From Symbiodinium sp. CCMP2592 (Eukaryota; Sar; Dinophyceae; Suessiales; Symbiodiniaceae): a DNA stretch of 64,000 nucleotides. Each line of letters begins with the position of its first letter. The first letter of the stretch is position 1. Position numbers and translations under genes: made by a program. Below the pieces are notes generated by a model. It saw only the letters and a program-made list of their open reading frames with translations, was not told where the DNA came from and searched no databases. The DNA is taken from NCBI GenBank assembly GCA_905221615.1, contig CAJNDT010000947.1, forward strand, positions 46,971-110,970. Direction: 5' to 3'. Positions 1-64,000 of the stretch are shown here, piece by piece.

Positions 1-1218
1 ACCCCGCCTTTTGCGGAGAAAGTCTTGTGGTCTTTCATCCATTGTGTCCTCAAGATGCCTAAGACCGCGGCTACCACACTGGACAGTAGTCTGCGTGCTA
101 TCAAGTGGAGTTATTATACCTTGGGACTACGTGTTCAACTAGAGGTCTTCAGCAGCCCGCGAATTCATGGTGTGGTGAAGAAGGCGCTACAGACTAAAAA
201 CCCGTGGTGCCCGGCGTCACCCCTCAAGGTGTCCGAAGTTCTCCAACTGCATGCGATCTGTTGTGATCCCTCTATTTCTGTCATTGATAGATGTGGGGCG
301 GCGCATTTTCTTGCCATGCTCTATGCGAGGGCAAGAGCATCGGACATCCGGTGTGTCAAAAGTATTTTGATCGATGTGCACAACGAGGACTGGAGTTCGG
401 GTTTCATTGAGTTAGGGACGCTGGAACACAAGACGTCCAGGTTGGACACTCAGCGACGTCGTATATTGATTCCTGGCCAGGGTATTGCCAAAACACCTTT
501 TGGTCAGCTTCTTCTGGACATTAGGGCTGAGGCCGGTTTGCCGAATGATCAGGCGGATGTTCCATTTTTGCCGGCGCCTCTGCCGGATGGATCGTGGTCC
601 TCCGACCCGCTGTCTAGCAGCGAAATTACCAGGTGGTTGAGGTATCTACTGCCACGTCCATCGACGGAACAGGCCGTGAGTTCGCACTCGTTGAAGGTTA
701 CCTCACTTGTTTGGTGTAGCAAATTCGGGATGCTTCGCGAAACCAAGCGCGTTCTAGGCCATCACGCGGACGCTGCGACTGGCAGCGATGCAGTGTATGG
801 ACGCGAGTTGCAGAGCGCGGCACTGCGTGAGTATGTTGTCGTGCTGGATGCAGTCGCGACGGGTAAGTTCCTGCCGGACCAGACTCGGTCGGGTCATTTC
901 GCATCAGGTTGGACTCGGGAATCTATCCTGCAGGCAGCTGCTTTTCCGCAGGACTCGGAAGTCCTGGAGGCGGCTGTGGAGGACGATCAAGATGAGGCTT
1001 TGGCTGTGGTTTCTGATGTTTCAGACTCTGATGAAGAAACCCCGGAGGAACAATCCTTCTGGGCTCATCCGACTAGCCAGGTCCTACATCGTACGACTTT
1101 GGGGTCGGCAATGTTCTTGTGTGGCCGAGCTTTTGGCGATCATTATCGGCGTATTCCTATGGCTAGGGCGCAAGCGCACCCGCAGTGTTCCAAGTGTTTC
1201 CCACAGAGCGTAGTTTGA
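1..1218 (+). CDS. Tyrosine recombinase of YR-A (5' partial)
   Basis: The reading frame is open from the first base, so the N-terminus is cut by the window edge. The protein would resolve the circular cDNA into the chromosome by cutting and rejoining DNA through a tyrosine. Visible catalytic-domain landmarks are an Arg-containing helix (ARARASDIRCVK), a beta-hairpin with EHKTSR, the box SHSLKVTS, and LGHHADAATGSDAVYG, whose Tyr is encoded at 796-798. The usual HxxR box reads HxxK, as in the three other recombinases of the window. The C-terminal tail is acidic. A Gag ORF follows after about 100 bp. The fold is clear; activity is not established. Confidence 0.8.
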   Translation, partial: TPPFAEKVLWSFIHCVLKMPKTAATTLDSSLRAIKWSYYTLGLRVQLEVFSSPRIHGVVKKALQTKNPWCPASPLKVSEVLQLHAICCDPSISVIDRCGAAHFLAMLYARARASDIRCVKSILIDVHNEDWSSGFIELGTLEHKTSRLDTQRRRILIPGQGIAKTPFGQLLLDIRAEAGLPNDQADVPFLPAPLPDGSWSSDPLSSSEITRWLRYLLPRPSTEQAVSSHSLKVTSLVWCSKFGMLRETKRVLGHHADAATGSDAVYGRELQSAALREYVVVLDAVATGKFLPDQTRSGHFASGWTRESILQAAAFPQDSEVLEAAVEDDQDEALAVVSDVSDSDEETPEEQSFWAHPTSQVLHRTTLGSAMFLCGRAFGDHYRRIPMARAQAHPQCSKCFPQSVV

Positions 1219-1323
1219 TTTCTTGGCCTGCTCGAAAAGCCAACGGTTGCCCTATTCTAGTGCTCGGTGTGCATTGTGAGAGCTGCGTCCTCGATAGCTT
1301 TTTCGGTTGCCAGGTACTTAGCC

Positions 1324-2616
1324 ATGACGAGTTCCGTAGATTCGGCGCCTTTCTTTGTGCAGCGCGCGGATGAAATCTCGCTCGCCAAGCGAGTAGTGGA
1401 TGCCTTGAAAGGTAAAGGAGTGTCTACTTTGGCCCAGCTGGCCTTCTGTGTCGGACAACCGGGACAGGTGCTATCTCAGACTGAGTTTGACACGTGGAGC
1501 GAGGCCCTGTTGGTAGGCATCACAGTGGGCGAGAAGGCGTCTTTGCGGCGCCTGATCTTGGAAGCTCAGACCATGCTAGTGGCTTCTTTGAAGGATCTAG
1601 CAGAACCGGCTGAACACGCTTCCCCTAAAAAGGTGGGGGTAGCCGAGCGGAATGCTCGCATGGATCAGCTCCGGACTCAGCTCGCCGGCGTTTCGCTCAC
1701 TGGACAGCTCGAGCCGAGTCATGCATTACTCGACATGGCCGTTCAGCAGTGGGAGAGTCGGTGCCTGAAGTACATCGGTCCAGAGAAGTGTCATAGCCGT
1801 GAGGATGAGGTTCAGAACGTCAAGCCTTTGACCACCAGTCTGTCCTTGGAAGGCGGTAAGCTGAAGGTTACGGAGGCTGCTGGTATGGATGATCGCGATA
1901 TTGAGGGCTCTTTGCAAGTCCTTAATGCCCTGCGCCGCAGAGGAGTGGCTTATGCATTTGCTCGCTTGATTAGTTGGGAGAAACATGAAGCTTATGTTGC
2001 CTCTTTGTTCAGATATCTTACCAAACCTGCTCAGCCTGGTTACAGGAAAGTGTCTCTTCGTCAGATTCTGCGGGCTGACAAGCTCGCTTTCTCCAAGTTG
2101 TCGGAGGCAGGTGAAGACATCCGGGCGGACGCCTCAGGCACTCTCCCACTTGATGCAGCGATCGGGGCTATTCTTCATGATTACGACCTAATTGTAGCCC
2201 TTTTGCCCATGGGCGACCTGGACGGTAAGGGCAAGAATGCCAACGGCCGAGGCGGCCGTCCCGGCCCTTACGGCGATACTGCTCCCTGGAAGGGGAAGAA
2301 TGGCAAAGGTAAGGGAGGTTGGAACTCCAAAGGCTCTGATAATTGGACTGGGAAAGGCAAGAACACCTGGCAAGCTAAGGGCAAGTCGCCTAAGGGAAAA
2401 GGCTCGGGGGCTGGCAAGCCGGAATGGTTACCTGAGGGACTTCGCTATCAGGGAGCCTCTGCATGGAATCATAGAGGAAACAAGGTCTGTTATGGCTTTA
2501 ACCTCGGAACTTGCTCGGATGCAAACTGCCAGAAGGGCGATCACACTTGCTGCATTTTCAAATGCGGAGGTGACCACCCTGTGGGTAAGTGTCCTTTGAA
2601 GCCTAAGAAGCTGTGA
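1324..2616 (+). CDS. Gag-like protein of YR-A with C-terminal zinc clusters
   Basis: About 430 residues from the ATG at 1324, chosen because its first residues (MTSSVDSA) align with the ATG starts of the Gag ORFs at 33445 and 55980. The body aligns along its length with those proteins, including a PGYRKVSLRQILRADK segment that corresponds to PTGYTKVSLSQIVAADK. A Gly/Lys-rich basic linker is followed by two Cys/His clusters (CYGFNLGTC-x4-C-x4-H and a second CCHC-like group) that probably bind RNA. It likely packages element RNA. The ORF ends in UGA followed by CUAG, in the same frame as pol. Confidence 0.8.
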   Translation: MTSSVDSAPFFVQRADEISLAKRVVDALKGKGVSTLAQLAFCVGQPGQVLSQTEFDTWSEALLVGITVGEKASLRRLILEAQTMLVASLKDLAEPAEHASPKKVGVAERNARMDQLRTQLAGVSLTGQLEPSHALLDMAVQQWESRCLKYIGPEKCHSREDEVQNVKPLTTSLSLEGGKLKVTEAAGMDDRDIEGSLQVLNALRRRGVAYAFARLISWEKHEAYVASLFRYLTKPAQPGYRKVSLRQILRADKLAFSKLSEAGEDIRADASGTLPLDAAIGAILHDYDLIVALLPMGDLDGKGKNANGRGGRPGPYGDTAPWKGKNGKGKGGWNSKGSDNWTGKGKNTWQAKGKSPKGKGSGAGKPEWLPEGLRYQGASAWNHRGNKVCYGFNLGTCSDANCQKGDHTCCIFKCGGDHPVGKCPLKPKKL

Positions 2617-2620
2617 CTAG
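2614..2620 (+). promoter_or_regulatory. Candidate stop-codon readthrough site between gag and pol of YR-A (UGA CUA G)
   Basis: The gag stop is TGA followed directly by CTAG, and the pol frame continues without a shift. UGA followed by CUA is the classical leaky-termination context known from several RNA viruses and some cellular genes. The layout is seen directly; that it works in this organism is an inference. Confidence 0.6.
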
Positions 2621-5600
2621 CGGATTCCCCGCCTTGTCCCGTCGCTTTGGCGTCGGACGTGGAGATGACATCTTCGGAAGAACCCGTTTCAGGTGGTATC
2701 TCTGTAGCTGATGTCGCGGCCCCGGCTTCGCCACCTTGTGGAGTGGGAGTGGACCCTGCTTCTAAGATGGTGGATGTCGACGATTCTCCGATTTTGGTAG
2801 AACCTACAGTTTTGTATCCCTCTACGATGCCGAGTGCTTCGTCTGAGTCGTTTTCCTTGAAGCATGCAGGGAGCGAGGGGGCGCTCCCCTCACCTCTCGT
2901 GGCATCGCAGGACAATTCTCCGGCCCCTCAGAGTCAGGAGCCCATCCGGGCCATTTTGCAGTGTTTTGCAGGCCAGGCTCGTGTGGCTTCAGCTTTGATT
3001 AAGCAGGGCTACTTTTCCTATGGAGTGGACCGATTCAAACAGAAGGCGGCTATGGCTCCAGTGCTTCAGATGGACTTGTCGACGCGGGAGGCTTGTGACT
3101 CTGTCCTAACATGGCTTGACAAACGCAAGATTGCGGGTGTTATGCTCTGCGTTCCGAGACATGCTTCGGAACCTGTCACTACAGCCTTTATTCTGGCCGT
3201 GATGGCGGGCTGCTTAAGCAACAACCTGCCCCTGGTTCTTGAGGGTTCGGTGTCTTCCCCATTTTGGGAGAGTTTGAATCGCTTACCGTCAGCACAGCAC
3301 CCTTCGCATCGAGTGGAGGTGGAGTGGCGGTTTTGGGACCCCCACAACAAACAGCGCAGCCTCGTGTTGTCTAATATGCCAGAAGTCCTCACTGTGCGCA
3401 GGGAGGCAGTACCTGTGGGACATAAGGCACAGCAGCGCCCGGAGGCGCAGACAGGCTACCCGCCGGCTTTTGCCACGGCGGTAGCTGAGGTTTTTATTGC
3501 CGGTCTGACTCAACGACAGTTGCCGTGCCGTAGCCCGGCCTTGACTAACAAATCATTGCGAGTTTCGGCTATGAGTCAGCCACGTGGGGCGATGCCGGAG
3601 GTGGTGTCTGAGTGGAAGTTGGTGGTCTATGTCCTTCTGCCACCGCAGGTTGAGGACCCGTTTGGCGGGTCGAAGCGCCTTAAACAGGACTGGAAGGTCC
3701 CGCACGGCGCCCGTGTGCTGCCGGAGCTCAGGGCGCTCCCGCAGGATTCCCAGCTTCTGTCGCGTACTCAGTCAGGGGGGCAATTGAGCCCGCAACTTCA
3801 GCAGGAAATGCAGAACTTGAATGGAGCCTCGGTTTTGCGAGTGGGCATCCCCTGGGATCCCATCGAATTCATTGCCAAAGCAGGTAAGATTGGACACCCG
3901 TACCATAAGCTATCCAAGTGCAACAAGGATCTGAGAGACCTCGTTCATGACTTAGTACACAAACCGGGGATGGTTCGTTCTCAGAGGAAGAATTACATCG
4001 AGAAGTGGGCCAGAAGAGCCAAAGAGTTGGAACCCGAGGAAGCCAAGTTGAAAGCTGGCATGTCGGATCACAGAAGGAAGATCCTTCAACCCAAACGTAT
4101 CTTATTGTTCGAAGAGATGCTGCGAGACATTGGGTATGATGATATGGGTGTGGTTCAGGAACTCATCGACGGAGCCACCCTGACAGGGGACATCCCGATC
4201 ACTGGGGTGCTGGATACCAAGCTCAAGCCTGCTAGGTTGGACACTGAACAGCTTTTGGGAATGTCTGATGAAATTAAACAACAGATCCGGGTGAAGACTG
4301 GTTCATCGGGTGATAAGGAAATCGATCAGCTGTTGTGGGACAAGACGATGGAAGAGGTACAGAGTGGATACCTCTCTGGACCTTATGATTTCGAGTCGTT
4401 GCCGAAACGATGTTTGGTCAGCTCCCGTTTTCCGTTGCTACAAGGAGAGAAGTTGCGTCCTATTGACAACTACTCGTCGAGTTTGATCAACGATACGGTC
4501 ACAGTCTCTGAAAAGCCCATCACGCACTCTATCGACGAAATTGCTATGTTGATAAACACACTTTCGAGTGCTGCTCGAAAGAAGAACTTGAACGCATTGT
4601 ACGGGAAAACAGCGGATCTGAAGGGAGCTTACAGACAACTGGCGGTGTCGGATACAAGTTTAGATTTTTCTTTCCTCTCGGTCTACGACCCGGCAGAGGA
4701 GAAGCCCAAGTTGTTCCAACAACTAGCTGTACCTTTCGGCTCTACCAAGGCCGTGTATTTCTTCCTCAGAGTGGCGAGGGCTCTCTGGACTATATTGGTT
4801 AAAGGGGCCAAAATCCCGACCACGAATTATTTCGACGACTTTGTTCTGCTCGCCCTTGGAGGAGATAGGAGTTCGTGTTCACACGCTTTCGATGAAGTTA
4901 TGAAGCTGTTAGGTTGGAAGCTGTCAGCGGATAAGACAACGGAGTGGAACACTAGCTTCGAGGCACTTGGTGTTCTGTTCGAGCTTGACCAAACGGGATC
5001 CGGAGTTCTGAAGGTCAGGAACACTGAGAAACGACGCAAGGAACTCACTGCTGCGATCAAAGGTTTTCTGGCCAAGGGAACCATGACTCAGAAGGAAGCT
5101 CTACAACTGCGGGGCAGATTGCAGTTTGCTCAAGCCCAGTTTTTCGGTAGGCTGGGAAGAAGGTGCCTGACGGAGGTGACAAAGCATGCCTACACTGGCA
5201 GGTTGAAGCTTTCGTCGATGGCCAAGGAACGACTTGAAGAGTTTGGTAAGTTCCTTGACGTGGCTCAACCGAGGCTAGTGGGACAAGTTTCATGCAGGAC
5301 TTTTATGATCCTTACCGATGCGGCGTTTGAAACGGAGTCTGGAACTGGAGGCCTGGGGGGCGTCCTTCTCACCGGGTCAGGTTCGGCACTCTCTTTCTTC
5401 AGCGTGCCGATCTCAGAGCAGCAAGCCAAGTCTATGTCGTTGCAAGATGAGCATACCATCATATATGAGCTAGAAATGTTCGGGGTTTTGATCGGTCTCA
5501 AGCTCTTGGTCGAAAAGACGGCTGCTTTCGCAGAATCATACGAACAGCCAGGTGCTGTTGCTGGAACTGGAGTGATTTGTTATATCGATAATGATGCTGC

Positions 5601-5805
5601 GAGACATGCATACATTGCCGGCTCGTCGAAGAAAGGGGTCGCGGGGATCCTTATCGATGAAGTCAATTTCCTGGAGTATGTCCACGGCATCTTGCCGTGG
5701 TATGCGAGAGTGGCATCACCCGCCAATCTACCCCACCGTGTGAAAATAGCGTCGAGCTTTAACTTCTTGCATGTGACATGTGTGAGTGCAAGCATTCATC
5801 CCTGA
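2617..5805 (+). CDS. Pol polyprotein of YR-A: methyltransferase-like, RT, RNase H (made by readthrough of gag)
   Basis: This frame is in phase with gag. The N-terminal part has a degenerate methyltransferase-like domain: a glycine-motif analogue (ILQCFAGQARVASALIKQGY), CVPRH where PPC would lie, and a later LVLEGS segment. RT motifs follow: TADLKGAYRQL (motif A), LAVPFGSTKAVYFFLRVAR (B) and NYFDDF (C). RNase H shows ILTDAAFETESG, YELEMFGVL and ICYIDNDAARHA. There is no oxygenase-like domain. The extreme C-terminus reads ARVASPANLPHRV and then enters the B1 repeat, so it lacks the NIADxPSR ending of its relatives; a small deletion at the ORF/B1 boundary is likely. Confidence 0.85.
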   Translation, partial: LADSPPCPVALASDVEMTSSEEPVSGGISVADVAAPASPPCGVGVDPASKMVDVDDSPILVEPTVLYPSTMPSASSESFSLKHAGSEGALPSPLVASQDNSPAPQSQEPIRAILQCFAGQARVASALIKQGYFSYGVDRFKQKAAMAPVLQMDLSTREACDSVLTWLDKRKIAGVMLCVPRHASEPVTTAFILAVMAGCLSNNLPLVLEGSVSSPFWESLNRLPSAQHPSHRVEVEWRFWDPHNKQRSLVLSNMPEVLTVRREAVPVGHKAQQRPEAQTGYPPAFATAVAEVFIAGLTQRQLPCRSPALTNKSLRVSAMSQPRGAMPEVVSEWKLVVYVLLPPQVEDPFGGSKRLKQDWKVPHGARVLPELRALPQDSQLLSRTQSGGQLSPQLQQEMQNLNGASVLRVGIPWDPIEFIAKAGKIGHPYHKLSKCNKDLRDLVHDLVHKPGMVRSQRKNYIEKWARRAKELEPEEAKLKAGMSDHRRKILQPKRILLFEEMLRDIGYDDMGVVQELIDGATLTGDIPITGVLDTKLKPARLDTEQLLGMSDEIKQQIRVKTGSSGDKEIDQLLWDKTMEEVQSGYLSGPYDFESLPKRCLVSSRFPLLQGEKLRPIDNYSSSLINDTVTVSEKPITHSIDEIAMLINTLSSAARKKNLNALYGKTADLKGAYRQLAVSDTSLDFSFLSVYDPAEEKPKLFQQLAVPFGSTKAVYFFLRVARALWTILVKGAKIPTTNYFDDFVLLALGGDRSSCSHAFDEVMKLLGWKLSADKTTEWNTSFEALGVLFELDQTGSGVLKVRNTEKRRKELTAAIKGFLAKGTMTQKEALQLRGRLQFAQAQFFGRLGRRCLTEVTKHAYTGRLKLSSMAKERLEEFGKFLDVAQPRLVGQVSCRTFMILTDAAFETESGTGGLGGVLLTGSGSALSFFSVPISEQQAKSMSLQDEHTIIYELEMFGVLIGLKLLVEKTAAFAESYEQPGAVAGTGVICYIDNDAARHAYIAGSSKKGVAGILIDEVNFLEYVHGILPWYARVASPANLPHRVKIASSFNFLHVTCVSASIHP

Positions 5806-5858
5806 AGGTTCAAACACGATTGACATCAAAACACAAAGCACGATCTTTGAACGATAAG
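5728..5858 (+). repeat. B1 direct repeat of YR-A (131 bp)
   Basis: Matches 6421-6551 with one difference near the left end. It overlaps the last codons of pol. It contains a short palindrome, CATGTGACATG (5770-5780), nested between TTGCA and TGCAA arms. Confidence 0.8.
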
Positions 5859-6420
5859 TTACATTCTTTGAACACTTGCAGAAGATATGGCTTTATCGTT
5901 CGAAGAAAAAACAACATGACAAAATGACTCAGAGAACTGAGTTCAATTTTGATTTGTTGTTTTAGGGCTTTCCTTTTACATTGCCTTTTTCATGAACCCT
6001 CATTCATACATGCTGTAAACCAGTTGAAGAATACATTCGTCCGTTGCAGCTTGACCTCTCGAAGGGGCAGGAAGCCCTGAATCGGGCGAGAGTTTTATTT
6101 GAAATACCCACCCTCTCCACCCTTTTTGCTTTGTGGTCCATGCAGAGATTGCCTCAGTGTTGTGCTACTTCAGGAAGCTTTGGACCTCAGTTTGAGGACA
6201 CTCAGGTATGCTTTGTGCATAAGACCTGGTTCGGGTCTTGGCTCTCTGCTTCGCAGTTCGCTCGGTCTTGCTCGTCTTCGACTGGCAGGCCGTTCACTAA
6301 GGTTCATTTGTGAGCCGTGCACGGCTTGAGAGTGGCTAGTTCTCCTTTCGGAGGGGACGAAAAGAGTCTTGTGTCTCACAGGACCGACAGTTCGAAGATA
6401 TCTGCCGTGTGCGGTACTTG
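5859..6420 (+). repeat. Non-coding block between B1 and B2 of YR-A, presumed A2 repeat
   Basis: No coding signal is seen. By position it should be the A2 copy of a repeat whose A1 partner lies upstream of the window, which cannot be verified here. It contains a perfect palindrome AGCCGTGCACGGCT (6313-6326) and a small CTCC-TTTC-GGAG hairpin just after it. A loosely C-rich tract lies near 6106-6122. Confidence 0.5.
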
Positions 6421-6551
6421 CTACACCACCGTGTGAAAATAGCGTCGAGCTTTAACTTCTTGCATGTGACATGTGTGAGTGCAAGCATTCATCCCTGAAG
6501 GTTCAAACACGATTGACATCAAAACACAAAGCACGATCTTTGAACGATAAG
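6421..6551 (+). repeat. B2 direct repeat of YR-A; right end of the element
   Basis: Second copy of the 131-bp repeat at 5728-5858. Similarity stops at the G at 6551, where a different, GC-richer sequence begins, so this is taken as the right boundary. Confidence 0.8.
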
Positions 6552-6568
6552 AGGGCCATACTTCAGGA

Positions 6569-8040
6569 GTGGCGGACGCGGGCAGGGGCGCCGGGGCGCC
6601 CCCTCCTATGGGGAACGCTGCGGCGCATGTTGACCACTTGCGCGTTGTACTGCCCTCCCAGGCGGACTGTGACACGTTACTGTCACTCCCATTGTCCCTA
6701 ACTGCCGGTTCGCTTCGAGTCAATGTTGACCAGTTTGGCTTCGGTATTACCAGCTTCGCGGACCGTGCCATGCGGCTGCGGTGCTGCACGGAAAACGAGG
6801 CTTGGCGTCTGTGCGTCAATCCGCTGCTCGCCATCAGTGCTGCCCTAGCGGAGTTGTGCGAGCCCCTGCAACACCTTGCGGACGACAAGGCATACGGTCT
6901 CAGCTGGCGTGAGTTGGCACGCCCTCAGGTGTGGTGGTGGCTCCTTATTTTGCCTCCTGCATGGCTCATGTGACGAAGCAGGGTAACGATGAGATTGTTG
7001 CTCAGTGGCAGCACTCCGATCAGGCCACCCTTGATACTACCATGGCCAGGGATGGTAGCTTCATAGTCATGGCACTTGGGGGCCCTAGTCGCAAAATCTC
7101 GCCACTGCAGTGTTGTAACGCCTTGCTTCCTATCCAGGTGTTGCTATATGTGACGCGTCGGCTAATTGACCGCAAACAAGAGTACCCCCACCTGGCGGTG
7201 ATTGGGGCTTTCAGTGCTTTGATGAGCAGGCTGCGGACGAGGGCCGCCAGGGCCAACTCGGGATTCGGATCACTGCCACCTTCACTGCGGAGGAGCTCTG
7301 TCCACTGCAGGCGCATATTGGGGCCAGGATTAGAAGTCGTTGGGAGCGCGGCATTGTTGCCGTCCACCACCCGTGTGTGAACCCGGATGTTTTTAAGCAT
7401 CCGCCGGTGTATCAGGGACGCTTTCGCATATACCTCCCACTGAGTGAGGAGGCGCTGGGCCTCGTTCCGGCCACGGCAATGAGCTTGCAACCCGCCGGGC
7501 TGCTCTCCAGTGCACTGGCGAGGGTCCGCCAGTGGACACGTCAAGAAGGTTATGATTTGCGTAAGGCGCTGGCGGTTTGGCTGCCTGGCCCTAAGCGAAT
7601 CTCCTTGTATTACCCGGAGAGATTTTACCTCTTGGGGTCGCACGTGTTAAAGGGCCGGCATGCGGAGCTCGTCAGACGCAACTTCTTCGATGTCCCTTTG
7701 AAGAGCGGGCGACACTATCGCTCACACACCCTTGGACAAGGGTTGCGCATAGAGGAGTGGGTTGCGGCAGCTCGCCAGTTTGTGGCTCTTGGCGGGCTCG
7801 CTGGACTATCAATTCCTGAGCTTCCGCCTGGTCCCTACATACCACGGGCCCTCGCCCGTTTACTACTACGAAAGGCACCTGCTGGAGAGACGGGAAAAGG
7901 CCCGCGATTGGGCCTTTCTCTACACGCTCAATGACGACCACATGGACGACCCGGCGTACTTCCGCAGGCTTCTGTTGGACCTCGCGGAGCACTATTGGCG
8001 AAGACACGCTCCGCACGTCCGGCTTGCCTTAAGTGAGTGA
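6569..8040 (+). pseudogene. Unrecognised protein-coding region, frame broken several times
   Basis: Protein-like translations run through this stretch but switch frame: about 6569-6973 in one frame, 6931 to roughly 7200 in the next, then from about 7185 (ending PPPGGDWGFQCFDEQ) through 7377 to about 7790, and finally 7762-8040, which ends RLALSE. The pieces are rich in Leu, Ala and Arg. One reads QGRFRIYLPLSEEALGLV and another ARDWAFLYTLNDDHMDDP. I do not recognise the family. Repeated frame changes suggest a decayed gene, assembly indels or short introns. It directly follows the right end of YR-A and may be host sequence or another element. Confidence 0.35.
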
Positions 8041-8514
8041 GAGTGAACAGTGCTCCACAAGGATAGGGGCTGTCAGCGTACGGAGTGTCGTCCTGGCCAT
8101 TCGGCTATGGGCGCACCACGGACTAGCAAATGGCGACAAAAGGCCTGGCTCAGCGGGCTCTCGGTGCTCTGTTTCAATTGCCTCGCACGCACGGTGCTAG
8201 CCTATAGACATCTAGAGCTGCTCAGCTCCCGCAGTTCTGGCTCGGTAGAAAGTACGTCGGCGGGTGCCATGGCCCTCCCTGACCTGGTACCACTTCACAT
8301 TCTGCAATACCAATATAATCTGGATGTCTTGTACACGTGATGTTTGGTGCCCCGGCGTCCAACGATGCTGGCCGCTCACTGACCATGGCGGAAGCACTAC
8401 AACACCGTTGTGCTGGAGCTGCACTGCAGCGGACGCAGGCAGACTACCGGAGCAGGGTAGCTCTCCCTGGCAGCGTGCAGGTTCCATAGGGTCTGGGTTG
8501 ACACGAGCTTCATT
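8041..8514. other. Spacer without recognised gene
   Basis: About 470 bp with only short overlapping ORFs. It may contain the eroded N-terminal part of the ORF at 8515, which lacks the first 80 or so residues present in its paralogue at 9348. Confidence 0.3.
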
Positions 8515-8850
8515 ATGATTGTTCGGCTCGGTTTTCAGGTAAGGGTCACCATCCTACACTTGGACCTCCCGACCCTCATGGCGTGGGCATCAACCTCGAG
8601 GCGCCTGTATTCGGCGGTAATTGCTCTTTACGGGGGAGCGGACTTCTTCCGCGCGGAGGCTACACGCCGCGCTCGAGAGGCGATGCAGCCGCTTGTCCCG
8701 GGCTGGCCTGGGCTGGCTCATTGGCTGTATTTTCCGATGACGGCGCTCAGTGAATTGCCTGTCACGCGGCTTCGTGCGCCAATAAACACAGAGCCCACGC
8801 CTACCACTCCGCCCCCGCCTACGGCGAATGCCACGGGCACCATGAATTAG
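8515..8850 (+). CDS. F-box-like small protein, paralogue A
   Basis: A 111-residue ORF from ATG. Its core (VRLGFQV..TI..DLPTLMAWASTSRRLY) resembles an F-box: a DLP/LP start, then a helix ending in a small-residue/Ser-Arg-Leu pattern. It aligns with residues 84 onward of the ORF at 9348: VRLGxQV, the ASTSR tract, a GxA turn and a closing LPxTxxRxP. If it is an F-box protein it would recruit SCF ubiquitin ligase to a partner, but the match is by eye and weak. The C-terminus is Pro/Thr-rich. It is probably a truncated or decayed copy. Confidence 0.4.
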   Translation: MIVRLGFQVRVTILHLDLPTLMAWASTSRRLYSAVIALYGGADFFRAEATRRAREAMQPLVPGWPGLAHWLYFPMTALSELPVTRLRAPINTEPTPTTPPPPTANATGTMN

Positions 8851-9347
8851 CGCCGCACTTGGGTTAGCCCCCGATAGGCCGGTTAGGGTAGTTGTGCGCA
8901 GGTGCGCTATAGACGTGTGGGGAAGGCGCCCTTTCTAGGCCGCCCTTGTGACGTCTACGGGTCAGGGGCTGAGCCCCTTCCCTGACCGTACGCGGGCCAT
9001 TATTACGACGGGCATTATGGGTACATTCCATCTTCGCCCCTTCTTTGCCCTGGCCCTTTCGGCACGGTGGCGAAATTAACTGTGTCGAAGGTACACATTT
9101 GGCCGTGCCTACGGCGGGGATGTGCTCAGCGTGGGTGGTCATGTTGCGTCTCTTGCCGTCCTTGCGGAGTTAAAGCGCCTTGTCCTTCACCAGATGGCCT
9201 ACATGCTGGACAGCGAGCACGCACAATGCAACCCCCCCCTAGGCCCTTAGTTCGTCTGCTACGTGCCTGCTCAAGCCTGTGCCCACCCTGGCCCTTAGGC
9301 TACGAGTGGGCATCCTTGCCGAGGACATTCTTGAATAGGCTTGCGCC
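8851..9347. other. Spacer with repeat-unit landmarks, no gene seen
   Basis: It holds the 17-bp string GCCCTGGCCCTTTCGGC near 9050, about 300 bp upstream of the ATG at 9348. The same string recurs near 9987, about 305 bp upstream of the ATG at 10292. A nested hairpin with GCCCAC (9281-9286) and GTGGGC (9306-9311) arms lies close to the next ORF. This supports a decayed tandem duplication with a unit of roughly 940 bp. Confidence 0.4.
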
Positions 9348-9905
9348 ATGGACATCCCGTCACATGTCATGGCTTCGATTATTCTGCGAGTCACGGTGCA
9401 AACCGTGCCAGTGATCTTCGGTGCCCTGCCCTCTGAGGCCACCCGACAGTTAATGCGTGCCATAGGGTCGCAGGAACGTCGGGAAGCAACCCAGCGATTC
9501 CGGCTATTGCACGCTGAGTATGTCTCCCGGCTTGTCGCTTACGTAGCATCGCTTCGGTTACATCGCTTTCGTGTTGCGGAGAACGTGCACCTGGCGGTGA
9601 GGCTTGGCGTGCAAGTATGCACTACCATTGAACAGTTTGATTTAATGGCAGTTGTCACCATCGCTTCCACCTCGCGTTCTATGTGCCGGGTGGTCCAATC
9701 AGTCAGTGGTGCGGCTCATTGTATTAGAACCGCTGACTTGCAGGCTGCGCTAATTGAGCTACAACCTTGGTCCTTTGCCTGCCCTGCTCTCTGGGGGATG
9801 CCCTTTTTCCTCATGGAACCCGAGTGCGCGCTGCCAATCACACAGATACGCCCGCCTTTACAGCTGGGCGACCAAAATGAAGACGTGCCGGCGGAGCTCC
9901 CATGA
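9348..9905 (+). CDS. F-box-like small protein, paralogue B (longest copy)
   Basis: A 185-residue ORF from the ATG at 9348. The N-terminal half has a hydrophobic helix (VMASIILRVTVQTVPVIFGA) and a basic region. The second half (VRLGVQV onward) aligns with the ORF at 8515, including FDLMAVVTIASTSRSM and the LPITQIRPP ending. An N-terminal segment also matches the fragment at 10292 (a PVxF..xPS....LM pattern). The function is not known; an F-box-like protein interaction role is only a suggestion from the helical pattern. PLE-1 carries a distantly similar ORF at 21511, so this cluster could derive from a related element. Confidence 0.45.
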   Translation: MDIPSHVMASIILRVTVQTVPVIFGALPSEATRQLMRAIGSQERREATQRFRLLHAEYVSRLVAYVASLRLHRFRVAENVHLAVRLGVQVCTTIEQFDLMAVVTIASTSRSMCRVVQSVSGAAHCIRTADLQAALIELQPWSFACPALWGMPFFLMEPECALPITQIRPPLQLGDQNEDVPAELP

Positions 9906-9938
9906 CTGTACGGGCGTCTACGGCCTGTCACTTCGTGA

Positions 9939-9969
9939 ACCCTTGTGATGCCCTTGTGGTAAGCTGGGT
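9939..9969 (+). repeat. Hairpin motif H1 (five-copy family)
   Basis: Outer stem ACCC/GGGT, then TTGTGATG on the 5' side and AAGCT on the 3' side, with a short inner stem (GCC/GGT) and a TTGT apex. This is the most divergent copy, and its outer stem keeps pairing with changed bases. Confidence 0.5.
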
Positions 9970-10022
9970 TGCTCCTTATACAATGTGCCCTGGCCCTTTC
10001 GGCGCAGTGGCCATTTGCTATT

Positions 10023-10053
10023 GCCCTTGCGAAACCCGTGTGGTAAGCTGGGC
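10023..10053 (+). repeat. Hairpin motif H2
   Basis: Outer stem GCCC/GGGC, internal strands TTGCGAA and AAGCT, and inner stem ACC/GGT closing a short loop. It shares its internal-loop bases with the other four copies while the inner stem differs. Confidence 0.55.
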
Positions 10054-10441
10054 CGCATTCTACGTGTAAATGCCTTGGGGATTTTGGCTTTGCACTGTTT
10101 ACCGGTTCATAGACTTGCGGCCCCTTGGCTCGTAAACCGTCTTCGCCCCGGGAGGCTGTCCCAAGTGTCCCACGTTTTTACGTTGGCTTGGTTGCCTCAC
10201 ATGACGGGGTTGACGCCACTGCCTAGCAAGTGTCCGCGCAGTTTTCTACTTGCCACACAGCCATCGGCTATAGCACAAGTAGAGGTGGAGCCATGGCAGC
10301 CTCGGACGACGCTCTAGTGCGGCTAGCCTCTTGTGTGTCGGTGTACACATTACCGGTGCTTTTTACTGCCCCTCCGAGTGTCAAGCCTGCCCTAATGTGT
10401 CTTTGGTTATTTGGCCGGCACCCGGCGTGGGCACTCTCTTT

Positions 10442-10473
10442 GCCCTTGCGAAACCCCTTGCGGGAAGCTGGGC
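10442..10473 (+). repeat. Hairpin motif H3
   Basis: Outer stem GCCC/GGGC, internal strands TTGCGAAA and AAGCT, and inner stem CCC/GGG around a CTTGC loop. The inner pairing is kept with bases different from H2 and H5. Confidence 0.55.
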
Positions 10474-10530
10474 GAATGGGACCAATGCCAAACCTTCTTG
10501 TTTATTTGACCAATTATAGCTGGGCTGCCA

Positions 10531-10565
10531 GCCCTTGCGAGACCCACCTGGATGGGAAGATGGGC
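10531..10565 (+). repeat. Hairpin motif H4
   Basis: Outer stem GCCC/GGGC, internal strands TTGCGAGA and AAGAT, and inner stem CCCA/TGGG around CCTGGA. It carries one substitution (AAGAT) in the otherwise conserved 3' internal strand. Confidence 0.55.
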
Positions 10566-10609
10566 GTTGGCTTGCTTCTTATATTATCGCATCCAATTTC
10601 CAATGTCTA

Positions 10610-10644
10610 GCCCTTGCGAGGCCCACCTCTGTGGGAAGCTGGGC
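10610..10644 (+). repeat. Hairpin motif H5 (best formed)
   Basis: Outer stem GCCC/GGGC, internal strands TTGCGAGG and AAGCT, and a five-pair inner stem CCCAC/GTGGG closed by CTCT. The 5' and 3' internal strands can also form two G-C pairs in the middle, giving three short stems separated by two internal loops. Confidence 0.6.
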
Positions 10645-10697
10645 TGTAGGCTGTTGCCATCAGTGCTTGCTGGTTCTCGCCTGGCATTATGGAGACC

Positions 10698-10834
10698 TGA
10701 TGGCTTCCTGTGGCCTCCTCGGTGAATTGGACAATTTTGATGGCGGCCATTGCGCGACCCAAGTCTTACGGGGAGCAGGGCCAGTGATCCGGCACGTAGC
10801 TAGGATCCTTGAGCTGAACGATTTCGCCGACTAA
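10698..10834 (+). other. Short coding-like fragment downstream of the hairpin motifs
   Basis: The ATG at 10698 opens MASCGLLGELDNFDGG and the frame ends RILELNDFAD at the TAA. The peptide is well composed and follows H5, but it has no recognisable domain and is only about 45 residues. It may be another eroded unit of the tandem family. Confidence 0.2.
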
Positions 10835-11524
10835 GTCTGTATGTCGCAGCTCGTTTCACCTGCACAGGTAGTTTGCGCTTTTCTTTGTTGTTTGGTAGTT
10901 CTTGTAGTTCTTACTGGGACCGAGTACAGCAACTTGCTGCTTTGAGGCCCGCCCACGCCAAAAAACGGGGTGAACAAGGCCGTTGTTTGGTGGGGAAGGT
11001 CTGTGGAGTGCCTGCTGGATTCTTGGCGTGGCCTTCGATACGACATCGTTGTGGACTTGTGTGCACCATCGCAACACAAGAGGACCTTGGGGCTGGCTGT
11101 TGTTCAAAAGAACTAGAACGGCGGCCCGAGCTCCGACTTTGGACTCTACCGGTGGTCTTGGACAGCTCTAGGCAGCGCCAGATTTCTCTTTCCGCATAAT
11201 TGCTGTTTGTTCGTTCCCGAGCTCGGACAGGCCTTTCTACTGCAGTCTGCAATTCACCCAGGTTTCTCCGGCACTGGTTCAATTTTGTTGCGGACTTTGA
11301 AGGGCTTTGAGGGTGGAGCAAGGCTTCCAGGGGTTCAAGAGGCTTGAAGAGGCTTCGAAGGGGGGCTTTAAGGGATTTTGAAGGGACTTCAAAGGGAGCT
11401 TCCGACGGGGCGGCTTGAAGGAAAGGGGATGAAGGGGGTTTCGAAGCCTTCAAAAGGGGGGTGCAACACGTTGTGTTTTCTTCAAATTTCCCCATAAATC
11501 GAGTTCGTGTGGCTTCTTCTTTTG
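10835..11524. other. Intergenic region with degenerate purine-rich repeats
   Basis: No gene is seen. From about 11290 to 11460 the plus strand repeats variants of GGCTTGAAG / AAGGGGCTT, giving a purine-rich low-complexity tract. It ends at the left direct repeat of PLE-1. The last 60 bp resembles the sequence around 23042-23105 just beyond the right repeat (GGCTTCTT...TTTTGTG), which may be chance. Confidence 0.4.
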
Positions 11525-11959
11525 TGTTTGTGTTATTCTGCTGTACATGCGACAAACCTGCATTCACATGTTCACTTTTCCTCGGCATTTCTGGTTGAAT
11601 TTCGTTGTTGGTTTTTGCTTTGACCCATGATTTTTCCTGTTTTCATGTTCTTTTTGCTTTTAAGTTTGCAGGGGGCGTGGCGGTCACATCCTAGCCACGC
11701 CAACGAAGCTATGGATGTTGACTGGATGGGTTCACAGACGTGTGAGCCTGTACCTGCGAAAAAGCTGGGCCCCTGAGCCAGCGAGATTAGAAAAAAGTTT
11801 CTTTTGAACAAGGCAGGTTTGCAGGTTTGAACACGTCTTTCGCTTGTTTTGAAGTTTTGCACGGTTGCTACAATCTGTTTGAACATGTCCATGAGAGTAT
11901 CCGCATCGGACGATCAGAACATCCAGAAGGCCGGGTCAGTAGGAGCCTTTCCAGTTGTG
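11525..11959 (+). repeat. Left 435-bp direct repeat of PLE-1
   Basis: Base-for-base comparison with 22580-23014 shows no difference from the T at 11525 to the G at 11959, a constant offset of 11,055. Such identity implies recent insertion or gene conversion. The repeat contains no ORF of its own on the plus strand. Confidence 0.85.
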
Positions 11960-12193
11960 TTCGGCAAGAGCTCCCTCACGAGGGCCTTGTCGCTATTCGG
12001 CGAAGTTGCCGGCCCACCGGGGTTCTTGTGTTAGCAGGTCTGGAAATCAATTCCGTTTCACAACATGTTCAAGTGGAGATCACTGAGTGGAAATCGCATT
12101 TCTGGAAATCAGATCGGAGTTGCATTCTGGAGTCGCTTCTTGAGATCATTCCGGCTTGAGCTTTGCAGTCAGTTGTTGCTCTCATTTGCTGCC

Positions 12194-13582
12194 ATGGATC
12201 GTGAACGTTCCCCCCGCCGCAATCCTTTCTGGAGCTCCTCTTTGCCTGCTTCGGTCCCACCTACCCCTGAGAGTTGGCAGCACCCTGCTCCCCGACCCGC
12301 CCCACCAGTGAACAGACCGGCAGTGCTTCAGCCACAAAATCTTACGTGGCAACCCAATCCACGCATTGCTCAGATTATGAACATCTCGCCAACCCCTCGC
12401 ATTCCAGGCCTCCCTTCCCCTCCTGCTGCAAACTCCCCGAGAGTCTTCGGCCCGATGATGCCCGCTGAGTTTTGCCAGAACCCAAATTATTTGGATTCCC
12501 GTTGTATTGCAGGCTTGAACTTGGCCCGTTGGGTAAAGAAGACTGATTGGACAGTTCGAAAGCAGATTGATGGATGTCCGACCCACATGATACCGCTTCA
12601 CTCGTTGCTTTATCAAGGTTGGAATTCGTATTGGGTGCGCCACATTGCCGAAGGAAAGCCGACTTTCTTTGCAGGCTTCAAATCGATCGGTGAAGTTGTA
12701 TTTTGCCATGCCTTGTTTGGAAAGTTGCGAGATGAAGACGTCGACTTGGATGAGCTTGCCTCTATTGTGCTTGGTATCAGTGACCCAGCTTCCAAGAGCA
12801 GCGGTTCGGATTCAAAGTCGCAGGCCACACATTTGCTGGCACAGAAGGTCGTTGACTACATGCTAGGTCTGTATCCTCAGGCCTCTGTCGACACAGAGAA
12901 GGCAGCCATGGCCAATCAGATTCAGATTCTTCAACAACAACTTGCGAATTTCGAGAATGCTTCCCCCTCCCGATCTTCTAATCCAGAGGTTGCAGGTTCG
13001 AAAACGTTGCCGATTGAAGAAAGCCCCCAAGGACGTGTGCCGGAGTCTGCGCCCTCAGCTCAGAAAGTTCCGGATGGTGCCACTCGCCTTCTTCGTGGTC
13101 AGACGGCTGAGCCTAAAACCAGTCTCATGCAGGCATTCCAGAAAGGCAAACCATCCGGGAATCACGCTGAACCTTTGAGTGTCGAGCCCGATGAAGCTGA
13201 GACCCAGAGTCGCAACCCAGGCAATTCGAGTTCAGCTCCTCAGCCTGAGTATGGAACATCCTCGCATGTTGGACAGGTTCTGAAGATTGTTCTCACGGAT
13301 CCCAGCAAACGTCACTTCTTGAGTCGCAGTTGGAAGGCTTGCAAGTCGGACAAAGAAGTATCGACGTGGATTGAAGGATTGAACTTGAGCAAGAACAACC
13401 GACAGAAGCTCCAAACATGGACAGCTCATGTCCAACGATGGCATGCGGACCTTCCTTCCAATGAGCAGGCCGAATTGGATCAGGTTGTTGCCAATTGGGG
13501 CGTACCCATCCGTGACATTCCCAAGCTTAAGGCGAATTCTCTGCTCCGTATTCTTGCTGCCGGAACAATTCTCGTGGCTTGA
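12194..13582 (+). CDS. PLE-1 ORF1: Gag-like protein
   Basis: About 460 residues from the ATG at 12194 (MDRERSPRRNPF). An in-frame upstream ATG at 12065 exists, but it opens a stretch of different composition. A Pro-rich N-terminal part is followed by a compact hydrophobic/aromatic domain (LARWVKKTDWTVRKQIDG), a short heptad-like helix (IQILQQQLANFENA), a disordered Ser/Pro linker and a basic C-terminal domain (HFLSRSWKACKSD). There is no zinc knuckle. I infer an RNA-binding structural role from its position. It ends in UGA followed by CUA, in frame with ORF2. Confidence 0.6.
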   Translation: MDRERSPRRNPFWSSSLPASVPPTPESWQHPAPRPAPPVNRPAVLQPQNLTWQPNPRIAQIMNISPTPRIPGLPSPPAANSPRVFGPMMPAEFCQNPNYLDSRCIAGLNLARWVKKTDWTVRKQIDGCPTHMIPLHSLLYQGWNSYWVRHIAEGKPTFFAGFKSIGEVVFCHALFGKLRDEDVDLDELASIVLGISDPASKSSGSDSKSQATHLLAQKVVDYMLGLYPQASVDTEKAAMANQIQILQQQLANFENASPSRSSNPEVAGSKTLPIEESPQGRVPESAPSAQKVPDGATRLLRGQTAEPKTSLMQAFQKGKPSGNHAEPLSVEPDEAETQSRNPGNSSSAPQPEYGTSSHVGQVLKIVLTDPSKRHFLSRSWKACKSDKEVSTWIEGLNLSKNNRQKLQTWTAHVQRWHADLPSNEQAELDQVVANWGVPIRDIPKLKANSLLRILAAGTILVA

Positions 13583-13588
13583 CTACAG
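13580..13588 (+). promoter_or_regulatory. Candidate readthrough site between ORF1 and ORF2 of PLE-1 (UGA CUA CAG)
   Basis: The stop of ORF1 is TGA followed by CTACAG, and the next frame is the same frame. The context is the same UGA-CUA as at 2614. The first in-frame ATG downstream is 42 codons into ORF2, before the endonuclease motifs, so internal initiation is also possible. Confidence 0.5.
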
Positions 13589-16432
13589 GCCATATTGGAT
13601 GCCAGGGACGTGTATCGCACTGACCATCCGCCACAAGGTTGGTGGAAACGGCACCGAAGTGAAGTGGATTTGCTTCGGAATGCTCATTTATTTTTCCAAG
13701 GTCTCTACGAGACCCCTACCATGTTCGGACGACAATGCATGGATATTGTTATTTGGATCCGTGGAAAACTCCTTTTGCTTGCTTGTGAGTTCGGGCTTGT
13801 ACAGTCGCCATTGACCTCTCAGCTACGTTTAAAATGCTCCAGCTACACCTGGAAATTCTTTCAGACGCAGTCGGTGATCTATTGTCGCATCTTTCTTCAG
13901 CCTGAGTTACAGAAATTCATGTATGTCGGATCATCATCCCAAACACTGGGCGACCGTGAGCGTACAAGATGGGGGAAATTCCAACAGATCAAGGCCGGCA
14001 AGTCAGTGTGCGGTGAACTTTCGTTGTTTTGGCATTATCGACGACAGAATTATCACATGGCCATTCCTCTGTTGATCATGCACGTCCCACAGGCCGATTG
14101 CTTGCACACGATTGAGCAGACTTTTATCAACTTGCTACAGCCTCACCTAAATGCTCCTTGGGTTCGCTCTCTTGTCAGAGCAAAACATGCACAGCTTGCC
14201 AACTCGGATCCAGTCAGATGTGTTCGGCGATTTGTGACCTCGTGGAGAACCTTCCGACGCTTTCGACGTCGGAATTTCCAGCTCACTGGAATGACTCCTT
14301 CGGTCTTCCGGTCGACACACATTGTTCAGAACATTGTATACAGTTATCAGATTCTGTTTGACTTAGCTTCCGACGGGCTGAAGTCCTTCCTTGCCCAAAA
14401 ATATCTGCGCAGCAATCGAGTTGACTCGGATTTTCTCTATAGATTATTCAGGATGGCCACTCATCTGGGTGACCCGTTCTATGAGACGATCTGCAGGTCC
14501 AGATTGAACACTGTTCTGCAATTTCGACAGTTGAGGTGCCCGACTACATGCCGCCCCCTTTCCACTCCGTTCTTGCTACCTGAAGTAGGCTTTAAACGCT
14601 TGGTTCGCGGCATGTTGAGAGATATTCTGGATGTATCGACGGATCGACTGCTGCCGTACCACATTCCAGCGACATCGCTTGTTGCCAAAAGTCACCCTAA
14701 AATCAAGGATGTGCTGTTTTCACATAAACCCATCCTGCAGTCGTGGGACCCGAACGAGGAGCCGCAACACGCTGGTGTCACATGTTGCTGCCATGAACTT
14801 CTTCGACGTCATCCACACCTGACTGTTGTCCAGGGTCACATTGCTTCTTCTGCCACGTTGTTGACCCTGCCACCTGATTTGACTCAGTTGGCCCAGTCCA
14901 GTTGCTCCAATCCGGTATTCATGAACGCCACGGATCATTGGACGATGTTTCTTGAAGACGTGAGGCATTGGATTGATCACCATGGCTTGATGCATTATCC
15001 GACTGTTGATATTCGAAGTGTGTGGCAGAAGGCCTGGAAGCTGCACTCCCAACACGTTGGAACACATTGGTCAGTGGATCAGGTTCGTGAGTTGCGAAGA
15101 AGGACCAACTGCTTGGTGTGGCATGTCCGTGACCATGAAGGCTCGCATGCGCATGTTTTCTGTCCCGTGAAGTATTGGATGATGCTCCAGAACACTTTTA
15201 CTGCTGAATCGGTCTTCAAGCCATTGTCGTTAAATCCCTCGACAATTATGGTTCAGATGGAACATGCAGTGCCACCTCGCATTCTTGAATCCTTTCCCTT
15301 CCGTTTTGGATCTCGTGCTGCCCGTGTGTCATGGGCTTACATTCTCCCCAAGTTCAAGAAAGAATGGAAAGGAGGCAGGCCAATCGTTAGTTTTGCCTCT
15401 CACCCGGCTCGCCAGTTCTTGGTTGTGATGGCGCGAGTCACAGAGATGCTTGTCGCTGAAGTGTGTCCTCACACTCGATCTTACAACGATGCAATCTTGC
15501 TTTGGCAGAACATACATGCTTTCTTTGAGAAGCGATGTCACAGCTCGGATCAAGACAGACAGAAGCTTGCCATGCACAATCAAGACTTGTCAGGTTTTTT
15601 CGTGAGCATTCCACGGGAACGGTTCATGATTACCTTTCGCATATTGCTTTGTCGTTTTTACGACGTCTCGGATGCGGATCTTGATCATGCTTTAAAAGGC
15701 GTTGTGGTGACTGTGGACTTGGAAAACAACATGTCTGTTATGAAAACTATCCGCGGTCGGCATTGCCTGTTGAATGACAAACGAGTGGCCGTCCCAATGG
15801 ACCTATTTCTGGAAGCTGTACAGGTGTCCTTCAAGTTCAATCTATTCATGGTGGGTCAGCAGGCCATTCAACAGATTCGAGGTGCACCGATGGGAAGCCA
15901 CTTTTCCCCGGCAGCTTGCCATGCTGTGGTAAGCCTATACGAGCACATGTACTTCGGCAAATGTCTGTTAGAGTCTTCTCGCCTGCCAACCTTCGGCCTT
16001 GTCGTTCGATATGTCGACAACCGGATGAGTTTGATTCTTGATCGCCATGCCAACTATGCTGCCGTGCAAGCTTTTCTGCACCAAGATGTATACATACCGC
16101 CCATCGTTCTTGAGTATGAGGATGGAGACCTTTTCCTGGGTTTTCATGTGGATGTACAGGAACTACGAGTACAGTATGTCCAGCCTGTTGAGACCTGGAA
16201 GTTCTTGCACCCCAACTCTGCCGCAAACACACGGACACTGTTAAGCAGCTTTCGATCCAGAGCTCACCTGATTGCACGTGCTTCTTGGCCGTTGGAACAG
16301 CGGGAGGCCGATCTCGAACAGCTACTGCAGTCCTATGTACGACAGGGATTCGATCCGCTGCTGATGCACCCCATTCTGAAACGTGTTAGGCTACAGTTTA
16401 ACAATCTTCGCGCTCGCCCGACTGCAGTGTAA
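13583..16432 (+). CDS. PLE-1 ORF2: GIY-YIG endonuclease and reverse transcriptase
   Basis: About 945 residues. Counting from 13595, residues 94-96 read VIY and 110-112 YVG (the GIY and YIG motifs). A conserved Arg cluster lies at 121-125 and the metal-binding Glu at 174 within TIEQTFINLLQPHLN. The RT follows, with NQDLSGFFVSIP (motif A), QIRGAPMGSHFSPAA (motif B) and RYVDNRMSL (motif C; Y806-N809). The second Asp of the usual YVDD is Asn. LEYEDGDLFLGFHVDV fits the later palm motifs. Penelope-like enzymes nick DNA with GIY-YIG and prime cDNA synthesis at the nick. Identification is confident; activity is uncertain because of the Asn. Confidence 0.85.
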   Translation, partial: LQAILDARDVYRTDHPPQGWWKRHRSEVDLLRNAHLFFQGLYETPTMFGRQCMDIVIWIRGKLLLLACEFGLVQSPLTSQLRLKCSSYTWKFFQTQSVIYCRIFLQPELQKFMYVGSSSQTLGDRERTRWGKFQQIKAGKSVCGELSLFWHYRRQNYHMAIPLLIMHVPQADCLHTIEQTFINLLQPHLNAPWVRSLVRAKHAQLANSDPVRCVRRFVTSWRTFRRFRRRNFQLTGMTPSVFRSTHIVQNIVYSYQILFDLASDGLKSFLAQKYLRSNRVDSDFLYRLFRMATHLGDPFYETICRSRLNTVLQFRQLRCPTTCRPLSTPFLLPEVGFKRLVRGMLRDILDVSTDRLLPYHIPATSLVAKSHPKIKDVLFSHKPILQSWDPNEEPQHAGVTCCCHELLRRHPHLTVVQGHIASSATLLTLPPDLTQLAQSSCSNPVFMNATDHWTMFLEDVRHWIDHHGLMHYPTVDIRSVWQKAWKLHSQHVGTHWSVDQVRELRRRTNCLVWHVRDHEGSHAHVFCPVKYWMMLQNTFTAESVFKPLSLNPSTIMVQMEHAVPPRILESFPFRFGSRAARVSWAYILPKFKKEWKGGRPIVSFASHPARQFLVVMARVTEMLVAEVCPHTRSYNDAILLWQNIHAFFEKRCHSSDQDRQKLAMHNQDLSGFFVSIPRERFMITFRILLCRFYDVSDADLDHALKGVVVTVDLENNMSVMKTIRGRHCLLNDKRVAVPMDLFLEAVQVSFKFNLFMVGQQAIQQIRGAPMGSHFSPAACHAVVSLYEHMYFGKCLLESSRLPTFGLVVRYVDNRMSLILDRHANYAAVQAFLHQDVYIPPIVLEYEDGDLFLGFHVDVQELRVQYVQPVETWKFLHPNSAANTRTLLSSFRSRAHLIARASWPLEQREADLEQLLQSYVRQGFDPLLMHPILKRVRLQFNNLRARPTAV

Positions 16433-16569
16433 ACAGACTTTGCTTTCGCTCATGCCCGCGTTTGCATAGTGCTTCAGCCCATGTACCATTGAGCTGGTTG
16501 CTTGCCATGTATCCTTTGCTCGAGAACTTTTGTGCCTTGTATTTTCTGTAGCTTCCTGCAAACTCGACC

Positions 16570-18234
16570 ATGTCCGCGGAAGACAGTCTTAATCTGTTCC
16601 CGAAGTCCTCGGGCCCTCCTGGCCCTGTAAGTGGCTCCGTGGAAATGTATATTCGAAAGAGGGTTGCACAAGAGGTGAACCGAGCCCTTGCACCGCTAGA
16701 CACACTTCCAGCATGGGCACAGCCGACCGGAAGCGCTTCCGGAGGCCGCCGCGCTCTCCCTCCACCACCTGCCCCTCCTTCTTCTTCTTCGACTCCTTCG
16801 CTCCCTCAAGTTCATGTGGATGCTGCACTTCCCCGAGCTCCTCCCCCTTCGCCTTTCTTGACTCTCACTGAAGGAAGTGGATCTTCGGCCCAGTCTATTC
16901 AGATTCATGATGAAGGTATGGCAAATCGGGTTATTGAAAGCCTGACCTCTGTTCGGTTGTTTGGCACTAATCGGGACGATCGGTCAAGGAGCCCGGTTTT
17001 GAAGCCGTGCCCGCCTCTCCCACGAAAGCGTCGTCAGCTTGCCGATGAGGAACGTCTACCTATTGAAGACAAGCCGTCATCCTCCGCCCAGCTTGCTATT
17101 GTTGACGCCAGCCTCGACAAGTATGCAGTTCCGGATGGACCGGAGCTTCCAGCTCCCTCGACCGAATGGGTTTGTGTTCAGCCTTCCTCCGGACCACCGA
17201 TTTGGGTCCAATTTCTGGAACCTACAAAGTTGGACAGGCCTGATGTTCAACATTCGATGTGGCCCCAATTCTATACCATTCGGGCTGTTGCAGGAATGAA
17301 TGTGTGGAATTTCGATCCCACCGCCTCCGAAAAAGAAAAGAAGAAGTATTGGTCTGAGATTGAACGGGTATTGTTACATTACCGGACTGCGATCATGAAG
17401 GACGTCAATCGTATCAAAAGTGCGGCCGAAATTATTGTTCCAGTCTTGCCGACTGGACCCTTTGATCTCCAGGAGAGATGGATAGCTACCATTTTGGCAG
17501 GTGCCGACCATCATGCCAATTACTCATGGTCGGATGCTCAAGGTTACTTTGCTATGGGCCCGGATGCCAAAAAGCAAATTCAGAGCCTTGCCCGTATTCT
17601 ATCCTCCGTGTCTCGCCTTCGCCCTTTTGTTCGAGATGATCTCCAGGCCGGTCGTGGATCTTATTGGTTGTTCCCGGGGAACTCGGACCCGGACACTGGC
17701 CTTATGGATGATGGTTCACATGAAGCTCCCCTAGGAGTTTTCCTTATTTCAACAACGAGGCTTCCGGATGACCCTGCCACCTGTTTCGCTGTGCCCTTTG
17801 TTCACAATACAGTCCCTCAGGACTTGGCTTCGATCATCAATCAGGAAGTTGTCAGACCATCATACTTCGACCGGGCGGACCGCACATGGGTTCCATCCAC
17901 CGGCTTTTACGGCCGCATGACTTGGCCGAAACCTGCTATTCGGCTTCCAAAGCTTGACGGATCTCAGCCGGAGCGTTTGCTCGCTATGAGAAATTCGATG
18001 TTGGGGGCCCGCCGCTTCGGAGGAAAGCAAGTTGATTCTCGTACGTGTGCGGCGCTAGGCTGGACCTTTGTGAGGCAACACACTCATTTCAAGGCTGTCA
18101 ACGCCTCCGATCAAACATTCGGACATCTCGGCGATTTGATTCACGGCCAGGACGGCCGTTGGATGTTTCGTTCCAGTCGGAGTGTCTTAGTCGGCACCGC
18201 TGTCTTTTGGACATCGTGGGCACGTGATGCATAA
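16570..18234 (+). CDS. PLE-1 ORF3: unknown 554-residue protein
   Basis: It starts at an ATG preceded by a pyrimidine tract and TAG (TTTTCTGTAG), a possible splice or trans-splice acceptor. The first 200 residues are low complexity: Pro/Ser-rich with PPPPAPPSSSS and an SRSP dipeptide region. The remainder is a globular domain rich in Trp and aromatic residues (TEWVCVQPSSGPPIWVQ, GRGSYWLFPGNSDPDTG, STGFYGRMTWPKPAI). I recognise no family. It is the third long ORF of the element and shares its strand and spacing, so it is likely part of the element's program. Confidence 0.65.
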   Translation: MSAEDSLNLFPKSSGPPGPVSGSVEMYIRKRVAQEVNRALAPLDTLPAWAQPTGSASGGRRALPPPPAPPSSSSTPSLPQVHVDAALPRAPPPSPFLTLTEGSGSSAQSIQIHDEGMANRVIESLTSVRLFGTNRDDRSRSPVLKPCPPLPRKRRQLADEERLPIEDKPSSSAQLAIVDASLDKYAVPDGPELPAPSTEWVCVQPSSGPPIWVQFLEPTKLDRPDVQHSMWPQFYTIRAVAGMNVWNFDPTASEKEKKKYWSEIERVLLHYRTAIMKDVNRIKSAAEIIVPVLPTGPFDLQERWIATILAGADHHANYSWSDAQGYFAMGPDAKKQIQSLARILSSVSRLRPFVRDDLQAGRGSYWLFPGNSDPDTGLMDDGSHEAPLGVFLISTTRLPDDPATCFAVPFVHNTVPQDLASIINQEVVRPSYFDRADRTWVPSTGFYGRMTWPKPAIRLPKLDGSQPERLLAMRNSMLGARRFGGKQVDSRTCAALGWTFVRQHTHFKAVNASDQTFGHLGDLIHGQDGRWMFRSSRSVLVGTAVFWTSWARDA

Positions 18235-18469
18235 GTGATTGTTGATGCCTCCTTAACCCCGGTTGTCTTCGCTTGTTTTCTTCCTGCTTCAGAGTGAATA
18301 AGACCAATCGCTTGCCCACATTCTGAGTGTTGCACTCCGCCGTGGACCGTACGCCTGAAAACTTAACTGACCGGATGCTAGGGTTTGCAGTCTCAAGTGG
18401 CTAATGCATTGCAGCGCTTGTGCATCATTTCGTCTTGTGTGCTGAACTTTTGCTCAGTCCCATGTAAAC
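18235..18469. other. Inter-ORF spacer in PLE-1
   Basis: No gene is seen. It ends with a pyrimidine-rich stretch and an AG (TTTTGCTCAG) about 15 bases upstream of the ORF4 ATG, a plausible trans-splice acceptor. Confidence 0.35.
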
Positions 18470-19570
18470 ATGTCCACCATAGAGCGTAGCCCTTTTGATG
18501 TAGATGCCGATGGTTTCAATTTTCAGTCACTGGACGAGTTGGCTTCATGTCTATTCCGTATTCTTGATGGTATTCCTCCACGGATGTGGTTGAGTTACAG
18601 TCGAAAGAAGGTGCGATCTACAGACCAAGCTCATGCAGATCAGATATTGCTTGGCTTGTATTCTGGCGTGCAGTCTCGAGGAAGATTGCAGTTTACAAAG
18701 AACACATTCCGGTTCCCTGGCCTTACCAAGTTGATTGTCCGAATGCTACATTATTCTCCCCAATTCTCGGATCTTGCAGATACCAGTATACAGATCAATC
18801 GCAATGTCCGGACTATTCCGCACAGAGATTCAAACAATCACGGCCCAAGCATTGGCTGGGCCATTGGAGATTGGACAGGTGGAGAATTATTTGTTGTGGA
18901 AGACCGAGGTCGCTTTACATATACAGTTGATGATTTCAATTGCAATGTTGCATCGCATGGTGCTCACTTGACAGGCAGACTCTTGGATGTCAGACAACCT
19001 TGCTGCTCTGACGGAAATGTGATTCATGCTACCATGCCGTTCACTGGAACTCGAATCATGATGGTTCTTTTCTGTGTCAAGCAACATGTTCCCGTTTCAC
19101 CCCATGCCTCTTGTCTCTCTTTTGCTCGTTTTCTCGGTCTTCGTGTTCCTGTTCGTTCCTCTCTTTCCTCGTTTGTTCCCTCCGGCCCTCTCTTCTCGTC
19201 TCCTCCGTTGTCTTTGTCTGCCTTTCCTTTCTCCTCGTCTGGTCGGTCCTTGTCCTCGTCGGTTCTGTCTCCTCCTTCTTCTCCCTCTCTTCCTCTTCTT
19301 CCTCTTCCGTCTGGTCCTCCCCGTCCGTCTGCTCGTCCTCCGTTGTCGTCTCTTTCTCCTGCTTCCTCGGTTGCCTCCCTCGCGTCTTCGTCGGTTTCCT
19401 TTGGCCCTCTCCGCGTTTCCTCTGTTCCCTCTTGTTCCTCCTCTCTGCGGTCTTGGTCCTGCTCCTCCTTTCCTGGGTCTTCTTGCTCTTCTTTTGTTGT
19501 TTCTTTCTCTGACTGTAATGCTGACGATTCCGACGAACCATGTCAGAGTGACATGTCACTTGACGCATAA
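18470..19570 (+). CDS. PLE-1 ORF4: 2OG-Fe(II) oxygenase-like protein with Ser/Pro tail
   Basis: A 366-residue protein from ATG. Residues about 75-207 form a double-stranded beta-helix pattern: IPHRDSNNHG gives the iron-binding HxD (H118, D120), WTGGELFVVED is the next strand, and VIHATMPFTGTRIMMVLF gives the distal His (H186) and the 2OG-binding Arg (R195). The same layout, including the FxGG(x)(I/L)W strand, appears at the N-terminus of pol in YR-B, YR-C and YR-D. The family hydroxylates proteins or removes methyl groups from nucleic acids; the substrate here is unknown. Residues 210-350 are a Ser/Pro/Leu tail encoded by a strikingly T/C-rich strand. Confidence 0.7.
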   Translation: MSTIERSPFDVDADGFNFQSLDELASCLFRILDGIPPRMWLSYSRKKVRSTDQAHADQILLGLYSGVQSRGRLQFTKNTFRFPGLTKLIVRMLHYSPQFSDLADTSIQINRNVRTIPHRDSNNHGPSIGWAIGDWTGGELFVVEDRGRFTYTVDDFNCNVASHGAHLTGRLLDVRQPCCSDGNVIHATMPFTGTRIMMVLFCVKQHVPVSPHASCLSFARFLGLRVPVRSSLSSFVPSGPLFSSPPLSLSAFPFSSSGRSLSSSVLSPPSSPSLPLLPLPSGPPRPSARPPLSSLSPASSVASLASSSVSFGPLRVSSVPSCSSSLRSWSCSSFPGSSCSSFVVSFSDCNADDSDEPCQSDMSLDA

Positions 19571-19701
19571 AAGATTGCTTCAGGTGCGCTGCGTGCATTC
19601 GCATCGTATGCCTCTCACTCTCTTTGCATTGGTCAGCATGCATGTCTTCAGGCAAGTTTGTTGCATGTGCTCAAGAAGTATGCTCCACCAATCGATAGAC
19701 C

Positions 19702-20169
19702 ATGACCCGTTGCCAGTTTCGTGATGTTTGGATGGAAGATGCGCCTCGATTCTGCATATTCTCTTTTCTTATGGTACGCAGCAGTGTGCATGTCAGCACA
19801 CAGAGATGTGACAATCCCGATTCTTGCCGAAACCTGCAGCACGTCCAGTGGCAGCGATGGTTGATACATGGGTTGGGACGTTGTTTTCAAGCACACAATT
19901 ACCATGGACTGTCCAATGACTCTGCTACTTTCAACTTTACACATCTTCTTCCACGATGCAGTGAGTCCTTCCTGTGCCTGTCAGTGCAGTGTCGCGCTGT
20001 GACATTGCGACATATCAAGTTTCTGATGCGATTACGAGTTTGCCATGGTTCTCGATTGAAGCCCTCTTGTACATACCAGCTTATGTGTATCGAGACATGT
20101 TGGTGCCAACTTCACCAAGTTACGTTTTCGGCATGTGAATTTCCTGCTGCACATGTTCGAGTTATCTAG
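19702..20169 (+). CDS. PLE-1 ORF5: hypothetical Cys/His-rich protein
   Basis: A 155-residue ORF from the ATG at 19702 with many Cys and His residues but no recognised motif. It fits the series of plus-strand ORFs, but the coding signal is weaker than for its neighbours and it could be a chance ORF or a poorly conserved exon. Confidence 0.35.
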   Translation: MTRCQFRDVWMEDAPRFCIFSFLMVRSSVHVSTQRCDNPDSCRNLQHVQWQRWLIHGLGRCFQAHNYHGLSNDSATFNFTHLLPRCSESFLCLSVQCRAVTLRHIKFLMRLRVCHGSRLKPSCTYQLMCIETCWCQLHQVTFSACEFPAAHVRVI

Positions 20170-20292
20170 GCGGCTGTGAGGTCAAAAAAGTGTCCGCCAC
20201 TGTTCTGTCCATTTGTGTGCCTCAGTTTGCCAAAAAACGTGAGTCTTGGCAGACGTTGGTTCAAGTATTTATGCACCAATGTTCATGTATCA

Positions 20293-20877
20293 ATGTCTGG
20301 CTCTTTGCTGAGCTGCAATGACATAATCAGCAGCCTGGATGGAGATCAAGTCACTGCTCTTTTTCAGATCTTGGGAGATCGCCGGCAGAGGGCAGTCTTT
20401 CTTTCTCATCTTCGACGTCGGATTCAGAACGATGCGGATGCCCTTGTTGCACAACATCTTGGTGCTCCCTCCCACTCTGTCTCTGTGCCCTCTGTCCCTT
20501 CGTTGTCTTCTTTTCTTGCTCCCTCTCCTTCTCCCTCTCCCCTTCCCCCTCCTCCTCCTCCCCCTCCTGCTTTTCCTCCTCCTCTCCCTGTTTCCTTCTC
20601 TGCTTCTGGCCGTTTTCCTTTTTCTCCCTCTCCCTCTCTTCCAGATACCTCTCTTGGCGCTGTTTCGAGTGACGCTGCACCGATAGTCATGGATGGATCG
20701 ACTCTTTCGGACCCTCAACAGCGTGGCGCATTGCCTCGTCGACGGCAACAGACTGCTCCTGCTGCTCGGAGAAGCAGATCTACGAGTGAATCGGAGGTTC
20801 GCGAGAGATCCCGTTCGAGATCTAGGTCAAGATCAAGCACCACTGTTTCACCCGGAGGTTCTCGTCATATCAGGTAA
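20293..20877 (+). CDS. PLE-1 ORF6: Pro/Ser-rich protein with C-terminal RS repeats
   Basis: About 194 residues from the ATG at 20293. An N-terminal helical segment (DIISSLDGDQVTALFQIL, then RRQRAVFLSHLRRR) is followed by a Pro/Ser/Phe-rich stretch and an Arg/Ser-rich C-terminus (RSRSTSESEVRERSRSRS). RS domains are typical of splicing factors and of proteins that bind them. The stop codon overlaps CAG-GTAAGC, a near-perfect splice donor, so the protein may continue in a spliced form. The plus strand is heavily T/C-biased in the middle of the ORF, as in ORF4. Confidence 0.5.
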   Translation: MSGSLLSCNDIISSLDGDQVTALFQILGDRRQRAVFLSHLRRRIQNDADALVAQHLGAPSHSVSVPSVPSLSSFLAPSPSPSPLPPPPPPPPAFPPPLPVSFSASGRFPFSPSPSLPDTSLGAVSSDAAPIVMDGSTLSDPQQRGALPRRRQQTAPAARRSRSTSESEVRERSRSRSRSRSSTTVSPGGSRHIR

Positions 20878-20970
20878 GCCAGACGTACGATGAAGACAAA
20901 ACTGTTGTCCCGAACTTGCTTGCAACTTCTGAGGCGCAGACATGTGTTGTGCTTTCTTGCTTTCTTGCAG
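20874..20970 (+). other. Candidate 97-bp intron or trans-splice region at the end of ORF6
   Basis: It begins GTAAGC after CAG and ends in a strong pyrimidine tract with TTGCAG at 20965-20970. Joining would extend ORF6 by only about a dozen codons. The same acceptor could instead receive a spliced leader for the next ORF (ATG at 21009). Confidence 0.35.
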
Positions 20971-21008
20971 CATCATACTTTGCAGTTGCTTACGGCTCAA
21001 TTTGTAAG

Positions 21009-21341
21009 ATGAAGCGAACAGCAAGTATGGCGGCCCTTCCGGCCCCAGCTCCGATGGTCAGGATTCCAGTTGTTATTCCTCCGGATATATGCTCTGGCGG
21101 ACGTGAGATGGGTTTCTGGCTTTCTTTGCCTACAGATTCTACGATCGATGACTTGAAGAGGAAGGTGTGCGATGAGCTTGCGAACCGCACGGGGATTCCA
21201 CCCCGTTTGAACGCCTTCCAATTACGGCAATTTGGTCAACATTTACCATTCACATCTTCGATTTCTCGAGTTGCTGCCTTTCCGCATACTACGCAGTCAG
21301 TTCACTTTGTGAGAACCTGGCCACACGAATCATCGTGGTGA
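21009..21341 (+). CDS. PLE-1 ORF7: ubiquitin-like domain protein
   Basis: About 110 residues from the ATG at 21009 (MKRTASMAALPAPAPM). The core shows the ubiquitin-like pattern: a beta strand (GFWLSLPTDS), then TIDDLKRKVCDEL for the main helix, a TGIPPRLNAFQL turn like the GIPPxxQxL of ubiquitin, and LRQFGQHLPFTSSI for the next strand and turn. There is no C-terminal Gly-Gly, so conjugation is unlikely and a scaffold or adaptor role fits better. It sits just upstream of an F-box-like ORF, which hints at interaction with the ubiquitin machinery. Confidence 0.5.
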   Translation: MKRTASMAALPAPAPMVRIPVVIPPDICSGGREMGFWLSLPTDSTIDDLKRKVCDELANRTGIPPRLNAFQLRQFGQHLPFTSSISRVAAFPHTTQSVHFVRTWPHESSW

Positions 21342-21510
21342 ACTTGTACAGTGTGCTGATCATAAAATAAATGCTGTATTGTGGTCCGTTATGCGAGCTC
21401 ATGAGTTTTTGTTGCTTTTGCAATCTTCCAGTTGTCCTTCTTTCACTGCAGGATGTGAGCCCGAATGTTACGTAGTGCCTTCCGAAGGGTGTAGACTTTT
21501 CCTTGACGCC

Positions 21511-22002
21511 ATGTGGGAACTTACTGTTCTGACTGAGAAAGTGCTGACTTTTATCAGCACCCGACGCCATATAATTTTCTTCTTCACCTTCCCTGCATTA
21601 GATCCACTTGAGACTCTGGATGTTACTCTTCGCAGACATGGATTTCATACGATGTATGATCTTGAACAGTTCGTCACACAATGCAGAACAGAAGGGATGG
21701 ATCTTCGTGCTGAAGTATGGGAGTTCTTTATGCAAGGACCCAGTGTGTACACGCCGATTACATGTGAAGCTCCCGCCTCACCTCATATTGTGGTGTATGC
21801 GTCCGTATGCAAAGAATGGTATTACACTATTATCCGATTGGTTGGCGATCGCACATTCTTCAATATTCAGCAGCTTTGGCGTCTTGCCCAAGTGCGCCAT
21901 GCCAATGTGGAATGGATTCATCACTCCAATGAAGACCGAGTGCGTATTGGGTCGGCTTTTATTGATGATCTTACTGTGCGCCGCATTGTTCACCCACTGT
22001 AA
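21511..22002 (+). CDS. PLE-1 ORF8: F-box-like protein
   Basis: About 163 residues from the ATG at 21511; the frame is open further upstream to about 21379. A helical N-terminal half is followed by SPHIVVYASVCKEWYYTII and RLVGDRTFFN. This resembles the second half of an F-box and the corresponding part of the ORFs at 8515 and 9348 (a MAWASTSRRLYSAV..GxxxFF layout). The similarity is by eye and remote. The C-terminus (IDDLTVRRIVHPL) is at a TAA. The function is uncertain. Confidence 0.4.
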   Translation: MWELTVLTEKVLTFISTRRHIIFFFTFPALDPLETLDVTLRRHGFHTMYDLEQFVTQCRTEGMDLRAEVWEFFMQGPSVYTPITCEAPASPHIVVYASVCKEWYYTIIRLVGDRTFFNIQQLWRLAQVRHANVEWIHHSNEDRVRIGSAFIDDLTVRRIVHPL

Positions 22003-22153
22003 AGTGTAGAATCGACCTGGACTTGAGCGGATCATGCCACATGAGTATAAATGGTGTCCCTGGTCATGCGAGTCTTGACATGTGGCCCTAGGATTGCCTT
22101 CTTTCGTGCTGATCTGTAGTGCTCAAGCTTTTTTGAAGTCTCAGTGCGTAATC

Positions 22154-22504
22154 ATGTCGTCCAGTGGTCGTCGTACTCTTCGTTATGAACCAGGGTCGAG
22201 GCGAGCCAGCGATGACAATTTGGAGGATATTGTGCAAACATCAGCTGCCGAGGCCCTCGATGCTCTCCGCTCTAACGACATTCACCCACAAGACCTTATT
22301 CGGTTGATGCTTCGAGTTGTCGAAATCCTACGTGATTCTTCGGACTTTCAACAAAGGATGTCACGATGCTCCGGATTATGCTCTCATCCGAACTGTGGTC
22401 GTGTATGTGCTCGTGCAGACGAAGGTCACAATCATTGCCGATGCTATTACCACCAGGTTATTGACCGCAGTGAGAGAGCCATCAAGAAGCGTAGACATCA
22501 ATAG
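22154..22504 (+). CDS. PLE-1 ORF9: small Cys/His-cluster protein
   Basis: 116 residues from the ATG at 22154 (MSSSGRRTLRYEPG). A helical middle (DLIRLMLRVVEILRDS) leads to a compact Cys/His cluster (CSGLCSHPNCGRVCARADEG, then HNHCRCYYH) likely to bind zinc, and a basic C-terminus (AIKKRRHQ). It could be a nucleic-acid-binding protein. It is the last ORF of the element, about 75 bp before the right direct repeat. Confidence 0.5.
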   Translation: MSSSGRRTLRYEPGSRRASDDNLEDIVQTSAAEALDALRSNDIHPQDLIRLMLRVVEILRDSSDFQQRMSRCSGLCSHPNCGRVCARADEGHNHCRCYYHQVIDRSERAIKKRRHQ

Positions 22505-22564
22505 GCTTGCTGCTCACACGATGATTGGGAACAGTCGCAAAAGACCTGCACCTTGATGCTTCGT

Positions 22565-22578
22565 GCCCCTCCGGGGGC
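22565..22578 (+). repeat. GC-rich hairpin just before the right repeat of PLE-1
   Basis: GCCCC-TCC-GGGGGC can fold into a tight hairpin two bases before the repeat starts. It lies at the 3' end of the unique part of the element and could mark RNA end recognition or processing. Confidence 0.4.
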
Positions 22579-22579
22579 C

Positions 22580-23014
22580 TGTTTGTGTTATTCTGCTGTA
22601 CATGCGACAAACCTGCATTCACATGTTCACTTTTCCTCGGCATTTCTGGTTGAATTTCGTTGTTGGTTTTTGCTTTGACCCATGATTTTTCCTGTTTTCA
22701 TGTTCTTTTTGCTTTTAAGTTTGCAGGGGGCGTGGCGGTCACATCCTAGCCACGCCAACGAAGCTATGGATGTTGACTGGATGGGTTCACAGACGTGTGA
22801 GCCTGTACCTGCGAAAAAGCTGGGCCCCTGAGCCAGCGAGATTAGAAAAAAGTTTCTTTTGAACAAGGCAGGTTTGCAGGTTTGAACACGTCTTTCGCTT
22901 GTTTTGAAGTTTTGCACGGTTGCTACAATCTGTTTGAACATGTCCATGAGAGTATCCGCATCGGACGATCAGAACATCCAGAAGGCCGGGTCAGTAGGAG
23001 CCTTTCCAGTTGTG
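22580..23014 (+). repeat. Right 435-bp direct repeat of PLE-1
   Basis: Copy of 11525-11959 with no difference seen. Similarity ends at the G at 23014, where the flank (ATGCGTTTGC) differs from the left copy. Confidence 0.85.
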
Positions 23015-25993
23015 ATGCGTTTGCTTTGACTTTCATTTTATTTTCTTCACAAAAAACCCATGAAGTTGCGTGGCTTCTTTGCTCTTTTGTGTTCGTGATT
23101 GTGTTTGGTTTGAGTTTGTAATTCTTTTTTCATTTTAGTTTTGTTTCTTCTTATGTTGTTGTTGTGATTGCGTTTTGTTTCATTCAATCTGTTTTTCTCA
23201 TTTATTTTCTTCGCAAAATTGGGGAATCGCAAAAAAAAGATTTGCCGTGCAGCACTAGCAGTGGTTCCGTCAAGTGGGTTGCAGTTCGTATGTGTCGAAT
23301 TAACGGGCGGGGTAGAGGTCGATCGATTGCATTGTAAAACGCTATGATCTACTGTTTTGTTTGGTCGGAATTCTCAAGTGAGTTTGCGCAAAGAAGTTGG
23401 AAAGCAATGTTTTTGGCGTGCTTGATTGGCTGAGACAGCATTTGAAGAAGCACTGTTTGGATATTCCAAAAAAAAAAGAAGACAAAGACGGAATTTCCGC
23501 AGAACCTGCAAGTGATGGTGTCAGACACCGACATGTTTGAAGGGCACATCCGACAACAGCAAGCAAGTTTAATTGCAACATATGGAGTTTAATTCTAAAA
23601 AAGCTTGGAGCGAAAAGCCCTTCCAAAAACGTGTGCACTGCAAGGAGTCTCCCCTGTTCGCTAACTACCACACTGTGAATGCATTTGAGATGGGCCAGTG
23701 TTGAACCTTCATGCAACCAGATTTATTTCTTGTCTATTGAGGTGATGAGCCCTGAAGTTGTCACTCCCTCTTGTGTCCATGTTTCAAAACTGCGCTGTGT
23801 TGCAGTGTAGTCTCTGGCTGTTTCGTTCATGGGGTAAGTCCTTCTCCCCGGTTCCGGTCGGAACTCGCTCTAGAACGTACCCCAGATGGCTCAGAGCTGG
23901 CTTTTGGCCGAAAAGTGCCCGCAAAGTGGGAGTTGTTCGATCTCCTTCTCACCACAGGCGTGAAGAAGGACCTGCATCCGCAGAAGCAAGCACAACTTCC
24001 AGGTGCTTTCAAGGGTTCCGGGCTTAACCGCGTGCTTTCAGGTTTGGGGCTCAACTGGAGGGCAAGCTTGAAGGTTCAAGGTGGCGGGCTGAACTAGCGA
24101 GAAGCCTTACGTTTCGGGCTGACTGAAAGCTGTAGGGGCTGTTTACGTTCAGCAATCTGGTGGCCCTGGTGGCAAGTTGCTGTCTTTGCCGCAAGCTTGA
24201 GCAACTTTAGGGTTTCGGATTCAACTGGCAGCAAGTTTCGGCCTCCACCGCACACTTTGAGGGGCCAACTGCAAGTTTTGAGGAGTTTGGATTCAACCCA
24301 GCTTTTAACGGGCTCCAGACCATGTCTGAGGCTCAGACGGGGAACTGGCTCGCTGCCTGGCGTGACACCCGTAATCGCCGTAATCCCCGTAATGTATGCC
24401 TTCCCGTAATTGTTGCGACTCTTGTTTGCAAAATCTCCATTGCATTGCCGGCAAGGTTCTTTAAAAGGCGTAGTGGAGAAGTGATGAAAATAACAGCCAC
24501 TCAAGAACAGCCAACATTGAAAGCCGGAAACACCAATTTGAGAGAACACTGACCTTTGACATCAAAAGAACCCTAACTCTTGAAACCCTATGTTGAAACA
24601 CTTGCCACGTGCAAGATTACTGCGAGAGCGGGACTGAAAGTGAAACAAACCAGAAATCATTCAATCTTTGGTTGACATTCCCAATTTCGCTTCCAGAACA
24701 GCCCAAGTTGTTGGCAGATGCGAGTATCCTCGCCGGAGTTGCTTTTGAGTATTCAAGCATACTCAAGATCGGTGGAGTTGGACCTCGATCCTCTCTGAGG
24801 GAAGCTTGCTGGCGTCAAGCGTCGTCAGCGTCTGCCCTCCAGGCGATGAGCGGCCATCTTGAAAACTTTGTTTTCCTCTTCCCCTTTGCAGATGCAGTGC
24901 AGGCTGGGATTGAGGACCTATGGATGCCACAGTGGTGTGAGTCTCAGTTTCGAGCTTGCAAGAAGCACTCAGAGGCATGCCTGAAGCTCAGCATTAGGTT
25001 GGAAGAGAACTCTAGAAGTGGCAGGTGCGAGAGTTTGTGTGACTTTGTGACAGGTGAGGCAATGAGAAGAAAGGCTTATCCTCTGGTGTTCGCAAGGCTG
25101 CCGACGTTCCAGCCTCCAGCGCTGGGCTTGTGAGGAACTCATTCTCGCACTTACCGCCATTGCCGTTGAAGACCGAGCATCAGAATATTGCACCACACCC
25201 ATGCAACTAAACAGATGACCCTTTGTGTTCTTGCGAGGTTTGTGATCACGAGGAAGACTGATATGGATCTCAATGGATTTCTCTCGAGAATTGAAGGCAG
25301 GATAATACGTGAAATGCATCATGTTCTTATGGTTGCGATTATCCTGAGCGTGTGCAAATCCTTGCAGGCTCCTTCCGTTCGGGCAGCAGAGCCTTGAACC
25401 AACCACATATGCATTTGTTTGTTCCTCAGCTTCGGCTGTGAAAAGTTGGCTTTGAAGTGTTGCAACGCATGCGTAGGAGAAGTACAGCACGCCATTGCCA
25501 TCGGACGCTGACCTCAGGTCGGCCAAAAGGGACATGGCCGCCATCTCAGTAGCACAGTTCGCGCAAGAGCGATTCGGTGTGCGCTGTTTTTGTCATGGCT
25601 GTGTGTGATTTTTTCTACACACACGTGTAGTGTGGGCAGGAGTCCGGAGCATGTGCTACTTCCCGGCCACAAAGGTTACATCCTTCTGTGTGTCCAGGCA
25701 ACGCAGGCAAAAACATGATTGTTCCAAGTCTGGCTGGTCGTATACCGATACATTTCAAAAATGCTCAATGAGGAGTGTTTTTGTTTCTCAATGATTGAAT
25801 AAGTGTGTTATATATTCCCCAATATTCCCCAAACGGTATATTTTTTGAAACTCTGTTATTCAAAGAACAAGTAATTGCTTCTTGATGTAACTCTTTGTCT
25901 CATTGCGGCCGTGTCGGGCGACTGGCGCCGAGGTTTGCTCAGTACGCCCGAGCGCTTCTGGGTGACCCCTGGGTATGCCCGGGTAGAAGGCTA
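23015..25993. other. Gene-free stretch between PLE-1 and YR-B
   Basis: No convincing gene is seen. The first part is T-rich. Between about 23990 and 24310 there are degenerate repeats of a GCAAGCTTGAAGG / GGATTCAACTGGC type, similar in style to 11290-11460. The longest ORF (plus strand, 24609-25133) has no recognisable domain and an opposite-strand competitor, so it is not called. Confidence 0.4.
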
Positions 25994-26117
25994 GTTTTTT
26001 GTGCTAGCTCAAACATGTTTTAAGATTTCGCTCTAGCTTCCGCTTGATGCTTGCGATTTATATGTTGCCATACTAAGCCACCAGCGGCTCGAACATCGGA
26101 GAGTGGAGTCGAAAGCT
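25994..26117 (+). repeat. A1 repeat of YR-B (124 bp)
   Basis: Aligns with 44660-44783 without gaps and with a single A/G difference (26092 versus 44758). It is taken as the left end of the element. Confidence 0.8.
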
Positions 26118-26298
26118 TCATGTTTTCATGGGAGACAAAGCGATTACCAGCATGTGGCGTTTCTGCTTGCCATTGGGCGTTTATTGATTTCTGCGACAGT
26201 CAGTACTTTTTACCTTCTGGATGTAACTATAGCTTGTTTAGTCTAGATCACCTTCAAGGGAGGGTGCATGGACCGTGGCTCCCTCGGGGGGGCGTCAT

Positions 26299-29178
26299 AT
26301 GCAGCCGGATTCTGAATCCGAGACCAGTGCCGGTGGCTCTGTGGTGCACAGGGAAGATTTGCGGTTGTTAGAAGAGTCCTTTCAAGATCAGCTGGCTGCA
26401 CTTCAGTTGCGTGTGACGACTGTGGAGAGCCTTCTGCGTCCTGACCAATTGAGCGAGGGTTTTCCAGCTGCTGCTAGTGTTTCGAGTGCTGGATCAGAGT
26501 TTGCGCCAAGCCTGGAGGATCTTGTGGCCGCTTATCCGGGAGTCGTCCTGTGTGTGTGGGGCCTTTTGCAAGCTTCAGATCGCCGGGCCCTGCTCGCAGC
26601 TTCTTGGTACTTGCATACAGGCGTTCGCCGCGAGTTGCTTAAGGCAGCTTTTTTGCACGGATGGCCTCAACCCCTCGCCGACCCTAGCCACAAGCCAACC
26701 AATGTTCCCAAGTGTGCGTCAGTGGATATACCTGTGGTTTCATTAGAGCAAGCCGCCGGCCAACGCTCTGATAAACTTGTGTCTGTAGACGTTGCGGAAG
26801 GAGAGCCCAAAGCTTCGGAGCCTCTCTCGGCATCTTTCTTGGCGCATTTAGATTCGCTGCATTGCGAAACTTCCGATGCACGTGGACAACATGACGTAGT
26901 TCCCGCAGGTGTTCCAGTGGTTTGTGTGGCTAGGCGGTTTCGGAAGCGTGTGCTCCCAGATGATTCGTTGCCGATCATACAGGAGTCAGAACACACGTCG
27001 GAAGCTTCTTGGCAAGTCGTGCAAGGTTTTGGCTCAGCACCTATTGCCTTTTCAGGTGTTATGCCTTTGCAGGCTAAGGCTCCGCCCCCAGCTCCGCCTA
27101 TGCATCCGGTGTGTCGTGTATCGCATCAGGCCTCGCGGTCTATCAACATGTTCGCGATTCGGCCTCGGGCTTTTCCGGCTCATGTTGGCGATTTGCCGCT
27201 GCCACGGCCTGTGCATCCCTCTAGGGGTCATCCTGTTGGGTTTAGCCATGGGTCACATAGTGTGTTGCCCTTGCCCCGGCCCTCTTTCCAGCATAGGTCC
27301 TCTTACCCCGGGTTTCCCAGTTTAGAGGACTTTGAAAGTGCTAGCGCCTCCGTTCCGATTGCAGGTCCCGCATTTCTGGAAACTCACAGGTCTCCCGCTG
27401 CAGGTGTGCACTTTGAGGTACCCGAAACTGGACTGAGGGTCCATGGTGTGAGCGGGTCGGAGGCTCTGGTTCCCGGGTTGAGTATGGTGTCGCAGGCTGC
27501 AATTCCGCAGTCGGTCAAACGATCGCGTGTGACGACCAGGCAGTCTGACATTCATGCGGGCAATTGGGCACGCGTTTTTGTGCTGTGGGCTATGGTAGTG
27601 GAGTTGCTGCATCCCTTTTCCGAGATTCTTCAACAGGCGAAGTCATCTTTGAATTCTGAGCATATCCTTCGTGCTTTGCTTGCCAGGGTGTCTGACACCA
27701 CGGCATTGCGATACTTGAAGGTGGTCCAAAGTTTTCTTGAGACTTGTGTGGAGCTGGGAATAAATTTGCAGGCTATGTCAGCTGTGCAGGTCATTGATGC
27801 GGTTTGTGCACTGCAATCGGAACCGTCTTTGCAAATTCACTCAACCAATACTCTTAAGGCATTGCGATGGCTGACTAAGGTATTGCAGCTTGATTGGTGT
27901 GTGCATTCGCCTCTGTTGCAATTCTTCGATGGCCCCAAGGATCGTCAGCGGAAGGAGGCTTTGCCATTCCCGCTTCAGTTTGCCGCCTTTTTGGAGGGCG
28001 TATTGCGTAGCGCCTCTAACTCTTTAGCTACCCGAGCTTTCGCGGGGGGTGTGTTACTGCTCTTGATGTCATCTCTCCGCTTCAGTGATGCCTCGCACGT
28101 GGAGTGGCGGAGTCTGAGCATGGATGGCTTTGATTTGCGTGGTCTGAGCACTCGGACTAAGACTTCTTCTAATGGCATGCCTTTTGCAGCTACTGGGCTG
28201 GGGTTTTTGGGATGCCCGGATACCCCTATGCAGGCTTGGGTTCCGCATTACCTTTGGGTGCTTGGGGTTTTGTGGGATGAGATGTGCCGGCAGTTTGGGG
28301 AAATGTTTTGCCCGGACACGCTGTTCTTTCTTTGGGATGCAAAGGAGCCGGCGTTCATGCCCATGACGTATGCCCAGGCTCTGTATCGCTTGCGTAAGTT
28401 GCTGGATGTGTGTTTTCCAGGCGGCGCGTCCGCTAGCTATACTCTTCATTCGGCCAAAGCTACTATGCCGTCGTGGTGCGCTGAGGCCTTGATTGCCAAA
28501 CATGTTGCACAGGTGCAAGGGCATCACTCTGGCGACGTCCAGCGTAAATATGCTCGGGACGATACTTTCCTGGCCTTGTTTGCACAGCGCACTGTGATGC
28601 GCAGGCTGTTGGCGGGCTGGTCTCCGTCGGTGCCGATCGCTCGGGGTGCCCAGCGACCCTTGCCGAACGCTCCATTGCAGCCAGTGGCTAGTTTGTCGGT
28701 GGCGGCTTCGCATCCTTATTTCGAGTATCATAATGCCGATGCTAGTTTGCTTGAGTCGTCCGTTACGATGCCCCAAATTCCCTTGGCGGGACCGGTTTGT
28801 GGATCTGACGCTACACCTGTACCAGCAGAGTCTCTTGCAAAGGCTCCAGCTTCGAGGGATGCGAAATCTGTCCAGCTCTCGGATCAGGCGGCCAACGGGG
28901 TCGTCGCGGATGCCGTGCCTGTGGCGCGCGAGAACTCCGATTTTTCTTCATCTGAGGAAGAGGAAGTTGCTGAGCCGGTGCTCGGTGACGCGGACGAGGT
29001 TGCTTGGGTGCGATCTGGCAAGGGCGTTTATCACGCAGCTATTGGGCATGCCACGGGGTCTATGGGTGTGCGAGCAGCATGTGGCACCTTTTTGCTGGAT
29101 CCAACAGTATCCGTCGAGCCGCCCCCAGCGGCTAGGTTGTGCCGTAAAGCTGCATGTGTGCGGTGTCGGTTAGTGTAG
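26299..29178 (+). CDS. Tyrosine recombinase of YR-B with a long N-terminal extension
   Basis: About 959 residues from the ATG at 26299. The first half is Pro/Ser-rich and variable. The second half is a phage-integrase-type core: an alpha-helical binding domain (TALRYLKVVQSFLETCVELG), then SLRFSDASHVEWRSL with the first Arg, SYTLHSAKATMPSW with the HxxK box, and QGHHSGDVQRKYARDD with GHH and the presumed nucleophilic Tyr. The HxxR arginine is lysine, as in the other three recombinases. The C-terminal tail is acidic and ends in a Cys-rich ARLCRKAACVRCRLV. It would integrate the circular cDNA. Confidence 0.75.
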   Translation: MQPDSESETSAGGSVVHREDLRLLEESFQDQLAALQLRVTTVESLLRPDQLSEGFPAAASVSSAGSEFAPSLEDLVAAYPGVVLCVWGLLQASDRRALLAASWYLHTGVRRELLKAAFLHGWPQPLADPSHKPTNVPKCASVDIPVVSLEQAAGQRSDKLVSVDVAEGEPKASEPLSASFLAHLDSLHCETSDARGQHDVVPAGVPVVCVARRFRKRVLPDDSLPIIQESEHTSEASWQVVQGFGSAPIAFSGVMPLQAKAPPPAPPMHPVCRVSHQASRSINMFAIRPRAFPAHVGDLPLPRPVHPSRGHPVGFSHGSHSVLPLPRPSFQHRSSYPGFPSLEDFESASASVPIAGPAFLETHRSPAAGVHFEVPETGLRVHGVSGSEALVPGLSMVSQAAIPQSVKRSRVTTRQSDIHAGNWARVFVLWAMVVELLHPFSEILQQAKSSLNSEHILRALLARVSDTTALRYLKVVQSFLETCVELGINLQAMSAVQVIDAVCALQSEPSLQIHSTNTLKALRWLTKVLQLDWCVHSPLLQFFDGPKDRQRKEALPFPLQFAAFLEGVLRSASNSLATRAFAGGVLLLLMSSLRFSDASHVEWRSLSMDGFDLRGLSTRTKTSSNGMPFAATGLGFLGCPDTPMQAWVPHYLWVLGVLWDEMCRQFGEMFCPDTLFFLWDAKEPAFMPMTYAQALYRLRKLLDVCFPGGASASYTLHSAKATMPSWCAEALIAKHVAQVQGHHSGDVQRKYARDDTFLALFAQRTVMRRLLAGWSPSVPIARGAQRPLPNAPLQPVASLSVAASHPYFEYHNADASLLESSVTMPQIPLAGPVCGSDATPVPAESLAKAPASRDAKSVQLSDQAANGVVADAVPVARENSDFSSSEEEEVAEPVLGDADEVAWVRSGKGVYHAAIGHATGSMGVRAACGTFLLDPTVSVEPPPAARLCRKAACVRCRLV

Positions 29179-29829
29179 CTTTGCCGGGGTGGCCGGTCCC
29201 TGTTGGAGTGACTCGGGGCTTGCATTTCTTGTGAGCAGGTTTTGCGCTTGTTGAGTCTCACGTCACCAACTGGGTGTTGGAGCTCACAGGTTTTTGGCTG
29301 CTTCATGATTCGCATTTGCGCAGTCTTCCTGACTGATTGGGCAGCTCCTTGGTGGTGCTGCGTGTCAGCTTGCGCGGCTGGGCAAAGCCGTTTTCCTTAG
29401 GACGCGGTGTGGGTACACTTGTCATGTGCCCATGGCAGATACACCGTTAGTCGGTCGTAGCGCAGCACATGCGGCTGATTGCGTTCCGAGGGCGCGCTAA
29501 AATCGCGTGTGCTTCTGAGATTTGCAAGGGTCTTTGGCAGTTCAGGTGCATGTGACATGTCACTGTTTATGTTGCAGGTTTTTGAACGTTTGTGCATGCG
29601 TGTATTGTGCAGTTTTGGGTCGCTTGTCTGTGGCTCGATCATGTCTAGGTCCATGGGGCATCGATTGTAGGTGGCACCAGGCGCTTTGTGGTCATATTAC
29701 GAGTGCGGCTTGAAACATGTTTTCCTTGTTTTTGGAATGCAAATCAGTTCTATTGCTACCTTGGGATGATGTTGTGATCATCTGTTCTTACCACTACTGT
29801 AGAATTTATTTGCTAGAGCTGTCATCATC
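29179..29829. other. Spacer between YR and gag in YR-B
   Basis: About 650 bp without a recognised gene. The spacers between YR and gag in YR-C and YR-D are 574 and 581 bp, so a long untranslated leader or internal promoter upstream of gag seems a shared feature. Confidence 0.4.
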
Positions 29830-30276
29830 ATGGAGGATCCGACTTTCCCGGTGGATGGTGCAGGTATGCCTGATTCTTGGGCAATACCAGCGTCGGTTGG
29901 CCTTGAGGGCTCTGATCCGCTTGGTGCTGCGTTGACAACCGGGCCGTCTGTATCGCCAGGACTGGTAGCCGGCAGTGGCGCTAGCATGCAACAGTTGCTA
30001 AGCAAGCGTCAGATCCCGGCGGCTCTTCACGAGACCCTTTTGGAGTTTTCTTCTGCTGAGTTCGGCCTTGTTGCAACATCGTTGGAGGATTTGAATGGGT
30101 TCATGAGCACTTCACTTGAAATCCCAACCACTCCTTCGCCAGCGCTGACGACAGCTAGGCTTCGCATGTTGTGGAAGGAGTGTAATGCTCTGGCTTTGGC
30201 GCCTGCTGTGGTGCCGCAGCCGACCCAGGTTGTGAGTGAGGGTGGTTCGGACTCGGGTTGGACCGAGGTTTTCCCT
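29830..30276 (+). pseudogene. 5' half of the YR-B gag gene, interrupted by YR-C
   Basis: 149 codons from the ATG at 29830. The N-terminal Gag region is acidic and Ser/Pro-rich and ends in GWTEVFP immediately before the AAGAAG at which YR-C is inserted. The frame continues into YR-C only to a stop at 30355-30357, giving a truncated product. Bringing 30276 and the AAGAAG next to 39209 yields a continuous frame of about 452 codons, so the gene was whole before the insertion. Confidence 0.75.
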
Positions 30277-30471
30277 AAGAAGAACATTTTCTGCTTGCAG
30301 ACTTTTCTTTCTTTTAAAAACCTGACAGGCAGCAGAGCTGCCGTGTTTTGCATGTGAGTTTTGAAGAACATTTCTTGCATGAGAACTTTCATTGTCTTTG
30401 AATAAGCAGATCGGATACCTTTGGCTTTCCCGCGAGTCTGCTCAAAGAGAGAGGCAAGAAATTTTTCTTTC
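30277..30471 (+). repeat. A1 repeat of YR-C (195 bp)
   Basis: Matches 38664-38858 with no difference seen. It includes a GGCAGC-AGA-GCTGCC hairpin whose counterpart in YR-D is GGCC-GCA-GGCC, in otherwise alignable sequence. Confidence 0.85.
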
Positions 30472-30548
30472 GAGGCCTCTACAGTCCCGTATTGTGCAAG
30501 CTAACAGCCTCCAGGTGCTAATCTCAGGGCTTTAGCTGCGTGCACGGT

Positions 30549-30564
30549 GCCCCCTGTTGGGGGC
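30549..30564 (+). promoter_or_regulatory. Hairpin immediately upstream of the YR-C recombinase start
   Basis: GCCCCC-TGTT-GGGGGC forms a perfect six-pair stem that ends five bases before the ATG at 30570. YR-D has a different perfect stem at the matching place (53020-53037), after a shared GGTGCTAATC. A conserved structure with unrelated sequence suggests a function at the RNA level, perhaps translation control. Confidence 0.55.
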
Positions 30565-30569
30565 GCTAG

Positions 30570-32870
30570 ATGGACGGGACAACTCCTGCGCCTCAGTCGG
30601 CGCCAGCCACGTGCCCTGTTACAGGGCAGCTTCTGCCGCAGGTCGCCGCTCCGGCTGAGCCGGCACCCTTCCCGCCTGAGCCTCCATTGTCCCTGCCGCC
30701 AGGATTGCCTTCGGCCGGTCCCGCGTCGGTGTCCGGGGGTGTTAGGGGACTTCGGGACTTCGGGGTTACGGTTGGCGATTTGCCTGGTCAATCCGTTGAG
30801 ATTAGTGACGAAGAGCAGGACCTCGATCAAGACCGCTCGAGTTCTCCTTGGAACCTGCTACATGAGAGGGAGCCTGAGGGCAACAGCCCTCGGGAGTTTG
30901 TATTTTCAGAGGACAGGGACTTTTCAGATTTTGATCTCGGGAGTCTTGCCAACCATGCTTCGTGGGATAAGGAACCTTCAGACTTAACTTACGAACCTTC
31001 CCTTGCCGAGGAAAGGGAATGGTACTCTCAGGTAGGGGAAACGGATCCGACAGAACCTCATGAAGCCTTTCCCCCTGGGATTGTTCAGGGGGGGGAGGCA
31101 GTTTCTTGGTTAAGTGGTGCCGCTGCGGATGATGATGCAATACAGGCAGCCACGGTGGCCTTCTGCAAGAAGCGACGACTTGATCTGCCCTTGCAGCCTT
31201 GGAGCCAGCCCAAGACCTTTCTTCAGAAGTCTTATGATGAAACTTTTGGTTTTGTGCCTGCAGTGGGGGTGAGGGAAGTCTTCATGGGTTCTGCGTCTTC
31301 GGCAGAGCCCGCACCGGAGGCCGCCAGTGAAATACCTTGGACCGTGATCCGTCGCCTGACGCGAGTCCGGTTAACCCAGAGCGATGACGACATTCGAGAT
31401 GCGGCCTTGAAACGTTTCAAGGTCTTGATACTGCTAGACCCGGAAGCTACTCGCCTTGGGGCAAGCCTGCTCAAACAAGGTTTGGGTCTGGAGCCTGACG
31501 AGGTGATCGCTTCTAGCATTGCAGATGCCTTTCGTGCCAAGGCCTCCACGACAATCCAGAAACGAGCCCTCTCGCTGCAATCCTTGGCTATCATGGCTTA
31601 TGACCTAGGCTTTGAGTCACCCTGGCGCTTGACCGAGCCCCAGGCCTATGAGATCTTCAGCAAGCTTCGCAGCTCGGATGCCAAGGCCTCGACTGCCTCC
31701 CACTTCGTGGAAGCTCTGGGGTTTCTGCACGGGGTGGCTGTTTTCAACTTCATGGCCTTGGACATCATTTTATCTTCAAGGGTGCGGGGCATTGCAAGAG
31801 ACATGAAGCTTCACAAAGAGCCGCTCAAGCAGCGAGATCCTTTATCTTATGCGAGGGTCAGAGCCTTAGAGGGGCTAATGACCAAGACTTCAACTTGGGT
31901 ACAATGCGTGCTCGGCTTCATGCTCTTCTGCCTACACTCTTGTTGCCGCTGGGCGGATGGTCAGCGAGTCAAGGGACTCGAGCTGGTGGGAGAAGGCCGT
32001 GGGCAACTTTTGATTGCATCAGGTCTGGGGTCTAAGACGTCATTGACGGCCGACGCCCAAACGAAGTTTCTGCCGTACGTATGCGTGGCTGAGGGGGCGA
32101 GCGGCCAGCCTTGGGCAAAGTTGTGGCTGCTTGCCCGTACTGCTGAAGGCCTTGACTTCTCGGCGGGGTGCCTTCCGTCGTGGTCTCAGCGTGCCAACTG
32201 CTGGGCAACAGTGCCTATGAGTTCGGAGGAGGGATCAGACCTCCTTGAGGAGTTCCTCCTTACCATTGACATGGGGGCCTCCCCTGACGAATCGATTGGT
32301 ACCCACGGCTTGAAGGCTACCCTGCTTTCATGGGTGGGGTGGAGCTCCACAGTCCATTTTAGTGCCAAGGAGAAGTTGCTACTTGGGCATCACTTCAAAC
32401 GGGGAGGTTCATCTAACCTCATCTATTCCCGCCAGTACTACATCTCCCTTGCAGGTAAGCTCCTTGCACTTTTCGAGAGCATTAGGGCTGGAGATTTTGA
32501 TCCCGACATGTCAACCTCTGACAGAGTTGCAGCTGTTGCGTCGAGACACTTCAGCCGCCCGGAGCCAGACGCCCCGGTACCGCCGAACGAGGATCCCGAC
32601 GAGCTGGAGTCGCTGGCTTCCAGGTCTGCCGAGTCCGAGGCGGAGTTCTTCGGGCATCCAACGGTGGCTACTGGATCAAGGCTCCCCTTTACGGAATGCA
32701 CAGTTGACCAGTTGATGATCCACTCCCTGTCAAACATCGTGCACAAACTGAGGGATGCTTCAAGCTTCTTTTGCGGGAGGCCGGTCACCTCTAGGTACAG
32801 AGTCTTCACCACTGAAGACGAGGAGGAGCCCGAGCCGTGTATTCAGTGTCGTCGGGCATCGGAGTTTTGA
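30570..32870 (+). CDS. Tyrosine recombinase of YR-C
   Basis: 766 residues from the ATG at 30570. A Pro-rich start and an acidic region precede a core-binding helical domain (IPWTVIRRLTRVRLTQSDDD onward). The catalytic domain shows SCCRWADGQRV (Arg460), GTHGLKATLLSW (H579, K582), LLGHHFKRGG and LIYSRQYY (Tyr619). It aligns over its whole length with the YR-D protein and contains about 25 residues (PQAYEIFSKLRSS onward) that YR-D lacks. The second basic residue of the HxxR box is Lys. It would integrate the circular cDNA and is followed by a 574-bp spacer before gag. Confidence 0.85.
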   Translation: MDGTTPAPQSAPATCPVTGQLLPQVAAPAEPAPFPPEPPLSLPPGLPSAGPASVSGGVRGLRDFGVTVGDLPGQSVEISDEEQDLDQDRSSSPWNLLHEREPEGNSPREFVFSEDRDFSDFDLGSLANHASWDKEPSDLTYEPSLAEEREWYSQVGETDPTEPHEAFPPGIVQGGEAVSWLSGAAADDDAIQAATVAFCKKRRLDLPLQPWSQPKTFLQKSYDETFGFVPAVGVREVFMGSASSAEPAPEAASEIPWTVIRRLTRVRLTQSDDDIRDAALKRFKVLILLDPEATRLGASLLKQGLGLEPDEVIASSIADAFRAKASTTIQKRALSLQSLAIMAYDLGFESPWRLTEPQAYEIFSKLRSSDAKASTASHFVEALGFLHGVAVFNFMALDIILSSRVRGIARDMKLHKEPLKQRDPLSYARVRALEGLMTKTSTWVQCVLGFMLFCLHSCCRWADGQRVKGLELVGEGRGQLLIASGLGSKTSLTADAQTKFLPYVCVAEGASGQPWAKLWLLARTAEGLDFSAGCLPSWSQRANCWATVPMSSEEGSDLLEEFLLTIDMGASPDESIGTHGLKATLLSWVGWSSTVHFSAKEKLLLGHHFKRGGSSNLIYSRQYYISLAGKLLALFESIRAGDFDPDMSTSDRVAAVASRHFSRPEPDAPVPPNEDPDELESLASRSAESEAEFFGHPTVATGSRLPFTECTVDQLMIHSLSNIVHKLRDASSFFCGRPVTSRYRVFTTEDEEEPEPCIQCRRASEF

Positions 32871-33444
32871 CCAGGTCTGAGACGCCGCAGACAAAAGCCG
32901 TAGGGAGCGAGTGGTTGCAACATTCACAAATTGGGATGCCAGGACCTGTCGAAGCCTCATAAGTCTTGAAACAGTCCATGCTGATCGGCCGGCCTTTGTG
33001 CCCGTGGCCTCGGTCGTGTAGTTATGGCGCTACGATGGCTTAGGGCTGATACGCAAGGTTGGGCATACCCCTTTGTGTTTTGGGTCGGTGAGTTTCTCAC
33101 CCGAGACCCGAGTGATATATCTGACGACAGAACTTGTCGGTTTGACCCATGACGGCTTGAGAGAGAAGCGCTGGGATTGATTAACGCGGTGATGACTGTA
33201 AGTCCGAGTCACCACATGCAAATGTCAGCCGGTATCTCACGATACCCGGGGCTGGCCTTGTGATCGTGTATCGCCTTGTGCCGGCCAGGGTTGGCCCGTG
33301 GCACGGGTGGATGATTGAGCTGCCCTTATTGCGGCCGTGGCTCACAGCGGATGACCATGATGGTTGCTGGCACGAGAGCATCACCTGTCAAACGTTGATC
33401 CAAGATCACCGAACTCGGGGGTTTAATCGTGATCGCTTGCAGCC
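32871..33444. other. YR-gag spacer of YR-C with a strong hairpin
   Basis: No gene is seen. At 33082-33109 a nested stem (GGGTC/GACCC outside, GGTGAG/CTCACC inside, TTT loop) could structure a leader RNA. The segment is similar in length to the spacer of YR-D. Confidence 0.45.
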
Positions 33445-34656
33445 ATGACGTCGGCCACCTTGGACTCGGAGGCTGCTTTTCAAGAAAGGTGTCTCCGAAT
33501 CGGCATGACGCCGGAGCTGTATGGCAAGCTCAAAGATAAGGGCTATGACACCTTCGGGAAGATCGCCTTTGCTGCTGCGAGCTCCCCGCAGGCCCTTACC
33601 GATGAGGCCATCGATGTGTGGTTGGCCACGGTCGTAGATCCAAGGCCTTCAGCGTTCCAGGTTTCGGTGATCAGGCGGCTCCTATTTGAAAGCCAGTCGC
33701 TCAACATAGCTGACTTGCGGACCCGTGTGGAAGGCCAGCCTGAAAACACAATCAAGAAACTTCCCACTGCTGAACGAATAGCCAGACAAGAAGCTCAGCA
33801 GGCTCGCTTGAAGGGAGTCGTCTTCACGGTGTCGAACCAGCCATCCCATGCGAGCATCGATCAGGTCACCGACATGTTGGAAAACAACTCCTTGCGGTAT
33901 CTGCCGATGAACAGGTGGACCTCCCGGTCACAGGAGCTGAGCTTGGCAAAGAAGGACTCGTCGATCCAAATCGACGCGGAGGGGAACCTCAAGCTAGGCA
34001 CTAAGGTCCCGGATCCGGTTTGCGACACAAATGGCGCTTATGCGCTTCGGCAAGCCTTCTTTCGCCGCTCGCTAGCTCTGGACCTAGGGAACCTCTGCAC
34101 CTTTGAGGTGATGGAGGAGTGGGTCAACACCATCTTCGAACTGACCCAGCGGCAGGTTCCCACCGGGTACACCAAGGTCTCCTTGTCCCAGATTGTAGCA
34201 GCAGATAAGGAACTCTTCATCAGGGCAGCGAACAACCTTGAAGGAAAGCTCCAGAAACCAGTGGGAGCTACCAAGCCGTTGGATGCAGAGCTGAAGCGTT
34301 TGTCTGTGTCGCATGACATCACGCAGTTCTTGTCACCCTTGCTCACCCCGCCTCCGCCGGCCCATCCTACCAAGAGGCCCCAGGATGGTGACGACGATGC
34401 ACCGCCCAAGAAGACTAAAGGCAAAGGTGACAAAGGCAACAAAGGCGGGGGCAAGGGCAAGACACCAAGGATCGAGATACCTGAAGGTTGTTCCGCACGT
34501 GATTCGCAGAACCGGCCGAATTGTTTTGGGTTTAACTTGGGCACCTGTAAGGCCAAGGTGGTGAAAGGTAGGTGTCCGAAAGGATTTCACCAGTGTTGGA
34601 AAATAGGCTGCAACAAGAATCACCCGTACAGTGAATGTACGCATGGCATGCAGTGA
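33445..34656 (+). CDS. Gag-like protein of YR-C
   Basis: 403 residues from the ATG (MTSATLDSEAAFQERC). It aligns closely with the YR-D Gag and more distantly with the YR-A Gag. A long helical domain is followed by a Lys/Gly-rich linker and two Cys/His groups (CFGFNLGTC-x8-C-x4-H and CWKIGC-x4-H-x4-C), probably binding RNA. It likely forms the particle that packages element RNA. It terminates in CAG-UGA-CCC, in the same frame as pol. Confidence 0.85.
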   Translation: MTSATLDSEAAFQERCLRIGMTPELYGKLKDKGYDTFGKIAFAAASSPQALTDEAIDVWLATVVDPRPSAFQVSVIRRLLFESQSLNIADLRTRVEGQPENTIKKLPTAERIARQEAQQARLKGVVFTVSNQPSHASIDQVTDMLENNSLRYLPMNRWTSRSQELSLAKKDSSIQIDAEGNLKLGTKVPDPVCDTNGAYALRQAFFRRSLALDLGNLCTFEVMEEWVNTIFELTQRQVPTGYTKVSLSQIVAADKELFIRAANNLEGKLQKPVGATKPLDAELKRLSVSHDITQFLSPLLTPPPPAHPTKRPQDGDDDAPPKKTKGKGDKGNKGGGKGKTPRIEIPEGCSARDSQNRPNCFGFNLGTCKAKVVKGRCPKGFHQCWKIGCNKNHPYSECTHGMQ

Positions 34657-34659
34657 CCC
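34654..34659 (+). promoter_or_regulatory. In-frame stop between gag and pol of YR-C (UGA CCC)
   Basis: Gag and pol lie in one frame separated only by this UGA. The first in-frame ATG downstream is about 100 codons into pol, inside the oxygenase-like domain, so AUG initiation would destroy that domain. Readthrough is therefore the simplest explanation. Confidence 0.6.
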
Positions 34660-37600
34660 AGCCAATCGGGAGGTGGGCCAGCTCCTGAGGCAGCTCCCTT
34701 GGCCCACGGTGCAAGCCGAGCTACATGCTCAGAGTCTTTCGCGAAGACTCTTAATTCAGTCAATGTGCCGCCGTCCCGTCTTGACTTGCAAAAGTTGCAT
34801 GAACATATTGTTGCGGATGGCTTGCTACGTCCTGACGCCAGAACTCAGCAACCGAATTTTGGGGTTGGGGCTTTTTCCCAGGGAGGGCTTCAAGGTCTGC
34901 GTGGTGAGTGTAAGAACTTCCCACAAACGACCAAAGCTATTACAGCTTTCGTGCGAGCTCAACTCCCGGATCTTTTCTTCACGACTGTTTTCCTGTTTTG
35001 CAATTCCATGACATCAATGCATGTAGATTCCAAGAATCATAAGTCCCCCACTGGTGTCATACCGATCGGAGCGTTCACAGGAGGCCACATCTGGGCCCAG
35101 TGTGACCATGGTTCGGTTATGCGCCCCATCAACGGCACACCGACCGCTGGCGAATTGCTTGATGTGTCTGCTGGACCCATCACCTTCGAGGCTTATTCCC
35201 GAGGCCATTGTACCGAACCGTGGCATGGCAACAGACTGATCGCTGTGGCATTTTGTGTCTCTGATTTGTCCAAACTTCCTGTTGCCGATGCAAATTCCCT
35301 TTTGTCCCTTGGGTTTAGGCCCCCGACCTCCTTGGGTTTCCCACTTCAGATCGCCGAGCAGGCGCAGCCCCCGCGACCTGATGACACGTGGATCTTCGAG
35401 ATCTTTTCGGGCACTGGGGGTTTCGCTCGAGCTTGCCTCCGGAAAGGCTTCAAGGTTCTAGCCTTTGATGCTAAATTAGCCGGGGCCATGGTCCCTACTG
35501 CAAATCTTGACTTCTCCACAGACGCAGGTCGCGAGGTCTTTATGTCAATGTTGAAGCAGTGCAAACCTTTTCACATCCACCTAGGGGTGCCGGCAGGTTC
35601 TGCGTCAGCCTCCCAGCGGGCCGCGAAACCCGACTGCCGATCACAGGGCGCCCGTTTGAGCATGCTTCGGACGCCGACACATTGCTTGGGTGTGCCCCAG
35701 ATCGTGTGGTCTTCTGCCGAAGGCATCAAGCTTAGGAAGGAAAATGCCCTTTTCCGGTTCTGCTTCGATGTCATTTGCTTATGCCTCGAAGCCAACATTT
35801 CAGTCAGTGTCGAAAACCCGGCCAACTCTTTGCTGTGGCATGTCTTCCAACGCTTTGCTTCTCAGGCTGCCATCAGGTGGCCACCTAGCCAACTTGAACA
35901 GGTTATCTTTGCCATGTGTGCGCATGGGGGTGACCGCCCCAAGCAGTGCAAGCTTCTGGCTTCCAAAGGCCTCTTTTCCCCTCTGGCAGCCAAGTGCAGC
36001 AAAGATCATGAGCATGCTCCATGGTGGTCGCACTCCCGCCTCAGTGCGTGCTATCCGCCTTTGCTCTGCACACGCATGGCAGACTGTGTCTCGTCTCTAG
36101 CATCACAGTCGGGCCGGGTCCTCACGGCGCCCGATGACTTCCATGCAAAGGCCATGGCTGCAGCAGCCAAGCAAAGCAGGCGGCATGCCCCGCTCATTCC
36201 GGAGTTTCACAAGGTCACCTGGGAAACTCCCCGCTTCAAGCCAGATAAGTCTTGCAAGATCCTCCTGACCCACGTTGAGGGGGATAGTGGGGGTCAGACT
36301 TCGGATCCAAAGAACTTGAAACCTGTCAAGGTAGGCCATTGGCTCGATATGGATCAGCATGTCTCGAAAGCCCGAACGTTGCAGCATCCTGTGGACAAGG
36401 CGATCGCAGTTGACCCACCTGTGTGGGAAGCCGTCAACTTTTGCATGGCGCATGACTCTGCCAAAGCTAATCAGCTTAGGAAGCTTGAGCTCCTTAAGGT
36501 GAAGCTCCTTGCCAAATCCCTTGAAGAGGAAGAGACAAAACTTCATGCCTCCTTCCCGCCTTGGTTCGAGAAGGTGGTCAAAGGAAAAAGGATTTGCTTG
36601 TGGGAGTCTCTCTTGAGAAATCATGGCTTTGACGACATGGGGGTAGTGGATCTGATGAAGAAAGGGGTGCCTTTGGTAGGAACTTCGGAAAAACCTGAAT
36701 GCTTTAAGACCAAGGTGGCCATGGCTTCCATGTCCGAATCAGAACTCAGGGCCACTGCCTCTTTGCGCCGTCGTGCTGCCTTGTCAAAACCGAACCGTGC
36801 GACCCCTGAAGAGATTTCGCTTCTTCAGGAGGCCTCTAACTCCGAGGTTACCGATAACTTCATAGAGGGACCCTACACCGAAGCCCAGGTCACTGAAATT
36901 TTCGGCCATTCGGATTGGGGCATCATTCCCAGGTTCGTTCTTGAGCAAGGCCTTGAGAAGAAGATTCGACCCATAGATGATGGGCATGCTTCGCAGGTCA
37001 ATGAGGCTTTCACTTCCTTGATTAAGCTGGAACTTCAAGGGGCCGACTTCGTTGCGGGTCTGGCTCTGCTGATCTCCCAGGCCGAAAAGGAACGTTCAGA
37101 GCGCCTAGGTGTCGCTGCGAGGAAGTGGGTGGGTCGGACCCTAGACCTCTCAAAAGCTTATAAACAACTAGGGGTACTCCCGCAACACCGTGACATCGCC
37201 GTCATCTGCCATCCCAATGAAAATGGCGAACCGCAATTCTTTATTGCGAACGCACTGATGTTCGGCTTGACATCGTCGGTGTATGGATTTGTAAGAGTAG
37301 CTAGAAGCTTGCATTTCCTGCTGGCCAAAGTGCTGAAGATCCCTTCAGCCAACTACTTCGACGATTACCCTCTCTTCACGTTGAGAGATGGGGCCCACGA
37401 GCTTGATGGTTTAACTTCCGAATTCCTAGAATTGCTGGGGTGGCGCTTCGCCCAGACCGGGGTAAAGGGTCAACCGTACGAGGAGGCCTTCACAGTCCTC
37501 GGAATGCAGCTGGACATCAGTCGTTTGCATGAAGGTGCTGCCGTGCTGGCAAACAAGGAAGGCCGTGTCAAGCGCATTTCCGAAATGCTGGGCAGCATCT

Positions 37601-38340
37601 TTGACAAGGGAGCCCTGGGCAGGCATGAGGCGCAAGTTCTCCTTGGACTCTTGAACTATGCCTCAGGTTTCTTTGCAGGCCGATCCTTGAAGCCAGCGTG
37701 CCACTTCCTGCTCTCCTTGGTAAGGGGGAAGCGCCAAACGGCTGCCGAAATAAAGCGCTTCTGCAAAACTACGCAGGCTGTCTTGAGCACCACTCCACCT
37801 AGAGTCCTTCGCATCTTTGACCCTCGACCGCCCATTCATGTTTGGACGGATGGAGCTTGGGAAGATCCTTGGGCGGGAATAGGTGCGGTTGTTCTTGACA
37901 CGCTAGATGATAGTGCCAGGGTTTTTGCCGGTTGTGTACCCGCTAAGCTTTTGGAACGCTGGAAGCTGGATGTGGGATCGCAACTCATATGCGAGATCGA
38001 GCTCTACGCTTTGGTCACTCTGCGTCGCATGCTCCAAAACAGCTTGTGCAACAGAAGAGTCATCTTTTGGCTTGACAACGAGGCCGCACGCACCTCAGCC
38101 ATCAAAGGTTTGAGCCAGAGCGAGTCGATGTATCGCCTCGCCCATTATCTTGCAGTGATCGAAGCTGAGGCGCCTTGTATCGCTTGGTACGAGAGAGTGC
38201 CTTCCTTTTCCAACATAGCCGATCCCCCTTCACGAGGTGAGGGGCACAGCATCCTCAGCTTGGTAGGCGCCAAGGTCGTGGAAGCTTTCATCCATGATGA
38301 AAGCTCAAACCAGAGATTCCTTCATCAGGGGTTCGCGTGA
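34657..38340 (+). CDS. Pol polyprotein of YR-C: 2OG oxygenase-like, methyltransferase-like, RT, RNase H
   Basis: About 1,227 residues past the gag stop. Residue numbers count from 34699. The oxygenase-like domain has MHVDSKNH (H108, D110), AFTGGHIWAQ and GHCTEPWHGNRLIAVAF (H170, R179). The methyltransferase-like domain has FEIFSGTGGFARACLRKGF (motif I, about 233-251), GVPAGSAS where PPC would be expected, and VSVENPANSLLW. RT motifs are TLDLSKAYKQLG, LMFGLTSSVYGFVRVAR and NYFDDYPLF. RNase H shows VWTDGAWEDPWAGIG, CEIELYAL, FWLDNEAAR and SNIADPPSRGEG. Cys to Ala in the methyltransferase motif suggests loss of cytosine-5 chemistry. Confidence 0.85.
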   Translation, partial: PSQSGGGPAPEAAPLAHGASRATCSESFAKTLNSVNVPPSRLDLQKLHEHIVADGLLRPDARTQQPNFGVGAFSQGGLQGLRGECKNFPQTTKAITAFVRAQLPDLFFTTVFLFCNSMTSMHVDSKNHKSPTGVIPIGAFTGGHIWAQCDHGSVMRPINGTPTAGELLDVSAGPITFEAYSRGHCTEPWHGNRLIAVAFCVSDLSKLPVADANSLLSLGFRPPTSLGFPLQIAEQAQPPRPDDTWIFEIFSGTGGFARACLRKGFKVLAFDAKLAGAMVPTANLDFSTDAGREVFMSMLKQCKPFHIHLGVPAGSASASQRAAKPDCRSQGARLSMLRTPTHCLGVPQIVWSSAEGIKLRKENALFRFCFDVICLCLEANISVSVENPANSLLWHVFQRFASQAAIRWPPSQLEQVIFAMCAHGGDRPKQCKLLASKGLFSPLAAKCSKDHEHAPWWSHSRLSACYPPLLCTRMADCVSSLASQSGRVLTAPDDFHAKAMAAAAKQSRRHAPLIPEFHKVTWETPRFKPDKSCKILLTHVEGDSGGQTSDPKNLKPVKVGHWLDMDQHVSKARTLQHPVDKAIAVDPPVWEAVNFCMAHDSAKANQLRKLELLKVKLLAKSLEEEETKLHASFPPWFEKVVKGKRICLWESLLRNHGFDDMGVVDLMKKGVPLVGTSEKPECFKTKVAMASMSESELRATASLRRRAALSKPNRATPEEISLLQEASNSEVTDNFIEGPYTEAQVTEIFGHSDWGIIPRFVLEQGLEKKIRPIDDGHASQVNEAFTSLIKLELQGADFVAGLALLISQAEKERSERLGVAARKWVGRTLDLSKAYKQLGVLPQHRDIAVICHPNENGEPQFFIANALMFGLTSSVYGFVRVARSLHFLLAKVLKIPSANYFDDYPLFTLRDGAHELDGLTSEFLELLGWRFAQTGVKGQPYEEAFTVLGMQLDISRLHEGAAVLANKEGRVKRISEMLGSIFDKGALGRHEAQVLLGLLNYASGFFAGRSLKPACHFLLSLVRGKRQTAAEIKRFCKTTQAVLSTTPPRVLRIFDPRPPIHVWTDGAWEDPWAGIGAVVLDTLDDSARVFAGCVPAKLLERWKLDVGSQLICEIELYALVTLRRMLQNSLCNRRVIFWLDNEAARTSAIKGLSQSESMYRLAHYLAVIEAEAPCIAWYERVPSFSNIADPPSRGEGHSILSLVGAKVVEAFIHDESSNQRFLHQGFA

Positions 38341-38344
38341 TGTC

Positions 38345-38669
38345 GGGGGCATTCAGGACGCTGCTCCCTTGATCTTGGAAATCTCAGCTTGCCAAACCCG
38401 AGATGCTTGATCATCGGTTTGGCCGGAGCTGTGGGGGCTCCTGAATCAGAATTCACCCTTGATCACCGTGCGAATAAAAAGAGTGTGGCGCGAGAGTTCT
38501 GTGAATCCTCATTTAACTTACATTGTGAGGATCTCTGATACAATATATCTTTTACTGATTGATCTTGCCATATTCCGAGATGGATTGATTTTTATATGAT
38601 TGGCATCGCTTTGATACGTGATATCTGATATCACTCGACCTTTGCGAAACATCAGGTTTTTGAAAGAAG
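38345..38669 (+). repeat. B1 repeat of YR-C (325 bp)
   Basis: Matches 38884-39208 with no difference seen. It begins four bases after the pol stop and overlaps the start of A2. Confidence 0.85.
38618..38634 (+). repeat. Perfect inverted repeat in B1 of YR-C
   Basis: GTGATATCTGATATCAC lies 30 bp left of the B1/A2 junction and is duplicated in B2 at 39157-39173. It is a candidate recombinase-binding site; YR-D has a longer-spaced inverted repeat at a comparable distance. Confidence 0.5.
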
Positions 38670-38858
38670 AACATTTTCTGCTTGCAGACTTTTCTTTCTT
38701 TTAAAAACCTGACAGGCAGCAGAGCTGCCGTGTTTTGCATGTGAGTTTTGAAGAACATTTCTTGCATGAGAACTTTCATTGTCTTTGAATAAGCAGATCG
38801 GATACCTTTGGCTTTCCCGCGAGTCTGCTCAAAGAGAGAGGCAAGAAATTTTTCTTTC
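38664..38858 (+). repeat. A2 repeat of YR-C (195 bp)
   Basis: Copy of A1 (30277-30471). Its last C is the first base of the four-tract C-rich motif at 38858-38872. Confidence 0.85.
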
Positions 38859-38872
38859 CCACCCTCCCACCC
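38858..38872 (+). repeat. Four-tract C-rich (G-quadruplex/i-motif) sequence at the A2-B2 junction of YR-C
   Basis: CCCACCCTCCCACCC has four C3 runs with one-base spacers, so the opposite strand can form a G-quadruplex. It is absent after A1. Equivalent motifs occur at the same place in YR-B and YR-D. Confidence 0.65.
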
Positions 38873-38883
38873 AATGCGGACGG

Positions 38884-39208
38884 GGGGGCATTCAGGACGC
38901 TGCTCCCTTGATCTTGGAAATCTCAGCTTGCCAAACCCGAGATGCTTGATCATCGGTTTGGCCGGAGCTGTGGGGGCTCCTGAATCAGAATTCACCCTTG
39001 ATCACCGTGCGAATAAAAAGAGTGTGGCGCGAGAGTTCTGTGAATCCTCATTTAACTTACATTGTGAGGATCTCTGATACAATATATCTTTTACTGATTG
39101 ATCTTGCCATATTCCGAGATGGATTGATTTTTATATGATTGGCATCGCTTTGATACGTGATATCTGATATCACTCGACCTTTGCGAAACATCAGGTTTTT
39201 GAAAGAAG
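38884..39208 (+). repeat. B2 repeat of YR-C; right end
   Basis: Second copy of B. It ends in AAGAAG, after which the YR-B gag frame resumes. Confidence 0.85.
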
Positions 39209-40114
39209 GTTTCTTCCGCCAGGGTTTTCGAGATGGTGCGTCAGTTTAAGAGTCGTTATCCTTCTGAAACCTTGTCTTCGGACACGATGCCGAGTGCTCG
39301 ACTCTTAGCTCTGGTTTCGAAGCAGATCCAGGATCATGAGTGGAAGTACATTCCTTGGAAGCTTCGGATGTCTCAGGAGCTTGCTGATCAGGCGTCCATG
39401 ACCCGCCCTCATAAGCAGCCTCGTCTTGAGTCCCTCTTGTACGACGAGGTGCCGAGCCGTGAGCTCCCTTCGCAAGGAATGGGCAAGGCGTTGATGTCGG
39501 AGCTTCTTCAGCTTCAGGCCTTTGCGATCGCGTTGCGTGGCGGTGCACACCTCCATACTTTGAAGGAGTTTAATCGGCGTTTCTTGCGACGGTGTTTCGA
39601 AAAGTACCCAGCAGAGTCAAACTTGCGACCACCTTCGGTGGCTGAGGCGCAATATGCTGAGCAGCACTTGTGGTCACAAATCGCTACCTTGTACAATGAG
39701 GAGCGCTGGACCTTGGATGCGGCAATTCATGAAGTGGTGGTGTTGCGAAATGAGCTGCATTCTCAGCTCATGCCTCGCCCTATGATGCCCAAGTTGTCAG
39801 TGTTTGATCAGTTCCGGGGGCGGGGCAAGGGCAAAGGCACAAAAGGCAAAGGCGAAGGTAAAGGGGGCAAGGCAGGTAAGGAGGGCAAAGGTGCCAGATT
39901 GCCAACGCCATCCATGACGGTGCAGGGCTTGCGTGTCGGCTTGTATTACATGGCAGGCCAGCAGCGTCGCAACTTGTGCAAGGATTTCCAGTTGGGTAAG
40001 TGCACGCGTGGTAAGAACTGCAGGTTCGCGCATGTGTGTGGGGTTATGGATGCCAATGATCGTTTGTGCCTGGGTGACCATGACCCTTCACAGCATAAGA
40101 AAACGCCGCATTAG
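39209..40114 (+). pseudogene. 3' half of the YR-B gag gene
   Basis: 301 codons continuing the frame of 29830-30276 after YR-C. An ATG at 39233 allows a shorter product (MVRQFKSRYPSE). The C-terminal part has a Lys/Gly-rich linker and a CCCH-type zinc finger (CKDFQLGKC-x5-C-x3-H), a different arrangement from the other Gag proteins here. It ends in UAG in the same frame as pol. It may still be translated from the internal ATG. Confidence 0.75.
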
Positions 40115-40117
40115 GGA
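40112..40117 (+). promoter_or_regulatory. In-frame stop between gag and pol of YR-B (UAG GGA)
   Basis: Gag and pol share a frame and are separated by this single amber codon, followed by G. It differs from the UGA of the other elements, so the one-stop arrangement rather than a particular codon is conserved. An in-frame ATG 30 codons into pol is an alternative start. Confidence 0.5.
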
Positions 40118-43100
40118 TGCGGGGCTTCGGACTTTGTGGGCTCCTTGGGGTTGGAGGCGACCTCGTCATCCCCCTCATCTGGGATAACAGTTACGGTGCC
40201 CACTTTTTCGGCGAGTAAGTCCCCTATGGCCCGGGAGGAGTGTTCTTTGGATTCGGATTCGGATGTAGTCATGATCGGTTCGGAATCTTCTGGGGTGATT
40301 CCAACTTCGCAAGCTTTGGATCCGCAGGTGCTTTTGCAGTCTGCTGACATGCAGCGTGTGGATGGCACCGAGGGTTTGGAGCCCTTGTGTTGCGCGACTC
40401 TCAGGCTGCTTCAGCAAGCTTGTTTTCCACCTTCGACGTCGGCTAGGGGTGCATGTTTGCAGGATAGTGCTGTATCTTCTGGCTACTGGAATTTTGGTGT
40501 GTGTATCTCGGACAAGAGTGCGCTTACTGCTGTGACGCGGTCGATGCGGTCGTTCCTCTTGGAACTCAATAGATTATTGGTGCGTGTATGGCCTTCTGGA
40601 CAGTGGAACACTGTCTGCATCAGTAAAAATTGTTTTTCGCAGCCCCATAGGGATTTAGCAAATTTGCCAGGGTCCCTGAATTATGTTTTGGGTTTAGGCC
40701 CTTTCACTGGTGGCCAGTTATGGCTTCAGGACGCTGACGGCAAGGATTTTCGTTTTGTGCCGGAGGTCGGTAAGCAGCTGCCGGGCAGGCTATTGCCCAT
40801 CAATTGCAGTCCATTGTCATTTGATGGTTCGTTGTGGCATGGATCAACAGACTGGGTTGGCGAGCGCTGGGTAGTGATCGCCTACTCTCTTCCGGAGGTT
40901 CCCGAGGGTGTTCTTGAGGGCTTAGGTTTCCCGCAGGGGGATTCGGTTGCTGTCACGCCAGCACAGGCGGACTCGTCGCTTCCAAGCCTTGCAGATGCCA
41001 TTCCATCGGTTTTGCCAGATGCGACGATTTTCTTTTTGGACATCTGTTCTGGAAGGAATGCTCCCTTGCGTGCGGCCGCTCGCCGGCTGGGGATCCCTTC
41101 GATTCGCATTGATCTGCTGTTGTGTGCCGAACATGACTTGCTAGATTTGGCCTTTTACGAGAGGTTGTTGCGCTTGTGTTTTTCTGGCCGCATCCGCATG
41201 GCTCATGGAAGTCCTCCATGCTGTGAGTACAGTCGCTTAAAGTTGCGGCCGGGGGGACCGCCGCCTTGTCGTAGCCCCGAATTTCTGCAGGGGTTACCGG
41301 GCAATGATGAGGCTGCGCAGCTCCGGGTTCAGCAAAGTGCAACCATCTTGACTCGTGTGGTCATGTTGCTTTTGGCAACATATCAGGCCGGAGGGCACGT
41401 GTCGTTGGAGCAGCCTAGAAACTGCATGTCTTGGGAGGAACCGGTTGTGCAGGGCTATCTGTTGGAAGTCTCCGCAGATGTAGTTGTGGTTGCGGGTTGT
41501 GAATATGGCATGGATCTTGAGAAGCACTGGGTCTTTGCATCGTCGTGGCGACCATTGCAGTCCTTGGCATCTGTATGCAAGCATCCACGTGGCACCCATG
41601 CCAGTTATGCCGGCGTTCTTGACTCGCAGTCGGGTGAGTTTGCTTCGCGGAAAACTGCTGAGTTTCCCGCTAAGTTGGCAACAGCTTATGCGGAGGCAAT
41701 TTCACCGTTGTTTGCGGATCGGACAGAGCCTCCCACTTCGATAGCTGAGGCGGCGTTGGATGTTTCCTTTGCTCAGGCATTTTCTTCAATCCCTGTTCGG
41801 AAGTTGGACTCCTTTCCGCGTGCAGCACAAGACGGTGGTGGCATTTACTCAGTGCCGGACTGGGCGGCTCCTCCGTCGAACACTCCGGATGTTTTCCGCA
41901 GCCTGCGGGCTGACTTGCTGCAATTCTTTGCGCAGGATCGCACTCCTGTCCGCTTGCGCCAAAATGTGGCAAACAAGGATCACTCCCCTCTTTTTACGCC
42001 GGATCAGGTTGAGGCCTTGCGGGCGATTTGGGTTAAATGGTTTAGGTCCCAAGGGTTTACACAGGATATTTCTTGGGATGTTGCAACCAATCAGCCATAC
42101 AGTCTTGAGGCCTTGCATTTGCTTGCTCAGGCCCTGAAAGACCGCGATGTTCACTTGTGGGATGCTTTGAAAGAGGGGGTTCCGATTGGTGTCGATGGCG
42201 ATATCAAGCCGAGTAATTGCTTCATTCCACTCGGGGTGTCGCATCAAGATGTTTCAGACGAGGATTTTAAAATTTGTTCGGGGCACTGGCCTGGTGCCGA
42301 GGAGGATCCGGAATTGCTTGAGGAATTGATGGAGGCCGAGCTGGCTGCGGGATATGTTGAGGAATTGCCTTCGCTTGAGGCGGCTCGTGCGAGATGGGCC
42401 CGTGTGGCCATCGGCAAAGCTAACATTATAAAGTCTGAGGGCAAATCTCCCCGGTTGATCATTGACCCTTCTGTCTCTGGGACGAACGGAGCTTGCGTTA
42501 TCCCGGAGCGCTTCTTGCTTCCAGGTTTGGGGGACGTGCAGCATGGGTACCCTGTCAGGGGTTGTGCTGATGAGGTTTCAGCGGTATCGCTGGATATTTC
42601 TGCGGCTCATAAAACATCCAGACTTAAAGAAAAGGACCGTGGTTTAATGGGAATAAAGGTTCGCAACCGTTACTTCTTTTACCGCGTCGCGCCGTTTGGC
42701 GCATCTTGTTCTGCTCACTGGTGGCAGCGCCTTGCTGGGTTTTGGGTACGTGTGGCACATCGCATAGTGTACGTGAGCCACTTGCTGGTCATGTACGTGG
42801 ACGATGCTATGCTTTGGCAAGCGGCAGGGGCCATTGACATGTCGGCAGTCTTGCTGTTGTCTTTCTGCCAGGCTTTCGGGTATCCGATATCATGGCGAAA
42901 GTTGCAGTTAGGACCAACCATTGTTTATATCGGTTGGCAGTTTCATTTTCGTGCTGGGGCATTTTGCTTGCCGTTGGAGAAGATCGCTAAACTTTTGAAG
43001 GCGATTGACAAGGTTCTGCTCCCGCCCCACTTTGATCGCCGTGACTTGGAGTCTTTGATTGGCCTTCTCCATTGGGTCTTGCAGATGGCGCCTGAGCTTC

Positions 43101-44047
43101 GCCCATGGCTCTGCTCCTTGTATCAGGATAAGGCACGGCCACTGGGCACGAATTTTTCCTTGACTCAAACCGTTTGGCAACAGCTTCCCACTTACCTTGA
43201 TAAGGATTTGTGTTTTGCGTCGACCCCTCCGGGTACAGCCATCCGTTGTGGCAGCAAGTTGTTGAGTGTCCGGCACGTGGATATACATTCAATCGATGAT
43301 CTCAGGTTGGTGCGCAATACTGGCAAGCGCTTGTGGGCGCGAATTGCGGACCCGACTACAGGCAAGAGGAAGCTTTCGCAGTTGAGCCGGCAATTTTTGC
43401 ACGAGTGGAAGTGTTTCTGCTTGCGACCGCCTATGATGCGCTCATTGCAGCCGCCTACGTTTGTGCCCGCTGTGGAGATGGCAGCAGACGCGTGTGCCAG
43501 CGGGGTTTCCATAGGCATAGGTGGTTGGGTGAAGTTCCCGGGACAGGATTGTTTGTGGTTTTCGGAAAGACTTACAGTGCAGGATTTCCTTGATCGCAGT
43601 GTGCCGGTGGACTCGGATGCTAATCATGACATTGTCTCGTATGAGACCTTGGCTCAGGTGGGGCTTGTGCGTCTGTTTGCATCGGCATGTGTTGGGGGCC
43701 GTATGCGTTTGCAGCTTCCGGCGTTTACAGACAATTCAGGCACTGAGGCAGCTTGCAATAAGATGTTCACGACGGTCCAACCCTTGGCACATTTTGTCCA
43801 ACGCTTGGCTACAGTCGCATGGCAGTCTGCCATCACGCTTGACGCGACACATGTGAGTGGTTGTCACAATGATGATGCAGATATGCTTAGCAGGTGGGAT
43901 GGTTGCTCCGGGCTGCCAGATCGCTTTCAGCTTAGTTACCGTGTGGACTGTTCCATGCCACTCTTGTGGGATGGCGCGAAGGATGTGCGAATTTTCCCGG
44001 ATGGTGCCTTTTTGTTGTGGCAGCCGCCGCTGCGGGCGCAATCTTGA
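40115..44047 (+). CDS. Pol polyprotein of YR-B: 2OG oxygenase-like, methyltransferase-like, RT, RNase H
   Basis: About 1,300 residues; numbers count from 40136. The oxygenase-like domain has SQPHRDLANL (H171, D173), FTGGQLWLQD and LWHGSTDWVGERWVVIAY (H235, R244). The methyltransferase-like domain has FLDICSGRNAPLRAAARRL (motif I), HGSPPCCEYSRL with an intact PPC (C362) and VSLEQPRNCMSW. RT motifs are AVSLDISAAHKTSRLK, APFGASCSAHWWQRLAGF and VMYVDDAML (D889, D890). RNase H has AADACASG, YETLAQVGLV, FTDNSGTEAA and an HNDDADMLSRW ending. It is the only methyltransferase-like copy here that keeps the catalytic-type Cys. Confidence 0.85.
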   Translation, partial: GCGASDFVGSLGLEATSSSPSSGITVTVPTFSASKSPMAREECSLDSDSDVVMIGSESSGVIPTSQALDPQVLLQSADMQRVDGTEGLEPLCCATLRLLQQACFPPSTSARGACLQDSAVSSGYWNFGVCISDKSALTAVTRSMRSFLLELNRLLVRVWPSGQWNTVCISKNCFSQPHRDLANLPGSLNYVLGLGPFTGGQLWLQDADGKDFRFVPEVGKQLPGRLLPINCSPLSFDGSLWHGSTDWVGERWVVIAYSLPEVPEGVLEGLGFPQGDSVAVTPAQADSSLPSLADAIPSVLPDATIFFLDICSGRNAPLRAAARRLGIPSIRIDLLLCAEHDLLDLAFYERLLRLCFSGRIRMAHGSPPCCEYSRLKLRPGGPPPCRSPEFLQGLPGNDEAAQLRVQQSATILTRVVMLLLATYQAGGHVSLEQPRNCMSWEEPVVQGYLLEVSADVVVVAGCEYGMDLEKHWVFASSWRPLQSLASVCKHPRGTHASYAGVLDSQSGEFASRKTAEFPAKLATAYAEAISPLFADRTEPPTSIAEAALDVSFAQAFSSIPVRKLDSFPRAAQDGGGIYSVPDWAAPPSNTPDVFRSLRADLLQFFAQDRTPVRLRQNVANKDHSPLFTPDQVEALRAIWVKWFRSQGFTQDISWDVATNQPYSLEALHLLAQALKDRDVHLWDALKEGVPIGVDGDIKPSNCFIPLGVSHQDVSDEDFKICSGHWPGAEEDPELLEELMEAELAAGYVEELPSLEAARARWARVAIGKANIIKSEGKSPRLIIDPSVSGTNGACVIPERFLLPGLGDVQHGYPVRGCADEVSAVSLDISAAHKTSRLKEKDRGLMGIKVRNRYFFYRVAPFGASCSAHWWQRLAGFWVRVAHRIVYVSHLLVMYVDDAMLWQAAGAIDMSAVLLLSFCQAFGYPISWRKLQLGPTIVYIGWQFHFRAGAFCLPLEKIAKLLKAIDKVLLPPHFDRRDLESLIGLLHWVLQMAPELRPWLCSLYQDKARPLGTNFSLTQTVWQQLPTYLDKDLCFASTPPGTAIRCGSKLLSVRHVDIHSIDDLRLVRNTGKRLWARIADPTTGKRKLSQLSRQFLHEWKCFCLRPPMMRSLQPPTFVPAVEMAADACASGVSIGIGGWVKFPGQDCLWFSERLTVQDFLDRSVPVDSDANHDIVSYETLAQVGLVRLFASACVGGRMRLQLPAFTDNSGTEAACNKMFTTVQPLAHFVQRLATVAWQSAITLDATHVSGCHNDDADMLSRWDGCSGLPDRFQLSYRVDCSMPLLWDGAKDVRIFPDGAFLLWQPPLRAQS

Positions 44048-44344
44048 AACTGGTGCTGCGGGTTTGTGCGGCTGGTTGGACCCCATCGGTGCGCGGTCGG
44101 CTTTGCCTTCCCCCGGTGGTGCGCGTGCCTTCCATTTTCCGCCGCATGATGTCCTGCGAAAGTCCCTGCACACGATGGCATGGTTGGCGGCGCTAGTGCC
44201 GCCCGGCGTCTGGTTTGTGCTCTGAGCTTCGCAGGCATAGATGAGTGGCGTTTCCGCCACGGGTGCCAAAACGTGTAGCCTGGCTCACTTGTGGGTCTTG
44301 GGTAGTGAATGCGATCCAGTCTTCCTCTTTTGGCAGTTGTGGTT
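44048..44344. other. 3' non-coding region of YR-B
   Basis: No gene is seen. A GGCGGC/GCCGCC hairpin with a GCTAGT loop lies at 44186-44203. Confidence 0.4.
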
Positions 44345-44409
44345 GGGCCTTGCTTCTGTACACATCTTTCTGATGCATCGTTGTTCTATGCATGACGACA
44401 AGCTGTGTG
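44345..44409 (+). repeat. B1-like repeat of YR-B
   Basis: Matches 44956-45021 apart from a two-base CA indel. It lies to the left of A2, as B1 should, but about 250 bp of non-repeated sequence separates it from A2. Confidence 0.6.
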
Positions 44410-44429
44410 TTCTACCGCCAAAAGGGGAA

Positions 44430-44501
44430 GACTGATCCGAGTGTGATGCGAGGGTCTGCTTTGTAGACTGGTCCGAGTATGATGCGTGGGTCCACTATGT
44501 A
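44430..44501 (+). repeat. Two-copy 36-bp tandem repeat
   Basis: 44430-44465 and 44466-44501 are imperfect direct copies (GACTGATCCGAG versus GACTGGTCCGAG starts). Confidence 0.6.
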
Positions 44502-44659
44502 ATGCACTGTATACTGTATACTTTGCTGTTGCTCCGTTAGGCTTCTCCTGGGAATACTTGTTGTTCTGTGATCACGCTTTGCGATAGGAGAGTTTGCCAA
44601 GTGCGACTTGCAAACCAAAACCTTTTGACCGCGGTGGCTTAGTACGAAATCCTTAGAAC

Positions 44660-44783
44660 GTTTTTTGTGCTAGCTCAAACATGTTTTAAGATTTCGCTCT
44701 AGCTTCCGCTTGATGCTTGCGATTTATATGTTGCCATACTAAGCCACCAGCGGCTCGGACATCGGAGAGTGGAGTCGAAAGCT
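44660..44783 (+). repeat. A2 repeat of YR-B
   Basis: Copy of 25994-26117 with one mismatch. The C-rich motif at 44784-44798 follows directly. Confidence 0.8.
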
Positions 44784-44798
44784 CCCTCCCTCCCGCCC
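44784..44798 (+). repeat. Four-tract C-rich motif after A2 of YR-B
   Basis: CCCTCCCTCCCGCCC gives four C3 tracts with one-base spacers. It is in the same position as in YR-C and YR-D and is missing after A1. Confidence 0.6.
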
Positions 44799-44955
44799 GA
44801 GCTTTCGTTCCGGGGATTTGTATTCCTTTTGTTTCATTCTTACACTTCTTGCGGTTTCTGGCGTTGCATGGTGTTCCTGGATGAGCTCGTAGCTGAGTCA
44901 ACGATTATCACTTGAGGTGCGTGTGCGCTTGGTCCCTGTTGTGTACAGGACTGCG

Positions 44956-45021
44956 GGGCCTTGCTTCTGTACACACATCTTTCTGATGCATCGTTGTTCT
45001 ATGCATGACGACAAGCTGTGT
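44956..45021 (+). repeat. B2-like repeat of YR-B; approximate right end
   Basis: Copy of 44345-44409. Sequence beyond 45021 does not match what follows B1, so the true right end may have been lost or rearranged. Confidence 0.55.
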
Positions 45022-46436
45022 ATTCAGCGATGCAAGTTTGCCCGTGACCGTGCAGCCAAAATTGCCCAAAACGACCACAGATATACATATGCAGATGTAG
45101 AGGCCAAGATCTGGCTATTTTTGAATGTTCGGATTGTTCACGAAGTCAGAAGATTCTTGGAGCGAGGTATAAGATCACGTGCTTTTCGCCGTTTTTGAGG
45201 CTTAGGCATGCAAGGTTGGATCTCGCATTCATGATGTGTGCTCTTGACTGCTTGACTCGACTGTTGCAAAAGTTGCCGCGTTAGCATGGACCTTCGTCCA
45301 TACTGGGTTGGCTTTTTTCTTCTCCTTTCTTTAATCGGGATCAAGTATGACGATGCAATCTTGCAGGTGGCTGCTGCAAGTGCTACGCGTGCCATTGGCC
45401 GCTCGGAAGGTTTTGCGAACTAACCAAGCGGCATGTGCAAATCTTCGGAAACTTGAAGGATGTGGCTCTCTGGTGGATTTGGGACCTCGCACATGCACCA
45501 ACGTTTGACGAGAAGACGCCCATGCATTTATTCATAATGCTGTCGCAAAAACATGTGGGAAAAATTTCGGGTTCTTTGAAGGAAGGGTGTGCTGAAGATT
45601 TTTGAGGAATGTCTTGGGCTGGAAGCTCGCGTTGCGCATCAACGTTCATGTGGTACAGGCAAGGTGTGGGTCACTCGCTGTTCTTTGATCTTGAGATACA
45701 CTGTAATGTTGGATGCAGATTCGTGTCTTCCCTCCCCCCAGACACAATGAACCCCGGCTATAGTGTGGGGGGGTGGGGTGGGGGGGCAATTTTTTAGGGG
45801 GGGTCTGGCTTTATATGGTTTCAAAGGGGATGAGTTCATATGAATTTAAAGGGGATCCATGCAAGCAGATTCGGTATGTTGTGTGAACACTCCCTCGGCC
45901 GACATGAGATGGTTTTCTTGGCTGTGCATTTTCATGCGTGTACATTTGCCGACCCACAATAAACCGCTTACAACATGTGAGTTGTTGTGTGTTTCCTATG
46001 CCTATTCAGGACAAGAATGCTGTAATGCTGTATAAAGACTAAAATCTTGTGGCTACTCAGCCTTATCATGGCCGGGCGGTAAACTTGGTGACGGGCCTAC
46101 ACATGCCCATCCCCCGAAAACACTTACCGACCGTTTGTATCCTTAATTTCCTGGTGTAAGCTTAATTCCCTCAGGACGGGGGGTTATGAAAACTAGCACC
46201 ACCAACTCCGTCCGGTTAGCTCCGTAGGACGAAGCCGGTGCGATCGCTGCCCTTCTTTTCCAGCGGGAGTCCGAAACCGGACTCCGGAGCTACCGGACTT
46301 TTCGCCACTGGTCAAAATGAGTGCGGTCCGAGTTTGTGCCGTGCGTGGCAAGTGCGGTTAAGTAACTCGACCCGCTGCTCCCCTAAACCGGTAGGAACAT
46401 GAAGCCGGGCTCGAACAAAAATACTCAAAAAAACTC
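45022..46436. other. Largely featureless region
   Basis: No gene is seen. A G-rich run at about 45765-45803 (four or more long G tracts) could form a G-quadruplex. A perfect eight-pair hairpin GGAGTCCG-AAAC-CGGACTCC lies at 46266-46285. Confidence 0.4.
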
Positions 46437-46889
46437 CCGCCTCCTTTCTACTTATCGGCCTATATCTCTCTGAACATATCATGTAAAATTTTCGCTTCCA
46501 TGCTCCAACAAAAATGGGAGAAAACACTAGACCCCGGCATCCGAGATAGACAGTTTGGGTTCCGCAAGAACCGATCGACTACTCAACCAATACATATAAT
46601 CCGCCGTCTCCTTGACGTCTTTGAGAGACAAAACTCCCCCTTTCATGCCCTCTGTATCGACTGGAGCACAGCTTGTGACTCCGTCAGCTTCACCGCGATA
46701 GAATCCGCCATGGAGTACGTAGGTGTTCTAGAAAGGTCATTATGGCCCTTTATGTTAGCCCCATTGTTTGGTACAAGGCTCCTCGCGTAAATCCACAATC
46801 AGAACACAGACCAGAGGATTGCGACAGGGATGTCCTCTTTCTCCTTATCTATTCGGTTTCGTGCTCACCCACCTTTTCCATGATGTAGA
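46437..46889 (+). pseudogene. LINE-type reverse transcriptase fragment (LINE-1)
   Basis: Translation gives the start of a non-LTR RT: TYRPISL, then after a one-base shift LNISCKIFASMLQQKWEK, RQFGFRKNRSTTQPI, and CIDWSTACDSVSF in the place of the catalytic DxxxAFDxV. A stop at 46788-46790 is followed, in another frame, by GLRQGCPLSPYLFGFV, the next RT motif. Two frame breaks and the absence of the YxDD part show a dead fragment. It stops where the GAPDH array begins. Confidence 0.75.
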
Positions 46890-47215
46890 AACTGATTAAT
46901 GAAATCAACCTGCTTTTGCCCCTGCTGGACTCTCCGAGAATTCTTTATTTTAAAATTGCTGCGGAACGCACAGGCATGCCCCTCCACAGACAGAGTTGTT
47001 GACGGTTGGTCAGTGTCGTCACATGCATGGGTGATCAGGAGCGCATAATTGTTTGCGTAAGGAATGGAATTGACGGATCTTGACGACCGACAAATTTTGG
47101 CAGCATTCGGGCTTTTCTGGAAGCCTCACACCCCCGCCTGATTCCCATCGTCGGTCCAGTAGCAGCCGCCCAGCAGGTTCGAATAAGGCCCGTCGTTGTG
47201 CAGATCCTGGAAATC

Positions 47216-48587
<1,372 letters not shown>

Positions 48588-48636
48588 GCTTGTCCACCCG
48601 AGGCCGCAAGTGTTTAAGCACAATTAGAAGATCCCG

Positions 48637-48655
48637 AGGTTGATGAAATCAACCT
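48637..48655 (+). repeat. Perfect hairpin at the GAPDH unit junction
   Basis: AGGTTGAT-GAA-ATCAACCT lies 49 bp after the copy 1 stop. It recurs almost intact at about 50397-50415 after copy 2, while the left edge of unit 1 has only the right arm. It could be a 3'-end processing signal or the point at which units recombine. Confidence 0.5.
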
Positions 48656-48959
48656 ACTCTTGCCCCTCTTGGGCTCTCCGAGCTTATTTTTCCTTATCGC
48701 TGCCGAGCACGCAGGCATGCCCCTCCACAAACAGAGTTGTTGACGTTTGGTCAGTGTCGTCACAACCATGGGTGATCAAGAGCGGATAACTGCTTGCGAG
48801 GAACGGGGTTGGTTGTTGTTTGGCACTGATTGACGGATCTTGACGGTCGACAAACGTCCGTAGCACTCCGGCCCTACCCCCCTGATTCCCATCGTCGGTC
48901 CAGTAGCAGCCGCCCAGCAGGTTCGAATAAGGCCCGTCGTTGTGCAGATCCTGGAAATC

Positions 48960-50346
<1,387 letters not shown>

Positions 50347-50440
50347 GCTTGTCCACCCGAGGCCGCAAGTGTTTAAGCACAATTAGAAGATCCCGAGGGT
50401 TGATGAAATCAACCTACTCTTGCCCCTCTTGGACTCTCAC

Positions 50441-52703
50441 ATGTGCCGCAAGAGACTCGTTTCCAGACGGTAGACACCTTTGTTTGGCTACCTGGTAGCA
50501 AGACTTTGGGATATTTCTCCGAACCATCGATTGAAGGGTTGAGCCATACTCAAAACATCTCAAAGCTGCATTTGCACATTTCATGCAAGTTACGGGGTGA
50601 GTCAGGTGAGTGGGTCAGACAAAACGAGGGGGCCATCTCGACAGTTCCTCCAAAAGCCCTTGGCTCTAAGAACATCACGCAACATACTCTGAGCGCCCAT
50701 GTTAGGCATACACTGCATACAGATTCAAGCCCAAAGCCAGGACAATCTTTGGAGCGAAAATCCACATGCGCTCCAAGCAGATCAACAAACCCTCTCAGAA
50801 AAGGTGACTCATGTACGAGTTTCTAGTTCCGCATCACATCTCGACTCTCGATGTCATATAAGAAATCAGAACTGGTTTCATCGTGCCAGCACGCTGTAGC
50901 CGCATGGAGCTGGGCATCACTTTTGGTGCGTGCTACAGTGCTACAGGCTGCGGGGTAGGGGCCTTCCCTTCAGGCTACGGAAGGGTTTTTCGACATCAAG
51001 CTTGAGTGTCCTACTGTCAGAAGTGGACGTCGAAGAAACATGTCAATTTTCGCACACTGTCTTATTACATGTACCTGCCCATCAACTGTCACCAGTCACC
51101 CGGTCAGAGGATTCTAATCTCTGAATCATGCGAATGAATGTTGGAAACAAACCAAACTGGAGGTGTTTCGCTTGGTGTCAGCAGCGCAACTGCAGCCGCT
51201 TCCGCCGCGGCTAGCGCTGCCGCCGCTGGTGCTGGAAGTGCCACAGGTGTGACTGTGGTCACCGCCAGTGCTGCTGCGGCTGGTGGCAGTGTGCTACTGG
51301 CAGTAGACGCCTGGATTGAACGAACGGCATTTACGGAAACTGCTTTAAGACTTTAAGACATCTAGCTTGGATGTGAGGCTGCGCCTGTGTTATTGGCTGC
51401 TGGTGCAGCTGGCTCGGCTGCGTACTGGCCATTGGCTTAAGAAGCCTTGCGAGTTGTTTGCGAGAAGCAGTCTCTGTGGCGTGCTGCGCAGTCGAGTGCA
51501 CTCAGGTTTGGAGCTTTTGAAACTTCAAAAGCGTCTGAGGCGCTGTGCAGATCATGTCATGTGAGCTATACAAGCTCGAATACCCATCACCGTCAGCGGT
51601 CAGCATTTCCGCTGTAGTCTTTTCCACCGCTTTTCTGGTGCAGGTCGACGCAGGGAATCAGCCAGATTCAGAGCAACAGCACCTCAACAAAAACGTGAGT
51701 GTTTCCTAGCTTTTCCTTGCTCTTGACATTGCCTCGGTAGGACCGGTAGGACGCTTCCGGGCTTTGCAATTCTGTTTTCTTCGAGATGTTTGACTCTTGC
51801 GCGTGACATTTCCATCCATTTGTCTTTCGGCACAAACGGCCATCTTGGCCGTTGCACGTGATTGAATCCGCAAATGTTTGTTTGACTAATTTTTTCTGCA
51901 AGTTGGAGGATGCTTGCGCAGACCTGCTTTTGAAGTCCTAGACAGAATTAAAAACGCAACGCGAGTCGAATGCTTTAGATGAGGTCGATGGCTGAATTCG
52001 TTGGATGAACCTAGAAGTCATATGAAGTCATGAGACCTCCGTGTTCCGAAAAGAAATTTATATATTCGTGTGCTGAGAAAACTTCGGACGGAAGACTGTG
52101 CCATTTGCCAGGCGCCTGTGAGAGTGGCTGCGTAGGAACCTCGCGCGTGAGCTCGGCGGCATTTGCTTGCCATCAAAAGCTCCACACTGCCGAGGTTATC
52201 CCTCTCCGAAGACGTCACCATCAAGGCAGTCTGAAATGTGCCGTTTGGGTCACTAGAAAATAGATTGTGCCAAAGAGGTTGAAACAAGCTATCCACACTG
52301 TTTTGAGAAGCAAGACTGTGTGAGACGAAAACGAACTCACCATGCACTTCATGGGCGTGGAAGAGAGCATGCAGTCGCCGAAACCAACAGCAGCAGGTTG
52401 AAGACGAGCCTCGTGCTGCCAGTCACCGGTGGTGCGGTAGATCCACAAAAAGTTGCATCAAAAGTTGAGCAGAAATGTTGAGAATGATGCGAAATGGAAA
52501 CCTGTTCCAAGATAGCCTGGATCTGGACAGGCGTTGCGCAATTTCTCCGAGTCCGAAGTCCAGGAGGCTAGTTCATGGCGCAATGTTGTGCTCGCCCCCT
52601 TCGAAGAACCTACCAGTGCAGGCAACGCATGGCTGGGCCACCCGGTTGGGTCTCGAACTCAAGATCAAGACTCTCAGGTGGCTCAGTTCACACTTCGCAA
52701 GTT
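50441..52703. other. Unassigned region between the GAPDH array and YR-D
   Basis: No recognised gene. An Ala/Gly/Ser-rich ORF at 51138-51356 (SSATAAASAAASAAAAGAG) might be an exon of a host gene or a chance product of a GCx-rich tract. Just before YR-D, the frame from 52534 ends TLRKL and would join in phase with the LINE frame that resumes at 61972 if YR-D were removed. Confidence 0.35.
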
Positions 52704-52945
52704 GAAACTTTTCTGCCTGCAGACTTTTCTTTCTTTGAAATCGGCGACAGGCCGCAGGCCGTGTTTGACAATTGGCCACAGCACATCATGCTATTTATTC
52801 CCCCCCTTTTTTGGGGTGGGTTTTTCATGCAGAACATTTGACATGCTTCATCGATTTTTGTTGCATGTCCATGTTCCTTGGCATCTCTGATGATACTCTT
52901 GTTTGTGACGAAGTGACTGCTCGAGCTGAGCTTTTAAAACTTTTC
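52704..52945 (+). repeat. A1 repeat of YR-D (242 bp)
   Basis: Matches 61348-61590 with a few substitutions and a length change in a C/T run. The first 90 bp aligns with the A repeat of YR-C, including a hairpin with compensating changes. Confidence 0.8.
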
Positions 52946-53019
52946 GTCGTGGTCCCCTCTAGAGGCTTGTAAAACAGTGTACCAGGCCTCGGGTGCTAAT
53001 CACGGCGTTGTAGCTTCTT

Positions 53020-53037
53020 CGAGGTCTTCGGACCTCG
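53020..53037 (+). promoter_or_regulatory. UUCG-loop hairpin upstream of the YR-D recombinase region
   Basis: CGAGGTC-TTCG-GACCTCG is a perfect seven-pair stem with the very stable UUCG loop, one base before an ATG (53039). It corresponds in place to the unrelated stem at 30549-30564 in YR-C; both follow GGTGCTAATC. The ATG here is in another frame from the recombinase ORF and stops after 27 codons, so a spliced or frameshifted start is possible. Confidence 0.5.
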
Positions 53038-53367
53038 CATGGACAGGCGCTTGCTTAGAGCACCAGCTCCGCTCCGGCGCCTAGTCCTCCTGTGGCTGCT
53101 CGAAAATCTGCAGGCAGTCTGAAATCTTGCGGCCTGAAAGGCCGCGACAGGTGGGACTTCTTCAGCTCTTGGGAGCTACTGCGCCGGGAGCTCGCTTTCT
53201 GCTGCTTCTGGGATTGGACAGTTTCGAGGCTTTGTGCTTGAGCTGTCGGGCTGCGTATCACATTTTTGCCTTCGTCCAGCAGTCTGTGCGGCGCCAGCGC
53301 CGCCGCCTCTCCGGGTTACACCTGCCCTTGTGACTTCTGGGCCTTTCTGCTGTCAGAAGCTCCTGGG

Positions 53368-55398
53368 ATGGAAGGGGGTGAATCGGCAGAAGCTTCTTAT
53401 GATGTTTGGGGGCTGATACAGGATGGCCCTCCCGCAGCCGGGGACCCCTTCGACGAACACCTGGATGGTCTACTTCGGGATGACCAAGAGGATGTTCAGC
53501 AGTTGGACATCGTGAGTATTGAAGGATTAGCAAGTCATGCTGAGAGCGAGATTTTGGATTTTTCTGCGGATGAGAGAGAGTGGTATTCTCAAGTTCAGGA
53601 CAATGACTTGGGAAGCTTTGAGTGCGTGGAAGAAGAGATACCTGCCTCCTCTCCTGCTGCTCCGCTACTTTTGCCAGGATCACAGTCCAATAAGCTGTCT
53701 TGGCTTGAGGGACCGATGGCTGAGCTTGATGCTTCTCAGATGGTGGCTGCAGCAGTTCACAAGAGAAGGAGGTTCGAGTTACCACGTCAGCCTTGGGAGA
53801 CAAAGCCTTCACATCTTGATCAGTGCTCGGATTTTTTCTTGAAGTTTTCGACTTCTGTCGGGGTGAGTGAAACTTTGTCTATGGCAAGAGACAAGGATCC
53901 CGAACCTGATGCTTTTTCTCACATTCCTTGGACTGTAACCAGAAGGTTGGCCAGAGCGAGGCTGCCGAAATCGGATGCAGACATAAGAGATTCTTCTTTG
54001 AGGAGGTTCAAGATGCTTATCTTGATTGACCCTGAGGCCACAGCCTTAGGCAGCAGCCTGGTTGATCAGGGTAAGGCCATGGAAGATGAAGAAGTCATAA
54101 TGCAGAGTCTGGCAGACGCCTTCAGGGGAAAGGCATCCTTGACTTTGCAGAAGAGATCCTTGTCACTTCAGGTTTTTGTGGTGAGGTCCTATGATGCTTC
54201 GCTGGACTCACCATGGCGGCTTAACGAGGCTTTGAGGTTCTTCCATGCCATAGCCCGCTTCAAGTACATGGACCTGGAGGCCATCTTGTCTTCGAGAGTG
54301 CGTGGCGTCGCACAAGACTTGAAGCTCAGAAAGGCTCCTCTGAGGCAGAGAGATTCCCTCAGTCGTCGGCGAGTGGAGGCATTGGAGCTGCTGATGGAGA
54401 GATGCTCAGATTGGACCCGATGTGTAGTCGGGCAATTTCTCTTTTGTATACACACATCTTGTCGGTGGAGCGATTCACAGAACGTTCAGTCTTTGACTCT
54501 CACCTCTGATGGAGAAGGCCAATTGCTAATTGCAGAGGCTCTTGGATCGAAGACGTCTACCACAGTAGAGGCGAAGACGCGCCTGCTTCCGTATGTATGT
54601 GTCTCCACTGGGGTGAGCAACACGCCGTGGGCGCAGCTCTGGTTGGAGGCACGTGAGAGAGAAGGCATCCAGTTCGACCGGGGGTGCTTACCTTCGTGGT
54701 CGCAGAAGTGGGGATGCTGGGGCCAGGAGAGAATGTCATCCGAGGAGGCCAGCGACATCTTGATCGACGTCCTAACTTCATTGGACATGGCCCCTGGCCC
54801 TGATGAGTCGATAGGGACCCACAGCTTCAAGACCACCTTGATCACGTGGAGTGGGTGGTCACCTATAATTTCTTTTACTCCCAAGGAGAGGTTGTTGATG
54901 GGACATCACCTCAGGAAGGGCGGCCCTTCTTCGACTCTGATTTATAGTCGTCAGTTCTACATCAACTTGTCGGGAAAAATCCTGGCGATGTTCAGGACCA
55001 TCCGCCAGAACCAATTCGATCCGGATGCCGAGGTCACGGACAGGGTCGCGGCAGTGGCATCAGCACTTGCAGGTGACGCGACGGCTTCACAGGCTCCCGC
55101 TCCCCCTGAGGATCAGCACGTGGGTGCCGCCGATGTGGAGTCTTCTGAGTCTGCCGAGTCAATTGTGGGGTATGAGCCAATGCCGCGTTCCGGCCAGGAG
55201 CTTAGACCGCCTTTCGAATGCACCGTGGCCGAGCTTCGTGTGCATAGCCTGTCTGGCATCGTTCATCGACTCAGGGACGAGGGCACTTTCTTTTGTGGGC
55301 GTCCCCTGACAGACAGATACAGGGACTTCGAGGAAGACGATGCCGATGACCCGGACACCTGCCATCAGTGCAGGCGGGCGATGTCGAGCGCTGATTGA
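53368..55398 (+). CDS. Tyrosine recombinase of YR-D
   Basis: About 676 residues from the ATG at 53368 (MEGGESAEASYD); the frame is open upstream to 53266. It aligns with the YR-C protein from the acidic N-terminal region (ADEREWYSQV) to the Cys-containing end (CHQCRRAMSS). Catalytic landmarks are SCRWSDSQNV (Arg), GTHSFKTTLITW (HxxK), LMGHHLRKGG and LIYSRQFY (Tyr). About 25 residues of the core-binding domain present in YR-C are missing after SPWRLNE at about 54225, without a frame change. This loss may abolish DNA binding. Confidence 0.8.
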   Translation: MEGGESAEASYDVWGLIQDGPPAAGDPFDEHLDGLLRDDQEDVQQLDIVSIEGLASHAESEILDFSADEREWYSQVQDNDLGSFECVEEEIPASSPAAPLLLPGSQSNKLSWLEGPMAELDASQMVAAAVHKRRRFELPRQPWETKPSHLDQCSDFFLKFSTSVGVSETLSMARDKDPEPDAFSHIPWTVTRRLARARLPKSDADIRDSSLRRFKMLILIDPEATALGSSLVDQGKAMEDEEVIMQSLADAFRGKASLTLQKRSLSLQVFVVRSYDASLDSPWRLNEALRFFHAIARFKYMDLEAILSSRVRGVAQDLKLRKAPLRQRDSLSRRRVEALELLMERCSDWTRCVVGQFLFCIHTSCRWSDSQNVQSLTLTSDGEGQLLIAEALGSKTSTTVEAKTRLLPYVCVSTGVSNTPWAQLWLEAREREGIQFDRGCLPSWSQKWGCWGQERMSSEEASDILIDVLTSLDMAPGPDESIGTHSFKTTLITWSGWSPIISFTPKERLLMGHHLRKGGPSSTLIYSRQFYINLSGKILAMFRTIRQNQFDPDAEVTDRVAAVASALAGDATASQAPAPPEDQHVGAADVESSESAESIVGYEPMPRSGQELRPPFECTVAELRVHSLSGIVHRLRDEGTFFCGRPLTDRYRDFEEDDADDPDTCHQCRRAMSSAD

Positions 55399-55979
55399 AC
55401 AGATACTATCGAAAGAAAAATCGGCCGAGCTCGGTGGTGGTATGTACCATTGCGAGTCTTTTGCTTCGCCGGCTTTTAGCCCGTGGCGAGCTTGTGGTAT
55501 GGTCAACTGCGAGAAATAGACGTCCCGATCCTTCGGATCCGTGGGACTTGCCTTCCCCAGTGAGGAGTGAGTTGCATTCGACCTTTACGTGAACTGTTGG
55601 GGCTGTATAACGTGGCCCCTGAGAATACACATGGCACCGGTCTTTGACCCGAGGTGACAGACTACGGATGCCGGCTTTCCGAGCCCGTGGCATTCCGAAA
55701 ACCCAGACCTTGTTTATTGGAGATGTCGCAGGCTGGATCTGAGGTAGGACTGTGAAACGCAACCCTGCCGTATGCACCGGCCTATGGCCCGTGGTGCCAG
55801 AAGTTTTGGCGAACATGCTTAAAGTGACGTTGCTGAAATCGCGATGTTGGGTTAGTTGTGCAGCAGCTTGGCAACATGTCAAAGCGTGGATCCGGCGCCC
55901 GTTGGCTCAGACAGTGGCCGAAGCATTCTGCTTCGATACTGTGACAACGGCCGAGTCCGAGTAGCCTGCAGGCTGAGCC
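55399..55979. other. YR-gag spacer of YR-D
   Basis: 581 bp without a gene, similar in length to the spacer in YR-C. Partly self-complementary sequence around 55630-55680 could fold. It may serve as leader or internal promoter for the gag-pol RNA. Confidence 0.4.
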
Positions 55980-57185
55980 ATGTCCTCTGTCATATTGGAC
56001 AGTGAAGCTTCGTTCCGTGAGAGATGCAGTAAAATAGGCCTCAGCAACGATCTTCTCGGTAAGTTGATTGAAGCCGGCTACAACACATTTGGAAAGCTCG
56101 CTTTCGCCGCTTCTTCCACACCGCAGGGTTTGACAGACGAAGCTGTCGATTCATGGCTAGCCACTGTGGTCACCCCGTCTCCTGGTTCCTTTCAGGTTTC
56201 GGTGATCCGTAGGTTGCTTTTTGAATCGCAATCACTCAATGTGGCGGATCTCAAATCTAGGGTCGAAGGCACGCCGGAAGGTTCCGTGCGTCGCCTGCCC
56301 CAGGCCGAGAGAAAGGAGCGCATCGAGGCGCAGCATCGTAGGCTGTCGGGTCTCATTCTGACTTCGCATACCACTCCTGCCCATAGCTGTATCGACCTTG
56401 TGACTGACATGTACGAGAATAACACACTCAAGTACATTCCGATTAACAGATGGATATCCCGCTTCCAAGAAATGTCTCTTCAGAAGAAGGATTCTGCCGT
56501 TCAGATGGACAACGAGGGCAACTTGAAGGTCGTCCAGAAAAAGCCGGAGCCGACGTGCGACACCACTGGCATGTACCCTCTCCGGCAGGCCTTCCAGAGA
56601 CGGTCGTTAGCATTTGATCTAGGTCACTTGTGCAGCTTTGAAGCAATGGAAACATGGATCAACCAACTCTTCGAGGCAGTTCAGCGTACCGTGCCAAAGG
56701 GATATGTAGCAGTCAGCTTGGGACAAGTCGTTACGGCAGATCGTGAGCTTTTTGTCCGGTTGGCTGACAAGCTTGAAGGACAATTGCAGAAACCCATAGG
56801 TGTGGAGAAACCCATGGATGCAGCTTTGCGTGACCTCTCGGGTAGCCAGGAGATAAATCAATTTCTCCAGCCGCTGGCAGCTCCTCCTCCTGCACCACAT
56901 CCCACGAAGCGCCCTTTCAAGGAGCTTGCCACGCCTAACAAAGGCGACGGAAAGGGCAAGACATCCACCAAGGGCGGCGAGAAGGGCGGTGGCAAGGCAC
57001 CTCGTGTAACCATTCCGGATGGCTGTGCGGCCAAAGATCCTCAGGGCAAGCCGAATTGTTTTGGGTTTAACTTAGGCACGTGCAAGCTCAAGGTGACGAA
57101 AGGAAGATGCCCGCGAGGCTTTCACCAGTGTTGGCGATGTTTTGGGGATCACCCCTTTACTGAATGCACAAATCAGGTACAGTGA
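55980..57185 (+). CDS. Gag-like protein of YR-D
   Basis: 401 residues from ATG (MSSVILDSEASFRERC), co-linear with the YR-C Gag. The C-terminus has a Lys/Gly linker and zinc clusters (CFGFNLGTC-x8-C-x4-H, then CWRC-x4-H-x4-C, a CCHC-like knuckle). It likely binds and packages element RNA. It ends CAG-UGA-UGG in the same frame as pol. Confidence 0.85.
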   Translation: MSSVILDSEASFRERCSKIGLSNDLLGKLIEAGYNTFGKLAFAASSTPQGLTDEAVDSWLATVVTPSPGSFQVSVIRRLLFESQSLNVADLKSRVEGTPEGSVRRLPQAERKERIEAQHRRLSGLILTSHTTPAHSCIDLVTDMYENNTLKYIPINRWISRFQEMSLQKKDSAVQMDNEGNLKVVQKKPEPTCDTTGMYPLRQAFQRRSLAFDLGHLCSFEAMETWINQLFEAVQRTVPKGYVAVSLGQVVTADRELFVRLADKLEGQLQKPIGVEKPMDAALRDLSGSQEINQFLQPLAAPPPAPHPTKRPFKELATPNKGDGKGKTSTKGGEKGGGKAPRVTIPDGCAAKDPQGKPNCFGFNLGTCKLKVTKGRCPRGFHQCWRCFGDHPFTECTNQVQ

Positions 57186-57188
57186 TGG
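57183..57188 (+). promoter_or_regulatory. In-frame stop between gag and pol of YR-D (UGA UGG)
   Basis: A single UGA separates the two ORFs in one frame. No in-frame ATG occurs in the N-terminal part of pol before or within the oxygenase-like domain, which argues for readthrough rather than separate initiation. Confidence 0.6.
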
Positions 57189-59144
57189 GGCCATGCGAGG
57201 CCCCAGGGGCCTGACCTCGTGGCCACTTCGGATTCTGCCCCTAGTGATGCTGAGGTCCTCGCGCAGGCCATTTTGGCCAGAGGGTCAGGGATTACTAAGC
57301 AAGATGTTGTTCAGATTTTCGATCTTTTGCCCAAGGAGGTTCCTTCTAGAGGAACCTCCTCGCAGCCTCCGAGCAGTTTCAGTTGTGGGGCCTACGCAAA
57401 GGGTGGATTGCAGAGTCTTCGGAGTGAATGTGCGCTGTTTCCATTCTGCATAAAGCTCCTCACTGCTTTTGTTCGCACTTTTTTGCCAGAGCATTTCTTC
57501 ACGGCTATCAGTTTGTTTCACAACACCAAAACCGATTTGCATGTCGATTCCAGGAACCATCACACCCCCAACGGGGTCATTGCCGTGACTTCTTTTCAAG
57601 GAGGTGGCATCTGGATTGCCGATGGATGCGGGCCTCACAAACGGACAATCAAGGGTGACATCGTGAAAGGCTCAATCCTTAGCCTCGAGACCCCGATCAC
57701 TTTTGATGCCTTCAAATACCCTCACGAGACGGAAAGCTGGGTTGGCGATAGATTGGTTTGCGTGGCCTTCACTGTCGCTAGCCTTGAGAAAATCCCAACT
57801 GAGTCAGCCAGGACCTTGCTTGATCTAGGGTTTAGGCCCCCGCCTGATCTTTCCTTCCCCATTCCTGTGACTGCCCAGGAGCAGCCACCTGTGAAATCAG
57901 ACTCCTGGGTTTACGAGCTCTTCGCTGGCACTGCCCGCTTCAGCAAGGCTTGCAAGGATTTGGGTTTTCGGGTTTTAGGGCTAGACAGTTCTTGCCATAA
58001 AGCGGTCTCTCCTGTGGCCAGGCTTGATCTGACCTTAGATTCGGCACAGTCGATCTTTTGGGATCTCATTAAGGAGTGCCCTCCTTTTCACGTGCATGCA
58101 TCGCCCCCTGCGGGCACGGCTTCTCGCTCTCGTGAGCGGCCCTTGCCAAAGAATCACGCCCTTGCCTCTAAGGCCCCTAAACCTTTGCGATCCGATGATT
58201 TCCCACTAGGCCTACCGTCACTGAGTGCAGCGTCTCAGCAGAGCCTTGCCGTGCGCAAGGCCAATGTACTGTATCGCTTCGTTTACAAGCTTCTGCTACA
58301 CTGTTCTGCTTCAGGCATCAATGTCAGTGTCGAGAATCCCCGGACTTCGCTTTTCTGGAAGGTTCTTCAGTGCTTTGCCGAGGCCGAGGGCTTGCTCTGG
58401 CCTCCGGCCGCCTTGGAGTACGTTGATTTCGACCAGTGTTGTCATGGTTCCGATCGCCCGAAGTCCACTCGTTTCTTGTGCACTCGAGGCTTGTTCCACT
58501 CGCTTCGAGCTACTTGTCCAGGCACTCACGAGCATCGCCCGTGGGGCCTTGTGTTCCATGAGCGTTCTATGCAGTTGTCGTCTTCTTCCGTGTCGGCATA
58601 CCCCGTTCTGCTTTGCAAACGCATGGCCTCCTGTCTGGAGAGCGCGGCTTTGTTCCTGGGTCTGTCTTTGCAGGCCTCTCGTGACCTGGCAGCCAGCTCT
58701 GTTGCTGTTCTTGGTCGGCAGCACCGCCGATTTCCCCCCTTGATTCCTGAGTTTCGCAAGGTCACTTGGGAGCCGCCCTCTTTCCAGCCTGACGACTCTT
58801 GTCGCATCCTTCTCTCTCAGATTGCTGGGGAGGATAGCGGGAGAGAGAATGCAGCCGAGGACGCCGACAAGGAGGTGAACCCTCCTACAAAGCTCCCCAG
58901 AGTCGCAGATAAGGTGTCCAGCAAGGTTCCCTCCTCGGGTTTCCCTAATAGTTCCGACCCTCCCCAAGGTTCGGTTAAGGTAGGGTGGTACTTGTCGATG
59001 CAGGATCACGTGGCAAAGGCCTTGACCTTAAAGCATCCCGTCGACACTGCCGTAGCCCTTGATCAGGATCAGCTTGATGCCATCAGCTTCTGCATGAAAA
59101 ACACAGAGAAGGAGGTGGTAGATCATCGTAAGCTTCAACTTTGA
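57186..59144 (+). CDS. Pol of YR-D, N-terminal part: 2OG oxygenase-like and methyltransferase-like domains
   Basis: Numbers count from 57219. The oxygenase-like domain has LHVDSRNH (H108, D110), FQGGGIWIAD and PHETESWVGDRLVCVAF (H169, R178). The methyltransferase-like domain has YELFAGTARFSKACKDLGF, SPPAGTASRSRERP and VSVENPRTSLFW. It reads PPAG where a cytosine-5 methyltransferase has PPC, the same Cys to Ala change as in YR-C. The frame ends at a TGA just before the conserved KLEL.KVKLLAK segment; the rest of pol continues one frame over from 59141. One T missing from a T run explains the break. Confidence 0.8.
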   Translation, partial: WGHARPQGPDLVATSDSAPSDAEVLAQAILARGSGITKQDVVQIFDLLPKEVPSRGTSSQPPSSFSCGAYAKGGLQSLRSECALFPFCIKLLTAFVRTFLPEHFFTAISLFHNTKTDLHVDSRNHHTPNGVIAVTSFQGGGIWIADGCGPHKRTIKGDIVKGSILSLETPITFDAFKYPHETESWVGDRLVCVAFTVASLEKIPTESARTLLDLGFRPPPDLSFPIPVTAQEQPPVKSDSWVYELFAGTARFSKACKDLGFRVLGLDSSCHKAVSPVARLDLTLDSAQSIFWDLIKECPPFHVHASPPAGTASRSRERPLPKNHALASKAPKPLRSDDFPLGLPSLSAASQQSLAVRKANVLYRFVYKLLLHCSASGINVSVENPRTSLFWKVLQCFAEAEGLLWPPAALEYVDFDQCCHGSDRPKSTRFLCTRGLFHSLRATCPGTHEHRPWGLVFHERSMQLSSSSVSAYPVLLCKRMASCLESAALFLGLSLQASRDLAASSVAVLGRQHRRFPPLIPEFRKVTWEPPSFQPDDSCRILLSQIAGEDSGRENAAEDADKEVNPPTKLPRVADKVSSKVPSSGFPNSSDPPQGSVKVGWYLSMQDHVAKALTLKHPVDTAVALDQDQLDAISFCMKNTEKEVVDHRKLQL

Positions 59145-60985
59145 AGATAAAGATCCTCGCCAAAAAGTTTGAGGCCGACGAGGCTCGATTGCATTCTTCT
59201 TTCGACCCTTGGTTCGAGAAAGTTGTGGCGGGAAAGCGTCTTCTTCTGTGGAAACACCTTCTTGAGCAGAACAATTTCGATGACATGCAAGTCTGCGATT
59301 TCATGATGTCGGGCGTCCCGATTGTTGGGCAGTCAGCCTGCCCTCAGCCTTTCAGCAGAAAGATTGTGCCGGCTACCATGACGGAGCAGGATCTCAAGGG
59401 TACCGCTTCGTTTCGCCGAAAGGTCATGACTGGATCCAGTGGCATGCAGGCAGCCGATCTGCAAGACTTGCTGTCGAAGGCTACGTTGGACGAAGTCGAT
59501 CTGGGCTTCCTGGAAGGCCCATACACCGAGAGCCAAGTGTCTGCTTTCTTCCACTCTGACGATTGGAACTGCATACGAAGATTCCTGATCCTTCAAGGAG
59601 CCGAGAACAAACCTAGACCCATAGATGACGGGCATGAGGCTTTGATCAACAATTGCTTCACAGCCACCATAAGATTGGAGCTCCAGAACTCTGACTTTGT
59701 GGCGGCTCTAGCGGCAAGGATTGCCATCGAAGAGGCTGAGAGATCTCGCGCTACAGGCGAGCCCCCAAGGTCGTGGCTGGGCAAGTGCCTCGATTTATCG
59801 AAGGCGTACAAGCAGATGCCAATGAAGAAGGAGCACCGCTCTCTCGCTGTGATCTACCACAAGGGCCCTGCAGGCGAGGATCAATTCTTCATTGCAAATT
59901 CGCTGCTCTTCGGACTCACTGCTTCGGTTTACGGGTTCGTGCGCACGAGCAGAAGCCTTCACAAACTGCTGCTTAAGATTTTCAAGTTGCCCAGCTCAGT
60001 GTACTTTGATGACTTTCCGATGTTTTCGACATCGCTTTCTTCCAGTGACACTGACGGCATCATCAGCGAATTCTTGGACATTTTGGGCTGGGGCCATGCC
60101 AAGACAGGCAGCAAATCACACCCCTTTGCGGAAGTTTTCTCCGTTTTGGGAATGCAGGTCGACTTGAGCAACTTGTCGAAGAGAAGCATCGTCCTATCGA
60201 ACAAACCTGGCAGGATCGATAGGATCGTGGAGAAGCTTGAATCCGTGGCTGCTTCGGGTTTCCTTACGATTCATCAGGCTCAGATTCTGCTGGGCTTGCT
60301 CAACTTCTCATCGGGTTTCTTTGCCGGTCGTGCCCTCAAGCAATCTTGCAAATGGCTATCTGGTTTTCTGGCTGGAGACAGGCCTTCGCCAAAGACCGTC
60401 AGCGAGATGTGCAGGCACACGGTCAAGATTCTTTTGAGCACGCCGCCCCGCTTCATAAGCTGCGATTCGACTGGAGAGCCTCCTATCCTGATATGGACTG
60501 ATGGAGCTTGGGAGCCTGCCAAGGCCTTCGCCGGGATCGGCGCAGTAATTCTTGATGCGAGCAGCGGCGTATCTAGAGTTTTCCAAGGTCAGGTTCCAGA
60601 GCGCCTTGTGGTTCGCTGGCGTGAGGAGGTCGGGGAGCAAATCATCTGCGAGGTAGAGCTTTATGCTCTCCTGATGATCAGGGCCGGCCTTCAGAATTTT
60701 CTTTCAGGAAGACGAATCATTTTCTTCATTGACAACGATGCCGCTAGATCTGTGGTGCTGCGCGGTCAAAGCAGAAGCGACGCGATGCATCGCTTGGCCA
60801 TGGCTTTGTCCATGGTCGATGCCGTCGCCCCTTGCATATCGTGGATAGAGAGAGTGCCATCATCTTCTAACATCGCGGATTGGCCCTCCAGGGGCGAAGG
60901 TTGGAAAGCGCAGAAGGTCGTTCGCGCAGCGAAGGTGGAGCTTTACTTCATCGATCAATCTTTGATTGATGCTTACCTGCTCTGA
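59141..60985 (+). CDS. Pol of YR-D, C-terminal part: RT and RNase H (frameshifted from the N-terminal part)
   Basis: 614 residues in the -1 frame relative to 57186-59144, opening with KIKILAKKFEADEARLHSSF, which aligns with the middle of YR-C pol. RT motifs are CLDLSKAYKQMPM, LLFGLTASVYGFVRTSR and VYFDDFPMF. RNase H shows IWTDGAWEPAKAFAGIG, CEVELYAL, FFIDNDAAR and SNIADWPSRGEGW. All catalytic acids appear present. With the frameshift it would be made only by ribosomal slippage, for which I see no canonical heptamer, so this copy is probably inactive unless the indel is an assembly error. Confidence 0.8.
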   Translation: MKIKILAKKFEADEARLHSSFDPWFEKVVAGKRLLLWKHLLEQNNFDDMQVCDFMMSGVPIVGQSACPQPFSRKIVPATMTEQDLKGTASFRRKVMTGSSGMQAADLQDLLSKATLDEVDLGFLEGPYTESQVSAFFHSDDWNCIRRFLILQGAENKPRPIDDGHEALINNCFTATIRLELQNSDFVAALAARIAIEEAERSRATGEPPRSWLGKCLDLSKAYKQMPMKKEHRSLAVIYHKGPAGEDQFFIANSLLFGLTASVYGFVRTSRSLHKLLLKIFKLPSSVYFDDFPMFSTSLSSSDTDGIISEFLDILGWGHAKTGSKSHPFAEVFSVLGMQVDLSNLSKRSIVLSNKPGRIDRIVEKLESVAASGFLTIHQAQILLGLLNFSSGFFAGRALKQSCKWLSGFLAGDRPSPKTVSEMCRHTVKILLSTPPRFISCDSTGEPPILIWTDGAWEPAKAFAGIGAVILDASSGVSRVFQGQVPERLVVRWREEVGEQIICEVELYALLMIRAGLQNFLSGRRIIFFIDNDAARSVVLRGQSRSDAMHRLAMALSMVDAVAPCISWIERVPSSSNIADWPSRGEGWKAQKVVRAAKVELYFIDQSLIDAYLL

Positions 60986-60999
60986 GTTCGTCGATCCGA

Positions 61000-61347
61000 G
61001 GGGGTGTGTTCGGGACAAACTCTGAGCGGCTTCAGGCCCGTGCTCTTCGCATCGGCTGCGGCCCGGATGCCATGGTTCCGAAACTGAATTCGTTCGAACC
61101 CCTGATCGCTGAAGAGAAAAAGAAGAATGCGCGACCTTCTCTGCTGCCAACTTTTTACTTTGAACGGGAAATACATTTGAGCCTCGAGCTCGACTCTTTT
61201 GATTGAGTCATATACTTGTGAGTTGGATTCATTTGAACATATCGGATTGCGAAGTTTTTAATATATTTATCGTGTACTTCATTGCGAGAATACCTTGTAC
61301 ACGATTGCCGGTAAGTGCATCTTTCAAACATCGCTGATTTTAAAGAA
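61000..61347 (+). repeat. B1 repeat of YR-D (348 bp)
   Basis: Matches 61624-61971 with scattered substitutions. It starts 14 bases after the pol stop. Confidence 0.8.
61269..61305 (+). repeat. Inverted repeat in B1 of YR-D
   Basis: ATCGTGTAC (61269-61277) and GTACACGAT (61297-61305) are perfect nine-base arms about 40 bp left of the B1/A2 junction. In B2 the right arm has one mismatch. It is a candidate recombinase-binding pair. Confidence 0.5.
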
Positions 61348-61590
61348 GAAACTTTTCTGCCTGCAGACTTTTCTTTCTTTGAAATCGGCGACAGGCCGCA
61401 GGCCGTGTTTGACAATTGGCCACAGCACATCATGCTATTTATTCCCCCCCCTTTTTTTGGGTGGGTTTTTCATGAAGAATATTTGACATGCTTCATCGAT
61501 TTTTGTTGCATGTCCATGTTCCTTGGCATCTCTGATGATACTCTTGTGTCTGACGAAGTGACTGCTCGAGCTGAGCTTTTAAAACTTTTC
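61348..61590 (+). repeat. A2 repeat of YR-D (243 bp)
   Basis: Copy of A1 (52704-52945) with a few differences. Confidence 0.8.
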
Positions 61591-61606
61591 CCCGCCCGCC
61601 CGACCC
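61590..61606 (+). repeat. Four-tract C-rich motif at the A2-B2 junction of YR-D
   Basis: CCCCGCCCGCCCGACCC has four C tracts with one- or two-base spacers, in the same place as in YR-B and YR-C. Confidence 0.6.
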
Positions 61607-61623
61607 AGACATCTACGAGGGAG

Positions 61624-61971
61624 GGGGGTGTGTTCGGGACAAACTCTGAGCGGCTTCAGGCCCGTGCTCTTCGCATCGGCTGCGGCCCGGATGCCATGGT
61701 TCCGAAACTGAATTCGTTCGAACCCCTGATCGCTGAAGAGAAAAAGAAGAATGCGCGACCTTCTCTGCTGCCAACTTTTTATTTGGAACGGGAGATACCT
61801 TTGAGCCTCGAGCTCGACTCTTTTGATTGAGTCATATAATTGTGAGTCGGATTCATTTGAACATATCGGATTGCGAAGTTTTTAATATATATATCGTGTA
61901 CTTCATTGCGAGAATACCTTGTGCACGATTGCCGGTAAGTGCATCTTTCAAACATCGCTGATTTTAAAGAA
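61624..61971 (+). repeat. B2 repeat of YR-D; right end
   Basis: Second B copy. Beyond 61971 the LINE RT frame begins. Confidence 0.8.
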
Positions 61972-62876
61972 AATCAAGGGGGGCTTCAGGCCGTTAACCA
62001 TCTCTCAAGCTGTCTGGCGTGCGGGAGCAAGGATTTTGAATACCCAACTCTCCGACTGGATAGGTTCTTGGAGCTCTCCGTCGGATGCCGGTGGCATCCC
62101 GGGCACGTCGGTGTCGGGTGCCCTGCTTCAGCTGAATGCTGCTGCGCGGTGGCGCTAACGTTGCGGTTCAACAGGACATTGCGGGGTTCTTTGATGCCAT
62201 CCAGTTTGAAGCCCTAGAGGTCCTCCTTTCTCATTTGAAAGCGCCGCCTTTTCTTTGGCCGCTGCTGAAGGCCTTTTACACGCGAGCTTCGCGCATCGTC
62301 CAACTTGATGGTGCATACAGTGATGCCTGGTTTAAGCCCCGCTTGGGTATTGCTCAGGGTTGTCCCTTAAGTCCCACCCTTGCTGCCGCATTTAGCCACC
62401 TTTGGACCTTGGCTGTGTTGAGGCAAGGGGTTTCAGGCCTGGTCTACCTGGACGACCGGTCCTTCTGGACTTTCTCTGCGGATCTTGGCGACCTGGAGCA
62501 TGCGATTCGGCGCTCTGACCGATTCGATGCCACTTGTGGTCTTGAAATTTCCCTGCCAAAGTGTGCGATCGTGGCGCCGGAGGGTCATGTCGAGGCCTCT
62601 GCTCTGGCTGCCCGATTCAACTATCAGTTTTCGCAAACCCTTGAAGTCTTAGGTGTCACTGTTTCCTTTAATGATGAATGGGGCTTGCTGAAATTTTCCT
62701 TGAGAAAAGCTTTGCTGCGCATGGACCTTTTGCGCTGGGTGACCGCTTGCAGTCGACTGCGGGCCCTCATGCTGAAATCACTTGTTTACCCGTGCTTGGT
62801 GTGGGCCGCTGCCTATGCCACGCCACTGGCAGGCGAGATGAAGCAAGTTAGAGATGCTGCGATTCGTGTTTTTTGA
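61972..62876 (+). pseudogene. LINE-2 reverse transcriptase domain, interrupted on the left by YR-D
   Basis: Starting at the YR-D right end, the frame reads KIKGGFRPLTISQAVWRAGARI (an RT start). It shifts frame near 62140-62158 and continues VAVQQDIAGFFDAIQ (catalytic Asp region), RLGIAQGCPLSPTLAAAF, GLVYLDDRSFW (the YxDD box reads YLDD) and LEVLGVTVSF. The frame ends in TGA at 62876 within a T run. It is a non-LTR RT with its N-terminal half missing. The two frame breaks indicate decay, or sequencing indels at homopolymers. Confidence 0.75.
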
Positions 62877-64000
62877 CTGTCAATTTTCCTTTGAAGCCCC
62901 GCGTGTCCTGATCTTCGAACATGTGGGGTGGATGCTGGAGCCACAGTGCGCTGCTGACTCTGCTGTGCTCCGCGAGGCCTGGCGCCTCCTCTGCAAGCCT
63001 CCGGCCTTTGCTCTGGAGCAGCCGCGTGATGCCCGGGGCCAGCGCTGGGATCAGCTGTTGCCTGCTGCGCCTGGCCTCCTTCGCAAATTGGGGTGGAGCG
63101 TTGTTGAACGCCCTGATGGCTTCTTTTTCGCCTGCCGTGATGACTTAGGGATCTCTCGTGAGGTGCAGGTCGGATGGGAGAGCTTTGCTGAGGTTAAGGG
63201 CTGGCTGTTTGACCATTACCGGCACCTTTACATGCAGAGATGCCAGCGCGTCTGGCGGAGCTTTCATAGGCCGGACCCGAGCCTTGCGCGCGGCCTGGAT
63301 CTGGCACCTCCGTCGCGGGATGCGCGCTTCAGCTTTCGTGGGCACCGCGTTGCCATGCATGAGGCGACCACTCCTTATATGAGACGGGCTGCTGCTGTCA
63401 CGGGAGGCTCGTGCTGGTTCTTTACGGCCGGGCAGGGCTTGAATGAGCAGCATAGGCGCATGCAGTGCCTCTGCGGAGCGACTGCTCCGTCGCGACCGCA
63501 TGTGACCTGGGTTTGCGAGTGCACCGAGGCGCTCCGGCGGGATCACCCCCCTCCGACGAATCGGGCGGAGGAGCGCATGTTTGCCAAGTCGACTCCCTTG
63601 AATCTGAAACCTCCGGCGCCTGCCGCCTCTGACTGTGGGGCCTTTCGGGCGGACTTGGATGCTGCTTTCCGTGCTGCCCTCGGCTCTGGCAGGAGCAGGA
63701 TTTATGCGGCTACTGATGGCTCCAGCCATCGATCTGTCGGTGCTTATGCGGTGGTGATCGGCGATCCGTCTTGTGTCTATGCCATGGGCACTGGGGCAGA
63801 GGATCAATCCCCGTATCGGCAGGAAGTTCTGGCCCTCCACGCGGCCTTTGCTTCGGTCCACCGGGTGTGGAGTGAGGGCTGCGAGACGTGCATTTTCATC
63901 TTGACCGACTGCAAAGCTGCCCTGACGGCCATCTCGGGCCATGGTGATGATCCCTTTAAGTTGGGCCTCTTGCTGAGGGACGCGCGCCGTCTCTGGAAGG
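62872..64000 (+). CDS. LINE-2 C-terminal region: zinc-binding stretch and RNase H (runs off the window)
   Basis: An uninterrupted frame from about 62872 to the last base, one frame away from the RT part and joined to it across the T run at 62869-62874. A Cys/His cluster (CLCG...HVTWVCEC) is followed by an RNase H domain: IYAATDGSSHRSVGAYAVV (first Asp), YRQEVLALHAAF (Glu) and FILTDCKAALTAI (second Asp). RNase H in this position is typical of some LINE families. The C-terminus lies outside the window. Confidence 0.75.

Follow-up and report, generated by a model that had tools for sequence, protein, structure and literature searches.

Penelope-like elements (PLEs) typically carry one or two ORFs, and their copies are frequently 5'-truncated and tailed. 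The GIY-YIG domain of Naiad/Chlamys PLEs lies N-terminal to the reverse transcriptase (RT), and a hammerhead ribozyme in PLE repeats is common, not universal. LTR retrotransposons and retroviruses produce target-site duplications of 4–6 bp; TET/JBP oxygenases are carried by KDZ-type and other transposons. PLEs are reported to be typically 4–6 kb (PMC6431247), and tandem units with shared repeats (pLTR) are described for them (PMC11167929). Terminons are Athena PLEs of bdelloid rotifers that are reported to carry accessory ORFs and to reach 40 kb; they are EN-deficient, telomere-attached and mostly 5'-truncated, and large LTR elements covered by the same source include Burro and foamy-like ERVs (PMC6431247). 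According to a 2025 paper, PLEs were unreported in telonemids, stramenopiles, alveolates and rhizaria before Chlamys-group elements were found in a brown alga (PMC12477816). No description of an element like the one below in a dinoflagellate was found in the literature searched.

Layout, copies and gene order

The window analysed was a 64,000-nucleotide stretch of a Symbiodinium sp. CCMP2592 contig. It contained a unit of 11,490 bp, with nine plus-strand protein frames between terminal direct repeats:

11525..11959, + strand: 5' terminal direct repeat (LTR-like), starting TGTTTGTG and finishing CCAGTTGTG; 435/435 identical to 22580-23014
12194..13582, + strand: ORF1, in the Gag position (ATG 12194; frame open from 12065); stop TGA 13580-13582, context TGA CTA
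13583..16432, + strand: GIY-YIG + RT frame, 949 codons after the ORF1 stop (945-aa frame); first ATG 13721
within it, + strand: GIY-YIG-like motifs read by eye, VIY 13874-13882, YVG 13922-13930, E 14114
within it, + strand: RT-like motifs read by eye, GRPIV 15374-15388, D 15584, GAPMGS (motif B) 15881-15898, YVDN 16010-16021
16570..18234, + strand: ORF3, 554 aa; C-terminal stretch resembling the ART-like H-x-T ... VRPS region of family 2 (below)
18470..19570, + strand: 2-oxoglutarate/Fe(II)-oxygenase-like frame, 366 aa; H-x-D 18821-18829, H 19025-19027, R 19052-19054
19702..20169, + strand: 155-aa frame
20293..20877, + strand: RS-rich protein (ATG 20293)
21009..21341, + strand: 110-aa protein (ATG 21009, starts MKR), related to a 116-aa protein of family 2
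21511..22002, + strand: 163-aa protein (ATG 21511)
22154..22504, + strand: Cys/His-cluster protein (ATG 22154)
22563..22579, + strand: GC-rich hairpin-like sequence (GCCCC..GGGGC), immediately 5' of the 3' repeat
22580..23014, + strand: 3' terminal direct repeat (LTR-like), 435/435 identical to the 5' repeat

The first-pass annotation had described 435-bp repeats without a difference around a GIY-YIG/RT ORF and about eight other plus-strand ORFs, and the full identity of the repeats and the nine frames agreed with it. Its names for the ORFs held in part: three of them (oxygenase-like, RS-rich, Cys/His cluster) agreed with the sequence, and ubiquitin-like and F-box-like were left without support.

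Eleven complete units were read (the window, C3846, C4135, C48, C4936, C5284, C1580, C201, C2735 and two tandem units on C686). All nine frames were present in 11/11, in identical order by DNA alignment (alignments <80 bases discarded), and no complete unit among the 11 had only ORF1 and the RT between its repeats, the arrangement that had been named as the refuting case. Certain copies carried broken frames (e.g., ORF1 and ORF3 of C201). On C686, three repeats delimited two head-to-tail units sharing a repeat, the left repeat being ~70 bp shorter than the middle one. Three further fetched copies (C1913, C136 and C5130) were interrupted or decayed; C5130 retained a partial left repeat, ORF1, the RT and the start of ORF3, and the second repeat was absent from the 12.5 kb read. 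Truncated copies are under-sampled here, because fetched copies were picked from the best matches.

Genome-wide, the oxygenase-like frame lay at its expected offset in 57/64 RT places of this family (family 1), and the 163-aa ('F-box-like') frame in 51/64. The 64 places were a hand-entered subset of 76 rows at ≥60% identity, from which 12 second pieces or fragments were excluded; second pieces were likewise excluded from the lists used for the co-linearity counts. Co-linear copies occurred on many contigs with differing flanks, and copies of the element sat deep within contigs (e.g., C1913, ~284 kb into a 920-kb contig). Dozens of co-linear copies thus exist, most keeping the same gene order, and the earlier proposal of a single mobile unit of ~11 kb with cargo stands.

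Repeat pairs were near-identical within each copy, as for the long direct terminal repeats that LTR retrotransposons and retroviruses regenerate at insertion; compared with the window repeats they were ~75–98% identical, several being alignable only partly. Complete units ended at matching bases, except that the outermost bases of C4135 and C2735 departed from the usual ones, which their inner repeat copies retained. The end change of C2735 may be a later mutation, since its repeats differ elsewhere too (98.4% identity). The hairpin-like sequence preceded the 3' repeat in 11/11 units printed, with a loop that differed among units. An Rfam scan of 11400-23200 at E≤10 returned no hammerhead ribozyme and a single weak unrelated match located outside the element. 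No spliced-leader relic was found in the window.

Selection and protein content

In comparisons with C201, C2735 and C686, the diverged copies (dS 0.26–0.98), all nine frames gave dN/dS of 0.05–0.30, the RT frame being the lowest of the nine. Mismatches within frames clustered at third codon positions; the gaps between frames showed no steady period and greater divergence. The nine frames are therefore genuine and under purifying selection rather than chance. The RT frame (dN/dS 0.02–0.08) was open over 949 aa in most full copies. ORF1 gave 0.07–0.18 (copies with dS >0.03). In the diverged copies the values were 0.06–0.12 for ORF3, 0.21–0.26 for the oxygenase-like frame, 0.12–0.17 for the 155-aa frame, 0.25–0.27 for the RS-rich protein, 0.16–0.20 for the 110-aa protein, 0.11–0.18 for the 163-aa protein and 0.16–0.30 for the Cys/His-cluster protein. 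Third-position bias was seen individually in ORF1, the 155-aa frame, and the RS-rich and Cys/His-cluster proteins.

Searches of the nine frames against Pfam gave no useful match, and no DDE integrase, protease or RVT_1/RNase H was recognised. For the RT protein, Pfam and PHROGs gave nothing useful, and neither an RT nor a nuclease came up in the PDB profile searches; a lone weak PHROGs 'protease' match (E 0.39) fell in the RT frame (seven window frames scanned). The element was absent from the matches listed when the genome was searched for Pfam GIY-YIG (150/240 candidates scored). No RT relatives were found in IMG/VR or prokaryote contigs (two short peptide patterns each). The RT part had no match in a phage collection and six chance-level matches to an ABC transporter among plasmids. 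An AlphaFold model of the RT protein (12 rows) was unusable (mean pLDDT 38), as was a structure prediction of the oxygenase-like protein (7 rows; mean pLDDT 32). The HxD..H..R residues of the latter were invariant in 7 aligned rows; its C-terminal third was low-complexity, and a weak transitive link to Tet_JBP was obtained, the frame itself having no Pfam match.

The GIY-YIG/RT motifs were invariant across 10 aligned rows and mostly retained in a copy of a second, distant family in the same genome (family 2). On these motifs, read by eye, the designation 'Penelope-like' is plausible. Polymerase activity is not assured, because motif C reads YVDN, not YxDD. The RT frame began immediately after the ORF1 UGA stop, in the same frame, and UGA-CUA/CUC was in phase at the ORF1 stop in 14/14 family-1 copies and in the single family-2 copy read. 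UGA-CUA is reported to promote readthrough (PMC4132726), and the conserved in-phase UGA-CUN junction implies Gag-Pol-like readthrough as the probable route to the RT. RNA structure 3' of the UGA was not convincing (z -0.5 to -2.9, nine sequences, plain shuffles).

The family-2 RT was ~26% identical to that of family 1, and its ORF1 was homologous to the family-1 ORF1 (E 3e-20). A shuffle test of 12 between-family protein pairs, chosen by eye beforehand, gave four positives (ORF1, RT, 110-aa, ORF3/ART) and eight negatives. The 110-aa protein and the family-2 116-aa protein aligned with a score of 66 (shuffle mean 25; reached by 0/1000 shuffles), and ORF3 and the family-2 ART-like protein scored above 1000/1000 shuffles (hhalign E 0.019); plain BLASTP gave no significant match for either pair. 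The Cys-rich proteins of the two families were rejected as relatives, 210/1000 shuffles being equally good. Among the matches listed, the 116-aa gene lay 2.95–3.24 kb from the family-2 RT in 48/61 places (73 RT rows were listed at 29–35% and 61 of them used, together with 50 of the 150 places listed for the 116-aa gene), and the RT core lay 3.99–4.31 kb downstream of the family-2 ART/ORF1 junction in 29/40. At least 150 family-2 116-aa gene places were listed, indicating an abundant family; on C3139, family-2 RT and 116-aa places recurred ~11.5 kb apart. Judged by these alignments, family 2 shares ORF1, the RT, the ART-like region and the 110-aa protein, and the remaining genes differ. The UGA link between ORF1 and the RT, the target site (below) and the related second family are new beyond the first-pass annotation.

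Origin of the element

The element is best explained, and we think probably, as a mobile dinoflagellate retroelement, present here as a complete copy whose insertion was probably recent. That it is a true PLE from the clade in which GIY-YIG is N-terminal (Naiad/Chlamys type), having acquired host genes, comes close to an even call: the VIY..YVG/YIGST..R..E..N pattern was found N-terminal to the RT motifs in both families, the units can be tandem, motif B reads GAPMGS, and the Chlamys group is known from the brown alga. However, the 11 complete units had complete rather than variably truncated ends (sampling favoured good copies) and the repeats yielded no hammerhead at E≤10. Moreover, four genes are common to the distant family 2, which gives part of the 'cargo' the look of an ancestral set and not of a recent capture.

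It is unlikely that the element is an endogenised reverse-transcribing virus or one that still makes particles. On that reading ORF1 would be a capsid or nucleocapsid protein, ORF1-RT would correspond to Gag-Pol, and the frames beyond them would encode accessory proteins of the virus. The retrovirus-like order, the in-phase UGA, the genes beyond the RT and the repeats at both ends suit such a virus, as does the pattern in which two families share ORF1, RT, ART-like region and 110-aa protein and differ in other genes. But neither Pfam nor PHROGs recognised a capsid, envelope, protease or integrase, no relative turned up in IMG/VR (the two peptide patterns) or the phage collection (RT part), and the high copy number and tandem units fit a transposon as well.

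Two empty sites were resolved, TGTTTGTG and TGTCTGTG, and in these two cases insertion was at TGTTTGTG-like targets. An exact target-site duplication was absent at 7/7 boundaries. Against insertion at such targets, the C48 insertion adjoined an array whose other units were without TGTTTGTG at the matching point, suggesting a loss of ~20 bp. The window's own site gave just weak (69–74%) T-rich matches and no readable empty relative. Ends that match the target without a duplication, the head-to-tail units of C686 and the ~11.5-kb spacing in C3139 are all compatible with a DNA-replicating circular element that carries the RT simply as one of its genes and integrates at TGTTTGTG via short homology. 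We consider this very improbable: no recombinase or DNA polymerase was recognised, the RT was the most constrained frame by dN/dS in diverged copies, and reverse transcription is expected to leave near-identical repeats within a copy. Mis-assembly, or host genes lying by chance between two repeats, was favoured by nothing beyond the general difficulty of assembling repeats and is refuted for practical purposes by the recurrence of the order on contigs with different flanks, the selection on the frames and the two clean empty sites.

For the mobile retroelement that we prefer, the following cycle is proposed. ORF1 would be an abundant Gag-like product, a minority of ribosomes passing the UGA to give an ORF1-GIY-YIG-RT fusion. 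The GIY-YIG domain would nick a T/G-rich target, the RNA 3' end (..UUGUG) would pair with the nicked target, and the RT would copy it by target-primed reverse transcription; the opposite end, TGTTTGTG, would pair on the second side. The element ends would thus blend with the target by pairing, which would account for the lack of an extra duplication. The seven proteins encoded downstream may be accessory factors. Among them the TET/JBP-like oxygenase may modify DNA, with 5-hydroxymethyluracil-rich dinoflagellate DNA as a candidate substrate, and the rest may have roles in host RNA processing or in defence; expression of these frames via spliced-leader trans-splicing is a guess.

More tentatively, the two families may form a retroelement class of their own, which we hold possible rather than probable. 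Such a class would be defined by two distant families, a retrovirus-independent layout (Gag-like ORF1, leaky UGA-CUN, nuclease/RT and accessory genes, LTR-bounded in family 1), a polymerase of GIY-YIG type and not integrase type, a four-gene core (ORF1, RT, ART-like, 110-aa) and a preference for TGTTTGTG sites; it could be infectious and could change host DNA bases by its own oxygenase. An 11-kb, LTR-bounded, probably recently active element of this kind in a dinoflagellate, combining a Gag-Pol-like junction with accessory genes under selection, would mean that retroelements reached a retrovirus-like form by a second route. The ~200 listed places (64 family-1 RT, at least 150 family-2 116-aa) make readthrough, GIY-YIG-primed integration and a transposon-borne oxygenase testable.

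Comparison with known systems

EN-containing PLEs (Penelope/Poseidon, Naiad/Chlamys) resemble the element, in which GIY-YIG-like and RT-like motifs lie in one frame, in that arrangement and tandem units sharing repeats. They differ from it in that the element is 11.5 kb with nine frames, has repeats complete at both ends (11 units) and no hammerhead, and carries an RT that is in phase behind a UGA and reads YVDN. KDZ-type and other TET/JBP transposons likewise place a 2OG oxygenase on a mobile element; here the carrier is a retroelement, and the TET/JBP relation is weak and transitive. Retroviruses and large LTR retrotransposons share the layout in which two LTRs enclose, in order, ORF1, a stop, a pol-like frame and accessory frames (PMC6431247), whereas the element has a GIY-YIG-like motif, no recognised DDE integrase, protease or envelope, and no target-site duplication. 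Terminons are likewise large, combine an RT with several accessory ORFs and form head-to-tail arrays; unlike them, the element bears a GIY-YIG-like domain, its ends are constant and its copies lie deep within contigs. The first-pass annotation's 'undescribed expansion' of the Penelope-like class overlooked these PLEs with accessory ORFs (PMC6431247). Cargo-bearing giant Penelope-like elements are already known, and the LTR-bounded, retrovirus-shaped form is what is new here.

Unit layout and copies in the genome

The assembly searched comprised 1.098 Gb in 5383 contigs, with the window lying within contig C947 (C plus a number denotes a contig of this assembly or the element copy on it). The unit of 11,490 bp (11525-23014) carried nine frames, all on the plus strand, between terminal direct repeats of exactly 435 bp each. 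dN/dS was measured by comparison with diverged copies (C201, C2735 and C686; dS 0.26-0.98).

Features of the unit in order, with dN/dS ranges against C201, C2735 and C686
11525-11959: direct repeat
+ strand: ORF1; 0.08-0.12
+ strand: GIY-YIG/RT frame (RT); 0.05-0.07
+ strand: ORF3, 554 aa; 0.06-0.09
+ strand: oxygenase-like frame, 366 aa; 0.21-0.26
+ strand: 155-aa frame; 0.12-0.17
+ strand: RS-rich frame; 0.25-0.27
+ strand: 110-aa frame; 0.16-0.20
+ strand: 163-aa frame; 0.11-0.18
+ strand: Cys/His frame; 0.16-0.30
22580-23014: direct repeat

Between copies, third codon positions held the mismatches in all nine frames; the intergenic gaps showed no steady period and diverged more than the frames. 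The C-terminal third of the oxygenase was of low complexity and had the weakest codon period. Further near-identical direct repeats lay outside the element at 47133-50337, 38345-39183 and 61000-61923 of the window (spacings ~1.75 kb, 539 bp and 624 bp). A 21-base dinoflagellate spliced-leader sequence occurred 429 times in the assembly (217 + 212), versus 0 for the reversed control; a dinoflagellate host is assumed accordingly.

The RT frame as query gave at least 51 genome matches (48 of 1165 candidates scored), and most full-length copies were open over 949 aa. Thirteen other units or copies picked from these matches were read (C3846, C4135, C48, C4936, C5284, C1580, two units on C686, C1913, C201, C2735, C136 and C5130). 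Ten were complete with both repeats, giving eleven with the window's; all eleven contained the nine frames, and their DNA could be aligned in one common order. Their outer ends corresponded (TGTTTGTG ... GTTGTG), with departures at the outermost bases in C4135 and C2735. C1913 was interrupted, its second repeat and 163-aa frame lying ~37 kb from the first repeat on one contig; C136 lacked the downstream genes in the 12.5 kb read, with an oxygenase frame ~12 kb further on; in C5130, ORF1 and RT remained together with a partial left repeat and the beginning of ORF3. In whole-genome searches, 57 of 64 RT places had the oxygenase frame at the expected offset, its median distance from the RT core being 2.9 kb, and 51 of 64 had the 163-aa frame as well. 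The first-pass annotation had proposed an 11-kb unit with this cargo, against which copies holding only ORF1 and ORF2 between the repeats would count; among the complete units read there was no such copy, and the frames form a unit rather than a mere neighbourhood of genes.

Several arrangements were recorded separately. At C1913:250924-288887 the two repeats were ~37.5 kb apart and a stretch of ~26 kb appears inserted; C1247:2857-6295 held two RT pieces in mirror image (junction at ~4.57 kb); and two copies at C2868:71525 and 86965, 15.44 kb apart with equally spaced oxygenase frames, resembled a segmental duplication.

Terminal repeats and insertion sites

Repeats within a copy were identical or nearly so: 435/435 in the window, 445/445 in each of C3846, C4936 and C5284, 434/436 in C4135, 420/423 in C48, 490/492 in C1580, 99.7% in C201 and 98.4% in C2735. 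Against the window's repeats, those of other copies were ~75-98% identical, several being alignable in part only. This difference is best explained if each insertion event made both repeats of a copy from a single template. On C686 a middle repeat was common to two units, as likewise occurs in Penelope-like elements (PLEs) and some LTR elements.

An exact flanking duplication was absent at all seven element boundaries. Empty sites were searched with six joined-flank sequences (the sixth being 14 bases short at its end), and two queries, from C5284 and C3846, gave junction-spanning matches above 90%. The C5284 copy sits in a tandem array (C5284:171733-226497) with units mostly ~3.72 kb apart, the neighbouring units being empty sites. 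An empty unit there reads ..CTCACCGCG TGTTTGTG GAGACC.., and the insertion point thus carries eight bases equal to the element's first eight. The empty relative of C3846, on C3924, had TGTCTGTG at the insertion point (one match; no control match), and in the C686 array the right flank starts TGTTTGCG. In C4135 the outer left repeat starts CGTTTGTG and the final G is missing from the outer right end, the inner copies having the usual bases; C2735 has a single base change at the outer right end, but its two repeats differ elsewhere too. Together these junction sequences suggest that the outermost element bases derive from the target. Two sites speak against it: the array next to the C48 copy lacked such sequence and suggests a loss of ~20 bp, and the window's own site gave weak T-rich matches only.

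Encoded proteins and a second family

GIY-YIG and RT assignments were made by eye from motif patterns. The GIY-YIG motif reads VIY-x13-YVG-S-S..R..E..N in this family (family 1) and VVYC..YIGSTS..R..E..N in a distant family 2 of the same genome. RT motifs occurred in the order GRPIV, NQDLSGFF, RGAPMGSHFSPA, YVDN and LFLGF; in motif C, asparagine replaces the expected second aspartate in 10/10 aligned rows and in the family-2 copy. Pfam and PHROGs searches of the element proteins gave nothing useful, PDB profile searches found no RT or nuclease, AlphaFold gave no usable model of the RT protein, and the element was absent among 150 scored candidates for the Pfam GIY-YIG model in the genome. Three 987-aa frames (C114:780276, C2112:702798, C3124:600353) matched that domain partially (E 0.006) and possibly represent another GIY-YIG element family.

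The oxygenase H-x-D, H and R residues were invariant in 7/7 aligned rows. Its relatives in other frames of the genome (32-36% identity) overlap weak Tet_JBP matches at five places (C4878, C4667, C3613, C5003 and C2369; E 0.04-5.6, under the curated cut-off), a hint of kinship to TET/JBP. Many long, high-copy frames of 848-1291 aa, also on C2001, C5319 and C5002, gave weak TET/JBP-like matches; these frames probably belong to further retrotransposons, and carriage of oxygenases by mobile elements may thus be a general trait in this genome. No support was found for earlier labels of the 110-aa protein as ubiquitin-like and the 163-aa protein as F-box-like. A multi-copy frame, often of 239 aa, on at least 10 contigs (C256, C2868:630548, C130 and others) matched part of the 163-aa protein at ~28% identity.

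RT is in phase with ORF1 and open from the first codon after its stop, which was TGA in 14/14 copies, the next codon being CTA in 13 of them and CTC in the other. The 46 codons from this stop to the first RT ATG were open and alignable as protein across copies; in the six more diverged copies compared, third positions had the most changes, and not so in a seventh, C1580, with three changes. Family-2 ORF1 has TGA CTC with RT in phase (one copy read, with a further stop within its RT). UGA-CUA by itself gave 1.5% readthrough in human cells (excerpt of PMC4132726). No convincing RNA structure was found behind the stop. This conserved context points to a probable Gag-Pol-like ORF1-RT fusion via readthrough.

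Family 2 was retrieved with the RT core at ~30% identity, mostly as open frames of ~925 aa. In an example of 12 kb on C3139, where RT cores are spaced 11.49 kb, ORF1 (E 3e-20) and GIY-YIG/RT (E 3e-33) were related to family 1. Its 116-aa protein was related to the 110-aa protein and its ART-like region (a name read by eye) to ORF3, with 0/1000 shuffles as good in either case; BLASTP was not significant for either, and hhalign gave E 0.019 for the latter. No relatives of the oxygenase, 155-aa, RS or 163-aa proteins were seen in this example, and its Cys-rich protein had no detectable kinship to the Cys/His protein. The 116-aa gene occurred at no fewer than 150 places (95-100% identity, 608 candidates). 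Of 40 listed places of the stretch joining ART-like gene and ORF1, 29 had a listed RT core 3.99-4.31 kb (start to start) downstream; the ART-like gene therefore lies ahead of ORF1 at these, and the two families differ in gene order. The four genes common to both look ancestral and the remainder family-specific.

Comparison with known elements

PLEs are typically 4-6 kb (excerpt of PMC6431247) and have tandem pLTRs and hammerheads (excerpt of PMC11167929). Terminons, PLEs that reach giant size with accessory ORFs, are endonuclease-deficient and telomeric (same excerpt of PMC6431247), and the present element does not fit them. It differs from LTR retrotransposons in that no integrase was recognised and there was no duplication, yet its shape is similar to that of a retrovirus. 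The element is therefore placed close to PLEs, as a candidate rather than an established member.
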